This document shows, in pieces, positions 1-55,796 of a stretch of 55,796 nt of DNA. The stretch is taken from contig JAQWUC010000068.1 of the NCBI GenBank assembly GCA_029242355.1, forward strand, positions 1-55,796. The letters are read 5' to 3'. The notes beneath the pieces are model-generated. The model was given only the letters and a program-made list of their open reading frames with translations. It was not told where the DNA came from and made no database searches. The DNA is from Paracoccaceae bacterium. Its GTDB lineage: Bacteria; Pseudomonadota; Alphaproteobacteria; Rhodobacterales; Rhodobacteraceae. The stretch's first letter is position 1, and each line of letters opens with the position of its first letter. The position numbers and the translations under genes were made by a program.

Positions 1-190
1 CATGTTCATGGGGGTTTGATCGTGCGCCTTTTCCCATTTTGTATAAATAAGATCCAGTTCCTTTTTCAGCATTGTAACTAAGATTATACCACCAAACCTT
101 TTCACCCGGCAAACCTGGTTGATCTAAAATTTCCCAATTTAAAGTATTTATATTTGCTACTGTACGTAATTTAGAAAGACTATTATTCAT
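1..190 (-). CDS. cupin-like protein, N-terminal part (cut by window edge)
   Basis: This is an open frame of 63 codons that runs off the left edge. The ATG at 190-188 overlaps the tmoW stop as ATGA, so it is probably translationally coupled and belongs to the same operon. The visible part ends in GSYLYKMGKGARSNPHEH. A glycine-rich strand followed by HEH is typical of the first metal-binding motif of small cupins (ChrR-like or RmlC-like). The second cupin motif would lie outside the window. No substrate can be named. The position behind a TMAO-type transporter suggests a role in methylated-amine use, but that is inference only. Confidence that it is a real gene is good; the cupin call rests on one motif. 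Confidence 0.6.
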   Translation of the reverse strand, partial: MNNSLSKLRTVANINTLNWEILDQPGLPGEKVWWYNLSYNAEKGTGSYLYKMGKGARSNPHEH

Positions 191-2256
191 AGTCCAAGTT
201 CCTTTTTCTTCTCTCTTGCCCATGTTCGTATCAAATGGTCTGCGGCTAGTCCTATGAAGGCAACACAAAGTCCAAGTGAAAGTCCATTACCAATTCCATT
301 TTTATCAGAAAGAGCTTTTAGAATATATTGGCCCAAATCGTCCGTTCCAATAAGCGCCCCAATTATAACCATAAATAATGCAAAGACTATCGTTTGATTT
401 ACACCAAGCATTATATGAGGGAATGCCATTGGTAATTCAATTTTAACCCACCTTTGCAACTTGTTTACACCCGACATCGATGCTGCATCATGAAGTGCAA
501 CTGGGACACTTCTCAATCCTTCGACGGTATATCTTGTTGCAGGTATTGTAGCATAAACAATCACGGCCGTCAGAACAGAAGTATCAGTGACACCAAACAA
601 CATGATTACAGGAATTAAGTAAATAAATGATGGAAAAGTTTGAAATGTATCACAAACCAAAAGAATAGTCTTACTTGCAAAGGAGCTCTGCGCACATAAC
701 GAACCAACTGTAATTCCAATGATAGCTGAAATCACGACTCCAAAGGTTGTCATATAAGCTGTAATGAGCGCTCGATCCCACCATTCAGTCAACGCAATAA
801 ATAAAAGAAATCCACCAACTACAATAGCTGACTGGAACCCGCCTATAATATAACCTACGGACATCACTAAAACAAAAGTTGCCGCCACAGGCATGCCTAA
901 GTAAGCATTTTTTATAGGAATCAAAACGTTAATTATTAGAAAGTCACTGAACGCCTTCAAACTAAAAAAGAATGTATCTAAAATCCAATCAACTCCAGCC
1001 TGCCAAAAGTGTTCAGTCGTGATACCTTTATTATGGGGAATAATGTAGAGATAATTAAATCCCTCTTTGAAGAAAAAACCTCCAATGTATGCGACAACTG
1101 ACCAGAAAAACAGTAAACCAATCAATAAAATTTTGTACCAATGCCTGGAAAGAAAATCACTTTTAGAGAAATAATCCACTTGCTTATCAGCCCACGCAAG
1201 CGAAAGTTTATCAAGGACAACAGCAATTAAGACTATACATATACCCAACTCAAGGGCTTTACCGACTTTTAAAGAATTTAGGGCTAAAAGCAAATTAAAC
1301 CCAAGCCCTTTTGCTCCGATAAAAGATGCAATAACCGCCATTGCTAAGCATTGCATAATAACTTGATTTACTCCAATTAAAATATCTCGCCGCGCCGTTG
1401 GAATTAAAACCCTAAACATCAACTGTAAATCATTACAACCACTCATCAAACCAGACTCTATTACTTCCGGTGGTACCTTTTTTAAACCAAGTAACGTCAG
1501 TCTAATCATGGGTGGCGTAGCAAAAATAATTGTTGCAATTGCTCCCGCATGATCCCCAACACCAAAAAAGACCATAGCCGGAACGAGATAAGAGAATTGC
1601 GGCATAGTTTGCGCTACGTTTAACAAAGGAGTCAGTATAGCTTCCATTTTTGTACTTTTGAAAGCAAGAACTCCAAAAGTAAGTCCGATTAAAAATGATA
1701 CCGGCGCAGCTATTAATACAAGAGATACCGTCTGCATCGCAGGTTCCCATTGGCCAAAGATTGCAATATATAAAGTAGCTAATCCTGCAAGGCTCGCAAG
1801 TCTTACTCCCTGTAATATAAAACCGAGAAGCATCGTTGCACTGCAAACAAATGTCCAAGGTAATCCAGGCCAATACGCCCATTCGTTGTCTCTAACAAAA
1901 TCCCAACTCGTAAATGTTACAATTGTTTTCACCCCACCAACAAGAACTTCACGAATAACCTGAATGCAAAATAATACTGCACTGGATATAGAACGCGTAA
2001 TCTCTTTAATAATTGGACTATCTTCAAAATCATCAATGTCAGGGTCATAAATTTCAATTGGCATGAAATCATACATTAAATAGCTTACGAAATCATTTAT
2101 CAAAAAAGGGAGCCCTGCTATCAAGGGCGGCAACCGCCACAAAAAGTTGTTTTCAGAAGGCTTAATAAGAAAATATAACAATAAAAATATCACAACCGTG
2201 ATTAAAAGCTGTATTGCCTTAGTATTGTATTTTTTTTCTATCTTAGGCTGTATCAT
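187..2256 (-). CDS. tmoW: TMAO/glycine-betaine-type ABC transporter permease, double-domain (TmoW-like)
   Basis: This is an inner-membrane permease of the ProW/OpuA type. The 689-residue chain holds two complete BPD_transp_1 domains, where most relatives have one. Each domain has its own ATPase-contact loop: SGLMSGCNDLQLMFRVLIP near residue 270 and AASMSGVNKLQRWVKIELP near residue 595. Each loop is followed by a near-identical GVNQ...IGA...LG segment, so the gene looks like an internal duplication and fusion. Double-length permeases of this kind are known for the TMAO transporter TmoXWV of marine bacteria. The start ATG has GAGGTT just upstream. The gene begins 6 bp after tmoV and overlaps the next gene by ATGA. 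Substrate TMAO is inferred from the adjacent tmm; betaine, choline or proline remain possible. Confidence 0.85.
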   Translation of the reverse strand: MIQPKIEKKYNTKAIQLLITVVIFLLLYFLIKPSENNFLWRLPPLIAGLPFLINDFVSYLMYDFMPIEIYDPDIDDFEDSPIIKEITRSISSAVLFCIQVIREVLVGGVKTIVTFTSWDFVRDNEWAYWPGLPWTFVCSATMLLGFILQGVRLASLAGLATLYIAIFGQWEPAMQTVSLVLIAAPVSFLIGLTFGVLAFKSTKMEAILTPLLNVAQTMPQFSYLVPAMVFFGVGDHAGAIATIIFATPPMIRLTLLGLKKVPPEVIESGLMSGCNDLQLMFRVLIPTARRDILIGVNQVIMQCLAMAVIASFIGAKGLGFNLLLALNSLKVGKALELGICIVLIAVVLDKLSLAWADKQVDYFSKSDFLSRHWYKILLIGLLFFWSVVAYIGGFFFKEGFNYLYIIPHNKGITTEHFWQAGVDWILDTFFFSLKAFSDFLIINVLIPIKNAYLGMPVAATFVLVMSVGYIIGGFQSAIVVGGFLLFIALTEWWDRALITAYMTTFGVVISAIIGITVGSLCAQSSFASKTILLVCDTFQTFPSFIYLIPVIMLFGVTDTSVLTAVIVYATIPATRYTVEGLRSVPVALHDAASMSGVNKLQRWVKIELPMAFPHIMLGVNQTIVFALFMVIIGALIGTDDLGQYILKALSDKNGIGNGLSLGLCVAFIGLAADHLIRTWAREKKKELGL

Positions 2257-2262
2257 TGAACC

Positions 2263-3324
2263 TCAGTTTTTATTATTCTTGTCTCCGAATAAAACTTTAA
2301 TAACCTTTAAATGATCAAGACTTCCAACAATTTCTCCAGAATTATCAACCACCCCAACCAAAGCCGCTTGACTCAATACAGACTCAGCAACTGACTCTAT
2401 CAAAGAGTCCTTTGATACCCTCAAATCTCCTAATTGATCTTTATCCTTTATAGGATTCATAATAGATTCAATTTTTAATACCTTTTCTCTTGGAACATCT
2501 TCAGTGAATTTTCGTACATATTCTGTCGCTGGACTTAGAACAATATTGGCAGGTGTATCAAGTTGTTCAATAATACCGTCCTTCATTATTGCTATTCTAT
2601 CAGCTAATCGCAACGCCTCATCAAAGTCATGTGTTACAAATAAAATAGTTTTATTTAATACCCCTTGTAGACGAAGGAATTCATCTTGCATTTCTTTTCG
2701 AATAAGAGGATCTAACGCAGAAAAAGGTTCATCAAGAAACCAAATATCAGGTTCAACAGCAAGAGACCGAGCAATTCCAACTCGTTGTTGTTGCCCTCCC
2801 GATAATTCACGTGGAAAATAATTTTCACGACCAGACAAACCAACCAGATTGACCATTTCCATTGCTCTAGCAACACTTTCCGTCGTTGAGTTTCCCTTAA
2901 TCTGAAGAGGAAAGGCGATGTTTTCTAAGACCGTTTTGTGAGGAAGTAAAGCAAAACTCTGAAAGACCATACCCATCTTATTTCGACGAAGCTCTATTAG
3001 CTCTTTGTTCCCCATCGACAAAAGATCACTACCATTAATTGATATTTTTCCAGAAGTAGCAGTGGTAAGTCTTGATATACAACGTAGTAAGGTAGATTTA
3101 CCTGACCCAGATAATCCCATTACTACGAGCATTTCTCCCTCAAAAAGCTCGAATGAGGCATTATTTACTCCTACTACACACCCTGCTTTTTGGAATTCCT
3201 CAGCATCAACATTTCCATTAGCACCACTAAGCATCTTCGTAGCGTTTAAACCAAATATTTTATAAACTGATTCACACTTTATCACAGGAGATGCTTTTAT
3301 TTGTTCTGAACCTTTAGCAGACAT
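2263..3324 (-). CDS. tmoV: ABC transporter ATP-binding protein, ProV/OpuAA type (TmoV-like)
   Basis: This is the ATPase of the quaternary-amine/TMAO uptake system. Visible motifs are Walker A (GLSGSGKST), a Q-loop (MVFQSFALLPH), the signature LSGGQQQRVGIARSL, Walker B (IWFLDEPFSALDP) and the switch His (FVTHD). The C-terminal part (residues about 270-350) resembles the CBS-like regulatory tail of ProV proteins. A longer reading from a TTG nine codons upstream is open. I chose the ATG at 3324, which has AGGG about 9 nt before it. An insertion before Walker A (residues about 35-50, with DAEEFQKAGCVVGVNNASFELF) matches ProV-family architecture. Its neighbours are the binding protein upstream, after a stem-loop, and the permease 6 bp downstream. 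Confidence 0.85.
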   Translation of the reverse strand: MSAKGSEQIKASPVIKCESVYKIFGLNATKMLSGANGNVDAEEFQKAGCVVGVNNASFELFEGEMLVVMGLSGSGKSTLLRCISRLTTATSGKISINGSDLLSMGNKELIELRRNKMGMVFQSFALLPHKTVLENIAFPLQIKGNSTTESVARAMEMVNLVGLSGRENYFPRELSGGQQQRVGIARSLAVEPDIWFLDEPFSALDPLIRKEMQDEFLRLQGVLNKTILFVTHDFDEALRLADRIAIMKDGIIEQLDTPANIVLSPATEYVRKFTEDVPREKVLKIESIMNPIKDKDQLGDLRVSKDSLIESVAESVLSQAALVGVVDNSGEIVGSLDHLKVIKVLFGDKNNKN

Positions 3325-3430
3325 AAACCAATACCCTAGTTTTGGTAACAAAAATACTTATTAAACTCTTTTTACTTAATAACTATGCCACAGTATAACG
3401 TGAAATTCTTGAGAGCGCCTTAAATTTATT

Positions 3431-3464
3431 AGCTAACCCCAAATTTATCTATCGGGGGTTAGCT
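3431..3464 (-). terminator. stem-loop between binding-protein gene and ATPase gene
   Basis: A perfect 10-bp inverted repeat (AGCTAACCCC / GGGGTTAGCT, 14-nt loop) lies in the 156-bp gap between tmoX and tmoV. The tract after it on the minus strand is AT-rich but not a strong T-run, so it may act as a partial terminator or an RNA-stabilising hairpin. Such elements commonly keep binding-protein mRNA in excess over the membrane components. Confidence 0.6.
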
Positions 3465-3480
3465 ATTTCATTTTTAATTA

Positions 3481-4440
3481 TTACATGCCAGCTTGAGTGA
3501 ACGCCTTCCAAACAGCTTCGTTATCGGCAAGCCAGCTTTTAGCTGCATCTTGATGACTCATACCATCAATATCGACTAGCTTAGCCATCGATCCAATTTG
3601 ACCTGCATTGAACGACATCTGAGAAAACGCTGAATATGCGGCAGGATGAGTTTTTGGAAACTTATAATTTGCTGCCTTTTTTAGCCAACCTTTTGGAGAC
3701 CCACATTTACTATCTCCGCCATCTTGTTTTCTACAGCCAGGATAGTACGGAGGCCATTCAATAAAGGCGAATCCATCGGCATCTGTAAAGTTTGGAGTCC
3801 AATTAAAAGTAATTGTTCCACGTCCTTCTTTTTTTGCTGATGCTAATTCAGCCCATAGAGCATCCGCACTACCAGCAAATTTAACAACCCAGTCATCCCC
3901 CAAAAGGGCTTGAACTCTATCAGGATATTCGACTCCATGCCAGCTTTGTGGACCCTCTAAAATTCGTCCCTTTCCGCCAGAATCTGCGGTAGCAAATACA
4001 TCTTTACAATCTTTTAAGGCTTCCCAGTTTGGTAGTCCTGGACATAAATTTTTGTCTATTACCCACTGAGGAACTCCAACTTCCTCTAATGTCATCGCCG
4101 CATGAGTACCTGCATCGATTAATCCGCCTTTAGCCATAGCGGTATAGAACGATTTACCAAAAGTAGATTGCCATACTTCATGTGAAATAGTTACATCACC
4201 ATTTCTTATAGCTTCATACACTGCTTGTGTGTCTGCCGGAACATATTCGACATTATTTCCCATACTTTCAAAGATACCCCCTATAACGTAAGCCATAACA
4301 ACTTGGCTTGACCAATTGTGAGTTGGGATAACGATTGGTTCACTACTGTCAGCAGCTTTCGTTATATTTGCCAAAAACATAAACGATAGCGCAGAAGCTG
4401 CCATTAGGTTAAAAATTCCTTTTAAAAAACTATACTTCAT
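3481..4440 (-). CDS. tmoX: periplasmic TMAO/quaternary-amine-binding protein (TmoX-like)
   Basis: This is a solute-binding protein of the OpuAC (ProX-like) family. It has a Sec signal peptide (MKYSFLKGIFNLMAASALSF then ANITKAADS) and about 319 residues. The mature protein starts with EPIVIPTHNWSSQVVMAYVIGGIFESMG, typical of the first lobe in this family. It is rich in Trp and Tyr (HNWSS, VPQWVID, SWHGVEYP, IEWPPYYPGC), as expected for an aromatic cage around a trimethylammonium-type head group. The start was set at the second in-frame ATG because GGAGG overlaps the first one and sits 5 nt before the second. It lies directly behind tmm, so TMAO is the likeliest ligand. Glycine betaine or choline binding cannot be excluded from sequence. 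Confidence 0.85.
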   Translation of the reverse strand: MKYSFLKGIFNLMAASALSFMFLANITKAADSSEPIVIPTHNWSSQVVMAYVIGGIFESMGNNVEYVPADTQAVYEAIRNGDVTISHEVWQSTFGKSFYTAMAKGGLIDAGTHAAMTLEEVGVPQWVIDKNLCPGLPNWEALKDCKDVFATADSGGKGRILEGPQSWHGVEYPDRVQALLGDDWVVKFAGSADALWAELASAKKEGRGTITFNWTPNFTDADGFAFIEWPPYYPGCRKQDGGDSKCGSPKGWLKKAANYKFPKTHPAAYSAFSQMSFNAGQIGSMAKLVDIDGMSHQDAAKSWLADNEAVWKAFTQAGM

Positions 4441-4502
4441 TTTTTCCTCCATTTTTGAATATTACGAGCCCATGAATTTAAGATTTGACCTCGCCCCATG
4501 AT

Positions 4503-5843
4503 TTATTTTAAATACGTCTCCTTGCTATCATCTAATTCCTCAGACCAAATTTTATGGTGAGAAGGAGAAATGGATTTATCCATAGGAGAAACAAACCCAC
4601 CATGATCTCTAAATGTCATAATGCCCTTTTTCTTGTGCTTCTTCCAACGATAGAAAGCCTGATTAGCAGCTTCAACATCGAAAGAAGGATAGTCAGTCGC
4701 CTTGATTAATTCAGCCGTGTACGCGCCTTGGCAGGCAATACACGCATAATCGTCCTCCAAAGCATCCTCAGCAGCCTGTCGGTCTAAAACATCTTGCTCC
4801 ATTTCCACTTTAGCAGGCAATGAAATATCACCAAGGATTATATCTCTCACATACCAAGCCTGAGCATCAAACATGTTAAAAGTATACCATTGGTCCTGCA
4901 TTCCTAAATAAAATAATTGAGTGTTTCTATTCCAAACAACGCCTTTATAAAGATCAGAAGCTGCCAGCCGATTAGCTGTCTTTAAACGAAGATCATCCGG
5001 TAAAAATGGAAAATGGTGTTTGTATCCAGTACATAAAATTATTGCATCAACCTTTATCGACAACCCGTCTTTAAAATATGCTGTTTTATCCTCCACCTTA
5101 ACTAAAGCTGGAACCTCACGCCAATTGTCAGGCCAGTTAAATCCCATAGGAGCGGTTCTATGCGCCACAGTCACAGACTTGCATCCGTACTTCCAACATT
5201 GCGAACCAATATCTTCAGCTGAATAGCTTGTACCCAGGATTAAAATATTCTTATTAACAAATTCTCTCGCATCTCTAAAATCATGTGCATGCAAAATACG
5301 TCCATTAAACTTCTCAAATCCTTCATAATATGGAGTATTTGGAGTTGAAAAGTGACCACTCGCAACAATAACATTATCAAAAATTTCAGTTTTTTCGGTA
5401 TCTGATTCTGCATCTCTTGAAATCACAGAAAACTTCTTTTTTTCAGCAATGTATTTGACATCACGAACGATAGTATTGAATCTAATTTTGTTCCTAAAAT
5501 TTGTTTTCGCTAACCTGCCCTCAATATAATCAAACAAAACCTCTCGAGGAGGATAAGAAGGTATCTCTTTCCCAAAATGCTCCTTAAAAGTATAGTCAGA
5601 AAATTCTAGCCCTTCTTTTGGCCCATTCGACCATAGATATCTATACATCGATCCGTGACACGGGTTTCCGGCATCATCAATACCCGTTCGCCAATTATAA
5701 TTCCAAAGTCCTCCCCAATTATCTTGTTTCTCATAACAAACAATTTCTGGAATTTGTTTACCCTTTTTCTCCGCCTGCTGAAAGGCACGCAGTTGTGCTA
5801 AACCCGATGGACCCGCTCCAATGATGCAAACTCTTTTATTCAT
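4503..5843 (-). CDS. tmm: trimethylamine monooxygenase, flavin-containing
   Basis: This FAD- and NADPH-dependent flavin monooxygenase oxidises trimethylamine to TMAO in the cytoplasm. The 446 residues match known bacterial Tmm length. Motifs are an FAD Rossmann GAGPSG (residues 9-14), the flavin-monooxygenase signature [11 protein letters not shown] (179-189), an NADPH site [10 protein letters not shown] (204-213) and a [10 protein letters not shown] motif (271-280). A Tyr sits at position 207, a residue that I recall as important in characterised Tmm enzymes. The start ATG has GAGGT 7 nt upstream. The gene lies between the mgs genes and tmoXVW, the context expected for TMA/TMAO catabolism. 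Activity on other small amines or dimethylsulfide is possible, as reported for the family. Confidence 0.9.
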
Positions 5844-5929
5844 AGGCTAGACCTCATAAAATTCTCTAAATATGCCTAAACAGCAAGTTTAGCCTTAAAA
5901 TGCTAATATGCAACTTAATTAGCTAAAAT

Positions 5930-6514
5930 TTAATGCACTGAAAAGGACTCCTTCCAGTTTGGTAAAAAGGCTAAAACTATAGTTTCTGGATGTAGTTGCG
6001 GATTAAACAACAAATTGTGAGCAAAAGTTGACTGGTAATATAGATCATTAAAATTCAACGACTTAACTTGACAGTTGATTTCATATCGTTGGCTGAAAGC
6101 ATCAAAAATCAAAAAGCAAGATTGGTTGTTTAAAATTTTATTTGCGCCAACAGAATTTGGTCTGAATGTAGCCGTCAGTATATCTGAAAACTCTGCGTGC
6201 TTTTGATAAAACGTCGATGACAAAAACTTTATTGCCTGCTCTCTTCTTTGCGCTGGGTCAAAAGTCTTTTTTGACATGTGTTTAAGTTCAGCGGTTACAG
6301 AGAATTGCGGGCGTTTATGAATAAGCGTAATAACTGAACCTACACTAACTGAGGAGCTTAAAGACCCTAGTTTGACAATAGGCATCATGCCATCATCAGG
6401 CTGACCGCTATTGTCTCTCATTGCAATCTGACGCACCCGACATTGCCACTTCATAAAGGTTTTTCGAATATCAATTTCTTTGGCAGTCTCACTAATATAG
6501 CTGGACATATTCAT
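5930..6514 (-). CDS. conserved-looking hypothetical protein in mgs-tmm operon
   Basis: I do not recognise this 194-residue protein. It has no signal peptide and no membrane segment. An N-terminal stretch (MKWQCRVRQIAMRDNSGQPD, residues 21-40) is rich in basic residues and may be its conserved core. The rest alternates hydrophobic and polar residues, as in a soluble beta-rich fold, with one LxxxTFRPNSVGANKILNNQ segment. It lies 52 bp after the 137-residue gene and 86 bp before tmm on the same strand, so it is probably co-transcribed with mgsABC. The ribosome site is weak (AGGA, 12 nt before the ATG), which suggests low expression or an alternative start at Met3. A role in methylamine metabolism is inferred from position only. 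Confidence 0.65.
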   Translation of the reverse strand: MNMSSYISETAKEIDIRKTFMKWQCRVRQIAMRDNSGQPDDGMMPIVKLGSLSSSVSVGSVITLIHKRPQFSVTAELKHMSKKTFDPAQRREQAIKFLSSTFYQKHAEFSDILTATFRPNSVGANKILNNQSCFLIFDAFSQRYEINCQVKSLNFNDLYYQSTFAHNLLFNPQLHPETIVLAFLPNWKESFSVH

Positions 6515-6566
6515 AATTATAATTAATCCTGACCTTTTTTAGAAACATAATTAAATTATACTGTTG

Positions 6567-6980
6567 TTAAAATTTCATATAAGCTTTTCTTAAAGTGACC
6601 AATGGATGTCGATCTGACATTTGAAACTTCACCAAAAGTTCCCGAGCAATCATATCACGGTCTTGCTGATTATCTGGAAGAATAATATCGTCGGGGACCC
6701 TCACCCAACCATTAATATTTCTATCAAAAACCGCAGGCTTACCGTCCTCATAACCCATATGAACATCCTCTAACCAATTCAGGTCATCCCAACCCATAAT
6801 CTCCATATATTTTGACAAAAATGGAGTAATGACCTTATAATCTGGAACAAGATTTACGTCATAACGATAACCAATATGTTGCCCAATTTCTTTTTCTCGT
6901 TCACTTGATAAACCAGCAGAGTCATCTATAAATTGATCGACATCCTTTATTTCTGATCCTCGATATTGTGTTCCAGCCAT
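6567..6980 (-). CDS. small conserved hypothetical protein directly behind mgsC
   Basis: This is a soluble acidic protein of 137 residues and unknown function. It starts MAGTQYRGSEIKDVDQFIDD with TAGGAG 6 nt upstream. It has several Trp (GWDDLNWLED, NGWVRVPDD) and a charged C-terminal helix region (RDMIARELLVKFQMSDRH). No catalytic motif or metal-binding cysteine is visible. It follows mgsC by only 9 bp, so tight co-translation with the N-methylglutamate synthase subunits is likely. It could be an accessory or assembly factor of that complex, but this is inference. Finding the same gene next to mgsABC in other genomes would make that case. Confidence 0.7.
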   Translation of the reverse strand: MAGTQYRGSEIKDVDQFIDDSAGLSSEREKEIGQHIGYRYDVNLVPDYKVITPFLSKYMEIMGWDDLNWLEDVHMGYEDGKPAVFDRNINGWVRVPDDIILPDNQQDRDMIARELLVKFQMSDRHPLVTLRKAYMKF

Positions 6981-6989
6981 AATATTCTC

Positions 6990-8354
6990 CTACAGATGAT
7001 GATAATCTTTAACGCCAACAGTGTGGTTAGTTCCAGCGAGAGGGACTCCAGCCATTGCAGATGACTCCATGGTCAGAGCAGCTAAATCCTCAGGCTCTAA
7101 CGAATGCAGATTTGTTTTTCCACAGGCTCGCGCAAAAAGCTGTGCTTCTATTGTAAGTGTATGAAGGAAATTATAAACTCTCTCTGCCGCCTCATCCGGA
7201 TCTAACCGTGCTCTTAAAATTGGATCCTGAGTCGCTACTCCTACTGGGCAACGGCCGGTATGGCAATGATAACAGTGTCCAGGTTCGACGCCCATTTCTT
7301 CTTGATAATTAGCTTCGGGAATATCTTTATTACAGTTCAGCGCCATCATCGATGAATGTCCAATTGCTATAGCATCAGCTCCGAGCGCTATCGCTTTAGC
7401 AACATCAGCTCCGTTTCGAATTCCACCAGCGTAGATTAATGTGATATCGCCGCGCTTACCAAGATCATCAATCGCTTTTCGAGCCTGGCGAATGGCAGCC
7501 ATTCCTGGCACACCTGTATCTTCAGTTGCAAGGTGTGGACCTGCTCCAGTCCCACCCTCCATTCCATCGATATAAATCGAGTCGGGGTCGCATTTTACTG
7601 CCATCCGTACATCATCATACACTCTAGCCGCACCTAATTTAAGTTGAATCGGAATCTGCCAATCCGTTACTTCTCTTATTTCTTGAATCTTCAATGCTAA
7701 ATCATCTGGGCCTAGCCAATCCGGGTGCCTCGCCGGAGATCGTTGATCTATACCAGCCGGTAATGATCTCATTTCAGCGACTTGATCTGTTACCTTTTGC
7801 CCCATTAAATGACCACCAAGACCAACTTTACAGCCTTGTCCAATAAAAAACTCACACCCATCAGCCAAAAGCAAATGGTGAGGATTAAATCCATATCGAG
7901 ACTGAATACATTGATAGAACCATTTGGATGAGTAACGTCGTTCATCGGGAATCATTCCACCTTCTCCAGAACAGGTTGCAGTTCCAGCCATTGTAGCGCC
8001 TCGAGCCAAAGCCGTTTTAGCCTCATAACTTAGAGCCCCAAAACTCATTCCCGTGATATAAACTGGAATATCAAGTTCTAATGGTCTCTTTGCTCTTGGG
8101 CCAATGACTGTTTTTGTCTCACATTTTTCTCTGTACCCTTCTATGACAAACCGCGTTAACGTTCCTGGTAAAAAGGTTAAATCGTCCCAGTGAGGAATTT
8201 TTTTGAACAAAGAGAATGCACGCATTCGATATCGACCCAGCTCAGATTTTATATGGATATCATCCATAACGTGGGGAGGAAAAACAAATGAACCACCTAG
8301 CTTATATGTATCTCTATCAATTTTTTTCTTTATTGGCATATCTCCGTCAGCCAT
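6990..8354 (-). CDS. mgsC: N-methylglutamate synthase subunit C (glutamate-synthase FMN domain)
   Basis: This is a stand-alone version of the FMN-binding synthase domain of glutamate synthase (GltB centre, GlxD/MgsC type), 454 residues. It carries the (beta/alpha)8 barrel segments TGMSFGALSYEAK (101-113), IQLKLGAARVYDDV, IYIDGMEGGTGAGP (260-273) and IYAGGIRNGADVAKAIALGA (307-326). The iron-sulfur cysteines are in CYHCHTGRCPVG (Cys361, 364, 369), as in the 3Fe-4S site of glutamate synthases. In the methylamine pathway it forms N-methylglutamate together with MgsA and MgsB. It starts 16 bp behind mgsB with AAGGAA before the ATG. The same gene set also occurs as glxBCD in rhizobia, where its role is less clear. 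Confidence 0.88.
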   Translation of the reverse strand: MADGDMPIKKKIDRDTYKLGGSFVFPPHVMDDIHIKSELGRYRMRAFSLFKKIPHWDDLTFLPGTLTRFVIEGYREKCETKTVIGPRAKRPLELDIPVYITGMSFGALSYEAKTALARGATMAGTATCSGEGGMIPDERRYSSKWFYQCIQSRYGFNPHHLLLADGCEFFIGQGCKVGLGGHLMGQKVTDQVAEMRSLPAGIDQRSPARHPDWLGPDDLALKIQEIREVTDWQIPIQLKLGAARVYDDVRMAVKCDPDSIYIDGMEGGTGAGPHLATEDTGVPGMAAIRQARKAIDDLGKRGDITLIYAGGIRNGADVAKAIALGADAIAIGHSSMMALNCNKDIPEANYQEEMGVEPGHCYHCHTGRCPVGVATQDPILRARLDPDEAAERVYNFLHTLTIEAQLFARACGKTNLHSLEPEDLAALTMESSAMAGVPLAGTNHTVGVKDYHHL

Positions 8355-8370
8355 CTTTTATTCCTTTCTA

Positions 8371-9240
8371 TCAAAGTATAAGCTTCTTTTCAGAAGGCTC
8401 CAAATTATCATAATTCCATAACATTTTTCCGGCGACAATTTTATTGAAGTGATCCACGCCGTTTTTAGGTAACATCCCATACTGTGTCAGTTTTCGAGTT
8501 AACCAGCTCTTATCCAAATCAGTCAATTCAGCATGGACTGCGTCTACGCCAAGAGATTTAATTTCACCTCCCACATAGATAGTGCCGTCATACATCGAAT
8601 CTCCTAAGTTCTTTCCGGCATTCCCGCACACAACCATACGCCCCCTTTGCATCATAAAACCTGACAAAGCACCTGTATCTCCTCCGACCAGTATGGTGCC
8701 ACCCTTCATGTCTATACCTGTTCGTGAACCAACCGACCCACGACACACAAGGTCTCCACCTCGAATTGCAGCGCCAAAAGTGGATCCAGCATTTTTTTCG
8801 ATTAAGACGGTCCCTGACATCATATTTTCTCCACAAGACCACCCTACTCTGCCTGTTATACGGACATTAGGGCCATCAATCAGACCAACGCCGAAATAAC
8901 CGGTTGAACCTTCAATAATCAGATTAAGTTTACTGAGTATCCCCACACCAAGTGAATGCTTTCCCCGAGGGTTTTTAAGAACAATAGTACCGTAACCCTC
9001 ATTCATAAGTTTCTTTATTTCTTCATTCACTTCAGTAGAGGTCATTTCATCTGAGTCAATTTCAGTTCTTTTATTAAAATCCACATCTGGCGCCCAAGGA
9101 TATAAAAAACGTTCACTTGCACCAGCATCAAATTCCATGAACATTGAACGTCCTGTCAGTTGCTCTGAAGTCATACCTAGCGCCTTAACACGCTCATCCT
9201 GCGTCATTTGTTTTAAATCAAAATCGTTTACGCTTGCCAT
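8371..9240 (-). CDS. mgsB: N-methylglutamate synthase subunit B (GXGXG domain)
   Basis: This 289-residue protein corresponds to the C-terminal GXGXG beta-helix domain of glutamate synthase (GltB3, GlxC/MgsB type). The repeats are visible from about residue 120 to 230 as glycine-spaced turns: GRVGWSCGENM, GGDLVCRGSVGSRTG, GGTILVGGDTGALSG, RGRMVVCGNAGKNLG and DGTIYVGGEI. The domain has no active site of its own in glutamate synthase, where it holds the other domains together. Its start lies 13 bp inside the end of mgsA, so the two are translationally coupled, and mgsC follows after 16 bp. Order A-B-C matches known N-methylglutamate synthase operons. Confidence 0.88.
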   Translation of the reverse strand: MASVNDFDLKQMTQDERVKALGMTSEQLTGRSMFMEFDAGASERFLYPWAPDVDFNKRTEIDSDEMTSTEVNEEIKKLMNEGYGTIVLKNPRGKHSLGVGILSKLNLIIEGSTGYFGVGLIDGPNVRITGRVGWSCGENMMSGTVLIEKNAGSTFGAAIRGGDLVCRGSVGSRTGIDMKGGTILVGGDTGALSGFMMQRGRMVVCGNAGKNLGDSMYDGTIYVGGEIKSLGVDAVHAELTDLDKSWLTRKLTQYGMLPKNGVDHFNKIVAGKMLWNYDNLEPSEKKLIL

Positions 9241-10163
9241 ACTCGAACCTCCTCATCATATGGATCATAAGTATCAATTTCTTGAGGTAAGATTGCCCTT
9301 ATTGCTACTTCTTCCGAAGCCATGGCAATAAGATCTGTACTTTCATACAAAACTAGTGGTTTAGCTGCCATAGTATCTTTTGCCATTCCCAACTGATCTT
9401 TAGTGGCCACTAAATATGTAAACACACCATCAATCTCTTCAATGGATTGCCTTAGACTATCCTCAAGTGCCATTCCCTTCGACAAATTATGAGCCGTATA
9501 AACGGCCAACAATTCGCTATCGCAATTAGAAGTAAAACGATGTCCTTTATTTTCCATCTCCCGTCGCATGATCCAATAGTTCGTGATCTGCCCGTTGTGA
9601 ACAACCGACACATCGCTATAAGGGAAAGCCCAGTAAGGGTGCGCTGAACGAATATCAACGTCAGACTCAGTTGCCATTCGAGTATGACCGATCCCGTGGG
9701 TGCCGTTAAATGACTGTAAGCCATATGCTCCCGAAACGTCCGTTGCATCACCTAAATCCTTTATTAATTCCAAACCGTTCCCAATCGAGAGAATCTCGGC
9801 GCCTTGTACCTCTTCGAGGTGATTAGCCAATCTTCCCATATCACCATCGTATTTAATCACGTATCGAAGTGCATATTCGGTAGCATTGCTCTTGTCTTTA
9901 ATTGAGACGCCATTTTCTTTCAAAATTTCATCAATCTTAGATATTCTTCGTTCTAATTCAGCATAGATACCCCGACCACTCGCCATATCATCAGCTTCAG
10001 CAACTTTGACGCGCATAACAAATTCTTCGGCAATTCCCTCGCTGTAAACCGCGTAACCAGTAGAGTCAGGGCCGCGATGCTTTAATGCTTGTAGCATTGA
10101 GGTCATCTGTGAACCCACATTAGATTGTTTACCTTTATATATTAATCCAGCTATCCCGCACAT
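9228..10163 (-). CDS. mgsA: N-methylglutamate synthase subunit A (class II glutamine amidotransferase domain)
   Basis: This is an N-terminal-nucleophile amidotransferase of 311 residues, the GltB1 equivalent (GlxB/MgsA). The chain begins MCGIAGLIYKG, so Cys2 becomes the catalytic N-terminal residue after Met removal. Further family motifs are LKHRGPDSTGYAVY (about 28-41), GIGHTRMATESDVDIRSAHP (about 158-177), VVHNGQITNYW (about 187-197) and TSNCDSELL. In the pathway it acts on gamma-glutamyl donors, transferring or releasing the amine group for N-methylglutamate formation. AAGGAG lies 9 nt before the ATG. It follows the glutamine-synthetase-like gene by 59 bp on the same strand. Confidence 0.88.
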   Translation of the reverse strand: MCGIAGLIYKGKQSNVGSQMTSMLQALKHRGPDSTGYAVYSEGIAEEFVMRVKVAEADDMASGRGIYAELERRISKIDEILKENGVSIKDKSNATEYALRYVIKYDGDMGRLANHLEEVQGAEILSIGNGLELIKDLGDATDVSGAYGLQSFNGTHGIGHTRMATESDVDIRSAHPYWAFPYSDVSVVHNGQITNYWIMRREMENKGHRFTSNCDSELLAVYTAHNLSKGMALEDSLRQSIEEIDGVFTYLVATKDQLGMAKDTMAAKPLVLYESTDLIAMASEEVAIRAILPQEIDTYDPYDEEVRVWQA

Positions 10164-10222
10164 TTTAATGCGCTCCTTTTATTTAAATGTTTTTTTGTAA
10201 GTTTGCCAAAATATCCTCAAAT

Positions 10223-11704
10223 TTATGGCAAACACTCCATGTAAGTTTCATTATCCCAGTCTGTTACGCTTGACATAAATCGCGCCCACTCGTCGTACTT
10301 GTATTCATGATACAAGCGATACATTTCCCCTGGCATCCCACTTTGGACGACTTTATCATTTGCTAATGCATCAAGGGCTTCACCTAAAGACATTGGTAAT
10401 TTTTTTACCTGCTTTCCTGCTTCCATAGCTTCATAAATATTTCTTTCCTCAGGGGCTCCTGGATCCAATTTATTCTCTATACCATCATCTGCAGCAGCTA
10501 GGATTGTAGATCCCATAATGTACGGGTTAACCATAGAATCTACTGATCGATATTCAAACCTACCGGGCGCAGATACTCTCAAACCAGTAGTTCTATTTTG
10601 GAATCCCCAATCTGCAAAAACAGGCGCCCAAAATCCAGTATCCCACAAACGCCGGTAAGAATTCACAGTCGAGCACCCAATGGCCGTTAAAGCACTTATA
10701 TGCTGAACTATACCACCAATGGCTTCTAACCCCGCCTTTTGAGGCATCTGCGGATCATCTCCATCCGGCATAAAGGTATTCTCTCCTCCCTTTACATACA
10801 TGAAGTTTTCCGACATTCCAGGCAGGTTCTTGGGATCATTTCCAATCGGAACGAATTCATCCTTACCTCCACGCCACAATGACATATTATGATGGCAACC
10901 ATTAGCCGAAACACCCATAAAAGGCTTACTCATAAAACATGCAAAAATACCAAATTCGCGAGCAACTTGAGCACAAATTTGGCGGTATGTGGTAAGACGA
11001 TCGGCATTTCGTAAGACGTCATCAAACATCCAATTCAATTCCAATTGCCCAGGCGCATCCTCATGATCCCCCTGGATCATATCTAGACCCATGGCCCTAC
11101 TATACTCCATAACCTTCATGTACACTGGCCTCAAACTTTCAAATTGATCTATGTGGTAACAATATGGCTTTGAAAATCCATCTTTTGGCTTTCCATTTTC
11201 ATCAAACTTCAACCACATCATCTCTGGCTCAGTACCCATCCTCAACTTTAGACCATCATTCTTTTTCGTAAAGCTTTCATGAAGTCTCCTTAGATTACCT
11301 CGACAATCTGCAGTTAGGAATGCTCCGGAATCAGTTTTCTCTTCTCTATTTCTAAAAAGCGTGCAGTAGAAACGTCCTATCCGTTTATCCCAAGGCAACT
11401 GCATGAATGTATCTGGTTCTGGAATGCCAACCAATTCAGCACTTTCTGGACCGTACCCCAAATAATTACCAGCTCGATCAGTGAAGAGATTTACTGTAGC
11501 TCCATAAACTAGTTGAAATCCTTTTTTTGCAACACTTTCCCAATGATCAGCAGGAATTCCTTTTCCCATAATTTTGCCGGTTACAGAGACGAACTGTAGA
11601 TACAAATAATCTATACCTAATTCGTCAATTTTTTTTCGCACTTCCTTAACTTTTTCGGCTCTACCTGGTGCCTCAACGAAATTTTCAATATCCATTTTTG
11701 ACAT
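10223..11704 (-). CDS. glutamine-synthetase-family ligase (candidate gamma-glutamylmethylamide synthetase)
   Basis: This is an ATP-dependent gamma-glutamyl ligase of the glutamine synthetase superfamily, 493 residues. Family motifs include the metal/glutamate site MGTEPEMMWLKF, the QGDHEDAPGQLELNW segment (replacing the usual E-x-x-P-x-Q-x-E region), FMSKPFMGVSANGCHHNMSLW (the K-P-x-x-x-x-x-G-x-G-x-H class, here ending GCHHN) and the loop YRRLWDTGFWAP. Its place directly before mgsABC is where gmaS stands in methylamine-utilising bacteria, so gamma-glutamylation of methylamine is the likely job. However, it is about 50 residues longer than usual GmaS/GlnT, and its N-terminus (LGIDYLYLQFVSVTGKIMGK) looks different from classical GmaS. 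Another amine substrate is possible. GGGAG precedes the ATG. Confidence 0.8.
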   Translation of the reverse strand: MSKMDIENFVEAPGRAEKVKEVRKKIDELGIDYLYLQFVSVTGKIMGKGIPADHWESVAKKGFQLVYGATVNLFTDRAGNYLGYGPESAELVGIPEPDTFMQLPWDKRIGRFYCTLFRNREEKTDSGAFLTADCRGNLRRLHESFTKKNDGLKLRMGTEPEMMWLKFDENGKPKDGFSKPYCYHIDQFESLRPVYMKVMEYSRAMGLDMIQGDHEDAPGQLELNWMFDDVLRNADRLTTYRQICAQVAREFGIFACFMSKPFMGVSANGCHHNMSLWRGGKDEFVPIGNDPKNLPGMSENFMYVKGGENTFMPDGDDPQMPQKAGLEAIGGIVQHISALTAIGCSTVNSYRRLWDTGFWAPVFADWGFQNRTTGLRVSAPGRFEYRSVDSMVNPYIMGSTILAAADDGIENKLDPGAPEERNIYEAMEAGKQVKKLPMSLGEALDALANDKVVQSGMPGEMYRLYHEYKYDEWARFMSSVTDWDNETYMECLP

Positions 11705-11757
11705 ACTTTTACTCCCTTTTTTGATTGAACGATGTAGATCGCTCTTATTTTATCTTT

Positions 11758-13101
11758 TTAACTCCACGGGTATGGGCTGTTCGAAACTGGGTGTAAATCA
11801 CCAGTTTCGTAACGTTTTTGCCTAAACGGTTTAAGTAATTCTTGCTCGTGTCCAAGAATTTCATCTGCTATCAAATGTCCAACGCCTATCATCTTCCAAC
11901 CATGATTGGAGTCCGCAATGACTGACACATTTTGTTTAAAGTGATCAAAAACTGGAAAACTATCAGGAGTAAAACATCCGATCCCACCTGATGGGTCTTT
12001 ATGATATTGCGTCATAGTTCCTTCAAATCGTTTATGACAATGAGCAAGCGCAGATACCCACATGTGTGCAAAGTCGCTACTTGAAACAAACTCAGGGCTT
12101 GAGGGCCCATATGGATCAACCGCTACTTCATTGACTGGCTTATTAATTTTGTAAGGTGAAGCTCCTCCCTGTACTCCGCCAAAGTGCCAATCCGGTTTGT
12201 AATAAATGCCCCACATTTCATCTGTGATCACAGAGCCATCAACATCAGAATAAAGAATAGCATCGGTATCAACATGAATAACTGGAGGCATTTCATTGTC
12301 ATTTGTTTTTAATAACTCCGGCTTTACTTTTAAAACACCTTCTTCAAGTTGCCAATATCGCCACATATTAACATTTTTGTGTGTTTTCCCATCAAGATCT
12401 TTAAGCGTTATTTTGCTCGGTAAATCTAACATAGACCAAAAATCACGAACCCACGGACCAGCCGCCACAACAATGTGATCACAGTTTATATTCCCCTTAT
12501 CAGTTTCAACTGATTTTATAGCCTCTGATCCACTCTCTGATATCAAACCTTTTACAGTTAAACCAGAAATTATCCGGACACCTAGCTTCTCCACCTTAGA
12601 AGCAAGATGATACATAGCTTTTGTTTGGTTCGAGTATCCGCCCTTCTTCTCATGCAAGACAGAAGTTATACCTTTTGCCTGCCAATCGTTAAAAAGCGTT
12701 TTCATGTAATCGTGAGATGCTTTTTCTCCTTCGACAAACACGCTATCATAGCCTATCTTTTGTTGTTGCTCATATATCTCGCTAACATCTGATCTCATGC
12801 TTTCAGAGGAAACTTGCATATAACCGACAGGATGATAGTTCAATCCCTTCGAGTCAGATTCCCAGATATTCACAGAATGCGCCATTAACTTTCGCATTGC
12901 AGGTTGATAATAATTATTCCTTACAACACCGCAAGCTATACCCGAAGCGCCAGCTGCAATGCCACTTTTGTCTATAACCGTTATCGCCCCTTCGATTATT
13001 TCACCTTTCTCTTGCATTCGTTCAGCTAACTTCCAAGCAGTAGAGAGACCGTGAATGCCGGCTCCTATAATTAAGTATTTAGAATATGAAGGGATTGTCA
13101 T
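11758..13101 (-). CDS. FAD-dependent amine/amino-acid oxidoreductase (DAO family, sarcosine-oxidase-beta-like)
   Basis: This is a 447-residue DAO-superfamily flavoenzyme. The N-terminal FAD dinucleotide motif is YLIIGAGIHGLSTAWKLAER (about 9-28), followed by VIDKSGIAAGASGIACGVVR, a flavin-contact segment typical of sarcosine oxidase-like proteins. Near the C-terminus, GGIGCFTPDSFPVFD and DSNHGWKMIGVGHLIADEIL form the second flavin-binding part. It heads the minus-strand operon (ligase, mgsABC), so an N-methyl or N-alkyl amino acid is a sensible substrate. A second enzyme of this family (soxBDAG-like) is encoded at 15.8-20.9 kb, so the two may have different substrates or backup roles. It has a promoter candidate about 55 bp upstream. 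Confidence 0.8.
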   Translation of the reverse strand: MTIPSYSKYLIIGAGIHGLSTAWKLAERMQEKGEIIEGAITVIDKSGIAAGASGIACGVVRNNYYQPAMRKLMAHSVNIWESDSKGLNYHPVGYMQVSSESMRSDVSEIYEQQQKIGYDSVFVEGEKASHDYMKTLFNDWQAKGITSVLHEKKGGYSNQTKAMYHLASKVEKLGVRIISGLTVKGLISESGSEAIKSVETDKGNINCDHIVVAAGPWVRDFWSMLDLPSKITLKDLDGKTHKNVNMWRYWQLEEGVLKVKPELLKTNDNEMPPVIHVDTDAILYSDVDGSVITDEMWGIYYKPDWHFGGVQGGASPYKINKPVNEVAVDPYGPSSPEFVSSSDFAHMWVSALAHCHKRFEGTMTQYHKDPSGGIGCFTPDSFPVFDHFKQNVSVIADSNHGWKMIGVGHLIADEILGHEQELLKPFRQKRYETGDLHPVSNSPYPWS

Positions 13102-13152
13102 TTATCTTACCTTTGTAGCTTGATTCTTCGCGAAAGAGACTCAATTAAGTCA

Positions 13153-13181
13153 ATGCTAGTTTAAGCGTTAACCAATTTCAA
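13153..13181 (-). promoter_or_regulatory. candidate sigma-70 promoter for the oxidoreductase-ligase-mgs-tmm-tmo operon
   Basis: Read on the minus strand, TTGAAA (13181-13176) and TAGCAT (13158-13153) are separated by 17 nt and point toward the oxidoreductase start at 13101. The first half-site of the TACCAAT-type repeat overlaps the -35 edge, which fits regulated transcription. No transcription start data are available. Confidence 0.45.
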
Positions 13182-13234
13182 ATAAAAAATGAACCAAATA
13201 TTTGACTTTTTATAAAATTGGTTTAGTATTGGTA
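13170..13234. promoter_or_regulatory. phased ACCAAT/ATTGGT repeats, candidate operator shared with the mgd promoter
   Basis: Four related half-sites lie in the divergent promoter: AACCAAT at 13170-13176, AACCAAA at 13192-13198 (offset 22), ATTGGTT at 13217-13223 and ATTGGTA at 13228-13234 (offset 11). The last pair, read on the minus strand, is TACCAAT-4 nt-AACCAAT. The region upstream of the mgd operon carries the same arrangement as TACCAAT-4 nt-TACCAAT. Offsets of 11 and 22 keep the sites on one face of the helix. Direct repeats fit an AraC-type activator such as the GlxA-like protein encoded nearby; binding by the local GntR protein is the alternative. Confidence 0.5.
13202..13229 (+). 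promoter_or_regulatory. candidate sigma-70 promoter of gntR gene
   Basis: TTGACT at 13202-13207 and TAGTAT at 13224-13229 have a 16-nt spacer and are followed by AAGG at 13240-13243. The boxes lie inside the longest open reading of the regulator gene, which argues that the true start codon is further downstream, at 13253. The -10 overlaps the ATTGGTT/ATTGGTA repeats, so a bound protein would block or alter this promoter. Confidence 0.45.
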
Positions 13235-13252
13235 CAAATAAGGTCCGTACAG

Positions 13253-13939
13253 TTGGAAACAAATAAAAAAAAGTTGGGTGCGCTCGATATATCAACAAGA
13301 ATTAGAAAAGAAATTTTTGATGGAGGAATCGCATTCAAAGAAAAACTACCTGCCGAACGAGTTTTGGCAGACTTTTACAATGTGTCTCGAGGAACCATTA
13401 GATCCGCTCTAAAACATTTAGAAAAAGATCACTACCTTACCATCAAACCTGGTAGTGGAGCTGTAGTTTCATATGAACGATTGAAAGCAATAGTTTCTCC
13501 CGTGGAAAATGCAAACCCATTAGAATTAATTGACGCACGATTTGCTATTGAACCTCACATTTGTCGATTAGCGATACTGCACGGTAAACGTGAGCACTTC
13601 AAGAAACTCGACGATTACATGACACTAATGGAAAAGAATCCAGACCATACAAAAGAATTTGCCATAGCAGACACTAATTTTCATAAAACACTTGCTGAAA
13701 GCACAGGAAACAACCTCTTAATTTGGATAATTAGTCAAATTACTGCTGCTCGTGATCTACCAGAATGGACAAAAGCCCGAAATTTGACTCTGAATAAAGA
13801 TATAGTCACGCTTTATAATTTGCAGCATCGCAATATCCTAAATGCATTAATTGCTAGAGAACCGGAATTGGCGGCATCCGCAATGAAAGAGCACTTAGAA
13901 ACAGCTCGTCTTTCTCTCACCCGCGCATCGGGAACCTAG
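13253..13939 (+). CDS. GntR-family transcriptional regulator, FadR/FCD subfamily
   Basis: This is a DNA-binding regulator of about 228 residues. The winged helix covers DISTRIRKEIFDGGIAFKEK through LPAERVLADFYNVSRGTIRSALKHLEKDHYL (about 12-65). An FCD ligand domain follows, with DARFAIEPHICRLAILHG, the DTNFHKTLAESTGNNLL segment and later His residues that normally bind a metal and a small carboxylate. I chose the TTG at 13253, with AAGG 9 nt upstream, because a promoter candidate occupies the start of the longer open frame from 13202. It is divergent from the oxidoreductase-mgs-tmm operon and ends overlapping the amidotransferase gene by 4 bp tail to tail. Its effector may be an N-methyl amino acid or glutamyl compound (inference). 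Confidence 0.85.
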   Translation: METNKKKLGALDISTRIRKEIFDGGIAFKEKLPAERVLADFYNVSRGTIRSALKHLEKDHYLTIKPGSGAVVSYERLKAIVSPVENANPLELIDARFAIEPHICRLAILHGKREHFKKLDDYMTLMEKNPDHTKEFAIADTNFHKTLAESTGNNLLIWIISQITAARDLPEWTKARNLTLNKDIVTLYNLQHRNILNALIAREPELAASAMKEHLETARLSLTRASGT

Positions 13940-14655
13940 GTGTGAGCAGACGTTTGCATCCAATTCAAATACACTCTTTCAGTATTGCTATTAAATGAAC
14001 TCATTTCTTTTTTACAAGCTGCACGAAGTTTCTCCAATCCATCGGAACCCATTGCAGAATCCAATGCGTCGGCATAAGTGATAATTTTTCCCCAATTTTC
14101 GACGGTATCTTGCTCAACTTCAAGATGAAACTGAACTGAAAAAGCTCGCGTCCCCCATTTTAGAGCTTGAACCACACAATTCGTGGACGAGGCTAACACA
14201 TCCGCATCACACGGAAGCTCCGTTACCTCCGCGCTATGCCATTGCAGACATTTAAATTCTTCTGGAAGCCCATCAAAAAAAATGCCCTGAGCTCCAAGCT
14301 CTGTTAGTTGCACATCCATAACTCCAATTTCCGGTTTTTGTGCCGGACCAACAGTACCGCCAAGTGCCTCTGCCAACAATTGATGACCTAGGCATAGACC
14401 GAGATACGGGATTCCAGTTTCAATTACAGCTTTTTTGATAAATTTTTTCTCATTAATCAACCAAGGGTATTTTTCTTCCTCCCAAACATCCATTGGCCCG
14501 CCCATTACCCACAAGCCGTCATAATTATCCAAAGAAGGAATGTCTTCACCAATATCGAGGTTTACACCATGGTAAGAATGACCATCCTCCTTTAACAATT
14601 TTAAGAAGTATCCTGGATGTTCAACATTTACGTGTTGCAAACCTAAAATTTTCAT
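13936..14655 (-). CDS. class I glutamine amidotransferase-like protein
   Basis: This is a stand-alone triad amidotransferase of 239 residues. The nucleophile Cys88 is in the elbow YLGLCLGHQLLAEALGG, and the rest of the triad is His177 and Glu179 in FSVQFHLEVE. The oxyanion segment WVMGGPMDVWEE (about 49-60) is also clear. Close families are GMP-synthase-like amidotransferases and gamma-glutamyl hydrolases such as PuuD, which cleaves gamma-glutamyl amines. Given the gamma-glutamylmethylamide chemistry nearby, hydrolysis or recycling of a gamma-glutamyl compound is plausible but not shown. It lies just downstream of the GlxA-like regulator on the same strand (64 bp gap), so the two may be co-transcribed. 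Confidence 0.8.
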   Translation of the reverse strand: MKILGLQHVNVEHPGYFLKLLKEDGHSYHGVNLDIGEDIPSLDNYDGLWVMGGPMDVWEEEKYPWLINEKKFIKKAVIETGIPYLGLCLGHQLLAEALGGTVGPAQKPEIGVMDVQLTELGAQGIFFDGLPEEFKCLQWHSAEVTELPCDADVLASSTNCVVQALKWGTRAFSVQFHLEVEQDTVENWGKIITYADALDSAMGSDGLEKLRAACKKEMSSFNSNTERVYLNWMQTSAHT

Positions 14656-14719
14656 TTTTTAATTTTCCTTAATGTTACGATCTTACTGAATATAATCAAC
14701 GAATGAAAGCGTTTAAAGT

Positions 14720-15667
14720 TTAAAACCGTCTCAAACGATATTCAGAAGGCGGACACCCATATGCATTTGAAAATATGCCCGTTAAATGGGATGGATTTGA
14801 AAAACCGGTCGCCTCAGCAATTTCAGAAACCTTTAAATTTGAATTTCGCAATAAATTTTTTGCTTTCTCTATTCTTAAAAAACGATAATATGCCATTGTT
14901 GATTTTCCTAAATTATTTGTAAACACTCTGTTCAATTGTCGTTCAGAAATTCTGGCTAATTCGGCTAATTGCGTTAAGCTTAATGGATCTGCAAGATGAT
15001 TATCCATTAACTCAATCGTGAGAAGCACTATTGCGTTGTTCGATCCAATTCGATCAGCTAAGCCAGCACGTTGTGCGCCTCCAGAAGGTCGAATTTCTGT
15101 GTGAAGGAACCAATCACTTACGAATTGCGCAAATACAGTTCCCTGCTGAGCTGATATTAAGGCAAGCATCATATCGAGTGGCGCTGTTCCACCCGCACAA
15201 GTCATTCGATCTCGATCAAAGACATACAAGCTACGTTCTAGAATAATCTTTTGATCCAGTTCTAACAAACCCTCTGCATGCTCCCAATGTACAGTCATTC
15301 TACGATCACCCATAATTCCTGCTTTAGCTAGTATTACAGGCCCCCCTGAAATACCGCCAATTATCGTTCCGAATTTAGAAAGTCGATTCAACCAAGCAAA
15401 TATCTTTTTATCCTTCACGAGGAAAGGATCCCCTCCTGCAATGACAAAAAGTATATCAAGCTTTGAACTTGTAGCAAAGGGACTTTCCCCAACAACACAT
15501 ATACCTGAAGAACTTCTAGTACCATCTCCTGTCGGAGTAATATTGACAACCTCATAAAGAGGCTTTTGAGAAAGTAAGTTCGCAGCACGAAGTGGCTCAA
15601 CAACAGATGCATAAGACATCAATGGAAACCCTTCTAAGGTTAAAATACCTACTTTATGCACTACCAA
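14720..15667 (-). CDS. GlxA-type transcriptional regulator (DJ-1/PfpI domain plus AraC helix-turn-helix)
   Basis: This is a 315-residue regulator. The N-terminal DJ-1/PfpI-like domain (about 1-180) starts VGILTLEGFPLMSYASVVEPLRAANLL. Its nucleophile-elbow region reads IGGISGGPVILAKAGIM and lacks the usual Cys, as in other GlxA/GbdR/CdhR proteins, which sense amino-acid or betaine-like ligands without catalysis. The C-terminal AraC domain (about 215-315) has both helix-turn-helix units, LTQLAELARISERQLNRVF and KVSEIAEATGFSNPSHLTGIF. The start is TTG at 15667 or GTG at 15661; neither has a clear ribosome site. A TACCAAT repeat overlaps this start, suggesting autoregulation. Rhizobial glxA regulators sit next to glxBCD, the mgsABC equivalents. 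Confidence 0.85.
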   Translation of the reverse strand: MVVHKVGILTLEGFPLMSYASVVEPLRAANLLSQKPLYEVVNITPTGDGTRSSSGICVVGESPFATSSKLDILFVIAGGDPFLVKDKKIFAWLNRLSKFGTIIGGISGGPVILAKAGIMGDRRMTVHWEHAEGLLELDQKIILERSLYVFDRDRMTCAGGTAPLDMMLALISAQQGTVFAQFVSDWFLHTEIRPSGGAQRAGLADRIGSNNAIVLLTIELMDNHLADPLSLTQLAELARISERQLNRVFTNNLGKSTMAYYRFLRIEKAKNLLRNSNLKVSEIAEATGFSNPSHLTGIFSNAYGCPPSEYRLRRF

Positions 15668-15699
15668 TTTTATACCAATCCTAATAATTTAATACCAAT
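15662..15699. promoter_or_regulatory. three TACCAAT direct repeats between glxA-like and mgd operons
   Basis: Identical heptamers TACCAAT occur at 15662-15668, 15673-15679 and 15693-15699. Their offsets of 11 and 20 nt are about one and two helical turns. The first overlaps the start codon region of the AraC-type regulator; all lie upstream of the mgd promoter. The same heptamer family appears in the other divergent promoter of this locus (13170-13234). This is best read as a binding site for a local regulator, most likely the AraC-type protein. Confidence 0.55.
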
Positions 15700-15718
15700 T
15701 ATGTCTTTTTTTTGATAA

Positions 15719-15747
15719 TTAACGTCTTAATCGTAGAAGTGTTATCT
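15719..15747 (+). promoter_or_regulatory. candidate promoter of the mgd-fhs-folD operon
   Basis: TTAACG at 15719-15724 and TTATCT at 15742-15747 with a 17-nt spacer lie about 35 bp before the first gene of the operon. The -35 is weak, as expected for an activator-dependent promoter, and the TACCAAT repeats end 20 nt upstream of it. Confidence 0.35.
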
Positions 15748-15781
15748 TTAATTTGTATTAGGGTGTAACCATGGAGTCCAC

Positions 15782-17032
15782 ATGAATTATTCAGCGCTTA
15801 AAGTATTTTTTCAAGGTTTATCTGGAAACAAAGGTTGGAAACCGATGTGGAGAGAACCTGAACCAAAAGAAGAATACGATATTTTAATAGTTGGTGGCGG
15901 AGGGCATGGACTCTCAACGGCATATTACCTAGCTAAAGAGTTCCAAGAAAAAAAAATAGCAGTCTTGGAAAAAGGTTGGATAGGATCTGGGAATATAGGA
16001 AGGAATACTACGATTATTCGTTCTAATTATTTATTAAAAGGAAATCAGCCTTTTTACGAGCTATCTATGAAGCTTTGGGAAAATTTAGAACAAGATTTTA
16101 ACTATAACGCAATGATCTCTCAACGAGGGATAATGAATCTATTTCATAACGACCCCCAACGTGACGCTTACACACGGCGAGGAAACTCCATGATGATTTC
16201 TGGAGCAGGCGCCGTGATGCTGAATGAAAAAGAAGTACGACGAGTTGCTCCCTTCTTAGACTTTGATAACGCTCGTTTTCCAATAAAAGGGGCACTGTGT
16301 CAAACTCGCGGAGGAACAGTAAGACATGACGCTGTCGCCTGGGGTTACGCCCGAGGTGCGGATAGACTTGGGGTAGATATTATTCAAAATTGTCCAGTTT
16401 TAAATATACTTGTTGAAAACGATAAATGTATTGGTGTTGAGACTGCAAAAGGAACAATCAAAGCAAAAAAAATTGCTATCTGTGTTGCGGGCTCTTCAAG
16501 CCAAGTAATGAATATGGCTGGTTTAAAACTTCCAATTGAAAGTCATGTTTTGCAAGCCTTTGTAACAGAAGGATTAAAACCAGTTCTTCCAGGAGTAATA
16601 ACTTTTGGAGCTGGTCATTTTTATGTCAGTCAATCGGATAAAGGCGGGCTTGTGTTTGGTGGAGATATTGACGGGTATAATTCATATGCCCAGCGAGGGA
16701 ACCTTCCCACAGTAGAGGATGTTTGCGAAGGTGGAATGGCAATAATGCCGATGATTGGAAGATCAAAATTATTACGGATGTGGGGTGGAATAATGGATAT
16801 GTCCATGGATGGATCACCGTTTATTGATAAAACAAAGATTGAAGGCCTCTTTTTTAACGGTGGTTGGTGTTATGGCGGTTTCAAGGCAACACCAGCAAGT
16901 GGCTTTTGTTTTGCTCATCTGTTGTCGAAAGGCGAACCTCACGAAACAGCCTTGGAATTTAGGTTAGATCGTTTTCAAAGAGGCGCAGTAATCGATGAAA
17001 AAGGCCAAGGCGCTCAACCAAACTTACATTAG
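15782..17032 (+). CDS. mgdA: sarcosine oxidase / N-methylglutamate dehydrogenase beta-type subunit (SoxB/MgdA-like)
   Basis: This FAD/FMN-binding subunit has 416 residues, the normal SoxB length. The FAD motif is DILIVGGGGHGLSTAYYLAK (about 33-52), followed by WIGSGNIGRNTTIIRSNYLL, the flavin-proximal stretch of heterotetrameric sarcosine oxidase. VRHDAVAWGYARGADRLGVD and the C-terminal NGGWCYGGFKATPASG complete the DAO-fold signature. It is first in a soxB-D-A-G order that matches both sarcosine oxidase and NMG dehydrogenase. The methylamine neighbours favour N-methylglutamate as substrate. GGAG sits 5 nt before the ATG. SoxB and MgdA cannot be told apart with certainty by eye. Confidence 0.85.
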   Translation: MNYSALKVFFQGLSGNKGWKPMWREPEPKEEYDILIVGGGGHGLSTAYYLAKEFQEKKIAVLEKGWIGSGNIGRNTTIIRSNYLLKGNQPFYELSMKLWENLEQDFNYNAMISQRGIMNLFHNDPQRDAYTRRGNSMMISGAGAVMLNEKEVRRVAPFLDFDNARFPIKGALCQTRGGTVRHDAVAWGYARGADRLGVDIIQNCPVLNILVENDKCIGVETAKGTIKAKKIAICVAGSSSQVMNMAGLKLPIESHVLQAFVTEGLKPVLPGVITFGAGHFYVSQSDKGGLVFGGDIDGYNSYAQRGNLPTVEDVCEGGMAIMPMIGRSKLLRMWGGIMDMSMDGSPFIDKTKIEGLFFNGGWCYGGFKATPASGFCFAHLLSKGEPHETALEFRLDRFQRGAVIDEKGQGAQPNLH

Positions 17033-17051
17033 ACAATGGAATAAAAAATTT

Positions 17052-17354
17052 ATGATAATCAATCATCCCATTTTAGGCCCCCGAGATGCAAACGAATTTG
17101 TTTACAAAGGAGATGCGGAATTATTAAACCGCCCACATTGGACTCCAAATGCGACAAAAAGGGCGACATACGCAGAACAAGAAGAATTCCATGATTATCT
17201 CTATCTGAGAAATAATCCTGCTGGTGAGCATAAAGAACTATGGTACCACGAGCAAGGTGACAGATCTTGGTTAATAATAACACGCGATACACTCACCCAC
17301 CAAATCTCCAAAGTTGAGCTTGTTAGAGAGTTCTTAAAGGAAAAAGTGACATGA
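17052..17354 (+). CDS. mgdB: sarcosine oxidase / N-methylglutamate dehydrogenase delta-type subunit (SoxD/MgdB-like)
   Basis: This is a small subunit of about 100 residues. I start it at MIINHPILGPRDANEFVYKG, because the longer frame overlaps the end of soxB by 38 bp and adds a non-family extension. In classical SoxD the first residues hold CPxCGxR, binding zinc with two further Cys. Here the place is taken by HPILGPR, and no cysteine appears in the chain, so the zinc site seems lost. The remainder (EEFHDYLYLRNNPAGEHKELWYHEQGDRSWLIITRDT) matches SoxD, including the W-x-H-x-x-G-C/D-R region. The gene overlaps the next one by ATGA. Confidence 0.82.
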   Translation: MIINHPILGPRDANEFVYKGDAELLNRPHWTPNATKRATYAEQEEFHDYLYLRNNPAGEHKELWYHEQGDRSWLIITRDTLTHQISKVELVREFLKEKVT

Positions 17355-20293
17355 GCGGAGACTTTCGATTAAAAGGAGGAAGAATCGATAAAAACTGTGA
17401 AATAAATTTCACTTTCAACGGTCAATCAATGAGAGGGTATCTAGGAGATACACTCGCCTCGGCATTACTTGCTAACAAAAAGCATCTTGTTGCTCGGTCT
17501 TTCAAATATCATCGGCCGCGTGGAATTTTCAGCGCAGGATCAGAGGAACCCAATGCGTTAGTAACTCTAGTAAAAGACAATCACTCCGAACCGAATCTAA
17601 GAGCCACTACCATTGAACTCTACGAAGGTCTGGAAGCAAAGAGTCAAAACCATAAGGGTTCGCTAGAATTTGATCTAATGCGGGTTAATGATTTCTTGTC
17701 CCCATTTTTATCAGCAGGTTTTTATTATAAAACATTCATGTGGCCAAAAAAATTCTGGGAAAAACTTTATGAACCCGTGATCAGAGCCGCAGCTGGCCTA
17801 GGCAGCCTAGATATGAAATCTGACCCAAGCGTATATGATAAAGGTTTTTTACACTGCGATCTACTAATTATTGGGGCTGGCCCAGCGGGTTTGATCGCAG
17901 CTTCTGAAGCAGCAAACAATGGCCTGAAAGTTTTAATCTGCGATGAAGATTTTTTACTAGGAGGTCGTCTTAACTCAGACGACGAAAAAATTGAAGGCTT
18001 ATCGTCAGTTGATTGGGTAAGAAAAAAAATTGGTGAATTAAAAAAACTTAAGAATGTCCGTTTGATGAATAGAACGACTGTATATGGGGCATTTGATCAC
18101 GGTATTTTTGGAGCCCTGGAGCGTAAAACAGATCACATCGTGAATAGCCATGGAAAACCACGACAAGTTTTATGGAAAGTTTATTCAAAACGCTCTTTGC
18201 TTTGCGCTGGTGCATCCGAGCGAGGAATAAGTTTTGGAAACAACGACCGTCCAGGAATTCTTCTCTCAAGCGCATTAAGGTCCTACGCTACCAGATGGGC
18301 CGTGAAGCCAGGCGAAAAAATTGCGGTATTTACAAATAATAATGATGGTTGGAGAACTGCACGAGTCTTGAGAGAGAAAGGCTGCAATGTTGTTGCCGTC
18401 ATAGACTCAAGAGAGGATACCTCTGAACAACTCTACGGAATAAACTCTTATAAAGGGAAAACAGTAGTAACTACATCGGGAATTAAAAGAATTAAATCTG
18501 TCACGCTTAACGATGGGACAAAAATTACGGTAGATTGTTTGGGAATTTCAGGAGGATGGAATCCGAATATTCACCTCACTTGTCATCAGAGAGGGCGGCC
18601 GGAATGGAACCATAAAACTCATTGTTTTATCCCAGGAGAAACGCCAATCGGTATGAAAGTAGCAGGTTCAGCGAATGGATTATTTGGGTTATCTGAAATC
18701 ATCCAAGAAACTATTGCAAAAACTCAAGCTATTTGTAAAGAATTGAATTTTACAACAAAAAAAGCGACGCAAATAAAAGCAAGTAGTCAGAACTTAGACA
18801 TTGAACCTCTTTGGCATGTTGCCGAAAGTAAAGCGCGAGCTTGGGTTGACATGCAAAATGATGTAACAACGAAAGATATTTATCAAAGCCACATGGAGGG
18901 ATTTAGATCAGTTGAGCACCTGAAGCGTTATACAACTTTAGGTATGGCAACGGACCAAGGAAAGAACTCCAATATTATTGGGCTGGCAATTATGGCTCAA
19001 ATCCAAAAAAAACCAATAGAAGAGGTTGGGACGACTATATTTAGACCACCTTTTACTCCAATTTCTATTGGTGCTCTCGCTGGAAGGGGGCGCGGAAAAG
19101 ATTTTCGTCCATACAGATTGACTCCTTCCCACAAGTGGGCAACTGAGAATGGTGCAATATTTGTTGAAGCTGGCAATTGGTTGCGAGCTCAATGGTTTCC
19201 AAAGAATGGAGAGACGTTTTGGCGCGATAGCGTTAATAGAGAAGTTAAAGAAACTCGCACCTCAGTAGGAATTTGCGACGTAACAACTCTTGGAAAGATT
19301 GATATCAAAGGGAAGGATGCTGGCGAATTTCTTAATAGAATATATGCAAATAACTTTGGAAAATTACCGATAGGGAAAACACGTTACGGCCTTATGCTCA
19401 GGGAAGACGGAATCGCTTATGACGATGGAACAACCGCTCGGTTTTCTGAAAACCATTTCGTAATGACTACTACGACAGCGAATGCGGTGCTAGTATTTAG
19501 GAATCTTGAGTTTTATAGGCAATGTATCTGGTCTGACTTTGACGTGCATTTAATTTCAACAACAGACATGTGGGCTCAATTTGCGGTAGCGGGTCCTAAT
19601 TCACGGAAATTATTACAAAAAATTGTGGATAAAGAATTTGATATTTCAAACGAGAAATTTCCTTTTATGGGATGTAAAGAAATCACGGTTTGTGACGGAA
19701 TTATCGCGAGACTATTTCGTATTTCTTTCTCTGGTGAATTAGCCTTCGAATTAGCTGTGCCAACACGTTATGGGGATAGTTTAATCAGAGTATTAATGGA
19801 GGCGGGCAAAGAATTTCAAGTAACCCCTTATGGAACTGAGGCCTTAGGTGTGATGCGAATTGAAAAAGGGCACGCAGCAGGCAACGAACTCAACGGGCAA
19901 ACTTCAGCGCAAAACCTTGGAATGGGACGTATGATTTCTAAGAAAAATGACTGTGTTGGAAATATCATGTCCGAAAGAGAAGAATTTGATGATAAGGATG
20001 GCTTACGTTTGGTTGGGTTTAAACCAATGACTCGATCTCAACAACTAAAAGCTGGTGCGCATTTTTTCTCCAAAGGGAAAAAGTACAATATGGATACTGA
20101 TGAAGGATGGATGACATCCGTGGCGTATTCCCCAATACTAGAACATTATATCGGTCTAGGCTATATAAAAAACGGTAGTAATCGGCTTGGAGAGAAAGTT
20201 ATGTCAGTAGACCTACTCAATAATCAAATTTTTGAAGTTGAAATAGTTTCTCCACATTTTCTTGATCCAGAGGGAGAACGTCTTCGTGCCTAA
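17351..20293 (+). CDS. mgdC: sarcosine oxidase / N-methylglutamate dehydrogenase alpha-type subunit (SoxA/MgdC-like)
   Basis: This large subunit of 980 residues has full SoxA architecture. An N-terminal ferredoxin-like fold (about 10-85) includes FTFNGQSMRGYLGDTLASALLA and the SFKYHRPRGIFSAGSEEPNA segment. An FAD/NAD(P) domain follows (LLIIGAGPAGLIAASEAANN, about 173-192), then a GcvT-like folate-binding domain (about 590-980) with TPYGTEALGVMRIEKGHAAGNELNG. The folate domain accepts the one-carbon unit as 5,10-methylene-tetrahydrofolate. It is overlapped at both ends (ATGA upstream, soxG inside its 3' end), so it is tightly coupled with its partners. The neighbouring folate genes fit this chemistry. 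Confidence 0.87.
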   Translation: MSGDFRLKGGRIDKNCEINFTFNGQSMRGYLGDTLASALLANKKHLVARSFKYHRPRGIFSAGSEEPNALVTLVKDNHSEPNLRATTIELYEGLEAKSQNHKGSLEFDLMRVNDFLSPFLSAGFYYKTFMWPKKFWEKLYEPVIRAAAGLGSLDMKSDPSVYDKGFLHCDLLIIGAGPAGLIAASEAANNGLKVLICDEDFLLGGRLNSDDEKIEGLSSVDWVRKKIGELKKLKNVRLMNRTTVYGAFDHGIFGALERKTDHIVNSHGKPRQVLWKVYSKRSLLCAGASERGISFGNNDRPGILLSSALRSYATRWAVKPGEKIAVFTNNNDGWRTARVLREKGCNVVAVIDSREDTSEQLYGINSYKGKTVVTTSGIKRIKSVTLNDGTKITVDCLGISGGWNPNIHLTCHQRGRPEWNHKTHCFIPGETPIGMKVAGSANGLFGLSEIIQETIAKTQAICKELNFTTKKATQIKASSQNLDIEPLWHVAESKARAWVDMQNDVTTKDIYQSHMEGFRSVEHLKRYTTLGMATDQGKNSNIIGLAIMAQIQKKPIEEVGTTIFRPPFTPISIGALAGRGRGKDFRPYRLTPSHKWATENGAIFVEAGNWLRAQWFPKNGETFWRDSVNREVKETRTSVGICDVTTLGKIDIKGKDAGEFLNRIYANNFGKLPIGKTRYGLMLREDGIAYDDGTTARFSENHFVMTTTTANAVLVFRNLEFYRQCIWSDFDVHLISTTDMWAQFAVAGPNSRKLLQKIVDKEFDISNEKFPFMGCKEITVCDGIIARLFRISFSGELAFELAVPTRYGDSLIRVLMEAGKEFQVTPYGTEALGVMRIEKGHAAGNELNGQTSAQNLGMGRMISKKNDCVGNIMSEREEFDDKDGLRLVGFKPMTRSQQLKAGAHFFSKGKKYNMDTDEGWMTSVAYSPILEHYIGLGYIKNGSNRLGEKVMSVDLLNNQIFEVEIVSPHFLDPEGERLRA

Positions 20294-20852
20294 ATATAAA
20301 TTGAAAAGCAACGCACCGCTTGCTAATCACAAAAATGTAATAAATAAAATTAAAATCTCCTCAATAGAAAAAGTAGAACTTTTTTCACTCGCAATTCCAA
20401 TCGACGGTGAAAAAAAAGCAAAAACCGCCCTTGCAAAAGTGATTAAGTGTAAAATACCATCTCCTGGGAATTGTGTGGTTTCTGTTGAACAAAAGCTAAA
20501 ACTCCTTCGGCTTGCCCCTGAGCAAGCCCTTTTATATTTTAGCAACCAAAATCTACCTCAAATACAAAAAACCTTACAAGCACTTAAAAAATCGTTCTAT
20601 ATCACAGAACAAAGCGATGCCTGGTCAGGAATCAAAGTAAGCGGGCAACAAGTTATCGCGTGCCTAGAAAGAATATGCCCCATTGACCTTTCCTATGACT
20701 CTTTTGGAATAAATTGTTTTGCAAGAACCTCAATGGAACACCTCAATACAATAATAATAAGAAATAAAAGAACTGAATTTGAACTATTTTCAGGGAGTTC
20801 TTCGGCAAAATCATTTTTGCACGCAATTGAAACATCAGCACAAAATATTTAA
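20286..20852 (+). CDS. mgdD: sarcosine oxidase / N-methylglutamate dehydrogenase gamma-type subunit (SoxG/MgdD-like)
   Basis: This is a SoxG-family subunit of about 188 residues. It is weakly conserved in sequence but placed correctly behind soxA. The recognisable part is [12 protein letters not shown] (about 77-88), [31 protein letters not shown] (about 111-141), and [17 protein letters not shown], which matches the S-D-x-W and R-x-x-x-x-H-x-x-x-x-I pattern of GcvT-like SoxG proteins. I chose GTG at 20286, with GGGAG 9 nt upstream; the longer open frame has no better signal. It overlaps soxA by 8 bp, and its stop shares the A of the next start as TAATG. It is lysine- and isoleucine-rich, and more divergent than its neighbours. 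Confidence 0.78.
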
Positions 20853-22543
20853 TGGGAGTAAAAAAATTGGAAATAAAGACCGACATAGAGATAGCACGCC
20901 AAGCAAAAAAACAAGTGATTCAAAAAATAGGAGAGAAACTAGACATCCCACCAGATCAATTGCTTCCGTTTGGACACGACAAAGCAAAACTCTCTGCTGA
21001 ATTTATTAAAGAACAAGAGACAAAATCCGATGGAAAATTAATTTTGGTAACAGCTATAAACCCTACTCCAGCTGGCGAAGGAAAGACCACAACTACTGTT
21101 GGTCTTGGCGATGGATTAAATGCTATTGGAAAAAAAACTGCCATATGCATTAGAGAGGCGTCACTTGGACCATGCTTTGGAATGAAAGGTGGTGCGGCTG
21201 GTGGTGGATACGCTCAAGTTGTTCCGATGGAAGAAATGAATTTACACTTTACGGGTGACTTTCATGCAATAACAAGTGCTCACAATTTGTTATCGGCGAT
21301 GATTGATAATCATATCTACTGGGGGAATGAGGCCGAAATTGATTTGCGGCGGGTGGTCTGGCGTAGGGTTCTTGACATGAACGATCGGGCTCTTAGGGAT
21401 ATTGTAACAAGCCTTGGAGGAGTTTCAAATGGATACCCGAGACAAGCTGGATTTGATATAACAGTAGCATCAGAAGTTATGGCAATATTATGTTTAGCTT
21501 TAGATCTTGAAGATCTACAAAAAAGATTAGGAGACATTATCGTGGCATACAGGAGAGATAAATCTCCTGTGTACTGTCGGGACATAAATGCAGATGGTGC
21601 AATGACAGTGTTGCTTCAGCAAGCCATGCAACCAAACCTAGTTCAAACTCTAGAAAATAATCCCGCCTTTGTTCACGGCGGTCCTTTTGCAAATATTGCT
21701 CATGGTTGCAATTCCGTAATTGCCACTAAAACTGCTTTAAAGTTAGCAGATTACGTTGTTACAGAAGCTGGCTTTGGAGCAGATTTGGGCGCTGAGAAAT
21801 TCATGAATATAAAATGCCGTAAAGCAGGATTATCTCCATCTGTTATCGTTATTGTTGCAACCGTTCGCGCGATGAAAATGAATGGTGGGGTGAGTAAGGC
21901 TAATTTAGGACAAGAAAATGTTAACGCCGTCGAAGCAGGCTGCTCAAACCTTGGAAGGCACATAGAGAATTTAAAGTCCTTTGGGGTCCCTGTAATCGTT
22001 GGAATCAACCACTTTGTGAAAGATACAGATGCAGAGGTTCAAGCAATCAAGAACTATGCTGAAAAAGGCGGCTCAGAAGCAATCCTATGTAAACACTGGG
22101 CAAACGGATCGCAAGGCACTTTAGAATTAGCAAAAAGAGTGGCGGAAATTGCCGATAGTGGCATCGCAAATTTCTCTCCACTTTATAAAGACGAAATTTC
22201 TTTATTTGCAAAAATTGAAACTATAGCAAAAAGCATTTATCGTGCTGACGAAGTTGTAGCTGACCAATCAATTAAAGATCAGTTGGAATCTTGGGAGAAA
22301 GCAGGTTATGGCCATCTTCCGGTATGCATGGCCAAAACACAATACAGCTTCACAACTGATCCCAATCGACGGGGAGCTCCTGATGGGCATTCCTTACCTA
22401 TTCGGGAAGTTCGTTTGTCCGCTGGAGCAGGTTTCATTGTAGTAATTTGTGGACAGATAATGACAATGCCTGGTCTTCCAAGAGTTCCAAGCGCTGAAGC
22501 AATATGCCTTAATAAAGATGGTAATATTGAAGGTTTATTTTAA
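20852..22543 (+). CDS. fhs: formate-tetrahydrofolate ligase
   Basis: This is an ATP-dependent enzyme joining formate and tetrahydrofolate to give 10-formyl-THF. Run in reverse it releases formate and makes ATP. The 563 residues match the family. The P-loop is [20 protein letters not shown] (about 66-85), followed by the folate-site stretch [20 protein letters not shown] (about 96-115) and later [21 protein letters not shown] near the C-terminus. It starts in a TAATG overlap with soxG, so it is translated with the dehydrogenase that delivers methylene-THF. Together with FolD it forms an oxidation route for methyl groups from methylated amines, which in marine bacteria is reported to supply energy. 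Confidence 0.93.
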
Positions 22544-22566
22544 CCATTTTCGTATAAGGAGTAAAA

Positions 22567-23466
22567 ATGGCACAGATAATTGATGGTAAAGCCTTTGCAG
22601 CAGACGTTCGTCAAAAGGTAAAAAAATATGTGAATAGAATCAAAGAAACTCACGGTATTACGCCCGGCTTAGCTGTCGTGCTTGTTGGTGAAGATCCAGC
22701 CAGTCAGGTATATGTCAGGAATAAAGGAAAACAAACTCTAGAAGTTGGAATGAACTCATTCGAGCACAAACTTGATAAAACTTGCTCTGAGGAGGTTCTT
22801 TTATCACTAATTAACGATCTTAATCTCGATCCAAACGTTCACGGCATACTTTGCCAACTTCCCTTACCTGATCACATGAATGAAAATCTAGTTATTAATT
22901 CGATAAGTCCAGAAAAAGATGTGGAGGGCTTTCACATCTCTAATGGTGGGCTTCTTAGTACCGGTCAAAGCTCGATGGTTCCATGCACTCCACTTGGTTG
23001 CTTACTATTACTTCGAAATCATTTGGGTGATCTAACTGGAAAATCAGCAGTAGTTGTTGGTCGCTCTAATATTGTCGGAAAACCAATGGCTAGCCTCCTC
23101 CTGAAAGACAGTTGCACTGTCACAATTGCACATTCAAGAACCATGAATATTACTGAAGTTTGTTCAAAAGCTGATATACTTGTCGCTGCGGTCGGTCGCC
23201 CAGAAATGATTAAGGGAGATTGGATAAAACCTGGAGCAACCGTAATCGACGTTGGTATCAATCGAATCCCAGCACCAGAAAAAGAAGAAAACAAAACTAG
23301 GATTGTTGGCGATGTCCATTTTGAATCCTGTGAACGTGTAGCAGGAGGAATTACGCCTGTGCCAGGGGGAGTGGGCCCAATGACTATTGCCTGTCTATTA
23401 GCGAATACGGTAACAGCTTTTTGTAGAGAAAAAGGTCTTGAGCCACCTTCAGAGATAACAGTATAA
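22567..23466 (+). CDS. folD: bifunctional methylene-THF dehydrogenase / methenyl-THF cyclohydrolase
   Basis: This enzyme interconverts 5,10-methylene-THF, methenyl-THF and 10-formyl-THF with NADP. Its length is 299 residues. The substrate and catalytic segment is [19 protein letters not shown], with the key Tyr and Lys of YVRNK (about 50-54). [18 protein letters not shown] (about 94-111) and the signature [17 protein letters not shown] (about 161-177) follow, and [18 protein letters not shown] closes the family pattern. AAGGAG lies 5 nt upstream of the ATG, and the gap to fhs is 23 bp. The stop codon lies inside a long palindrome that probably ends the operon. Confidence 0.93.
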
Positions 23467-23500
23467 ATTTAGTTTAATATTAAACTAAATTTATACTGTT
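23457..23500. terminator. 44-nt perfect palindrome between convergent genes
   Basis: The left arm 23457-23478 is fully complementary to the right arm 23479-23500 with no unpaired centre. It includes the folD stop codon. The arms are AT-rich (AACAGTATAAATTTAGTTTA and on). As RNA it would form a long hairpin of about 20 bp with a small terminal loop. It lies between the convergent folD and Gfo/Idh genes, so a bidirectional terminator is the natural reading; the right side continues into TTTAATTT. Confidence 0.65.
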
Positions 23501-23510
23501 TAATTTGCGT

Positions 23511-24641
23511 TCACCGCAAAATTGTCTCAGTAGTTAACCACTGCGTTTCTCCAGACGACTTTTTTATCAAATCTACAAGAGACTGCACTCGCAATCCAGC
23601 TTCGAAATTAAATGGTTCAGCTCCAATACCAGCAATCGCTTCGACAAAACCTTTAACCTCGATGGCTTTTAAATCACCAAATCCAAGTTGATGTCCCGGC
23701 GCGACACAAAACCTACCATATGGTTCATGTTCGGGGCTAGAAACAATAGTCTTAAAACCCTTTTCACCTTCAGGATCATCGTTTTTATAAAAGAGAAGTT
23801 CATTTAACCGTTCCTGTGAGAAAAAAAGTGCTCCTTTACTTACAAAAACTTCAAAGTCATGTTGCATTTTTCGACCCATAGCAATCCAATTAGCTTCAAT
23901 ACTTCCCGAAGCGCCGTTCTCAAATTTTAAAAAAGCCCTTGTAACATCATCCGTAAATACATTTTCCATCTCTCCTGAAAAATTTGGTCGTTGATGAACG
24001 GAGGTTACGCAATTTCCTAAAACCTCGGAAATTGGCCCAATTAAGAATTCAGCCGTTGCAATAATGTGGCTACCTAAGTCCGCTAGAGCCCCTCCTCCCA
24101 CTGGATCATGACGCCAACTGAATTGACTATCCGCTGAAGCCATATAGTCTTCTGCATGAATACCTCTAAATCCTCTTATCTCTCCTAAATCACCGTTTCT
24201 TATAATCTGTTGGGCCTTTAATAGTAATGGATTACAAATATAATTAAACCCAACCTGAGTCATTACCCTCGAACTTTTCGAGGCATCGCTCATTTCCTTT
24301 GCATCTTGAACTGAGATGGATAACGGTTTTTCACAATACACGTGTTTTCCAGCTCTAATCGCAGCCAAAGCCATTTCTTTATGAAAGGAATTCGGTGAAG
24401 TGATGTTAATCACATCAATACTTTCATCTTGGATTAATTCTTGCCAATTCCCAGAATATTCACCCACTCCCAATTCCAAAGCTGCCTTAGACGCCAAGTC
24501 TTCGGAAATATCCGCTAGTTTTTTTAGTCTTAGTTTATAAGGAAGATCAAAAACACGATTAGCAGCAGAAATTCCAAAAACATGCGTTTTACCCATAAAT
24601 CCTGTACCAATAAGACCAAAGTTTAATTCTTTCTTTCCCAT
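23511..24641 (-). CDS. Gfo/Idh/MocA-family sugar oxidoreductase
   Basis: This NAD(P)-dependent dehydrogenase of 376 residues is related to myo-inositol 2-dehydrogenase and glucose-fructose oxidoreductase. The N-terminal Rossmann motif is FGLIGTGFMGKTHVFG (about 8-23). The nicotinamide-site EKP motif is in HVYCEKPLSISVQDAKEM (about 94-111). WRHDPVGGGALADLGSHIIA (about 175-194) carries the GG-x-x-D-x-x-x-H catalytic pattern with Asp and His. The start follows the D-hydroxyacid dehydrogenase stop by 3 bp, so the two are co-transcribed. The substrate is a sugar, inositol or sugar-like compound; it cannot be narrowed from sequence. Confidence 0.85.
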   Translation of the reverse strand: MGKKELNFGLIGTGFMGKTHVFGISAANRVFDLPYKLRLKKLADISEDLASKAALELGVGEYSGNWQELIQDESIDVINITSPNSFHKEMALAAIRAGKHVYCEKPLSISVQDAKEMSDASKSSRVMTQVGFNYICNPLLLKAQQIIRNGDLGEIRGFRGIHAEDYMASADSQFSWRHDPVGGGALADLGSHIIATAEFLIGPISEVLGNCVTSVHQRPNFSGEMENVFTDDVTRAFLKFENGASGSIEANWIAMGRKMQHDFEVFVSKGALFFSQERLNELLFYKNDDPEGEKGFKTIVSSPEHEPYGRFCVAPGHQLGFGDLKAIEVKGFVEAIAGIGAEPFNFEAGLRVQSLVDLIKKSSGETQWLTTETILR

Positions 24642-24644
24642 ATT

Positions 24645-25598
24645 TTAAATCTTTTTATTTACCACTAAGGACATATCAAGGTTGCCGTCAAAAAAATCAA
24701 TTGCGTTTTTCACTGAGGACACCGCCATAGCGGCCGCGGATTCTTTTGATAATCCAGCTACATGAGGAGAAAGAATGACCTGTTGTAAAAGATAAAATGG
24801 GTTTTTTTCCAATGGTGGCTCATCCTCAAACACATCAAGTCCTGCTGCCCCCACTTTCCCATTTTTCAAAGCATTAATTAAATCTTCTTCTTTAATTATA
24901 CCGCCACGGGCTGTGTTCACAATAACAACGCCCGTCTTCATACGGTCAAATTCTTTTTTACCAATAATAGGCTTTTCAACTCTTGGCATGTTGACAGATA
25001 TACAATCCGCGGTAGTGATCGCCATATTTAAATCGTCAACCTTCTCTACCGAACCATCAGGCCATTGTTTGCTATCTATAAATGGGTCATATGCAAAAAC
25101 GTGCATACCAAAGGCGGTAGCCATTTTAGCCAACCGCCTTCCTATTCTACCATAACCCAAAATTAACAAATTTTTTCCATTCACCTCCTCTGGCTCTAAT
25201 AGATTTCGGTAATCCCAAGGTCCAACTCGAACTGCCCTGTCATTCTTGATAACTCGCTTGAAAGCGGCTAAAAGCAAAGTCATAGACTGCTCGGCAACAG
25301 ATTGTGAATTCACATCTCCAACAATAGTTAAAGGTATATTCTTTTCTGTAAGCGCAGCTACATCCACAGCGTCATACCCTACGCCGTGACGTGAAACCAT
25401 TTTTAACTTTTCACTACTAAAAATATCTTCTCTACCCAAAGTTTGAGTTCTTATGACTAAAGCGTCAGCATCTTTTATGTGCTTTTTATAACTAAAATCA
25501 CTATTTCCGGGCAGATAGGTATATGTAAAATCTTTTCTTGTTTTAATCAGCTCTATGCCACTCTCGTGGATTGCCCCGGCAATAAGAAGGTGTGGCAT
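24645..25598 (-). CDS. D-isomer-specific 2-hydroxyacid dehydrogenase (SerA/GhrB-like)
   Basis: This NAD(P)-dependent dehydrogenase of 317 residues has no C-terminal ACT domain. The cofactor motif is LLILGYGRIGRRLAKMATAFGM (about 144-165). The catalytic residues are the Arg in VNTARGGIIKEEDLINAL (about 227-244), the Glu in VFEDEPPLEKNPF and the His in LSPHVAGLSKES. It is shorter than biosynthetic SerA, so hydroxypyruvate/glyoxylate reductase or a phosphoglycerate-like activity in a catabolic route are both possible. It forms a two-gene unit with the Gfo/Idh gene 3 bp downstream and is divergent from the glutathione S-transferase gene. Confidence 0.83.
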   Translation of the reverse strand: MPHLLIAGAIHESGIELIKTRKDFTYTYLPGNSDFSYKKHIKDADALVIRTQTLGREDIFSSEKLKMVSRHGVGYDAVDVAALTEKNIPLTIVGDVNSQSVAEQSMTLLLAAFKRVIKNDRAVRVGPWDYRNLLEPEEVNGKNLLILGYGRIGRRLAKMATAFGMHVFAYDPFIDSKQWPDGSVEKVDDLNMAITTADCISVNMPRVEKPIIGKKEFDRMKTGVVIVNTARGGIIKEEDLINALKNGKVGAAGLDVFEDEPPLEKNPFYLLQQVILSPHVAGLSKESAAAMAVSSVKNAIDFFDGNLDMSLVVNKKI

Positions 25599-25709
25599 GT
25601 AAACCCCAAGTTTTTGGCTTAAATAATTCTATTCGGCACGCTGAAGTGTTGCATGACTTTAAAAAGCTTGGTAGTGAATTGCAACTATAATTTAGGTAGA
25701 GTTCACAGA

Positions 25710-26330
25710 ATGTTAACATTATATTACGCAAGGAATACATGTGCTTTTGCTGCGCACGTTGTTCTTGAGGATGCTAAAGCTAAGTATCAAACGGTAGAAA
25801 TTGACTTTAAAAAAACTGAACAAAAATCAATCAATTACCAAAGAATAAATCCCAAACAAAGGGTTCCTTCTTTAGCTACGCCAAACGGTATAATTACTGA
25901 GACCATGGCAATTATGCTTTATGTTGCACAGGAACATCCTGAAATGAGTTTAGTACCAAATAATAACTTTGAATTCGCTAGAGTTCAAAGCTTTAACTCT
26001 TATTTAGCATCAACAGTCCATGTTGCCCATTCTCATAAGCACAGAGGGAATCGTTGGGCGACCGATGAGCACGCTCTTGCAAATATGACAAACAAAGTTC
26101 AAGCAAACATGACGGAGTGTGGGAATTTTATCGAGAAAGAATTATTAACTGGCCCCTGGGTTTTGGGGGATAATTACAGCATTTGCGATCCTTATTTAGC
26201 TGTTATTACACGCTGGCTTGGTGACGATAATGTAGACACCTCGCAATTCCCCAGAATTATGGAACATAATCGACTGATTAAAGAGCGGCAATCAATGAAA
26301 AAAGTAACCAAAATTCACAACCCTGAGTAA
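25710..26330 (+). CDS. glutathione S-transferase family protein
   Basis: This is a GST of 206 residues. The thioredoxin-like N-domain starts MLTLYYARNTCAFAAHVVLEDAK; KQRVPSLATPNGIITETMAIMLYV (about 47-70) gives the cis-Pro (VPSL) and the glutathione-contacting Glu-Thr. The C-terminal helical domain has the usual N-capping region (TGPWVLGDNYSICDPYLAVITRWL, about 150-175). The longer open frame starts 19 codons earlier, but those residues do not fit the GST fold, and AGGTAGAG lies upstream of the chosen ATG. It is a single gene divergent from the hydroxyacid dehydrogenase; no substrate can be named. Confidence 0.83.
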   Translation: MLTLYYARNTCAFAAHVVLEDAKAKYQTVEIDFKKTEQKSINYQRINPKQRVPSLATPNGIITETMAIMLYVAQEHPEMSLVPNNNFEFARVQSFNSYLASTVHVAHSHKHRGNRWATDEHALANMTNKVQANMTECGNFIEKELLTGPWVLGDNYSICDPYLAVITRWLGDDNVDTSQFPRIMEHNRLIKERQSMKKVTKIHNPE

Positions 26331-26417
26331 ATGCACAAATTTACGATAATTGGAGCTCAGCAGGATGAAAAGCCTTGTAATAAAAATATAAACGCTGTTC
26401 TCATAATGATCATCAGG

Positions 26418-27143
26418 CTATCCCAACGCCCAACCACCATCAACAATATGTGATTGACCAGTAGTAAACTTACTATCATCAGACGCTAAATAAAGGGCCA
26501 TCGCGGCAATTTCATCAGGTGCACCTATTCTTCCCATCCTTTGGCGAGCTACAAATTCTTTCATTGCCTTTTCGTAGTCACCCGTATCTTTCAACCTTTG
26601 ATGTAAAGATGGGCTATCAACGGTTCCAGGGCAAATACTATTACATCGTATTCCGTCGGTGATGTATTCAATAGCAACAGACTTTGTTAGCCCAATGATT
26701 GCGGCTTTCGTTGTTCCATAAACAAATCTATTTGGTGCTGCAAGTATCGAAGAACAAACAGAGGCTATATTAATTATTGAGCCACCACCCCTTTTCTTCA
26801 TTCCTGGTAGAGCTGCTTGAATACCGTAAAACATAGATTTCACATTTAAATTAAAAGCTAAATCCAACTCTTCCTCTGTTGCCTCTAAAACGGTGCCATG
26901 GTGAACAATTCCAGCACAGTTTGCTAAAATATCAAAGTTTGCTCGCTCTATAACACCAGTTAACGCCTGTTTATTTGTTACGTCTATCTTCATGACTTCA
27001 GCTCCTTTTAAAGTCGATAAAAGATCTAAATTCAAGTCAACAGCAATAACTTCTGCACCCTCGGCTATAAAAGTTTCAGAAATAGAACGGCCTATGCCTT
27101 GAGCAGCTGCCGTAACTAATGCCTTTTTTCCTCTTAATCTCAT
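26418..27143 (-). CDS. short-chain dehydrogenase/reductase (sugar-acid or 3-hydroxybutyrate type)
   Basis: This is a classical SDR of 241 residues. The cofactor loop is ALVTAAAQGIGRSISE (TAAAQGIG in place of TGxxxGIG, about 9-24), with CAGI as the NAG-type motif. The catalytic tetrad residues are Ser in IINIASVCSS, Tyr and Lys in FVYGTTKAAIIGLTK. The Asp in VIAVDLN after beta-2 indicates NAD preference. It resembles BDH2-type hydroxybutyrate and 2-keto-3-deoxy-L-fuconate dehydrogenases. Placed 75 bp behind the UxaA-type dehydratase, a dehydrogenase for the 2-keto-3-deoxy acid made by that enzyme is the best guess. Confidence 0.8.
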   Translation of the reverse strand: MRLRGKKALVTAAAQGIGRSISETFIAEGAEVIAVDLNLDLLSTLKGAEVMKIDVTNKQALTGVIERANFDILANCAGIVHHGTVLEATEEELDLAFNLNVKSMFYGIQAALPGMKKRGGGSIINIASVCSSILAAPNRFVYGTTKAAIIGLTKSVAIEYITDGIRCNSICPGTVDSPSLHQRLKDTGDYEKAMKEFVARQRMGRIGAPDEIAAMALYLASDDSKFTTGQSHIVDGGWALG

Positions 27144-27218
27144 ATTTTTCTCCCAAATCTAACAAATTATTCTGATTATCCGAGGTTTACTGTCAATGAA
27201 GTTCTTTCCGCGCCAGAT

Positions 27219-28712
27219 TTACATAACAGCACCAATTTGCCAAGGAACAAACTCATAGTCACCAAGCCCTTGGGATTCAGATTTTGTTTTTTGACCTGAA
27301 GCAACGGTTAAAAAAGTATTAAAAATTTGAAGCCCTATCTCCTCAATCATCAAATTTTCCGATAAAATTTCTCCTGCATTAATATCCATGTCATCAACCA
27401 TTCTTTCAAACATAGCTGAGTTCGTTGCAATTTTAATACATGGAGAGGGTTTAGAACCAAAAGCAGATCCTCGGCCTGTAGTAAAAGCAACTAAATTACA
27501 TCCACTAGCAATCTGTCCTGTAACGGAGGCTGGATCATAACCAGGACTATCCATGAAAACAAACCCCTTAGTTTTAATTTCTTCAGCATATTTGAACACT
27601 CCGTTCAAAGGCGTTGTTCCCCCTTTAGCAACAGCTCCAAGGGATTTTTCTAATATGGTAGTCAATCCTCCTTTTTTATTACCAGGGGAGGGATTGTTAT
27701 CCATAGTTCCCTTATTTCTCTCGGTATAGTCTTCCCACCACTCGACAGTATTAATCAACTTTTTTCCAACTTCGGCACTAATTGTTCTTTCTGTTAAAAG
27801 GTGTTCAGCGCCATATATTTCTGGAGTTTCAGCCAAAACACCAGTGCCACCATTCGCTACAAGCAAATCACAAGCAAAACCTAAAGCAGGGTTGGCAGTT
27901 ATACCAGACCAAGCATCTGATCCGCCACATTGAAGAGCAACGGTAAGTTCTGACGCGGGGCATTCAGTTCGATAGTTTTGATTTACAATTGGTAGCATCT
28001 CAAAAACTTTTTTGATGCCAAGCTCAACCGTCTTCCGTAGTCCCGCCATATCCTGAATATTCATAGTATGGAATAGCGGTCCAACAGATAGGCCATAGGC
28101 CTCTACCAACCAATCAATTTGGTTCATTTCACAGCCTAAACCAACCATCAAAACAGCTGCTACGTTAGGATTTTTAGCGTAACCCCACATAACGCGCTGC
28201 AAAGCTTCAAATCCATCGCCAGAGTCAGCCATACCACAGCCAGTTCCATGAACATATGCTGTAACGCCGTCTACATTTGGGTAATTCTTTAAAATATCGA
28301 TATTAAAGTGCTCGGCAATTAATCGAGCCGCTGTTGCGGAGCAATTTACAGAGGTTAAGATGGCAATTGTGTTTCTTGTTCCAACTTTACCATTCGAACG
28401 CCGATAACCCATAAAAGTGTGGTTATGCACTCCATTCTCTGTATTAGAAATATTAGTGCCAAACTTATATTTTTTTTCTACATTTCTAAATTCAAGATTT
28501 TCAACATGCACATGTGTACCAGCGGGAATCGACTTGGACGCATAACCAATAATTTGCGCATATTTTACCACCGGATCACCAGCAGCAATATCTTGCAATG
28601 CCATTTTATGTCCTTTGGGAATTGCATCTTTGGCACCATCCACACCCAAGTTTAAATGGCATCGTGCTATGGCTACGTTATCTATTTCATTAAGCTTAAT
28701 TAATTCAGACAT
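27219..28712 (-). CDS. uxaA: UxaA-family sugar-acid dehydratase (altronate/galactarate dehydratase-like)
   Basis: This iron-dependent dehydratase family protein has 497 residues, close to UxaA of enterobacteria. The N-terminal SAF domain (about 1-90) has KGHKMALQDIAAGDPVVKY and IPAGTHVHVENL. The catalytic part begins FMGYRRSNGKVGTRNTIAILTSVNCS. Cys and His residues in VHGTGCGM, GLGCEMNQID, LQCGGSDAWSGITANPALG and IASGCNLVAFTTGRGSAFGS fit the family metal and substrate site. It converts an aldonic or aldaric acid to the 2-keto-3-deoxy product; the exact sugar is unclear. The same superfamily includes sulfolactate sulfo-lyase, but that enzyme has the SAF part as a separate small subunit. Confidence 0.82.
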   Translation of the reverse strand: MSELIKLNEIDNVAIARCHLNLGVDGAKDAIPKGHKMALQDIAAGDPVVKYAQIIGYASKSIPAGTHVHVENLEFRNVEKKYKFGTNISNTENGVHNHTFMGYRRSNGKVGTRNTIAILTSVNCSATAARLIAEHFNIDILKNYPNVDGVTAYVHGTGCGMADSGDGFEALQRVMWGYAKNPNVAAVLMVGLGCEMNQIDWLVEAYGLSVGPLFHTMNIQDMAGLRKTVELGIKKVFEMLPIVNQNYRTECPASELTVALQCGGSDAWSGITANPALGFACDLLVANGGTGVLAETPEIYGAEHLLTERTISAEVGKKLINTVEWWEDYTERNKGTMDNNPSPGNKKGGLTTILEKSLGAVAKGGTTPLNGVFKYAEEIKTKGFVFMDSPGYDPASVTGQIASGCNLVAFTTGRGSAFGSKPSPCIKIATNSAMFERMVDDMDINAGEILSENLMIEEIGLQIFNTFLTVASGQKTKSESQGLGDYEFVPWQIGAVM

Positions 28713-28801
28713 AATCCCACTTTCTTAAAGTATATTAATAAAAAACAAACTAACCTTACCTTCAAAAAGAATAAGAATAAACCTATTTCAATGGTTGATT
28801 A

Positions 28802-29896
28802 TCAGAGAAATTCTGACATCCTGACTGAACGATTCTCAATTGAAGCTAATTGAGCGGCCAAACCCATTTTTACAGCCCATATACCATCCTCCACAGTGAC
28901 TTCTACACCATTACCAGAAGATACAACATCGTTAAACTTCTCATGCTGATAAAACGTTGAACCATTATGGTCACCAAGATCCAACAACGCTGAATCAACA
29001 GAAATTATTTTTTCTTTAACAGTTTTTGTTTTTCTATCACTTGTGACAATCATAGACTCGGGGTGTTGAGTTTTGCCGTTCTTCCAAAATCTCTTTGGCC
29101 CGGGTATCTTACACTCTATCTTCCCTTTTGGACCGACTGCTGAAATTTCTTCTTGATATATTGCTCCATCTGCAAACATACAGAGTTCTAGCATACATCG
29201 CGCACCATTCTCAAAATCTACAATAACATAACCATTATCCCAAATATCTGATTGAGATCCATCATAGGTTTCCTTTAGGTGATTACACGCCTGCCCTCCG
29301 CTAGCCATTATTTGAACGGGGTTACATCCAATTATCAATCTCATTAAATCAAAAAAATGGCAGCACTTTTCTACAAAGGTGCCTCCCGTATATTTATTAA
29401 ATCTGTTCCAATTATTCACTTTCGTAAGAAATGGAAATCTGTGCTCACGAATCGATAACATTTTAACTCCGCCAGTAACTAATGCTCCCTCACGTATGAA
29501 ATGTTGTAAGACCGGCATATATCGATATTCCATAGCAACCCAGATTGGCGCTTGATATTTTTTAGAAAAGTCAATGAGTTTTCGGGTGTCTTCCAAGGTC
29601 GTTACAATAGGTTTCTCAATCAAAATTGGTTTATTAGTATGTTTTAAAATTTCATATAAATCATCAATATGCTGAAAGTTTGGCGTGGCAACTACCAAAC
29701 AATCAAATTGCATATTTTTAAGCAAGCTTTGTAGACTTTCAAAAAATTCTGCGTCGGGAGAAATAAGTTTTGCTAATTTACGCATTTCAGGATCAGGTTC
29801 ACATATACCAACAATTGATGTCTCAGGTAAACAAGAGATGTTCCTTATATGCTCTCGACCCATCATTCCGCATCCTACAATTCCATATCTTATCAT
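28802..29896 (-). CDS. Gfo/Idh/MocA-family oxidoreductase
   Basis: This is a second NAD(P)-dependent dehydrogenase of this superfamily, 364 residues. Rossmann motif: YGIVGCGMMGREHIRNI (about 4-20). EKP motif: KPILIEKPIVTTLEDTRK (about 92-109). The catalytic region is YTGGTFVEKCCHFFDLMRLI (about 168-187), with the GG-x-x-x-x-K-x-x-H-x-x-D pattern of inositol-dehydrogenase-like enzymes. It starts 9 bp after the GntR-UTRA gene and is followed by the dehydratase gene after about 90 bp. This suggests that it carries out the first oxidation in a sugar pathway controlled by that regulator. Confidence 0.83.
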   Translation of the reverse strand: MIRYGIVGCGMMGREHIRNISCLPETSIVGICEPDPEMRKLAKLISPDAEFFESLQSLLKNMQFDCLVVATPNFQHIDDLYEILKHTNKPILIEKPIVTTLEDTRKLIDFSKKYQAPIWVAMEYRYMPVLQHFIREGALVTGGVKMLSIREHRFPFLTKVNNWNRFNKYTGGTFVEKCCHFFDLMRLIIGCNPVQIMASGGQACNHLKETYDGSQSDIWDNGYVIVDFENGARCMLELCMFADGAIYQEEISAVGPKGKIECKIPGPKRFWKNGKTQHPESMIVTSDRKTKTVKEKIISVDSALLDLGDHNGSTFYQHEKFNDVVSSGNGVEVTVEDGIWAVKMGLAAQLASIENRSVRMSEFL

Positions 29897-29905
29897 ACAT
29901 TTTTC

Positions 29906-30607
29906 CTATTTAAAGCGCTGAACATAATGAGCTTTGTCACAATCAAACCAAGTGCGTGAGTATTCTATTGGGTGTTTTGAGGACGCCCATCCAAATCTTT
30001 CGACAAAACCAGTCACTGTATCAATCGGAACACCGAAATTGGTTGGTGACCACTCAGGTACACTTTTGACTGAAACTCTATCCTCAACACGGGAAATCCA
30101 AATTCCTAATTTATTTTTGTATACATGGTAAATAGCGTCATTTAAGTCTGCCATGTTTAAAACCCCAGCACCACTATCTAGCCAAATTTCTTCAAGAGCA
30201 ACTGCAATATCGTTGAGATATCTTAATCTTCGTATACGAGTTCCTTTATTAGATATTCCAAATGCTGGCAATTTTTTTGGCTTAGTTAAGTTAACGACAC
30301 TAATCACCTTCGCCGTTGGCAATCCTCCTCCTTTGATTAATTCCAAGCGAAACATAGAGTAAATACTAGAAACTTTATTCACATAAGAAATATAATTTCC
30401 TGATCCTTGGATTTGCTTTAACATTTTTTTTTCTACGAGAGCTTTTAAGCTTTTCCTCAAAGTTCCAACAGATACTCCAAGAATTTTTGCCATTGCTTGC
30501 TCAGGAGGTAATCGTTCCCCATCAAGGAGTTGCCCTGAAGCAATATCCCTAATAATAGCTTCGGTTAATTGAACATATTTTGGTAAACTGTTTGATACCC
30601 GTTGCAT
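29906..30607 (-). CDS. GntR-family regulator, HutC/UTRA subfamily
   Basis: This regulator has 233 residues. The N-terminal winged helix is LPKYVQLTEAIIRDIASGQL through LPPEQAMAKILGVSVGTLRKSLKALVEKKML (about 8-65). A UTRA-type ligand domain follows (about 85-230): LELIKGGGLPTAKVISVVNL, then ISNKGTRIRRLRYLNDIAVALEEIWLD. UTRA regulators usually bind sugars, sugar phosphates or amino-acid-like compounds. It sits first on the minus-strand sugar-acid block and is divergent from the flavin monooxygenase gene, with a 16-bp palindrome between them, so it may control both directions. Confidence 0.83.
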   Translation of the reverse strand: MQRVSNSLPKYVQLTEAIIRDIASGQLLDGERLPPEQAMAKILGVSVGTLRKSLKALVEKKMLKQIQGSGNYISYVNKVSSIYSMFRLELIKGGGLPTAKVISVVNLTKPKKLPAFGISNKGTRIRRLRYLNDIAVALEEIWLDSGAGVLNMADLNDAIYHVYKNKLGIWISRVEDRVSVKSVPEWSPTNFGVPIDTVTGFVERFGWASSKHPIEYSRTWFDCDKAHYVQRFK

Positions 30608-30648
30608 CTAATCCGTTGCAGTAATTTAATTAATTGATATACTATTGA

Positions 30649-30664
30649 TTTACTTTAGAGTAAA
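30649..30664. promoter_or_regulatory. 16-bp near-perfect palindrome, candidate operator of the GntR-UTRA regulator
   Basis: TTTACTTTAGAGTAAA pairs TTTACT with AGTAAA around a 4-nt centre. It is in the 98-bp space between the divergent gntR and monooxygenase genes, about 42 bp before the chosen monooxygenase start. GntR proteins typically bind such short palindromes as dimers. It is a candidate only; the same motif was not checked genome-wide. Confidence 0.4.
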
Positions 30665-30705
30665 ACAATTTAAAAGTAAAAGTAATACATATTAAGGTGG
30701 ATCAT

Positions 30706-31860
30706 TTGACAGTAGTACCAATAAATTCGTTAGACCTTAGTCGTTCCGAAATATCTTGGTTTTCAGCATTATGCTCAGATGATTATCAATTTCTTAGTAT
30801 TCCTGATGGAAAACTGAGATCAAGTTGGGACCACTGTTCAGCCATTGTAAAGAATGCAGAGCGGCAAGGATTCAGAAATATTCTTTGTCCATCTTCTTAT
30901 CAAGTAGGACAAGATACTCTTTCTTTTGTCGCAGCTTGCGCCCCAATAACTAGTAAAATTAATCTTCTTGCTGCTGTGCGCTGCGGGGAGATGCAGCCAA
31001 TCATGCTTGCTCGAACCATAGCCACACTTGATCATATGCTCAAAGGCAGACTTACAATCAATATAATAAGCTCAGACTTTCCTGGTCAAAAAGAGGATAG
31101 TAATTACAGATATCAAAGGTCAAGAGAAGTCGTGGAAATACTAAAGCAAGCTTGGACGAGAGAAGAAATTAACTACCAGGGGAAGATTTATGAGTTTAGT
31201 GGATTAACAACAGATCCTGCAAAAACTTATCAAATTGGAGGTCCTTTGCTATATTTTGGCGGATACTCCCCTGCCGCTCTTGAACTTTGTGGTCAGCATT
31301 GTGATGTTTATCTTATGTGGCCAGAAAAAATCGAACAACTAAAAGAACGAATGATTGCTGTTAATGACGTAGCCCAAAAATATAATCGAAATTTAGATTA
31401 TGGCTTGAGAGTACATGTGATTGTGCGAGATACAGAACGAGAAGCCAAAGAATACGCTGAGTTCATAGCTTCAAAAATTGATGATGAATACGGAAGAAAA
31501 ATCCGAGAGCGAGCATTAGATTCAACGTCTCTAGGTGTAGCAAACCAATCTAAAAATCGAGAAATCGCGGATGAGTTCGGTTATATTGAACCAAATCTGT
31601 GGACAGGTGTAGGTAGAGCCCGATCCGGTTGTGGAGCTGCACTAGTTGGATCAACTGATCAGGTGCTGACTAAAATCGAACAATATAAATCAATTGGGAT
31701 AAAATCTTTTATCTTTTCAGGGTACCCCCATATGAATGAGTGTAGCCACTTTGGAGAAAAAGTAATGCCTTTACTTAAGACATGTGCTTTACCGAAGGAG
31801 TATAACCGAGTACCGGCAAATAACCCTTCAACCCCACTTGGTAGAGGCGAGAGAAAATAA
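30706..31860 (+). CDS. FMN-dependent sulfonate monooxygenase (SsuD/SmoC-like, LLM class)
   Basis: This is a bacterial-luciferase-like monooxygenase of 384 residues that probably breaks a C-S bond with O2 and reduced FMN. Counting from the chosen TTG start, Trp205 (VYLMW), Arg235 and His237 (GLRVH), Arg306 (GRARSG), and Tyr340 and His342 (SGYPH) lie at a constant offset from the sulfonate-binding residues I recall for E. coli SsuD (W196, R226, H228, R297, Y331, H333). This supports a sulfonate substrate. AAGGTGG sits 5 nt before the TTG, which decides the start over the GTG three codons upstream. The aldo-keto reductase begins on the base after its stop. No flavin reductase gene is in the window. 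Confidence 0.82.
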   Translation: MTVVPINSLDLSRSEISWFSALCSDDYQFLSIPDGKLRSSWDHCSAIVKNAERQGFRNILCPSSYQVGQDTLSFVAACAPITSKINLLAAVRCGEMQPIMLARTIATLDHMLKGRLTINIISSDFPGQKEDSNYRYQRSREVVEILKQAWTREEINYQGKIYEFSGLTTDPAKTYQIGGPLLYFGGYSPAALELCGQHCDVYLMWPEKIEQLKERMIAVNDVAQKYNRNLDYGLRVHVIVRDTEREAKEYAEFIASKIDDEYGRKIRERALDSTSLGVANQSKNREIADEFGYIEPNLWTGVGRARSGCGAALVGSTDQVLTKIEQYKSIGIKSFIFSGYPHMNECSHFGEKVMPLLKTCALPKEYNRVPANNPSTPLGRGERK

Positions 31861-32751
31861 ATGGAAAGAGTGCATTTTTCAAAAAATATAAGTTTCAGTC
31901 GAATAATTTATGGTATGTGGAGATTGACGGAGGATGGGAATATAAGCGTTGAGCATATTACAAAAAAAATATCATTATGTTTAGATCAAGGCATAACAAC
32001 ATTTGATCAGGCCGATATTTATGGTGATTACAGTGCGGAGGAAACTCTAGGAAATGCCATTGCGGCTGATAAAGCGATTCGTAACAAAATGGAAATAATA
32101 ACAAAATGTGACATCGTTGCTCCATGTGGAAAGTTTGCTGCTGAACCTTTGAAATATTATAACACCTCTAAAGAACACATTACCCAATCAGTAAATTCAT
32201 CACTTAAAAATATGAAAATTGATCATATTGATATGCTTTTGATCCATCGGCCAGATCCTTTTATGAACGCTGACGAAACAGGGCAAGTTTTAGATGAGTT
32301 AATAAAAAGCGGCAAGGTGAGAGCAGCTGGAGTTTCTAATTTCAAACCATGGGACTGGAACCTTCTTCAGTCACGAATGGAAAACCCACTTTTAACAAAT
32401 CAAATTGAATTTTCATTAAGTAAGCACGAACCCCTAACTAACGGAGACTTATCATTTCATTATGAAAAAGGAGTTAACATAATGGCTTGGTCGCCTCTTG
32501 GTGGAGGACGCCTTTTGGTAGAAAAAAATGAACTATACAGTACTCTAAAAAGAATTGCATACAATTACGAATCTGATCTAGCAACTATTGCTTTGGCTTG
32601 GATCTTATCCCATCCATCGAGGATTCTCCCGGTAGTAGGCACTAATAATTTAGAACGAATTCGTAAAATCCACATGGCAACTGATACGAAAATTGATCGG
32701 GCAAGTTGGTTTGCCCTTTACAGCGCTTCTATCGGTCACGAAGTACCTTAA
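31861..32751 (+). CDS. aldo/keto reductase (YdhF/SmoB-like)
   Basis: This NAD(P)H-dependent reductase of 296 residues has a TIM-barrel fold. The catalytic tetrad is visible: Asp and Tyr in FDQADIYGDYSAEE (about 51-64), Lys in EIITKCDIV, His in LLIHRPDPFMNADE (about 126-139). The cofactor-binding end reads ILPVVGTNNLERIRKI. Overall it resembles E. coli YdhF. As I recall, SmoB, which reduces 6-oxo-glucose to glucose in the sulfoquinovose monooxygenase pathway, belongs to the same kind of protein. It starts immediately after the monooxygenase stop codon, so reduction of the aldehyde left after desulfonation is the best functional guess. Confidence 0.83.
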   Translation: MERVHFSKNISFSRIIYGMWRLTEDGNISVEHITKKISLCLDQGITTFDQADIYGDYSAEETLGNAIAADKAIRNKMEIITKCDIVAPCGKFAAEPLKYYNTSKEHITQSVNSSLKNMKIDHIDMLLIHRPDPFMNADETGQVLDELIKSGKVRAAGVSNFKPWDWNLLQSRMENPLLTNQIEFSLSKHEPLTNGDLSFHYEKGVNIMAWSPLGGGRLLVEKNELYSTLKRIAYNYESDLATIALAWILSHPSRILPVVGTNNLERIRKIHMATDTKIDRASWFALYSASIGHEVP

Positions 32752-32853
32752 CTCGTGAATTCTTATAAAGATCCCATTTAAAATCAACACTCTTTACGAT
32801 TGAAAAAATTTAATAAATATAGTAGATTTATTTAATAGTAGGGATGACATGTT

Positions 32854-33687
32854 ATGCCAAACAGACCTAACACCATTTCAAATGAGGAACTAGAAGAAAC
32901 CGCGCGCGCGATTCGAAAAAATGTTGTGAGAATGGTTGCTAGAAATGGTCAAGGCTACGTGCAGCAAGGACTTGGTGCAGCAGATCTCTTTACTACCCTT
33001 TACTTTTATGAGGCGAACTTGGACCCGGAGAAGTCTGATTGGAATGAAAGAGACAGAATATTTTTATCGACAGCACATAATTCAGCACTTTTTCACGCCA
33101 CACTTGCTCAACGTGGGATTATACCAATAAAATCCTTAGCGACATATACGAAAGATGGTTCATCACTAGAAATTAACGTATCAGAACGACTTGGAGCTAT
33201 TGTGGAAGCAACATGCGGCTCTCTTGGTCAAGGTTTATCAGTAGCAGTTGGCGTTTGCTTAAGTGCAAAGCGACATAAAAAAAATTACCGCTCGTATGTA
33301 ATACTTGGTGATGGTGAACTTCAAGAAGGCCAAACGTGGGAAGCCGTCATGTTTGCTGCTTCCCGAAACCTTAATAATCTTTGCCTTATGGTTGACCTTA
33401 ATGAACTTCAGGTCGAAGGACATACAAACAAAGTAATGGAGATGGAACCTATAGAAGAAAAATTTAAATCATTTGGATGGAAAACTATTTCTGTAGACGG
33501 TCATAAATTCACAGCGATGCGAAATGCATTCGATTTGGCTCGAAATATAAGCAAGAAACCAACTGTTATCATTGTTAAAACAATCCCAGGAAAAGGGGCT
33601 CCATCACTAGAAGGAAAAATGAGCCATAACATGGTACTCCCAAAAAAAGCTGCTGAAATTGCATTGAAGGAATTGGAGTTACTTTAA
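32854..33687 (+). CDS. transketolase, N-terminal (thiamine-diphosphate-binding) subunit
   Basis: This half of a split transketolase has 277 residues. The ThDP/metal motif is VILGDGELQEGQTWEAVMFA followed by NLCLMVDLNELQVEGHT (about 149-190). Upstream are RMVARNGQGYVQQGLGAADLFTTLYF (about 25-50) and the STAHNSALFHATLAQRG and GSLGQGLSVAVGVCLSAK segments typical of the large-domain start. Its partner follows in a TAATG overlap, so the pair makes one alpha2beta2 enzyme. Split transketolases often belong to special catabolic routes (for example sulfofructose or apiose pathways) and not to the central pentose phosphate route. A 102-bp gap separates it from the aldo-keto reductase gene. Confidence 0.87.
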   Translation: MPNRPNTISNEELEETARAIRKNVVRMVARNGQGYVQQGLGAADLFTTLYFYEANLDPEKSDWNERDRIFLSTAHNSALFHATLAQRGIIPIKSLATYTKDGSSLEINVSERLGAIVEATCGSLGQGLSVAVGVCLSAKRHKKNYRSYVILGDGELQEGQTWEAVMFAASRNLNNLCLMVDLNELQVEGHTNKVMEMEPIEEKFKSFGWKTISVDGHKFTAMRNAFDLARNISKKPTVIIVKTIPGKGAPSLEGKMSHNMVLPKKAAEIALKELELL

Positions 33688-34667
33688 TGACTGATGAACT
33701 ACATCTTGGTGATTTCACATCAAACGCTTTTAGCTCGGCGAATATTCCCAAATACTATGGGGAAACGCTGGTAAAGCTTGCTCGAGAAAAAGCCGAAATA
33801 GTAGTTCTTAGTGGCGATTTAACTCCCGCTACAGAATGTGATCTATTCAGAGATAATTTCCCAAATCGTTTTTTCAATACTGGAATTGCCGAAGCAAATA
33901 TGATCGGAGTATCTGCTGGTATGGCTCGATCAGGCGATATTCCATTTGTACATTCATTCTCAGTATTTTTAAATCGTCGAGCCCTTGATCAAATTGCAAT
34001 GCAAATAGCATATCCTAACCTAAACGTAAAACTATGCGGGTTCCTTCCCGGTCTCACCACCCTGCTCGGGGTATCGCATCAAGCCATAGAAGACAACTCA
34101 GTGATGAGATCCCTACCTAACATGGCGATAATAGAGCCTTGCGGTGCTCGTCAAATTGAAAGTGCAGTTCGTGCAGCTGCGAATTACAAAGGCCCCGTTT
34201 ATCTCAGAATGCATCGACCATCAACCGCTTTAACAACAAAAGATTCGTTGCTCCCCTTAGAAATTGGCAAAGGCCAACTGCTTGTTAAAGGAAACGATGC
34301 CATTATATTCGCGATGGGTCATATGGTCCAAGAAGCTCTAACTGCATCTGAAGAGCTTTCTCGAAAAGGAGTCAAAGTAGCAGTGGCAAATATTCATACA
34401 TTAAAACCATTAGACATTGATTTTATTATAAAACACTCGAGACAAGTATCAGCAATAATAACTGCCGAAAACCACTCCATAATTGGAGGTTTAGGCTCCG
34501 CAGTAGCAGAAACGCTTTTAGAAGGAAATGTGTCAAGAAAATTCAAAAGAATAGGTATCGAAGATACATTTGCTGAGGGAGGATCAACTAACTTTCTATT
34601 TAAAAAGTATGGTTTGACTTCAACAAAAATTATAGATGAGCTAGAAAAATTACTTGATAGTTACTAA
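33687..34667 (+). CDS. transketolase, C-terminal (pyrimidine and C domain) subunit
   Basis: This is the second half of the split transketolase, 326 residues. VVLSGDLTPATECDLFRDNFPNRFFNTGIAEANMIGVSAGMA (about 40-80) contains the catalytic Glu in GIAEANM, which activates the thiamine ring. GLTTLLGVSHQAIEDNSVMRSLPNM and GPVYLRMHRP are the phosphate- and sugar-site segments, and the C-terminal domain (about 200-326) ends in a FLFKKYGLTSTKII stretch typical of these proteins. The start shares its A with the upstream stop. With the preceding gene it should transfer a two-carbon ketol unit; donor and acceptor are unknown. Confidence 0.87.
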   Translation: MTDELHLGDFTSNAFSSANIPKYYGETLVKLAREKAEIVVLSGDLTPATECDLFRDNFPNRFFNTGIAEANMIGVSAGMARSGDIPFVHSFSVFLNRRALDQIAMQIAYPNLNVKLCGFLPGLTTLLGVSHQAIEDNSVMRSLPNMAIIEPCGARQIESAVRAAANYKGPVYLRMHRPSTALTTKDSLLPLEIGKGQLLVKGNDAIIFAMGHMVQEALTASEELSRKGVKVAVANIHTLKPLDIDFIIKHSRQVSAIITAENHSIIGGLGSAVAETLLEGNVSRKFKRIGIEDTFAEGGSTNFLFKKYGLTSTKIIDELEKLLDSY

Positions 34668-34735
34668 ACTTAGGCGATTATAGCTATTACTACTTTTTAG
34701 GTTAGAATCAGACTGCCACGACAGATTGAATAATT

Positions 34736-35659
34736 ATGACCTCTTCTATAAATCATCTTAAAGCAAAAAGTCACTTTTTGATGATAATATTCTCAATACT
34801 GATATCGGGAAGTTTTATATTTGGTTCTTTCATCGCTAACCAGATTGCCCCCTCAGCAATTTCTGCAATTCGCTTTGTCTTTGCATTTCTAATTCTGTAT
34901 ATAATCTTTAAGTCAAAAAACAAAACTAAAAGTTTTTTATTTGTAAAATTTTACCGATATATTCTTTTAGGAGGCTTAATCGCAACATATTTTGTCATGA
35001 TGTTTGAGGGTCTAAAAACTGCATCACCGATTGCAATGAGTGCCATAATGGCATTAACACCTTTTTTAACAATAATTCTAGAATACATTTTCTATAGAAA
35101 AAAATTCAAAATGGTCATAGTCCTTGCTTTAGTAATCGGTGCAGTTGGGTCTATCTGGATCATCTTTGATGCAAATTTCAAACAAATTCTCAGTTTTGAG
35201 ATAGGACGAGGCGAGAGTTTATTTTTGATAGGTTGTTCGTGTCAGGCGATATATACTTTGTTAATTCCAATTTTAAATGAGGGAGAGACTACATTAGAAC
35301 AAACTTCAAATACTATGTTAATTAGTGCAATTCTGTTAATCTTAATTGATTTCAAAGTAATTACTAGCACTGCTTGGGATGAAATCACTCTAGATACTTG
35401 GTTAACAATTCTATACCTGTCCTTTTTTGCTACCGCTATAGCATTTTTTATTATTCAGTATGCACGCAATTTTCTTCCAAGCACCTACATAATGGCTTAC
35501 TATTACATGGTGCCAATGTGGGTTCTAATCTTCGAAACAATCATTTTTGGAACTTTTTTTAGATCGGCAGTTTGGTTGGGCTGTTTCGCTATTATTTTTG
35601 CTTTTTCTACTATTTTTTTTGAAGATATAAAGCTAAAATTCCTACAAAGACTAAAATAA
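34736..35659 (+). CDS. EamA/DMT-family membrane transporter
   Basis: This inner-membrane protein of 307 residues has about ten hydrophobic segments in two EamA repeats. The first repeat includes FIANQIAPSAISAIRFVFAF; the middle has GLKTASPIAMSAIMALTPFLTIIL, the usual end of repeat one; the second ends near SAVWLGCFAIIFAFSTIFF. EamA proteins move small metabolites or amino-acid-like compounds, many as exporters. It follows the transketolase pair by 68 bp and precedes a second EamA gene by 16 bp. The direction of transport and the substrate are not visible in sequence. Confidence 0.82.
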   Translation: MTSSINHLKAKSHFLMIIFSILISGSFIFGSFIANQIAPSAISAIRFVFAFLILYIIFKSKNKTKSFLFVKFYRYILLGGLIATYFVMMFEGLKTASPIAMSAIMALTPFLTIILEYIFYRKKFKMVIVLALVIGAVGSIWIIFDANFKQILSFEIGRGESLFLIGCSCQAIYTLLIPILNEGETTLEQTSNTMLISAILLILIDFKVITSTAWDEITLDTWLTILYLSFFATAIAFFIIQYARNFLPSTYIMAYYYMVPMWVLIFETIIFGTFFRSAVWLGCFAIIFAFSTIFFEDIKLKFLQRLK

Positions 35660-35675
35660 AACTAGTGCTAAAACT

Positions 35676-36569
35676 ATGATAAACATTATTCAGAATTTTA
35701 AAAAAAACCTACTGTCTGTATCTCTAATTTTATTAGCTGGGGTAAATTACGGATTAATTTTTCCATTAAACTCTATGGCGATACATGCACATGCGTCCTA
35801 TTTTGGTCATGCGTTTTGGCAAACTATAATATCTGGATTGCTCCTCCTGTTAATAGTTATGTACATCAGAGAACCTTTCAGACTGACCTTTGAGTATATT
35901 AGGGTCTACTTTTTGGTTGGAGTTTTTGCTTTTTCTATCCCTATGTCAGTATTAACCTTAGTAAGCTCACAGATACCCGTAGGAATGACTTCGCTTGTAA
36001 TGGGTTTATCCCCAACACTAACCTACATCCTAGGAATGTTAGTTAAGCTAGAACGCCCCTCGTTGATTGGTATCTTAGGAATCATGTTAGGCTTTGTCGG
36101 ATTAATCATATTATTATTGCCCGAGCTCTTTTTGCCCTCTTCTGAAATTTTAATTTGGTTTGCAATCGCCCTAATTACACCGGTCTGTTTAGCGATCGCT
36201 AATATTTCAGCAAGTTTTTATAACCCAAGAGATTCATCTCCAATATCAATGGGCGCAGGATTCTTATTAGCTGGGGCCGTTTCGATATTTCCATTAACTT
36301 TCTATTTCAACCAATTTTATTGGCCCATTGGTACTAATTTAATTATTCCCACTTTCGGAGCATCAATGGTAAACATTGTACATATTGTTTTGTTTGCAAC
36401 TATCGTGAAAAATTACGGCGCTGTCTTTTTTAGTCAATTTAATTATATTGTTATCATATTCGCAATGCTCTGGGCCTTTATCATTTTCGATGAAACACCT
36501 TCATCTTCAATAATTTTACCACTAGTTCTCATGACACTTGGAATAGTTCTTTCAAGTTTAAGAAAATAA
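35676..36569 (+). CDS. EamA/DMT-family membrane transporter, second copy
   Basis: This is a ten-segment membrane protein of 297 residues with two EamA repeats. Repeat one ends in SSQIPVGMTSLVMGLSPTLTYILGMLVKLE. Repeat two includes FATIVKNYGAVFFSQFNYIVIIFAMLWAFIIFDE, with the typical acidic end of the family. It differs enough from the upstream EamA protein that a recent duplication is unlikely. The pair could work as a heterodimer, as small paired DMT proteins do, but each half here is already full length. It ends 37 bp before the convergent aminotransferase gene. Confidence 0.82.
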   Translation: MINIIQNFKKNLLSVSLILLAGVNYGLIFPLNSMAIHAHASYFGHAFWQTIISGLLLLLIVMYIREPFRLTFEYIRVYFLVGVFAFSIPMSVLTLVSSQIPVGMTSLVMGLSPTLTYILGMLVKLERPSLIGILGIMLGFVGLIILLLPELFLPSSEILIWFAIALITPVCLAIANISASFYNPRDSSPISMGAGFLLAGAVSIFPLTFYFNQFYWPIGTNLIIPTFGASMVNIVHIVLFATIVKNYGAVFFSQFNYIVIIFAMLWAFIIFDETPSSSIILPLVLMTLGIVLSSLRK

Positions 36570-36606
36570 ATCTATTTACTTTGAATCTTCCTCCAATTAA
36601 AGCCTT

Positions 36607-37494
36607 CTAGGATGAAAGATCAGTGCCATGCCATCCCTTTTCTCGCTCTTCCCAATACATTTTTAAAAAACGTTCTGTCAAAAGACCAGGATGGCCATTA
36701 CCGAGGGATATATTGTTAACATGAGTGATAGGAGTAATCCCTGCGGCTGTCGTGCATGCAAAAGCCTCGTCAGCAGTTTCTAAATCTTTTGGTTCTAGAT
36801 AACACTCCTCTGCCTTTAAACCCAACATTGCTGCCAGTTCAAAAACGCTTCGACGAGTAATACCCTCTAACACATTTCCTTTTGGCGTTTTCAGTTTTCT
36901 ATCTTTCACAATCCACATATTGAAACCGGGACCTTCCGAAAGATATCCGTCAGGAGTACATAGAATTGCACTATCAGATCCTTGTTTAAAGGCCTCTAAA
37001 AGACCTTTATTTAAATCCATCCAATTAAAGTTCTTTGTTCTTGCATCGATTGCCTCTTTTGGCACACGTTTATTCTTTACAATAGAAATATGAAGTCCAT
37101 TTTTGGTTTTTTCTTCTCCAAAGATGTTATAATGAGGAACCACTACGACTATCAGTCCATTCTTGCAAGTTCGAGGATCTCTCTTTGACAGATCCGAATA
37201 TGGACCTCGCCTTCCAATAAGCATAAAAATGGCATTTTTATATTTAGACCTAATAATACACTCAATCGCTATATCTTTAATTTCATCATCTGAATGCGGG
37301 ATGTTAATTTCCATATCAGCGCAGGAATTCTTAAATCTTTGCAAATGATCATCAAATCGGAAAATCTTTTTATCTAAAACCGAAAGAGTATCATAAACAG
37401 CGTCACTTTTTGTCACCGTAGGTTCTAAAATTGAAATTTTAGCTTCTGAAGCTTTTTTAAACTCATTATCAATAAATGCATAAGGTTCTGGCAT
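36607..37494 (-). CDS. fold-type IV PLP aminotransferase (BCAT / D-amino-acid / R-amine type)
   Basis: This class IV aminotransferase has about 295 residues. The N-terminal part VTKSDAVYDTLSVLDKKIFRFDDHLQRF resembles branched-chain and R-selective amine transaminases. The catalytic Lys is in DARTKNFNWMDLNKGLLEA, and the phosphate-binding loop is in LSEGPGFNMWIVKDRKLKTP and VLEGITRRSVFELA. The late segment EAFACTTAAGITPITHV is also family-specific. The start was moved five codons downstream to MPEPYAF, which has AGGAAAG 5 nt upstream. A DapA-family remnant lies just upstream on the same strand, so an operon may have decayed. The substrate is uncertain; ketone-to-R-amine or branched-chain chemistry are options. 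Confidence 0.82.
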   Translation of the reverse strand: MPEPYAFIDNEFKKASEAKISILEPTVTKSDAVYDTLSVLDKKIFRFDDHLQRFKNSCADMEINIPHSDDEIKDIAIECIIRSKYKNAIFMLIGRRGPYSDLSKRDPRTCKNGLIVVVVPHYNIFGEEKTKNGLHISIVKNKRVPKEAIDARTKNFNWMDLNKGLLEAFKQGSDSAILCTPDGYLSEGPGFNMWIVKDRKLKTPKGNVLEGITRRSVFELAAMLGLKAEECYLEPKDLETADEAFACTTAAGITPITHVNNISLGNGHPGLLTERFLKMYWEEREKGWHGTDLSS

Positions 37495-37553
37495 TATTAC
37501 TTTCCTCATTTCGATACAATTAAGTCATACTCTCTATAGCTAGCCTTATTAGT

Positions 37554-37676
37554 TCATCCTTTGTCCCCCATACACTCTAGTACACGACGCTTGCTCTCAT
37601 AATCTATTTCTTGATTTTCAAAAAAAGGAGTAGGAGCAATCGAAAATACTTCGTTATAATTTACATATTCAGTCAT
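37554..37676 (-). pseudogene. N-terminal remnant of a DapA-family (dihydrodipicolinate synthase-like) gene
   Basis: An open frame of 40 codons, with AGGAG 10 nt before its ATG, reads MTEYVNYNEV then FSIAPTPFFENQEIDYESKR and RVLECMGDKG before a TGA. The APTPF-x5-ID-x3-R-x-V-x-x-M block is the first beta-strand and helix of DHDPS/NAL-superfamily barrels, which normally continue for about 300 residues. Nothing matching the rest of the barrel follows before the aminotransferase gene 60 bp downstream. It is most likely the leftover of a deletion. A short functional peptide is possible but less likely. The other parts of the 365-bp gap (37495-37859) hold only promoter-like AT-rich sequence. Confidence 0.65.
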
Positions 37677-37825
37677 CTCACTATTACTCCTAAATAGAGT
37701 TTTGTCATATAGTTACACAACTTTCTAATTAGCTATATAGACCAGATTACTAAAAGCACTTTCATAAGTCTACTTGAATAAGAGAAAATTCTCGGCTTAT
37801 ACACATCTCTTATAAACAAAAACTC

Positions 37826-37853
37826 TTGAAAATAATACCTTTTAATTTATACT
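37826..37853 (+). promoter_or_regulatory. candidate promoter giving a leaderless SDR transcript
   Basis: TTGAAA at 37826-37831 and TATACT at 37848-37853 are separated by 16 nt. Only six bases lie between the -10 box and the ATG at 37860, so transcription should begin at or next to the start codon. An AAGG before the ATG is only one base away, too close for normal Shine-Dalgarno pairing, which supports the leaderless reading. Confidence 0.45.
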
Positions 37854-37859
37854 TAAGGC

Positions 37860-38618
37860 ATGAAAAAGTTAGACGGGCAAATAGCTATTATCACAGGATC
37901 TGGAACAGGAATTGGATTAGCTATAGCTAAAAAATTTTTAGAAAATGGTGCAAAAGTGCTGATTAATGATTTAAATACTCAAACATTTGAGTATGCAAAA
38001 TCAATCTTAATTGAAGCAGGCATTGACCCGCAAAACTTTGCAGTTTTTTTTAGTGATGTGTCCAATGAAACAGATGTAAAGAATATGTTCAATGAATGTG
38101 AAAACAAGTTTGGCTCCGCCACTATTCTTGTAAACAATGCCGGGATTATCCAAGAAAAAAAATTTCTCAATATCTCAAATAAAGACTGGGACAGGATGAT
38201 GGCTATCCACCTAAAAGGATGTTTTCTAGGATGCCAAAACGCACTTAAGCCAATGCTTGATCGAGGAGAAGGAATCATTATTAATATTGCTTCACAACTT
38301 GGTCAAATTGGTGGTTTTGAATTAGCCCATTATTCTGCTGCCAAAGCGGGAATTATTGGGCTAACAAAAAGTTTAGCTCTTGAATATAGTAGCCGCGGTA
38401 TTAGAATAAACGCTATAGCTCCAGGTCCAATAAACACCGACATGGTTTTAAAAAACCTAACTAAAGAGTGGCGAGACAAAAAATCCAGTGAATTACCATT
38501 AGGCCGCTTCGGTGAACCCAGTGATATCGCAAGTACTGCTCTGTTTCTGGCATCAGATGACTCAAAGATTTATGTGGGGCAAACCCTTTGTCCCAATTCC
38601 GGCGACGTAATGCTGTAA
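37860..38618 (+). CDS. short-chain dehydrogenase/reductase (FabG-like)
   Basis: This is a classical SDR of 252 residues. Cofactor loop IITGSGTGIGLAIAKKFLE (about 10-28), NNAG motif in ILVNNAGIIQEKKF, catalytic Ser in IINIASQLGQIGG, Tyr and Lys in HYSAAKAGIIGLTKSLALEY. The Asp in VLINDLN points to NAD use. Its C-terminus ends NSGDVML; most FabG enzymes have a VDGG segment there, so the last strand differs (CPNSGD). It stands alone, divergent from the aminotransferase gene and convergent with the CobW gene. Substrate unknown; oxidation of a polyol or hydroxy acid is more likely than fatty-acid synthesis in this setting. Confidence 0.82.
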   Translation: MKKLDGQIAIITGSGTGIGLAIAKKFLENGAKVLINDLNTQTFEYAKSILIEAGIDPQNFAVFFSDVSNETDVKNMFNECENKFGSATILVNNAGIIQEKKFLNISNKDWDRMMAIHLKGCFLGCQNALKPMLDRGEGIIINIASQLGQIGGFELAHYSAAKAGIIGLTKSLALEYSSRGIRINAIAPGPINTDMVLKNLTKEWRDKKSSELPLGRFGEPSDIASTALFLASDDSKIYVGQTLCPNSGDVML

Positions 38619-38664
38619 TCATAAAAAAAAAATTTTTCTTCTTATCGTAATAACGAAGCCAGCT

Positions 38665-39648
38665 TTAATTTTTTTTAAACTTCTCTTCTTGGTTAATACT
38701 TTTTGCAGACTCTAAAATTATATCCTTATTAATGTTTAAACCTATTAATATTAAATATTTAGCTTTACTAGAAAACCTGTTTGGCAATTTCTGAGGGTAC
38801 TGAATATGTTTCCCAACTCCTTGTAAAAGAAGTGGGCCTATTGGTGATGAGACTATACCCTTTACCCTAAGAAGATTACTACCATGGCAATAAAGTAGTG
38901 CTGACAGCCAAATCACAAGATCATCCCAATCAGTATTATTTTTTAAAGGTATTTTTAAACTAAATATTTCACTAATATACTTTTGTTCCTCTTGAGGTAA
39001 ATGTTGAATTATATTTTTTGATCTCGATTCTTTTTGATACAAGAGTTTAGTTTTTCCCTTAACACTAGAACTGATTTTTGCTTGTGAATTTATAGTTTTA
39101 ATGAAATCAGATATCTCAAAAACTACTTTTTTTGTCACCAGATCCGCCTTAGAAATTATCACCTCATCAGCGTTAATAATTTGATTTCTTATAAATGCTT
39201 GGAGTTCTTTTCCAGGGTGTTTATAAGTGGCGTCTAACAGAACAGTTACCTTTTCAATTATAATATGTTTTGAAAGTATCGCATTATTCACGATTGTATT
39301 ATAAATAGATCCTGGGTCTGAGACTCCACTAGTTTCTACTAGTATCGTTTCCACTCTCTTCCTCGGGCTTAATGCTTGTCTGGTTTTTTTATTGCAAAAA
39401 GAAAGCAAGACTTCCACCAATTCAGCCTTTTTTGTGCAACAAATACAGCCTCCTATAATTTTTTTAATTGATCCTGCTCTGTACAATAAAATATCATCGA
39501 CAGAATTCTCAGAAAGTTCATTTACTATAACAGACGTTACTTCATCCTTTGAAGTACTCACCAAATGCTGCAAAAATGTTGTTTTACCCGCACCTAAGAA
39601 CCCCGATATTATGCAAAGCCTTATTCTTCTTTGTTTCTCTAAAGTCAT
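38665..39648 (-). CDS. CobW/COG0523-family GTPase, metal chaperone
   Basis: This is a G3E GTPase of 327 residues. Walker A is GFLGAGKTT (16-24). The metal-binding CxCC motif is Cys68, Cys70 and Cys71 in IIGGCICCTKKAEL. ETSGVSDPG gives the switch region, and SKADLV is the NKxD-type base motif. The C-terminal domain (about 230-320) is degenerate compared with other CobW_C domains. COG0523 proteins deliver zinc or another metal to enzymes. Here it ends an operon that encodes two probable metal hydrolases, so one of them is a sensible client. It overlaps the upstream 100-residue gene by 4 bp. Confidence 0.83.
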   Translation of the reverse strand: MTLEKQRRIRLCIISGFLGAGKTTFLQHLVSTSKDEVTSVIVNELSENSVDDILLYRAGSIKKIIGGCICCTKKAELVEVLLSFCNKKTRQALSPRKRVETILVETSGVSDPGSIYNTIVNNAILSKHIIIEKVTVLLDATYKHPGKELQAFIRNQIINADEVIISKADLVTKKVVFEISDFIKTINSQAKISSSVKGKTKLLYQKESRSKNIIQHLPQEEQKYISEIFSLKIPLKNNTDWDDLVIWLSALLYCHGSNLLRVKGIVSSPIGPLLLQGVGKHIQYPQKLPNRFSSKAKYLILIGLNINKDIILESAKSINQEEKFKKN

Positions 39649-39947
39649 TTAAGTACATTATTATAAAAGAATTTTTTATCGAGGGGGTCGAGAGGTTTTC
39701 CTAACAAATCTTCTACCACTTCCCACAATTGTTCAAGATTTGGAACCAACTCAACCCGACCAGTCAAATTACCAATCTGTTTTAGTTGAGTGACGCCATC
39801 GTCATAGAAAAAAAGACCATATTTTTTTAAAATAACAGATAGTTTTTTTGCTCTAACAAGTCGAGATCTAAGGCGACTCGCAGCACTGTCTGTTCCTGCA
39901 TCAATCCAATAATCTTTAATTTCAGGAAATCCACAGGCAGAGCACAT
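39645..39947 (-). CDS. small CxxC protein of unknown function
   Basis: I do not recognise this protein of 100 residues. It begins MCSACGFPEIKDYWIDAG, a CxxC right at the N-terminus that may bind a metal, and continues with a basic helix (SRLRSRLVRAKKLSVILKKYG), then LTGRVELVPNLEQLWEVVEDLLGKPLDPLDKKF. There is no membrane segment. It overlaps the CobW gene by ATGA-type 4 bp and follows the deacetylase-like gene by 4 bp, so it is translated with both. Only two cysteines are present, so a dimeric or shared metal site would be needed. A partner or adaptor of the CobW chaperone is a reasonable guess, from position only. Confidence 0.72.
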   Translation of the reverse strand: MCSACGFPEIKDYWIDAGTDSAASRLRSRLVRAKKLSVILKKYGLFFYDDGVTQLKQIGNLTGRVELVPNLEQLWEVVEDLLGKPLDPLDKKFFYNNVLK

Positions 39948-39951
39948 TAAA

Positions 39952-40863
39952 TTAAATCACTTTTGGTCTTTTAGACTCTTGAAAAGGAAACCTCTGTCTA
40001 AAGTCATTAGCAATGTATTCAAAGGGTTGCCATTCCACACCCTCGTGCTGATTTATATATGCTATTAAACGTTCTAGCATCAGCAAAACCTGAGGTCTCC
40101 CAGACACATCCGGATGTATAGTAATGGCAAAAACAGCGTAATTCATCTCTCTATACACCCAGTCGAATTGGTCTTTCCACAAATCTTCAATATGTCGAGG
40201 ACTTACGAAGCCGTGGCTATTCGGTGATTTTTTCATAAACATCATAGGAGGTAAATCATCAACATACCAATTTGCCCCAATATCAACCAAATCTATTTCC
40301 GCACCCCTTTTTAGAGGTTTCATCCATTCCTTTGCTCCGATCGAATAATCTATTACATTCCATTCATCTCCAAATCTTGCATAGAAGGGTTGGAAATCTC
40401 GATACATTTGACTATGATCATAGGAAAACCCATACTTCAACAAGAGTGATGCAGTATCATTTGACATTTCCCACCACGGGGCAACATATCCTCTCGGTTT
40501 TTTTCCAGACAAACTTTCGATCAACTCAATTGATTTAGCCAGAACATCTTCCTCTTGATTTTTTGTCATGGCTATCGGGTTCTCATGCATGTACCCATGA
40601 GCTCCAATCTCGTGTCCTGCTTCAACGATCATTTGCATCTCTTTGGGAAAAGTCTCAATAGAGTGGCCTGGAATAAAAAATGATGTTTTTAATTCATATT
40701 CTGCAAATAGCCTTAGCAAACGAGGCACCCCGACCTCAGTAGCAAAAATGCCTCTTTGGATGTCCGATGGAGAGTCTCCTCCTCCGTAGGATCCAATCTG
40801 TCCCGCCACAGAGTCAACATCTATTCCAAAAGAGCAAAATATTTTTTTTTCTTGTATTGCCAT
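39952..40863 (-). CDS. polysaccharide-deacetylase-fold hydrolase (PuuE allantoinase / imidase-like)
   Basis: This is a NodB-fold metal hydrolase of 303 residues without a signal peptide, so it works in the cytoplasm. The metal Asp lies in [13 protein letters not shown] (about 9-21), and the two His in [15 protein letters not shown] (about 82-96). The PWW segment ([18 protein letters not shown], about 129-146) and [11 protein letters not shown] (about 249-259) complete the barrel. Cytosolic members of this branch include PuuE allantoinase and cyclic imide hydrolase, which open rings of ureides or imides. Gene order with hydantoinase subunits A and B (25 bp upstream) fits a ring-opening or amide-hydrolysing role here, not cell-wall deacetylation. 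Confidence 0.8.
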
Positions 40864-40887
40864 CCAGTAATACCTTCCGTTACTTTT

Positions 40888-42666
40888 TTAAAACTTTTTC
40901 CGAAGCTCCTCAGTTTTTGAAAAGTCAACTTGATCATTCTTATCAAAAAGAACTCCATAAACAGTCTCTGCCCTTTTTTTACTTATCCATCCTTCCTTAT
41001 AATCATTAAAAACCCGTTCTATTTCTCTTTCCTTTGGGTTGCCATAACCGCCGCCACCAGCAGAATATGATGCCACCATTTCACCCGGTTCTAAAGCTAA
41101 TCCATAGCAATTGGGCAACTCAGTTAATTTTCCATCCGGATCTTTCTTAAATGTCTTTGCGACACCTCCTGACTGTCCTCCTCGAGCACCTTTTGCGGGA
41201 TTTATTGATCCATCAGACGTATAAAGAACTTTCATACTACAGTCATCTATCGGCCCAAACTCACAATAGGCAGATGGCGAGCCACGGAATTTTCCTGCTC
41301 CTTCCGTATCCATGGTAACATATCGCTTCGAAACATGTATCGGGTACTGAAGTTCATCGACTTCAATACTATCTTGCCGACACAAACCGGCATTTCCAGC
41401 ATGAATTATTGTTAAAAAACCATCTGTGACAGGGGTCCCTGCTCCACCTGTAATTCCAAGAAAAATTTGATTCACAAAGGGCATATTCTCTTTACGTGGA
41501 TCATTTCCTGAAATTACGCCCATTCCAGCTGGAATTATGGGACCTGTTTCTGCCTGCCCATAACCTTCGGCAAGTTCCGCAATACCAACTTGGACTGGAC
41601 AGAGAACACGATCAGCTAAATTCGTCGTAGCTACCGAACAACTTACCGGATGCCTTGGAATCCCGGTACAACAATTCTCTCTAAGTTTGATTTCAATACG
41701 ACGAAAACTCCCAGCATTCGGAGGAACAGTGTGATCCACTATCCCATTAAAAATCCCGATCATAGCAGCAGACGTTGCGGTTCCTTCTGTTAGATTTAAA
41801 CCACATGGTTGACAGTCTGGATTATCAGTCAAATCAATAAAGATTTTGCTATTTTTAGAGTCAATCTTTATTTTAACTTTAGCTGTTATTCCATCCGGAA
41901 CACCTGGAAAAGGATCATGAGTTGAAGAAGTAACTATTGATCCACTTGGTAGTTTACTAATTGCCTGAATCATTCTTTGTTCTGAATAATCAAACCAGTC
42001 ACTAGAGAACTTCTCTAACTGACCCCACCCTATCTCTGTGCCTAATATTTCAATCTCTCTTTCACCAATCCTAACTGCTCCCATCGAAGCTAAATAATCA
42101 CCCCACCATTGATCTGGCACTCGTATCCGCGACTTACACATACGAATTATGTCATCATTATTTTTATAATTATCTTGTATTTTCACTGCAGTGAAAATTA
42201 AAGCACCTTCATCATAAACATCTTGCGCATGTCCAACATAAGTTGTTGGAACAGAGTTTCCACAATCAGCTTGATGGGCCTTCGCCAAAACGAAAAATCT
42301 ATGTTTATCATTATCATCAAATATCGGAACAACCATACAATGATCGGCAGCATGAGAGTTACCCTCATATGGAGAATTATGTAAAAATGCATCACCTCTT
42401 TTCAGGTCAGGGTGATACTTCTTTATAGTTTCACATATAAGATCAGGTCCAATCATAACATGGATTGGCAAACTTTCCGCAGATGCTAAGAGCTGGCAGT
42501 CCGCTGTAAGGATAACACAAGAAAAATCATGTGCTGTATTAAGTACTCCGGACCGAGCTGTCCTAAACAATGTATTTTGCATTTTTCTAGCAATACTCTC
42601 CATGCGACTGGAGAGAAGAGCCATTTGCACGCCATCAGAAGTATTTTTTGACTTTAATCCAACCAT
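40888..42666 (-). CDS. hyuB: hydantoinase B / oxoprolinase-family subunit
   Basis: This is the HyuB half of an ATP-dependent amide hydrolase or carboxylase, 592 residues. Family features: LSSRMESIARKMQNTLFRTARSGVLNTAHDFSCVILTADC (about 18-57), a segment rich in His and Asp (FLHNSPYEGNSHAADHCMVVP, about 92-112), and the glycine-rich C-terminus EPGEMVASYSAGGGGYGNP. AGGAGAT precedes the ATG by 3 nt. It follows hyuA by 36 bp. The family covers N-methylhydantoinase, 5-oxoprolinase, and acetone and acetophenone carboxylases. With an imidase-like enzyme next door, ring opening of a hydantoin, imide or lactam is the likelier option. Confidence 0.86.
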   Translation of the reverse strand: MVGLKSKNTSDGVQMALLSSRMESIARKMQNTLFRTARSGVLNTAHDFSCVILTADCQLLASAESLPIHVMIGPDLICETIKKYHPDLKRGDAFLHNSPYEGNSHAADHCMVVPIFDDNDKHRFFVLAKAHQADCGNSVPTTYVGHAQDVYDEGALIFTAVKIQDNYKNNDDIIRMCKSRIRVPDQWWGDYLASMGAVRIGEREIEILGTEIGWGQLEKFSSDWFDYSEQRMIQAISKLPSGSIVTSSTHDPFPGVPDGITAKVKIKIDSKNSKIFIDLTDNPDCQPCGLNLTEGTATSAAMIGIFNGIVDHTVPPNAGSFRRIEIKLRENCCTGIPRHPVSCSVATTNLADRVLCPVQVGIAELAEGYGQAETGPIIPAGMGVISGNDPRKENMPFVNQIFLGITGGAGTPVTDGFLTIIHAGNAGLCRQDSIEVDELQYPIHVSKRYVTMDTEGAGKFRGSPSAYCEFGPIDDCSMKVLYTSDGSINPAKGARGGQSGGVAKTFKKDPDGKLTELPNCYGLALEPGEMVASYSAGGGGYGNPKEREIERVFNDYKEGWISKKRAETVYGVLFDKNDQVDFSKTEELRKKF

Positions 42667-42702
42667 CTCATCTCCTATACGTTATTTGAAGAGGCTTTTT
42701 CG

Positions 42703-44775
42703 CTAATTATTCAAAACCTCAATTATAAGACTTCCAACTTCATCTCTAAAGGATTTAGACCCAGGCTCGATGACTACCGTAGTAAAAGACGACTCAACAA
42801 TCGCAGGGCCCACAATTACCTGATTTAGTTCTATATGCTCAAAAGAAACCACTTTCGTGTCTTGCCACCCTTTTTTACCAAAGAAAACTGGTCTCGTGAC
42901 ATTCACTTTTTGATTTTCTGAAGAATTCATATTGAGATTATCAATAATCTCATCTCTGATTTGGCAACTTACTTTGGCTCGCCAGTTTACAAACTCTACG
43001 TCAGAATTTGGATCACTTATTTCAAAAATTCCTTCATGAACTTGGTGAAAGGCATTCATTAAGTTTTTTACATCATCAGCACTTTTTAACTGGCCGCCAG
43101 CCATAGGAACATCAATTTCCCAAATTTGTTGGGGATACCTTGCTTCCACAAAGTACTCAATTTTATACCCGATTGAATTTGATCCGGCTCCAACTTTAAA
43201 TTGTTCACACTTCTCAGTCAAGCTACTAAGCACAGAATTAATCTGATCAAATTTAAAATTCTTACCGCTAGAAAAACTAATCTTACCAAATTCGGAAGAG
43301 AGGTCAGACATTAAGGCACCAGAGGCGCTTAAAGCGGCCCCAACATTAGGAATTATAGCCTTGCTGCAACCTAATCTTTTTGCCACCGCATTGGCATTCA
43401 AACCAGCTGCACCACCACCGCCAATCAAACATGCGCTCTTCGGGTCAATTCCCTGATTCACCGTTATCTCCTCTATCGCGCCTACCATTTTTTCAGTAGC
43501 TAACGCTAAGACAGCTTCAGCGGCTTCTTCAACGGAAATTTTTAAAATTTGGGCAACATTTTTCTCTATAGCACTTTTTGCGGCAATCTCGTCTAATTGC
43601 ATTGCACCGCCTAGAAAAAACGCTGGATCGATAAATCCTAAAGCTAACGCACAATCAGTTACGGTTGGTTCTAAACCTCCTGCACCATAACAAACAGGAC
43701 CGGGTGAAGATCCTGCACTTTGAGGCCCAACATGTAATAATCCTCCATCATCGACCCAAGCAATAGACCCGCCACCAGCGCCTATACTTTTTACGTCGAC
43801 TGATGGAAACCCCGTCATGTGTCCTCTGAACCGCTGACCCAACCAAGTTTCTCGAGTCCATGGGATACGCCCATCCCGAACAAGACTAACGTCATAACTG
43901 GTACCACCAGTATCAGCGATTATAACACTCTTTTCGTCTGTCGCTTGCTTTGCATAATGTTCTCCAGCGATTGGAGCCATAGCGGGCCCCGATCCCAGGG
44001 AATGTATTGGTGATCTAGCAACATCTGCAGCATCCATTATTCCACCCTGCGACGTAACCATAAGTACTCTACCATGAAAACCAGCCTCGTTTAATCGATT
44101 TTCCAAACCATCAAGATATTCAAACATCAACGGTTTTAAGGAAGCATCAAGACAAGCCGAAATAGCTCTTCTGTACTCCCTTAAAGTAGGATTTAACTGA
44201 TGAGAGAGGGTAAATGGAACGTCTGGCAGTATCTTTCTTATTAGTTCACCTACTCTAAGTTCATGTTTTGGATTTGCAATTGACCATAGTAAACAAACTC
44301 CAATAGCCTCAACTTTATTTTCTCGACATTGATTTAACGCCGTCTCAATCGACCCATCATCCAGTTCATCAATTACAATACCTCTATTGTCCACACGTTC
44401 ATTAATTTCAAATGTTAAGGATCGAGGAACGAATGGTGCCGGAAAATCAACAGAAAAATTAAATGGCTCAATGCGACCACCTTCTCGAAATAAGAGAATA
44501 TCTTTATGGCCAAGGGTCGTAAAGAAAGCTGTTTTGGCTGTTTTGGCTGTTAGAACAGCGTTTATCGAACGCGTTGTCGCATGAATAAACGTATCTGCGC
44601 TTTTCAAAAAAGTATCTATAGATTGCCCATAGTGCTCAGCTGCTAAACCTACAGCATTTAATACTCCTTGCACGGGATCGGATGGAATAGTTGAACTCTT
44701 AAACATCCTCAACTCAGTACCATCTTCAACAATTAAATCAGTGAATGTTCCACCAGTATCGCAAGCCATTCGCAT
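42703..44775 (-). CDS. hyuA: hydantoinase A / oxoprolinase-family subunit
   Basis: This HyuA subunit has 690 residues and the ASKHA-type ATP-binding fold. The N-terminal phosphate-1 motif is MACDTGGTFTDLIVEDG (about 3-19). ATTRSINAVLTAKTAKTAFFTT and LSHQLNPTLREYRRAISACLDASLKPLM follow, then the second phosphate motif VIIADTGGTSYDVSLVRDG (about 284-302) and IGGGGAAGLNANAVAKRLG (about 450-468). It couples ATP cleavage to hydrolysis of a cyclic amide or to a carboxylation with HyuB. AAGGGA lies upstream of the ATG. The 67-bp gap behind the aminotransferase gene suggests a shared transcript. Confidence 0.86.
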   Translation of the reverse strand: MRMACDTGGTFTDLIVEDGTELRMFKSSTIPSDPVQGVLNAVGLAAEHYGQSIDTFLKSADTFIHATTRSINAVLTAKTAKTAFFTTLGHKDILLFREGGRIEPFNFSVDFPAPFVPRSLTFEINERVDNRGIVIDELDDGSIETALNQCRENKVEAIGVCLLWSIANPKHELRVGELIRKILPDVPFTLSHQLNPTLREYRRAISACLDASLKPLMFEYLDGLENRLNEAGFHGRVLMVTSQGGIMDAADVARSPIHSLGSGPAMAPIAGEHYAKQATDEKSVIIADTGGTSYDVSLVRDGRIPWTRETWLGQRFRGHMTGFPSVDVKSIGAGGGSIAWVDDGGLLHVGPQSAGSSPGPVCYGAGGLEPTVTDCALALGFIDPAFFLGGAMQLDEIAAKSAIEKNVAQILKISVEEAAEAVLALATEKMVGAIEEITVNQGIDPKSACLIGGGGAAGLNANAVAKRLGCSKAIIPNVGAALSASGALMSDLSSEFGKISFSSGKNFKFDQINSVLSSLTEKCEQFKVGAGSNSIGYKIEYFVEARYPQQIWEIDVPMAGGQLKSADDVKNLMNAFHQVHEGIFEISDPNSDVEFVNWRAKVSCQIRDEIIDNLNMNSSENQKVNVTRPVFFGKKGWQDTKVVSFEHIELNQVIVGPAIVESSFTTVVIEPGSKSFRDEVGSLIIEVLNN

Positions 44776-44842
44776 AACAAAATCCCTTCTTTCCTTACGT
44801 TAGCACCCTATGTATTTCAAACTATGAGTGCCAAATCTAAAC

Positions 44843-46234
44843 CTATGCTACCCGGTTCGCTAACTCATCAGCTCTGGGCATTGCTTTTTCGACTCTATCA
44901 AATAATTTATCTATTTCGATTTCATTTATTATTAATGGGGGACAGAAGCCTATGCTATCCCCGGGCAATGCTCTAAGTATAACACCTTCAGATTGAATTA
45001 ATTTCTGCACTTTTGCAGCAAATTTCAGATTCGGATCTAATTTTACTCTACTATCAGGTATTGCCACAAATTCTATCGCACCGATCAACCCTACGGCACG
45101 GGTATCCCCAATACATTTGTATTTACTCAGCTTGTGAACTCTATCACAAAATTTCTGAGAAACTTTCTTTACATTATCAACAATATTTCTTTCTTTCATC
45201 AATTCAAGCGTTCTAAGCGCTACAGCTGCTGAAACTGGATGTGCCGAATAAGTATACCCGTGTCCAAATATTCCAAGCTTTGTCGCTTGTTCTTCAACTC
45301 CTCTAACTACCTCCGACGAAACCATAACCGCGGAAATTGGCAGATACGCTGAAGACAGGGCTTTTGCACATGTAAGGATATCAGGTTTCAAACCAAAGGT
45401 TTCGCTTCCCCACATATTTCCAGTTCGGCCAAAACCACAAATTACTTCATCTGCGATTAACAGTATTGAATGCTTCTTTAAAACCTTTTGTAGTGCTTCA
45501 AAATAACCTTCAGGAGGAATAATTACTCCCCCAGCACCCATAACAGGTTCTGCGATCATGGCACCAATTGTGTTGGCTCCCTCCTCTTCAATCAACTCTT
45601 CTAACTCAGAAATAATTCTAGAAACAAACTCTTTCTCTGTTTCTTTCTCCAAACTATCGGCAAAATAATGTGGTGACGAAGTATGCTTTGCAAAGTCTAA
45701 CGGAAGTGCGAAGCCATCTTGTGCGTAGGACAAACCAGTTAAGCTGGCTGCTGCCACCGTGACTCCATGATACCCCTTCTTTCTACTAATTATTTTTCTC
45801 TTTTCTGGTCGTCCAACGGATGCTTGATAATACCAAACCATTTTTACAGCAGTGTCGTTCGCTTCTGATCCCGAATTACAAAAAAACACTTTCTCTAATC
45901 CCTCTGGAGCAACCTCCACAAGCTGCTCCGCCAAATCAATGGAAGGATTAGAGGTTTTCCCACCAAAACTATGATAATAAGGTAGCTTTCGCATTTGCTC
46001 GATCGCCGCACTTATAAGAGATTCTTCACTAAATCCAAGAGATGTACACCAAAGGCCGCTTACACCCTCAATGAACTCGTTATTTTCATTATCTCTTACA
46101 TATACACCCTGACCAGACTCAATTATGTGAGGGCCCGAGTCTGCCAATTGCTCTGGATTAGTATATGGATGAAGATGGTAAGCAAGGTCTCTGCTCTCAG
46201 CCGAGTTTGGTGTCCAATTTGTTGTTTTGTTCAT
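44843..46234 (-). CDS. class III PLP aminotransferase (omega-amino acid/amine:pyruvate type)
   Basis: This aminotransferase has 463 residues. The PLP-phosphate loop is VFFCNSGSEANDTAVKMVWYY (about 118-138), the ring-stacking region KKGYHGVTVAAASLTG, and the PLP-nitrogen Asp lies in LLIADEVICGFGRTGNMWG. The Schiff-base Lys is in TCAKALSSAYLPISAVMVS (about 285-303), and HGYTYSAHPVSAAVALRTLE gives the family Thr. It belongs with omega-amino acid, putrescine and taurine:pyruvate enzymes. As first gene of the minus-strand operon and divergent from a polyamine-type transporter, it may deaminate the imported amine or a primary-amine product. GGAG lies 10 nt before the ATG. Confidence 0.86.
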   Translation of the reverse strand: MNKTTNWTPNSAESRDLAYHLHPYTNPEQLADSGPHIIESGQGVYVRDNENNEFIEGVSGLWCTSLGFSEESLISAAIEQMRKLPYYHSFGGKTSNPSIDLAEQLVEVAPEGLEKVFFCNSGSEANDTAVKMVWYYQASVGRPEKRKIISRKKGYHGVTVAAASLTGLSYAQDGFALPLDFAKHTSSPHYFADSLEKETEKEFVSRIISELEELIEEEGANTIGAMIAEPVMGAGGVIIPPEGYFEALQKVLKKHSILLIADEVICGFGRTGNMWGSETFGLKPDILTCAKALSSAYLPISAVMVSSEVVRGVEEQATKLGIFGHGYTYSAHPVSAAVALRTLELMKERNIVDNVKKVSQKFCDRVHKLSKYKCIGDTRAVGLIGAIEFVAIPDSRVKLDPNLKFAAKVQKLIQSEGVILRALPGDSIGFCPPLIINEIEIDKLFDRVEKAMPRADELANRVA

Positions 46235-46373
46235 TTTAGTTGTACTCCATTAAGTTCCTAAGTTGAATTTACACTAAATTCTCAAAACCTAAAATTACAA
46301 GTGTTTGCGACGACTAACAAACTCGCAACCGTCTTGACTTAAAAGATTCTTTGCATCCAAATTATAATATGTT

Positions 46374-46388
46374 TGAAACCGAGTTTCA
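46374..46388. promoter_or_regulatory. 15-bp palindrome, candidate IclR-family operator
   Basis: TGAAAC and GTTTCA are perfect inverted arms around a CGA centre. Odd-length 15-bp palindromes of this layout are typical of IclR-family sites (for example the E. coli IclR box TGGAAATNATTTCCA). It lies about 140 bp upstream of the aminotransferase start. The link to the IclR protein at 51046 is inference. Confidence 0.45.
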
Positions 46389-46473
46389 TGTTTGTCAATA
46401 TTTTTATTTAAAATTTTTTCCTTTGACTTTCTTACTGAATAATAAATTACCTTTTGCGCAAAATATGGTCAAA

Positions 46474-46526
46474 ATTTGTACTAATCAATACAAATACTGT
46501 AGAAAGTAGTAATTAATACAAATGCT
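46474..46526. repeat. near-direct 20-bp repeats with an internal ATTTGTA/TACAAAT inverted pair
   Basis: TACTAATCAATACAAATACT (46479-46498) and TAGTAATTAATACAAATGCT (46507-46526) match at 17 of 20 positions with an offset of 28. ATTTGTA at 46474-46480 pairs with TACAAAT at 46489-46495. Such clustering in a promoter region points to a second regulator-binding array. Confidence 0.45.
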
Positions 46527-46740
46527 TATAGAAAATTCATAAGAAGTCTATCAAAAATATTAAATAAAAATATTGACAAACATGAAATCACGTTCCAACA
46601 TAATTGGAGAAACAAATAATTTAGTGGATAATCTTTTAGACACTAAAAAAACGTATACTGACAGTGTAGGTGGAGCAGATAAAAAAAGCGTATTAATCAT
46701 ACATGGCACTCACTTTCAAGATCAAAAGAGGAGATTCAAA

Positions 46741-47958
46741 ATGAAAAAGAAAGACACTTCAAAATATTTTTATCATCATCTTGACAGAAGAAAATTTATT
46801 AAAGTAGCTGGATCAAGTGCGGTAATAGCAGGAGCACCTGCAATATTAACAGGACTTACCAGAACTGCTAACGCTGCAAAACCAAATGTCGTTAGAATGC
46901 TTATGACCGCTCCAACAATGATTCCTGGAGATTGGTCTAAATTTGAAGAAGAAACAGGAATAAAGGTTGAGCACGAAGTAATGAAGGACGATATTGGACT
47001 GTTTTTAAACGAAGTCCTTGTCAATGATGCTGGTGATCGATTTGATGTGATATCGGCTTTAGCTGGATCAGAACAAGAACTTATTGACGGTGAAGCTATT
47101 GTTCCAGTTGATACAGCTCAGCTTCCAAACTGGGGCGGAATGAAAGATTCAATTAAGAACATTCCCTATTTTATAAATGACCTTAATAGACCAGATGGTT
47201 CAGTATGGGGCACACCACTAGCTATGAACGCAGATAGCTTCGGATATCATGCCGATATTTTAGGAGAGCCTGCTCCTCCAGAAGAGGTGTCCTGGTCTCT
47301 AGTTTTTGATGATGAAAGGACAATGGGAAAAAGTGCTACGGGAACATATGTTTACTATTTCTCTGAGTGTGCCACATATTTAAAGGGTGCAGGACTAGCG
47401 GATATTAAAAACCCTGCAAGTATGACACCTAAGGAAGCAGAAGTGGTGGCAGATTTCCTCATTGAAAGGAAAAAAGCAGGACAGTTCAGAAGTTGGCACA
47501 CAACGTTTGATGATCAAGTCCAGTTAATAAAGAATAACGAAGTGCTTGCCATTCGATGTTGGGAGCCAGCGGTTAAAGAGGCCCAAAAAGCTGGTATGAA
47601 CAATTTCCATTATGCAACTGCAAAGGAAGGTTACATGAAATGGATGCACGGGTGTTATATCCCTACTCAGGCTAAAGATAGAGGAACCATAGAAGCCTCC
47701 TACACCCTAATGAACTGGATATTGTCAGGAGCATATGCGTCAGCTATCAGCCCATTAAGAGGATATGTTTCAGGCCGTCCAGATTTAGGTGCGCAATACG
47801 CTAAACAAAATGGTCTTGGTGACGACGTTGGCATTGCCATAGCCGAAGCAGAGGCAAAAATTGCAAATAAGTTTTCACACGAGGACTTCTGGTTTATTGC
47901 GGTTCCTGAATATTTAGAGGATATGCAAGGTCAAATGGATCGAGTTCTGGCTTCCTAG
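46741..47958 (+). CDS. Tat-exported polyamine-type ABC transporter substrate-binding protein (PotD-like)
   Basis: This periplasmic binding protein of about 405 residues has a twin-arginine signal: HLDRRKFIKVAGSSAVIAGA then PAILTG and a cleavage site near TANAAKPN. Tat export suggests folding before transport. The mature part follows the PotD/extracellular-binding family 1 pattern (MIPGDWSKFEEETGIKVEHEVM; PLAMNADSFGYHADILGEP; ILSGAYASAISPLRGYVSG). I start it at the ATG at 46741, which has GAGGAGA 6 nt upstream, not at the long upstream frame. Ligand unknown; the neighbouring amide-hydrolase genes suggest a cyclic or amide-containing amine, not simple putrescine. Confidence 0.85.
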   Translation: MKKKDTSKYFYHHLDRRKFIKVAGSSAVIAGAPAILTGLTRTANAAKPNVVRMLMTAPTMIPGDWSKFEEETGIKVEHEVMKDDIGLFLNEVLVNDAGDRFDVISALAGSEQELIDGEAIVPVDTAQLPNWGGMKDSIKNIPYFINDLNRPDGSVWGTPLAMNADSFGYHADILGEPAPPEEVSWSLVFDDERTMGKSATGTYVYYFSECATYLKGAGLADIKNPASMTPKEAEVVADFLIERKKAGQFRSWHTTFDDQVQLIKNNEVLAIRCWEPAVKEAQKAGMNNFHYATAKEGYMKWMHGCYIPTQAKDRGTIEASYTLMNWILSGAYASAISPLRGYVSGRPDLGAQYAKQNGLGDDVGIAIAEAEAKIANKFSHEDFWFIAVPEYLEDMQGQMDRVLAS

Positions 47959-47982
47959 GACTGTAAACCCTTGAGATAAATA

Positions 47983-48010
47983 AGAATGACAGGCCTAGGC
48001 TTGTCATTCT
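47983..48010 (+). terminator. stem-loop between binding-protein and permease genes
   Basis: AGAATGACA (47983-47991) pairs with TGTCATTCT (48002-48010). The inner GGCCTAGGCT can extend the stem with a G-T wobble, leaving a short loop. No strong T-tract follows, so it is more likely an mRNA-stabilising or partial-termination element, as also found after tmoX. Confidence 0.6.
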
Positions 48011-48025
48011 GTTAAGTATTCGGAC

Positions 48026-48907
48026 ATGAGTGACATGCAATTTAAGAAGTATAATCAGTATCCAATTGTCCTTTTTGCCCTCTCTTGGGTATTTTTTGTC
48101 ATTGTTCCCCTTCTTATAGTAGTAATGATGTCATTTTTGAAAACCAAAGGAATTAAAATTAAATGGGATTGGGGCTTTTATTCTTACATCAAAATGGTAC
48201 GGTTTGGAGGAGATGATGTCGTTCTCCAAACCATAAGAATTGGACTTACGGTAACTTTCATAAATTTTTTAATAGCATTCCCATTTGCTTTTTGGTTAGC
48301 AAAAACTTTGAAAAAAACTTCAACCAAATTGTTAGTTTTTACCGCCCTGACCGTACCTTTTTTTCTAAGCCCAGTATCTAGAGTAATAGTGTGGCGCTCA
48401 GTTCTAGGTTTAGACGGATTAGTAAATAACTTTCTGATTAATATTGGTTTAATCAACCAGCCGCTTGAATGGTTAATATTTTCTGAATTTGCAGTGCACC
48501 TTGGTTTAATGGCTCAATATTTTCCTTCAATGGTTTGGCCACTTTACTTATCACTGAGCTTAATCGACGACGAGACAATCGAAGCTAGTTTTGATCTCGG
48601 AGCTGGAATAATTCGCACTACATTTTCAATCATACTGCCCTTAGCACTTCCAGGAGTTTTGGCTGGAGTGATATTTTGCCTTGTTCCAATGTTGGGAGAT
48701 GCTGTCATACCTCAGCAAATGGGCGGGGGAAACGTTCTAACAATAAGTCATAGTCTGTCGAACTATATAGGTTCACGCAGCTATGTAGTAGGCGCTGCCA
48801 TTGCATCAATTGTTCTTTTAGTACTAATGACACTTATTTTTATACTTTGGCTTGTTTTACGACCATATGGAGGCTTAGGCAAAGTTTTCGAACAAATGAA
48901 AAAATAA
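48026..48907 (+). CDS. ABC transporter permease (PotB-like)
   Basis: This inner-membrane permease of 293 residues has six predicted membrane segments; the first is YPIVLFALSWVFFVIVPLLIVVMMSF. The ATPase-contact EAA loop is EASFDLGAGIIRTTFSIILPLALPGVLAGVIF (about 190-220). It resembles PotB-type permeases for polyamines and similar cations. The gene starts 67 bp after the binding-protein gene, behind the stem-loop, and precedes the second permease by 28 bp. Together with the next two genes it forms a complete type I importer. Confidence 0.87.
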   Translation: MSDMQFKKYNQYPIVLFALSWVFFVIVPLLIVVMMSFLKTKGIKIKWDWGFYSYIKMVRFGGDDVVLQTIRIGLTVTFINFLIAFPFAFWLAKTLKKTSTKLLVFTALTVPFFLSPVSRVIVWRSVLGLDGLVNNFLINIGLINQPLEWLIFSEFAVHLGLMAQYFPSMVWPLYLSLSLIDDETIEASFDLGAGIIRTTFSIILPLALPGVLAGVIFCLVPMLGDAVIPQQMGGGNVLTISHSLSNYIGSRSYVVGAAIASIVLLVLMTLIFILWLVLRPYGGLGKVFEQMKK

Positions 48908-48935
48908 TTTAAAATTCTTTCAAGAGAGTAAACTA

Positions 48936-49778
48936 ATGTCACAAAATAGGAAAAATAAATTCCGAATTAATAAAATGTTACGATTGATACCCGTAACGTT
49001 GGGTAGTTTAGCGTTATTTTTTATCTATTTTCCAATTTTTTGGTTGATGCTTTTGTCTTTTAGCGCAGAACCGCTTACGGGGATCCCCGGCGGTTGGCAT
49101 TTTGAATGGTATGTTGATATGGTTTACGGTGCAGATCGACGGGAGGGTGAAGCTTTTGTTGGAGATTTTCAATTAAAAGAACCTCTTACTAAAAGCATTG
49201 TTATAGCCACTCTGACATCATTACTCTGCATGGTTAGTGCAGTACTTGTAGGTAGAAGCTTGCCAAAAATGAAAAGTCAAGGGCTGTTACTTTTTGGATT
49301 TTTAGTACCATTAATGGTACCCGGAATTGTCGTAGGAATCGGAATGTTCCTATTCTTCAGAATAGGTCTTGGAATTAAAATGGGAACATGGTCCTTAGCA
49401 TTAGCGCACTTTGTTTGGGCTTTCCCTTTTTGCTTACTAGTTATTTTGGTTGTTGTTTCTCGTCTTGATCAACGAATTTTAGAGGCGGCTAGAGATCTGG
49501 GTGCAACAAAGACTCAAACTTTTTTTCAAATAGAATTACCGATTATAAAACCAGGAATATTTGCTGCAGGTTTTTTTGGGTTCCTACTATCATTTAATGA
49601 ACTACCTTTTAGTATTTTCATGAGGAAGGGTGATATGACACTGCCAATCTATTTATGGATTCAGTCTGGCGCTCATAACAGTTCGGTTCCCCTTATCTTT
49701 GCCCTAAGCACAATCATAACTATAATAAGTATGTTGGTGACCTACTTGATCGTGAGAGTCGGTTTTGGAAAAGAATAA
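48936..49778 (+). CDS. ABC transporter permease (PotC-like)
   Basis: This is the second permease subunit, 280 residues with six membrane segments beginning LIPVTLGSLALFFIYFPIFWLMLLSF. The EAA loop is ILEAARDLGATKTQTFFQIELPIIKPGIFAAGFFGF (about 184-219). The PFSIFMRKGDMTLPIYLW stretch near residue 230 matches the PotC family, where FNELPFSIFM is the usual form. It pairs with the preceding permease. The gap to the ATPase gene is 40 bp and contains its ribosome site. Confidence 0.87.
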   Translation: MSQNRKNKFRINKMLRLIPVTLGSLALFFIYFPIFWLMLLSFSAEPLTGIPGGWHFEWYVDMVYGADRREGEAFVGDFQLKEPLTKSIVIATLTSLLCMVSAVLVGRSLPKMKSQGLLLFGFLVPLMVPGIVVGIGMFLFFRIGLGIKMGTWSLALAHFVWAFPFCLLVILVVVSRLDQRILEAARDLGATKTQTFFQIELPIIKPGIFAAGFFGFLLSFNELPFSIFMRKGDMTLPIYLWIQSGAHNSSVPLIFALSTIITIISMLVTYLIVRVGFGKE

Positions 49779-49818
49779 AAATTTTAGATTAAATCGTTAA
49801 TTAAATAAGGAGAGAATT

Positions 49819-50886
49819 TTGGATCAACCACTATTAACAGTAAAAAATGTTAGCCATCGGTTCGGTGATATTGTTGCTTTAAAAAGAGTTTCAATCTCTG
49901 CAAAGAAAGGTGAATTTCTGACTTTACTTGGGGAAAGTGGGTCGGGGAAAACAACTTTACTTCGTATAATTGCAGGTCTAGAGACACCAACTGAAGTTGA
50001 TAATATTAAACTTTCAAACCATGATATAACTTATTTCCCCGCTGACAAACGTAATTGCACTACGGTGTTCCAAAGCTATGCATTATTTCCACACATGTCT
50101 GTTTTTAAAAATATAGAATATGGTTTAAAAATTCGGAAAATTGAAGAAAATCAACGAAGAAAAAAAGTCGAAGATACCTTGGAGCTTGTTCGGCTAACAG
50201 GTTTTGGTGATAGAAAACCGAGTGAATTATCTGGCGGTCAAAAACAGAGGGTAGCCTTAGCGAGAGCATTAGTGACAGAGCCAGCAGTTTTACTTTTTGA
50301 TGAACCGCTTGGAGCTTTAGATGAAAGATTGAGAGTAGACATGCAAGTTGAACTAAAAGAATTGCATGAGCGCCTAAAAATGACATTCATTTATGTAACC
50401 CATAGTCAAGAGGAAGCACTGACAATGAGTGATCGAATAATTTTAATGCGACAGGGTGAAATTGAACAAGAAGGACCTCCACATGAGATTTTTGATCGCC
50501 CAAATAGTAGTTTTGTAGCCCAATTTATGGGAACTGAAAATATTTTTCATGGAACGGTAGTATCACAAAATGGTGAAAAATGCTTAATAAGCTTAAATGA
50601 TCATGAGCTTGAAGCTACGTGGTATGGACACGAAAATTTGCAAAAAGGAAGTAAAGTTTTTTTAGCAGTAAGGGCAGAAAGGGTAGAGCTCAACCCAGGA
50701 AAAAAACGAAAAAATTTATTTGAAGGGACCGTTGCTAAAACAATCTATAAAGGAAAATATTCTGACCATTATATAAATACTGACTTTGGGGAGCTGAAAT
50801 CAAGAGTTTGGGACAAAAGCTCATTACAAGAGAGTGAAATCCTATTTTCTTTGAGACCACAAGACATAATAGTAATGCGTCATTAA
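49819..50886 (+). CDS. ABC transporter ATP-binding protein (PotA-like)
   Basis: This ATPase has 355 residues. Walker A LLGESGSGKTTLLR (about 35-48), Q-loop TVFQSYALFPHM, signature LSGGQKQRVALARALV, Walker B AVLLFDEPLGALD and switch His in FIYVTHSQEE. The C-terminal TOBE-like domain (about 255-350) has IFHGTVVSQNGEKCLI and FLAVRAERVELNPG. The start is TTG with AAGGAGAG 5 nt upstream, which gives the family N-terminus (MDQPLLTVKNVSHRFGDIVA). It completes the polyamine-type importer. Confidence 0.88.
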   Translation: MDQPLLTVKNVSHRFGDIVALKRVSISAKKGEFLTLLGESGSGKTTLLRIIAGLETPTEVDNIKLSNHDITYFPADKRNCTTVFQSYALFPHMSVFKNIEYGLKIRKIEENQRRKKVEDTLELVRLTGFGDRKPSELSGGQKQRVALARALVTEPAVLLFDEPLGALDERLRVDMQVELKELHERLKMTFIYVTHSQEEALTMSDRIILMRQGEIEQEGPPHEIFDRPNSSFVAQFMGTENIFHGTVVSQNGEKCLISLNDHELEATWYGHENLQKGSKVFLAVRAERVELNPGKKRKNLFEGTVAKTIYKGKYSDHYINTDFGELKSRVWDKSSLQESEILFSLRPQDIIVMRH

Positions 50887-50919
50887 AACTGGATTAATAA
50901 AAAAAATCTTTTGCCAAAG

Positions 50920-50940
50920 AAATCTTCAGATTTGATTTTT
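50920..50940 (+). terminator. weak hairpin with T-tract after the ATPase gene
   Basis: AAATC-TTCA-GATTT (50920-50933) is followed by GATTTTT. The stem has only five, mostly A-T, pairs, so it is a weak candidate terminator between the importer operon and the IclR gene. Confidence 0.3.
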
Positions 50941-51045
50941 GGACCCAATTGAAAATTAGGCTGTTCCCTTTTTATAAAAGTAATGTATACGTATGCGTTA
51001 AAAGTTTTCCAATTGCTGAGAAAATTTTACTAGGGAAAGATTTTT

Positions 51046-51855
51046 ATGAACCAAATTAAAAGAGTAACATCCTACCATGCACAAGCTCTAACACGAGGTC
51101 TTGATATACTAAGGTTTTTAGGAGCGTCTCCAAATAAGACCGAAGGTCTCAATAGTTTGCACCGCATTACAGGATTACCTAAAAGTACACTCGTAAGACT
51201 ATTAACAGTACTAGAAAATCACCGCTTCATTGTAAAAATCAGTGATCAAAACCTTTACCGACTAGGCAGTGCAGTAGTCGACTTGGCATCTGCATATAAT
51301 AAAAATTCTGCTATTAGAGAGCGCTCAACACCATTTTTAAGAGAGCTTGCATCTAAATTTGGACACACAGTAGAACTTGGGATGTTAGAGTCGTCAAAAG
51401 TTACTCTAATTAACGTACAACAATCCGATCGCAATCTAAGGTTTAATTCAATAATTGGTTCTACATGGCCAATTAATTGTACGAGTTTAGGAAAAATTCT
51501 ATTGGCAGGTTTAAACAAGAACATTGCTCGCGAAATTTTAATGAAAGTTCACTCTTTCGAAAAACGCACAACCTATACTTTGACTTCAACACAGGAAATA
51601 ATGGCAGATGTAGCTAGGTCAAAAGTAAGAGGATATGCTATTAGCTGCGAGGAGCATGATAAAGGCGTCTGTGCTCTGGGCGTTCCGATCAGAACGAGTA
51701 AGCGAACTTTGAACTGGAACGCTGCTTTGAGTATTACTGGTCCAATTGGAGAGATGTCCGACAAAAATAAAAAAGTCTTGGTAAACCAACTCAATGAAAC
51801 TGCCTTATTAATATCCTGTGATCCAGAAATCCAATCTACCTTAAGAGTGGCCTAA
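51046..51855 (+). CDS. IclR-family transcriptional regulator
   Basis: This regulator has 269 residues. The winged helix reads YHAQALTRGLDILRFLGASP, then LNSLHRITGLPKSTLVRLLTVLENHRFI (about 8-65). The C-terminal effector domain (about 90-260) carries GHTVELGMLESSKVTLINVQQ, TWPINCTSLGKILLAG and the RGYAISCEEHDKGVCALGVPI segment that lines the effector pocket in this family. It lies 159 bp after the importer ATPase gene and 40 bp before a dehydrogenase gene on the same strand. It probably controls the transporter and the divergent hydantoinase operon, where a 15-bp IclR-type palindrome is found. Confidence 0.86.
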   Translation: MNQIKRVTSYHAQALTRGLDILRFLGASPNKTEGLNSLHRITGLPKSTLVRLLTVLENHRFIVKISDQNLYRLGSAVVDLASAYNKNSAIRERSTPFLRELASKFGHTVELGMLESSKVTLINVQQSDRNLRFNSIIGSTWPINCTSLGKILLAGLNKNIAREILMKVHSFEKRTTYTLTSTQEIMADVARSKVRGYAISCEEHDKGVCALGVPIRTSKRTLNWNAALSITGPIGEMSDKNKKVLVNQLNETALLISCDPEIQSTLRVA

Positions 51856-51895
51856 AGCATACTTTCCTTTTCCATATCGTAAAGAATAACCACTT

Positions 51896-52813
51896 ATGAG
51901 AAAAATTAATCTTGAAAAAAAAATATGCTTCATCGGACTTGGAACGATGGGCGGATACATCGCTAAAAATATAAAGCATTATTATCCAAATATCTCAGTA
52001 TTCGATCGCGCATCATCAAAAAGAAAGAAATTTGTTGCACTTGGCTACAAGTTTCCACAAAACTTATTTTTGGCTGCAAAAAAGGCTGATATTCTGTTTA
52101 CTATTTTACCGACTAGTAAAATAGTACACGACGTAATTTTTGACCCGGATAACGAAGGAAATTCAGTAATTAATTCCGTTAGTAACAACTGCCTATTTAT
52201 CGATATGACCACTGGTTCAATTGACGATTTTTTTATCTTGAAAAACAAATTAGAGAAAATGGGTCATCGATTGATTGACGCTCCAGTTGGTAGATCTCCA
52301 AGAGAGGCAAAAATAGGAAAATCTCTAATAATGGCTGGAGGAACAGTCCAGAATATTAAACAAGCAAAACCAGTTTTTGAAACATTCGCAGATACTATAA
52401 TACACGTAGGGGAAATAGGTTCAGGCCTAAAATTAAAACTAGTTAATAACTATATGGCTATGATAAATCATGTTTTAACTGGCCAAGTGCTAGCCTTTGC
52501 AAAGTCGGTCGGATTAGATCGCAAATTAACCGTTGAAGTATTGAGTACGACAGCTGCCGGGAAAGGACAACTATTAACAAACTTTCCTGAGAAAGTTTTA
52601 GCTGGGGATATCTCCCCTGATTTTTCGATAAATATGGGAATTAAAGATCTAAATATGGCACTAGAACTTGCGGAAAATTCAAATTTTGATCCAAGCTTTG
52701 GAAAATTAGCCCACTTGATATTTTCGAAAGCGAGCCTCGCAGGGATGGAAAATCAAGATTGCACTGCAATCCTAAATTTTTTTGATAGCAAAGCTAGTAA
52801 ACCCAAAAATTAA
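51896..52813 (+). CDS. beta-hydroxyacid dehydrogenase (3-hydroxyisobutyrate dehydrogenase family)
   Basis: This NAD(P)-dependent dehydrogenase has 305 residues. Rossmann motif ICFIGLGTMGGYIAKNI (about 10-26), substrate motif LIDAPVGRSPREAKIGKSLIMAGG (about 124-147), and the catalytic Lys in SGLKLKLVNNYMAMINHVLTG (about 179-199). Family substrates include 3-hydroxyisobutyrate, tartronate semialdehyde and gamma-hydroxybutyrate. The usual DAPVSGG motif is DAPVGRS here, which is a notable variation in the substrate loop. It follows the IclR gene and ends 5 bp before the convergent ATPase gene, so it probably handles a product of the same catabolic cluster. Confidence 0.83.
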   Translation: MRKINLEKKICFIGLGTMGGYIAKNIKHYYPNISVFDRASSKRKKFVALGYKFPQNLFLAAKKADILFTILPTSKIVHDVIFDPDNEGNSVINSVSNNCLFIDMTTGSIDDFFILKNKLEKMGHRLIDAPVGRSPREAKIGKSLIMAGGTVQNIKQAKPVFETFADTIIHVGEIGSGLKLKLVNNYMAMINHVLTGQVLAFAKSVGLDRKLTVEVLSTTAAGKGQLLTNFPEKVLAGDISPDFSINMGIKDLNMALELAENSNFDPSFGKLAHLIFSKASLAGMENQDCTAILNFFDSKASKPKN

Positions 52814-52818
52814 TTTAT

Positions 52819-53874
52819 TCAAAAAAGATGCGCTCGTTTGGAGTCAAAATTAAAATTAGCATTTTCACCAACATTAATCCCAAAACTACCTGAAGTAACA
52901 AAACGGAACGGTGTGTTATTTTTTTTTGAAATAAGTTCCACAACCGTCTCCGTACCTAACCGTTCAATCATTGTAATTCTGCCCTCAATTGGTCCTGACT
53001 TTACAAGTCTTAAGTGTTGCGGCCTTACACCTAAACGAATTGGATCATTATCAATTTTCTCTGACGACACCAAACGGATTTTATCCTTTTCAAAGACTTC
53101 ATTCTTAAAAAGACCTTGGTTATTTTTAACATTTAATACGACCCCATCAAAAAAATTCATTTTTGGTGCTCCAAGAAACCCCGCTACAAACTCATTTTGC
53201 GGCTCATTGAAGAGGTCTAAAGGAGTGCCTACCTGCATCACATGACCATCTTTTAAAACGACTATTTTGTCTGCTAAAGTCATAGCCTCAACTTGATCAT
53301 GAGTTACATAGATCGTAGTAACGCCAAGTTTTTCATGAAGTTTTGAAATTTCAACGCGGGTATCATGTCTTAAAGCTGCATCAAGATTTGACAAGGGTTC
53401 ATCAAAGAGGAAAACATCTGGATTTCGAACAATCGCTCGCCCGATAGCTACCCGTTGGCGTTGCCCGCCTGACAAAGCTGCGGGGCGACGCTCTAATAAA
53501 TGCTCCATTTGCAAAATTTTTGCTGCCGCTAAAACTCGCTCTTGTATTTCTTTCTTTGGCAAACTTTGCAAATCCAATGAAAAAGCCATGTTACCAAAAA
53601 CTGTCATATGGGGGTAGAGTGCGTAAGATTGGAAAACCATTGCGATACCACGCTTTGACGGAGGAAGATCCATCACAGTACGTCCAGAAATTGATATTTC
53701 ACCTGAGGTCAATTTATCCAGCCCAGCTATTAATCTCAGTAAAGTAGACTTTCCACAACCCGAAGGTCCAACAAATACCACGAATTCTCCTTTGTCTATG
53801 TGCAAGTTAACGTCATGAATGACATCTACATCACCATATTTTTTGTGAACATTTCGAAGATTAACATAAGACAT
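52819..53874 (-). CDS. aglK: alpha-glucoside ABC transporter ATP-binding protein (AglK/MalK/UgpC type)
   Basis: This sugar-importer ATPase has 351 residues. Walker A VGPSGCGKSTLLRLIAG (about 36-52), Q-loop MVFQSYALYPHM, signature LSGGQRQRVAIGRAIV, Walker B VFLFDEPLSNLD and switch His in IYVTHDQVE. A TOBE domain covers the last 100 residues (RLGVRPQHLRLV). It starts one base after the glucosidase stop. The order aglG-aglA-aglK equals the end of the aglEFGAK operon of Sinorhizobium, used for sucrose, maltose and trehalose. It may also serve other sugar importers, since such ATPases are often shared. Confidence 0.87.
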   Translation of the reverse strand: MSYVNLRNVHKKYGDVDVIHDVNLHIDKGEFVVFVGPSGCGKSTLLRLIAGLDKLTSGEISISGRTVMDLPPSKRGIAMVFQSYALYPHMTVFGNMAFSLDLQSLPKKEIQERVLAAAKILQMEHLLERRPAALSGGQRQRVAIGRAIVRNPDVFLFDEPLSNLDAALRHDTRVEISKLHEKLGVTTIYVTHDQVEAMTLADKIVVLKDGHVMQVGTPLDLFNEPQNEFVAGFLGAPKMNFFDGVVLNVKNNQGLFKNEVFEKDKIRLVSSEKIDNDPIRLGVRPQHLRLVKSGPIEGRITMIERLGTETVVELISKKNNTPFRFVTSGSFGINVGENANFNFDSKRAHLF

Positions 53875-55425
53875 TTAAATTTCCTCAAACCTTGTAACTA
53901 ATTTTTCGAAATCAAAAATGCAGCGTAAATTCTGTTTTTCAGATTTGCGAGTGAAAATAATTTCTTTTAACCCACCATTCGGAATGGTCATTTCATTAGC
54001 TTCCATAAACGCTGGTTGCTTTTTTCGCCATTGCAGAAAAGAAGAAAACTCAGAATAAATTGATCCTGATTTTCCAGCTTGTGATAATCCAGATCGTTTA
54101 AAATGATCGTCCATTACAGGCAACCAAGTCGTTTTAGAATCTGAGAACCCTCCATTTGCTTCATTTGAGTTCCACACCATCGGCGTACGACAAGAATCTC
54201 TTCCTTGAAACGTTGGAGCAAATTCGATACCCCAAGGGTCTTGCAGCTGCTCTATAGGAATATTATTTGAATCTTCTAAACCCAACTCTTCTCCTTGATA
54301 AATACAAGCTGAACCAATCAGACATGTTTCTAACTTTAGCAGCAGGAGTTGCATTAAGTCTCCTTGCTCAATACTTAACCCTAAAGGGGCTAACTGACGC
54401 GAAGCGACTCTCGGCACATCATGATTTGAAAATGCAAAAGAAATTCTTCCTGTTTTATTAAAAACCTTTATCGCCTTAGAAATCGCAACTTTCATTTCCT
54501 TCACAGTAAGTCCACCCCATGCAAGTAAGTCAAAATTATAAGTTGCATGTAATCTGCCTGGAGCAGTGAATGTCTCGCTGACCTCCATGGCAGTATCATT
54601 ATCACCATCAACCTCCCCCATTAAAAAGCGATCATTATAATTATCTGCCACAGACCGTATAGCTTTACTAAAATTCTGGATGACTGGCTGGTTTAACTGT
54701 GCACTACAATGAAGTTGTCTAAAAAATGGTTGCTGATCTTGTGGCAACGAACCCAATTTAAAATTCAAATTTGTCAAATTATCTTTATAGGGAGCCTTAT
54801 CACCATTTATAGTGTGGACCGCATCAAGTCGAAATCCATCTACACCCCGATCAAACCAAAATCGTACAATTTTCATTAAAGCGTCACAAACATCTGGATT
54901 TGAATGGTTAAGGTTAGGTTGACTGGGTAAAAAATTATGCAAATAATATTGTTGCCGACGAGGTTCCCAAGTCCATGCACGTCCACCAAAGAAAGAGAGC
55001 CAATTTGTTGGTGCTGAACCGTCTTTCTTTGGGTCTACCCAATGAAACCAATCAGCTTTCAGATTATCTTTTGATTTACGACTCTCTAAAAACCAAGAAT
55101 GCTGGTCGGAACAATGTGCAGGAACGAAATCTACCATAACCTTCAAATTGAAACTATGTGCCTTTTCAAGCAAATTATCGAAATCAACGAGCGTACCATA
55201 TTCTGGATTAATATCGCAATAATCTGATACATCATAGCCAAAATCGTTTTGAGGACTTTTAAAAAAAGGGCTAATCCAGATTGCATCTACCCCGAGATTA
55301 GAAATATAGTCGAGCCTAGTTGTAATACCAGGAATATCACCAATACCATCTCCATTGGAGTCTTGAAAAGAGCGCGGATATATCTGATAGATTACAGCAG
55401 TTTCCCACCATTTTAAAGGTTTCAC
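53875..55425 (-). CDS. aglA: alpha-glucosidase, GH13 family (AglA-like)
   Basis: This cytoplasmic alpha-glucosidase has 516 residues. Conserved GH13 regions: WETAVIYQIYPRSFQDSNGDGIGD (about 7-30, exo-glucosidase type), the first motif VDFVPAHCSDQHSWF with Asp and His, the nucleophile Asp in GVDGFRLDAVHT, the acid/base Glu in FLMGEVDGDND and the third carboxylate in FAFSNHDVPR. No signal peptide, so it acts on imported di- or trisaccharides. It lies between aglG (3 bp gap) and aglK (adjacent). Confidence 0.9.
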   Translation of the reverse strand: MKPLKWWETAVIYQIYPRSFQDSNGDGIGDIPGITTRLDYISNLGVDAIWISPFFKSPQNDFGYDVSDYCDINPEYGTLVDFDNLLEKAHSFNLKVMVDFVPAHCSDQHSWFLESRKSKDNLKADWFHWVDPKKDGSAPTNWLSFFGGRAWTWEPRRQQYYLHNFLPSQPNLNHSNPDVCDALMKIVRFWFDRGVDGFRLDAVHTINGDKAPYKDNLTNLNFKLGSLPQDQQPFFRQLHCSAQLNQPVIQNFSKAIRSVADNYNDRFLMGEVDGDNDTAMEVSETFTAPGRLHATYNFDLLAWGGLTVKEMKVAISKAIKVFNKTGRISFAFSNHDVPRVASRQLAPLGLSIEQGDLMQLLLLKLETCLIGSACIYQGEELGLEDSNNIPIEQLQDPWGIEFAPTFQGRDSCRTPMVWNSNEANGGFSDSKTTWLPVMDDHFKRSGLSQAGKSGSIYSEFSSFLQWRKKQPAFMEANEMTIPNGGLKEIIFTRKSEKQNLRCIFDFEKLVTRFEEI

Positions 55426-55428
55426 GAG

Positions 55429-55796
55429 CTACCCTCCCTTAACCGAACCAGCCAGGAGGCCACGGATAAAATACCGTTGCATAGACAAAAATACGATTAC
55501 TGGCACAATCATAGATATAACAGCAGAGGCATTAAGAAGATGCAACTGATCCCCAAATGTTCCCAACTGCTTTTCTAATCTAATAGGAAAAACTAAATCC
55601 GTATTATCAAAAGGTCCTATATATAATGCAACTATGAGATCATTCCAAACCCACAAAAACTGAAAAATACTGTAAGACGCAAGTGCAGGTACGGACAAAG
55701 GAACAATTATTTTTACAAAAATTTGTAAGTGATTTGCACCATCAATGCGTGCGCTTTGAAGCAACTCCCGTGGAAGACCTACGATATAATTACGTA
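55429..55796 (-). CDS. aglG: alpha-glucoside ABC transporter permease, C-terminal part (cut by window edge)
   Basis: This is the C-terminal piece of a MalG/AglG-type sugar permease. The frame stays open to the right edge, where it reads NYIVGLPRELLQSARIDGAN, the EAA loop that meets the ATPase, so the true start is outside the window. Membrane segments follow (LASYSIFQFLWVWNDLIVAL and ASAVISMIVPVIVFL). It ends RYFIRGLLAGSVKGG, the standard end of this family. It lies 3 bp before the glucosidase gene, forming one operon. Confidence 0.87.
   Translation of the reverse strand, partial: RNYIVGLPRELLQSARIDGANHLQIFVKIIVPLSVPALASYSIFQFLWVWNDLIVALYIGPFDNTDLVFPIRLEKQLGTFGDQLHLLNASAVISMIVPVIVFLSMQRYFIRGLLAGSVKGG

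Follow-up and report, generated by a model that had tools for sequence, protein, structure and literature searches.

A conserved gene cassette beside trimethylamine monooxygenase: a candidate Dmm-independent route for dimethylamine in marine bacteria

What do two small genes of no recognised family do between a glutamate-synthase-like gene and the gene for trimethylamine monooxygenase? Both lie on the minus strand of the window (the whole 55,796-nt stretch of DNA analysed here), between an MgsC-like gene and tmm, and they encode proteins of 137 and 194 residues, referred to here as p137 and p194. The ATG of p137 is 9 bp from the stop of the MgsC-like gene, with TAGGAG, a good ribosome site, upstream of it; 52 bp separate p137 from p194, and 86 bp separate p194 from tmm. 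The first-pass annotation had described the two reading frames, the ribosome site and the spacing around p137 accurately, and it had suggested that both proteins are assembly or regulatory factors of N-methylglutamate synthase or carry out an enzymatic step of their own. The genes that matter for the question are as follows:

187..4452, minus strand: OpuA-type ABC transporter genes (PF04069, PF00005, PF00528), which we take to be tmoW-, tmoV- and tmoX-like.
4503..5843, minus strand: tmm, trimethylamine monooxygenase (NF058570 above cut-off).
5930..6514, minus strand: p194, 194 residues, putative accessory protein with a predicted FMN-binding split-barrel (PNPOx-like) fold.
6567..6980, minus strand: p137, 137 residues, proposed as a small subunit dedicated to a variant Mgs complex, or as its obligate partner, from gene order in 118 of 118 loci and the MgsC tree.
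6990..8354, minus strand: MgsC2, glutamate-synthase-domain subunit of variant type (PF01645), 52% identical to canonical MgsC.
8371..9240, minus strand: MgsB2, GXGXG-domain subunit (PF01493).
9228..10163, minus strand: MgsA2, glutaminase-type amidotransferase subunit (PF13522/PF13537), N-terminal Cys2 retained.
10223..11704, minus strand: GS2, divergent GmaS-like amide ligase of 493 residues, proposed gamma-glutamyldimethylamide synthetase.
11758..13101, minus strand: DAO-family FAD oxidoreductase (PF01266), proposed N,N-dimethylglutamate demethylase.
13202..13939, plus strand: GntR-type regulator, which at most loci runs divergently to the cassette.
15782..20852, plus strand: SoxBDAG/MgdABCD-like heterotetrameric oxidase genes (TIGR01373 above cut-off, TIGR01375, PF01571, PF17806), proposed final demethylation.
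20852..23466, plus strand: formate-THF ligase and FolD-type dehydrogenase/cyclohydrolase (PF01268, PF02882/PF00763), C1 oxidation.

Both p137 and p194 are genuine genes and not chance reading frames, because they are conserved and under purifying selection. Across 42 aligned sequences p137 shares 77-98% identity with the window copy, and its dN/dS is 0-0.06 (8 of 9 pairs computable); for p194 the figures are 36-63% over 51 aligned sequences and 0.02-0.20 (7 of 9 pairs computable). That neither protein carries a recognisable motif was borne out at the level of sequence families: Pfam gave no match for either at E<=1, NCBIfam gave none for p137 and only a meaningless 11.8-bit match for p194, and a PDB sequence-profile search gave nothing credible. 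The profile matches of p137 to TLAP2 (E 0.012) and of p194 to rubredoxin (E 0.57) were taken as chance. A search of a plasmid collection returned no match for p137 or p194.

The genes upstream of p137 had been read as mgsABC and gmaS; the module types stood, and the enzymes proved to be paralogues of the characterised ones (about 52% identical for MgsC, about 30% for the ligase). The window ligase scores 306.9 bits against TIGR03105 (GmaS-type), below the cut-off of 469.6, and the solved structures nearest to it match only in part. Relatives hold a separate cluster whose GmaS matches the solved Rhodovulum GmaS (7cql) over its whole length at 630 bits, and the MgsC beside that structure-backed GmaS is again about 52% identical to the window MgsC. 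Among 196 genomes of the same order, 68 carry an MgsC at E<=1e-100, but the window type (92-100% identity) occurs in only 8 of them, and all but one of the 8 carry the 52%-type as well (7 of 8), here called canonical-type. Because the ligase falls below the cut-off, MgsC is only 52% identical and a canonical set exists elsewhere, we treat the window genes as a second, divergent set, GS2 and MgsABC2; 'gmaS' and 'mgs' calls made on this paralogue may be wrong. Another contig of the source genome encodes a canonical-type MgsC, 83% identical to the relatives' canonical copy (G000:C12:2167-3495, L140).

Compared with the N-methylglutamate pathway (GmaS, MgsABC, MgdABCD), the cassette has the same ligase, amidotransferase, GXGXG and glutamate-synthase modules, the same ligase catalytic residues and SoxBDAG/Mgd-like genes nearby, but it differs in its divergent MgsC and ligase, in a consistently different amine-site motif, in the invariant p137 and the frequent DAO gene, and in coexisting with the canonical set. 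The three MgsABC2 subunits carry GATase, GXGXG and glutamate-synthase domains (Pfam). NADPH/ferredoxin glutamate synthase (GltB) contains fused equivalents of the MgsA, MgsB and MgsC domains, and MgsC2 matches GltB structures; in the cassette, by contrast, the subunits are separate and no GltD-like partner is seen adjoining them, p137 being there instead.

By alignment, GS2 retains all the named catalytic and amine-pocket residues of RhGmaS (Lys30, Tyr147, Gln175, Asp177, Glu179, Glu186, Asn188 and Arg312), and the catalytic trio Asp177, Glu186 and Arg312 is fully conserved in the window ligase; GS2 should therefore make gamma-glutamyl amides of amines. The motif IQGDHEDAPGQLELN occurs in 101 of 101 GS2 sequences, whereas YQ(N/S)DHED(A/G)NGQ(F/W/Y)EMN occurs in 45 of 45 GmaS and 0 of 101 GS2. 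The changes, Tyr to Ile, Asn/Ser to Gly and an aromatic residue to Leu, could widen the amine site. Canonical RhGmaS is reported to have a Km of 16 mM for dimethylamine (DMA) against 27 uM for monomethylamine (PMC7948447), and a separate DMA ligase makes sense since RhGmaS handles DMA only at that Km. At one locus (L019, ~7189-10548, genome G133), DAO, GS2 and MgsB2 match in pieces, the ligase over residues 129-372 only and MgsB2 in two parts, and this locus may hold frameshifts or a damaged cassette.

The gene for p137 follows MgsC2 directly and on the same strand in 118 of 118 loci, so its homologues are not mostly found away from mgsABC, as they would be for an unrelated factor. The loci comprise 80 named ones (the top scorers among 580 that encode a relative, and hence skewed to close relatives), 7 from the order sample, 20 from a sample of the class outside the order (of 26 p137 genomes), 10 from the Pelagibacterales (of 67) and the window. 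In the order sample p137 is present in 8 of 196 genomes, the same 8 that carry p194 and MgsC2, and it is absent from all 60 genomes with canonical-type MgsC only. In a tree of 150 MgsC sequences, all 110 that adjoin p137, the window copy included, form a single clade, and the other 40 lie outside it (midpoint root; local support 0.82). The idea that p137 is a factor of the synthase thus survives in its context, but its partner is a divergent second Mgs and not the characterised N-methylglutamate synthase, and the distribution described below favours dimethylamine over monomethylamine as the substrate. We found no conserved cysteine among the aligned p137 sequences, which makes an iron-sulphur carrier role unlikely. 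An AlphaFold2 monomer built from 42 sequences had low confidence (pLDDT 65) and gave meaningless Foldseek matches, and a reading of the fold was dropped; so poor a monomer model would fit a protein whose folding depends on a partner. From its gene context, p137 is most readily taken for a small subunit dedicated to the Mgs variant, and we hold its partnership with MgsABC2 more firmly than the reading of the cassette as a whole.

For p194 the picture is different, and the suggestion that it is a core factor of the synthase had to be given up. Its predicted model (51 sequences, pLDDT 95) resembles FMN-, F420- and heme-binding split barrels (Foldseek, VIA-align), the best being 3db0 at Z 11.1 and 2.7 A over 117 residues; it thus shares a predicted fold with PNPOx-like FMN proteins but differs from them in having only 8% identity and no curated family match in Pfam or NCBIfam. 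It follows p137 in 74 of the 80 named loci (the top scorers among 580), 72 complete and 2 cut by contig ends, and three of the other six (L068, L073, L131) are contigs of <=4.3 kb. It occurs in 12 of 20 class loci, on the opposite strand in 10 of these, and was not found in any of the 10 Pelagibacterales loci. Being often absent or inverted, p194 is not a core Mgs factor, and we propose that it has an accessory role, as a protein of predicted flavin-type fold, at the end of the cluster that deals with TMA and TMAO. Its identification with DmmA was rejected, the only NCBIfam match at E<=1 being a chance one to a transposase. Between p137 and p194, 64 of the 80 named loci (again the best 80 of 580) carry a nitrilase-family amidase gene (Pfam CN_hydrolase) that the window lacks; for examples at L017:7483-8328 and L023:11240-12094 the nearest curated models are of deaminated glutathione amidase, below cut-off, and the enzyme could repair a deaminated amide by-product.

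The surroundings of the cassette belong to the trimethylamine pathway: Tmm (766 bits against the NF058570 cut-off of 675 in NCBIfam), the OpuA-type transporter and Tdm (DUF1989 plus GcvT), with a TMAO permease (NF053774) in some loci. Tdm yields DMA from TMAO, and we compared the cassette with Dmm among genomes that encode full-length Tdm. DmmC was taken as the upper of two tiers of PF11927 matches, a tier reached in 43 of 196 order genomes, and the borders against paralogues (Dmm <1e-64, full-length Tdm <1e-240) were set after the gap in the match lists had been seen. The DmmC-tier gene in the locus examined (L150) adjoins a ferredoxin-reductase-type gene.

Among Tdm genomes the cassette and Dmm are almost mutually exclusive. 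In the order sample, 49 genomes have full-length Tdm, of which 40 have Dmm only, 7 p137 only, one both (G170) and one neither (G066); outside the order, the 21 Tdm genomes of the class sample divide into 17 with p137 only, 2 with Dmm only and 2 with neither (G366, G451). Combined, the 70 genomes give 42, 24, 1 and 3 for Dmm only, p137 only, both and neither (Fisher 2e-14, phylogeny ignored). All 8 order genomes with p137 carry Tdm, and 9 of 26 class cassette genomes are without it. A single genus, g26, holds both states: Dmm in G037, G108 and G123, the cassette in G074, G090, G130 and G176, and both in G170. Of the 8 cassette genomes in the order sample, 7 lack a DmmC-type protein, and in the source assembly (G000, 61% complete) a search for it met only a distant paralogue at 4.3e-45. 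G366 has the DAO gene of the cassette and is 84% complete, and for these reasons it may be a missed cassette. Because canonical-type MgsC coexists with it in 7 of 8 order genomes, the cassette appears to replace Dmm and not the monomethylamine enzymes. It appears to take the same pathway position as DmmDABC of Ruegeria pomeroyi, after Tdm, but it has no parts homologous to that enzyme. The order and class samples together contain 25 Tdm genomes with the cassette, and 24 of them have no DmmC-like protein.

The same association recurs in the order of G400, where p137 was found and genomes measure 0.8-1.5 Mb. We take this order to be the Pelagibacterales (SAR11), with G488 (L216), G503 and G490 as HTCC1062, HIMB5 and HTCC7211. 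Of its 147 genomes, 67 have p137 and 67 have Tdm; 64 share them, 3 have p137 only, 3 have Tdm only and 77 have neither. In L216 the order of genes is tmoX, tdm, a 116-aa ORF, DAO, GS2, MgsA2, MgsB2, MgsC2, p137, a 466-aa ORF, canonical MgsABC and GmaS; the cassette therefore sits between the DMA-making and the monomethylamine-using genes. In L196 the counterpart of the 466-aa ORF is an ammonium transporter. The 116-aa ORF lies at L196:16410-16760 (minus) and L216:3266-3616 (plus), and the L196 copy has no Pfam match. The arrangement in L216 fits the HTCC1062 numbering given in PMC3160333 (SAR11_1302 transporter, 1303 AMT, 1304 monomeric sarcosine oxidase, 1313-1315 glxBCD, 1316 glnT). A full canonical MgsABC-GmaS set stands beside the cassette in 4 Pelagibacterales loci, and in 6 of 10 GmaS adjoins MgsABC2 and the stretch holds no canonical MgsC.

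For Dmm in the Pelagibacterales we draw on a search of G400, in which it was absent, and on PMC5520151, which reports that dmm (dmmDABC) is missing throughout SAR11 and in the CHAB-I-5 lineage. HTCC1062 is reported to grow with TMAO as sole nitrogen source without dmmDABC, and the authors postulate an isoenzyme (PMC8918994). The CHAB-I-5 strain SB2, so placed by PMC12661815 and PMC12075776, carries the cassette (L117). A di/tri methylamine dehydrogenase that CHAB-I-5 genomes are said to encode (PMC12075776) is another possible DMA route.

Gene order, co-occurrence, the replacement of Dmm, paralogy, the ligase differences and the predicted fold of p194 lead us to a reading that we consider slightly more probable than its opposite: the cassette, GS2-MgsA2-MgsB2-MgsC2-p137 and usually DAO, would be a Dmm-independent DMA pathway that takes the place of Dmm in bacteria turning TMAO into DMA. 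GS2, with ATP, would join DMA to glutamate as gamma-glutamyldimethylamide; the MgsA2 amidotransferase would free DMA inside the complex, and MgsC2 would join it reductively to 2-oxoglutarate. If the complex works as N-methylglutamate synthase does, it would yield N,N-dimethylglutamate, a product that would need one demethylation more than N-methylglutamate. DAO, or another oxidase where DAO is absent, would take off one methyl to leave N-methylglutamate, and the Mgd/Sox enzyme the second. In this scheme p137 would be the dedicated small subunit of the Mgs variant and p194 an accessory at the TMA/TMAO end. We are less sure of the exact intermediates than of this reading as a whole. In titles and abstracts of open-licence papers we found no relevant literature on dimethylglutamate or glutamyldimethylamide in amine breakdown, and in the open-licence literature no publication that proposes this cassette; dimethylamine, SAR11 and glutamine synthetase together led to GmaS work only.

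The DAO gene is not present in every cassette genome. It occurs in 27 of the 35 genomes with p137, compared with 0 of 11 Tdm genomes without the cassette (10 Dmm controls and G066), and GS2 has a DAO/sarcosine-oxidase-like FAD gene nearby in 15 of 20 loci of the class sample and in 9 of 10 from the Pelagibacterales. The p137 genomes without it are five of g26 together with G265, G271 and G422; given the five, the second step is not uniform, and another oxidase would have to act in them. The same five weaken DAO as a universal first enzyme, and with it a rival scheme in which DAO itself oxidises DMA to monomethylamine while GS2, MgsABC2 and p137 process monomethylamine only. The position of DAO upstream of GS2 and the count of 27 of 35 against 0 of 11 speak for that scheme, but four of the five also lack Dmm, and the coexisting canonical monomethylamine genes would make the second ligase redundant; we consider it improbable. 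We think it just as improbable that the cassette acts on some other amine tied to TMAO metabolism, the Dmm pattern reflecting lineage or habitat only: the 9 class cassette genomes without Tdm and statistics that ignore phylogeny would allow it, but the replacement occurs within a single genus, and only 6 of 147 Pelagibacterales genomes have one of p137 and Tdm without the other.

A more serious competitor, though still an unlikely one, makes the cassette a second, perhaps high-affinity, monomethylamine system with p137 as its assembly factor or subunit, DMA being handled otherwise. The catalytic residues that GS2 retains from GmaS agree with it, as do the six Pelagibacterales loci in which GmaS adjoins MgsABC2 and the records L128 and L179 (4659-5957; L179 is from G422), apparently of one organism, in which the position of GS2 ahead of MgsA2-B2-C2-p137 is taken by a GmaS-type ligase (59%) and DAO is missing. 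These two records suggest a variant synthase switched to monomethylamine, and they would agree with a single function shared by GS2 and DAO, MgsABC2 being able to serve either ligase; together with the six loci they indicate that MgsABC2 can probably also take gamma-glutamylmethylamide. A cassette devoted to monomethylamine, however, would duplicate the canonical-type MgsC of 7 of 8 order genomes and the full canonical set beside it in four Pelagibacterales loci; the near-exclusive pattern is with Dmm and not with GmaS or MgsC, and the ligase motif separates 101 of 101 GS2 from 45 of 45 GmaS sequences. We therefore continue to prefer a DMA pathway.

The DMA step of marine bacteria that lack DmmDABC, SAR11 above all, is presented as an open question in PMC5520151 and PMC8918994, and the former infers a metabolic bottleneck throughout the ocean by which DMA can pass into aerosols. 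We give an even chance to the proposal that an oxygenase-free, glutamate-linked DMA route with a four-subunit synthase including p137 is this missing step in SAR11 and other marine bacteria without DmmDABC. If so, the SAR11 question would become testable through six defined genes that lie where such a step is expected, surveys that count dmm genes alone would undercount DMA consumers, and the unnamed, very strongly conserved p137 family would have its first role.

Further genes of the window adjoin the cassette on its other side. Those at 13936-14655 and 14720-15667 encode a class-I glutamine-amidotransferase-like protein and an AraC/DJ-1-type regulator, and the regulator is similar in kind to the published AraC-type TmaR (PMC13390433). 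Beyond the C1 genes, 23511-29896 has the look of sugar-acid metabolism, with Gfo/Idh/MocA oxidoreductases, a 2-hydroxyacid dehydrogenase and a gene of the galactarate dehydratase/altronate hydrolase type.
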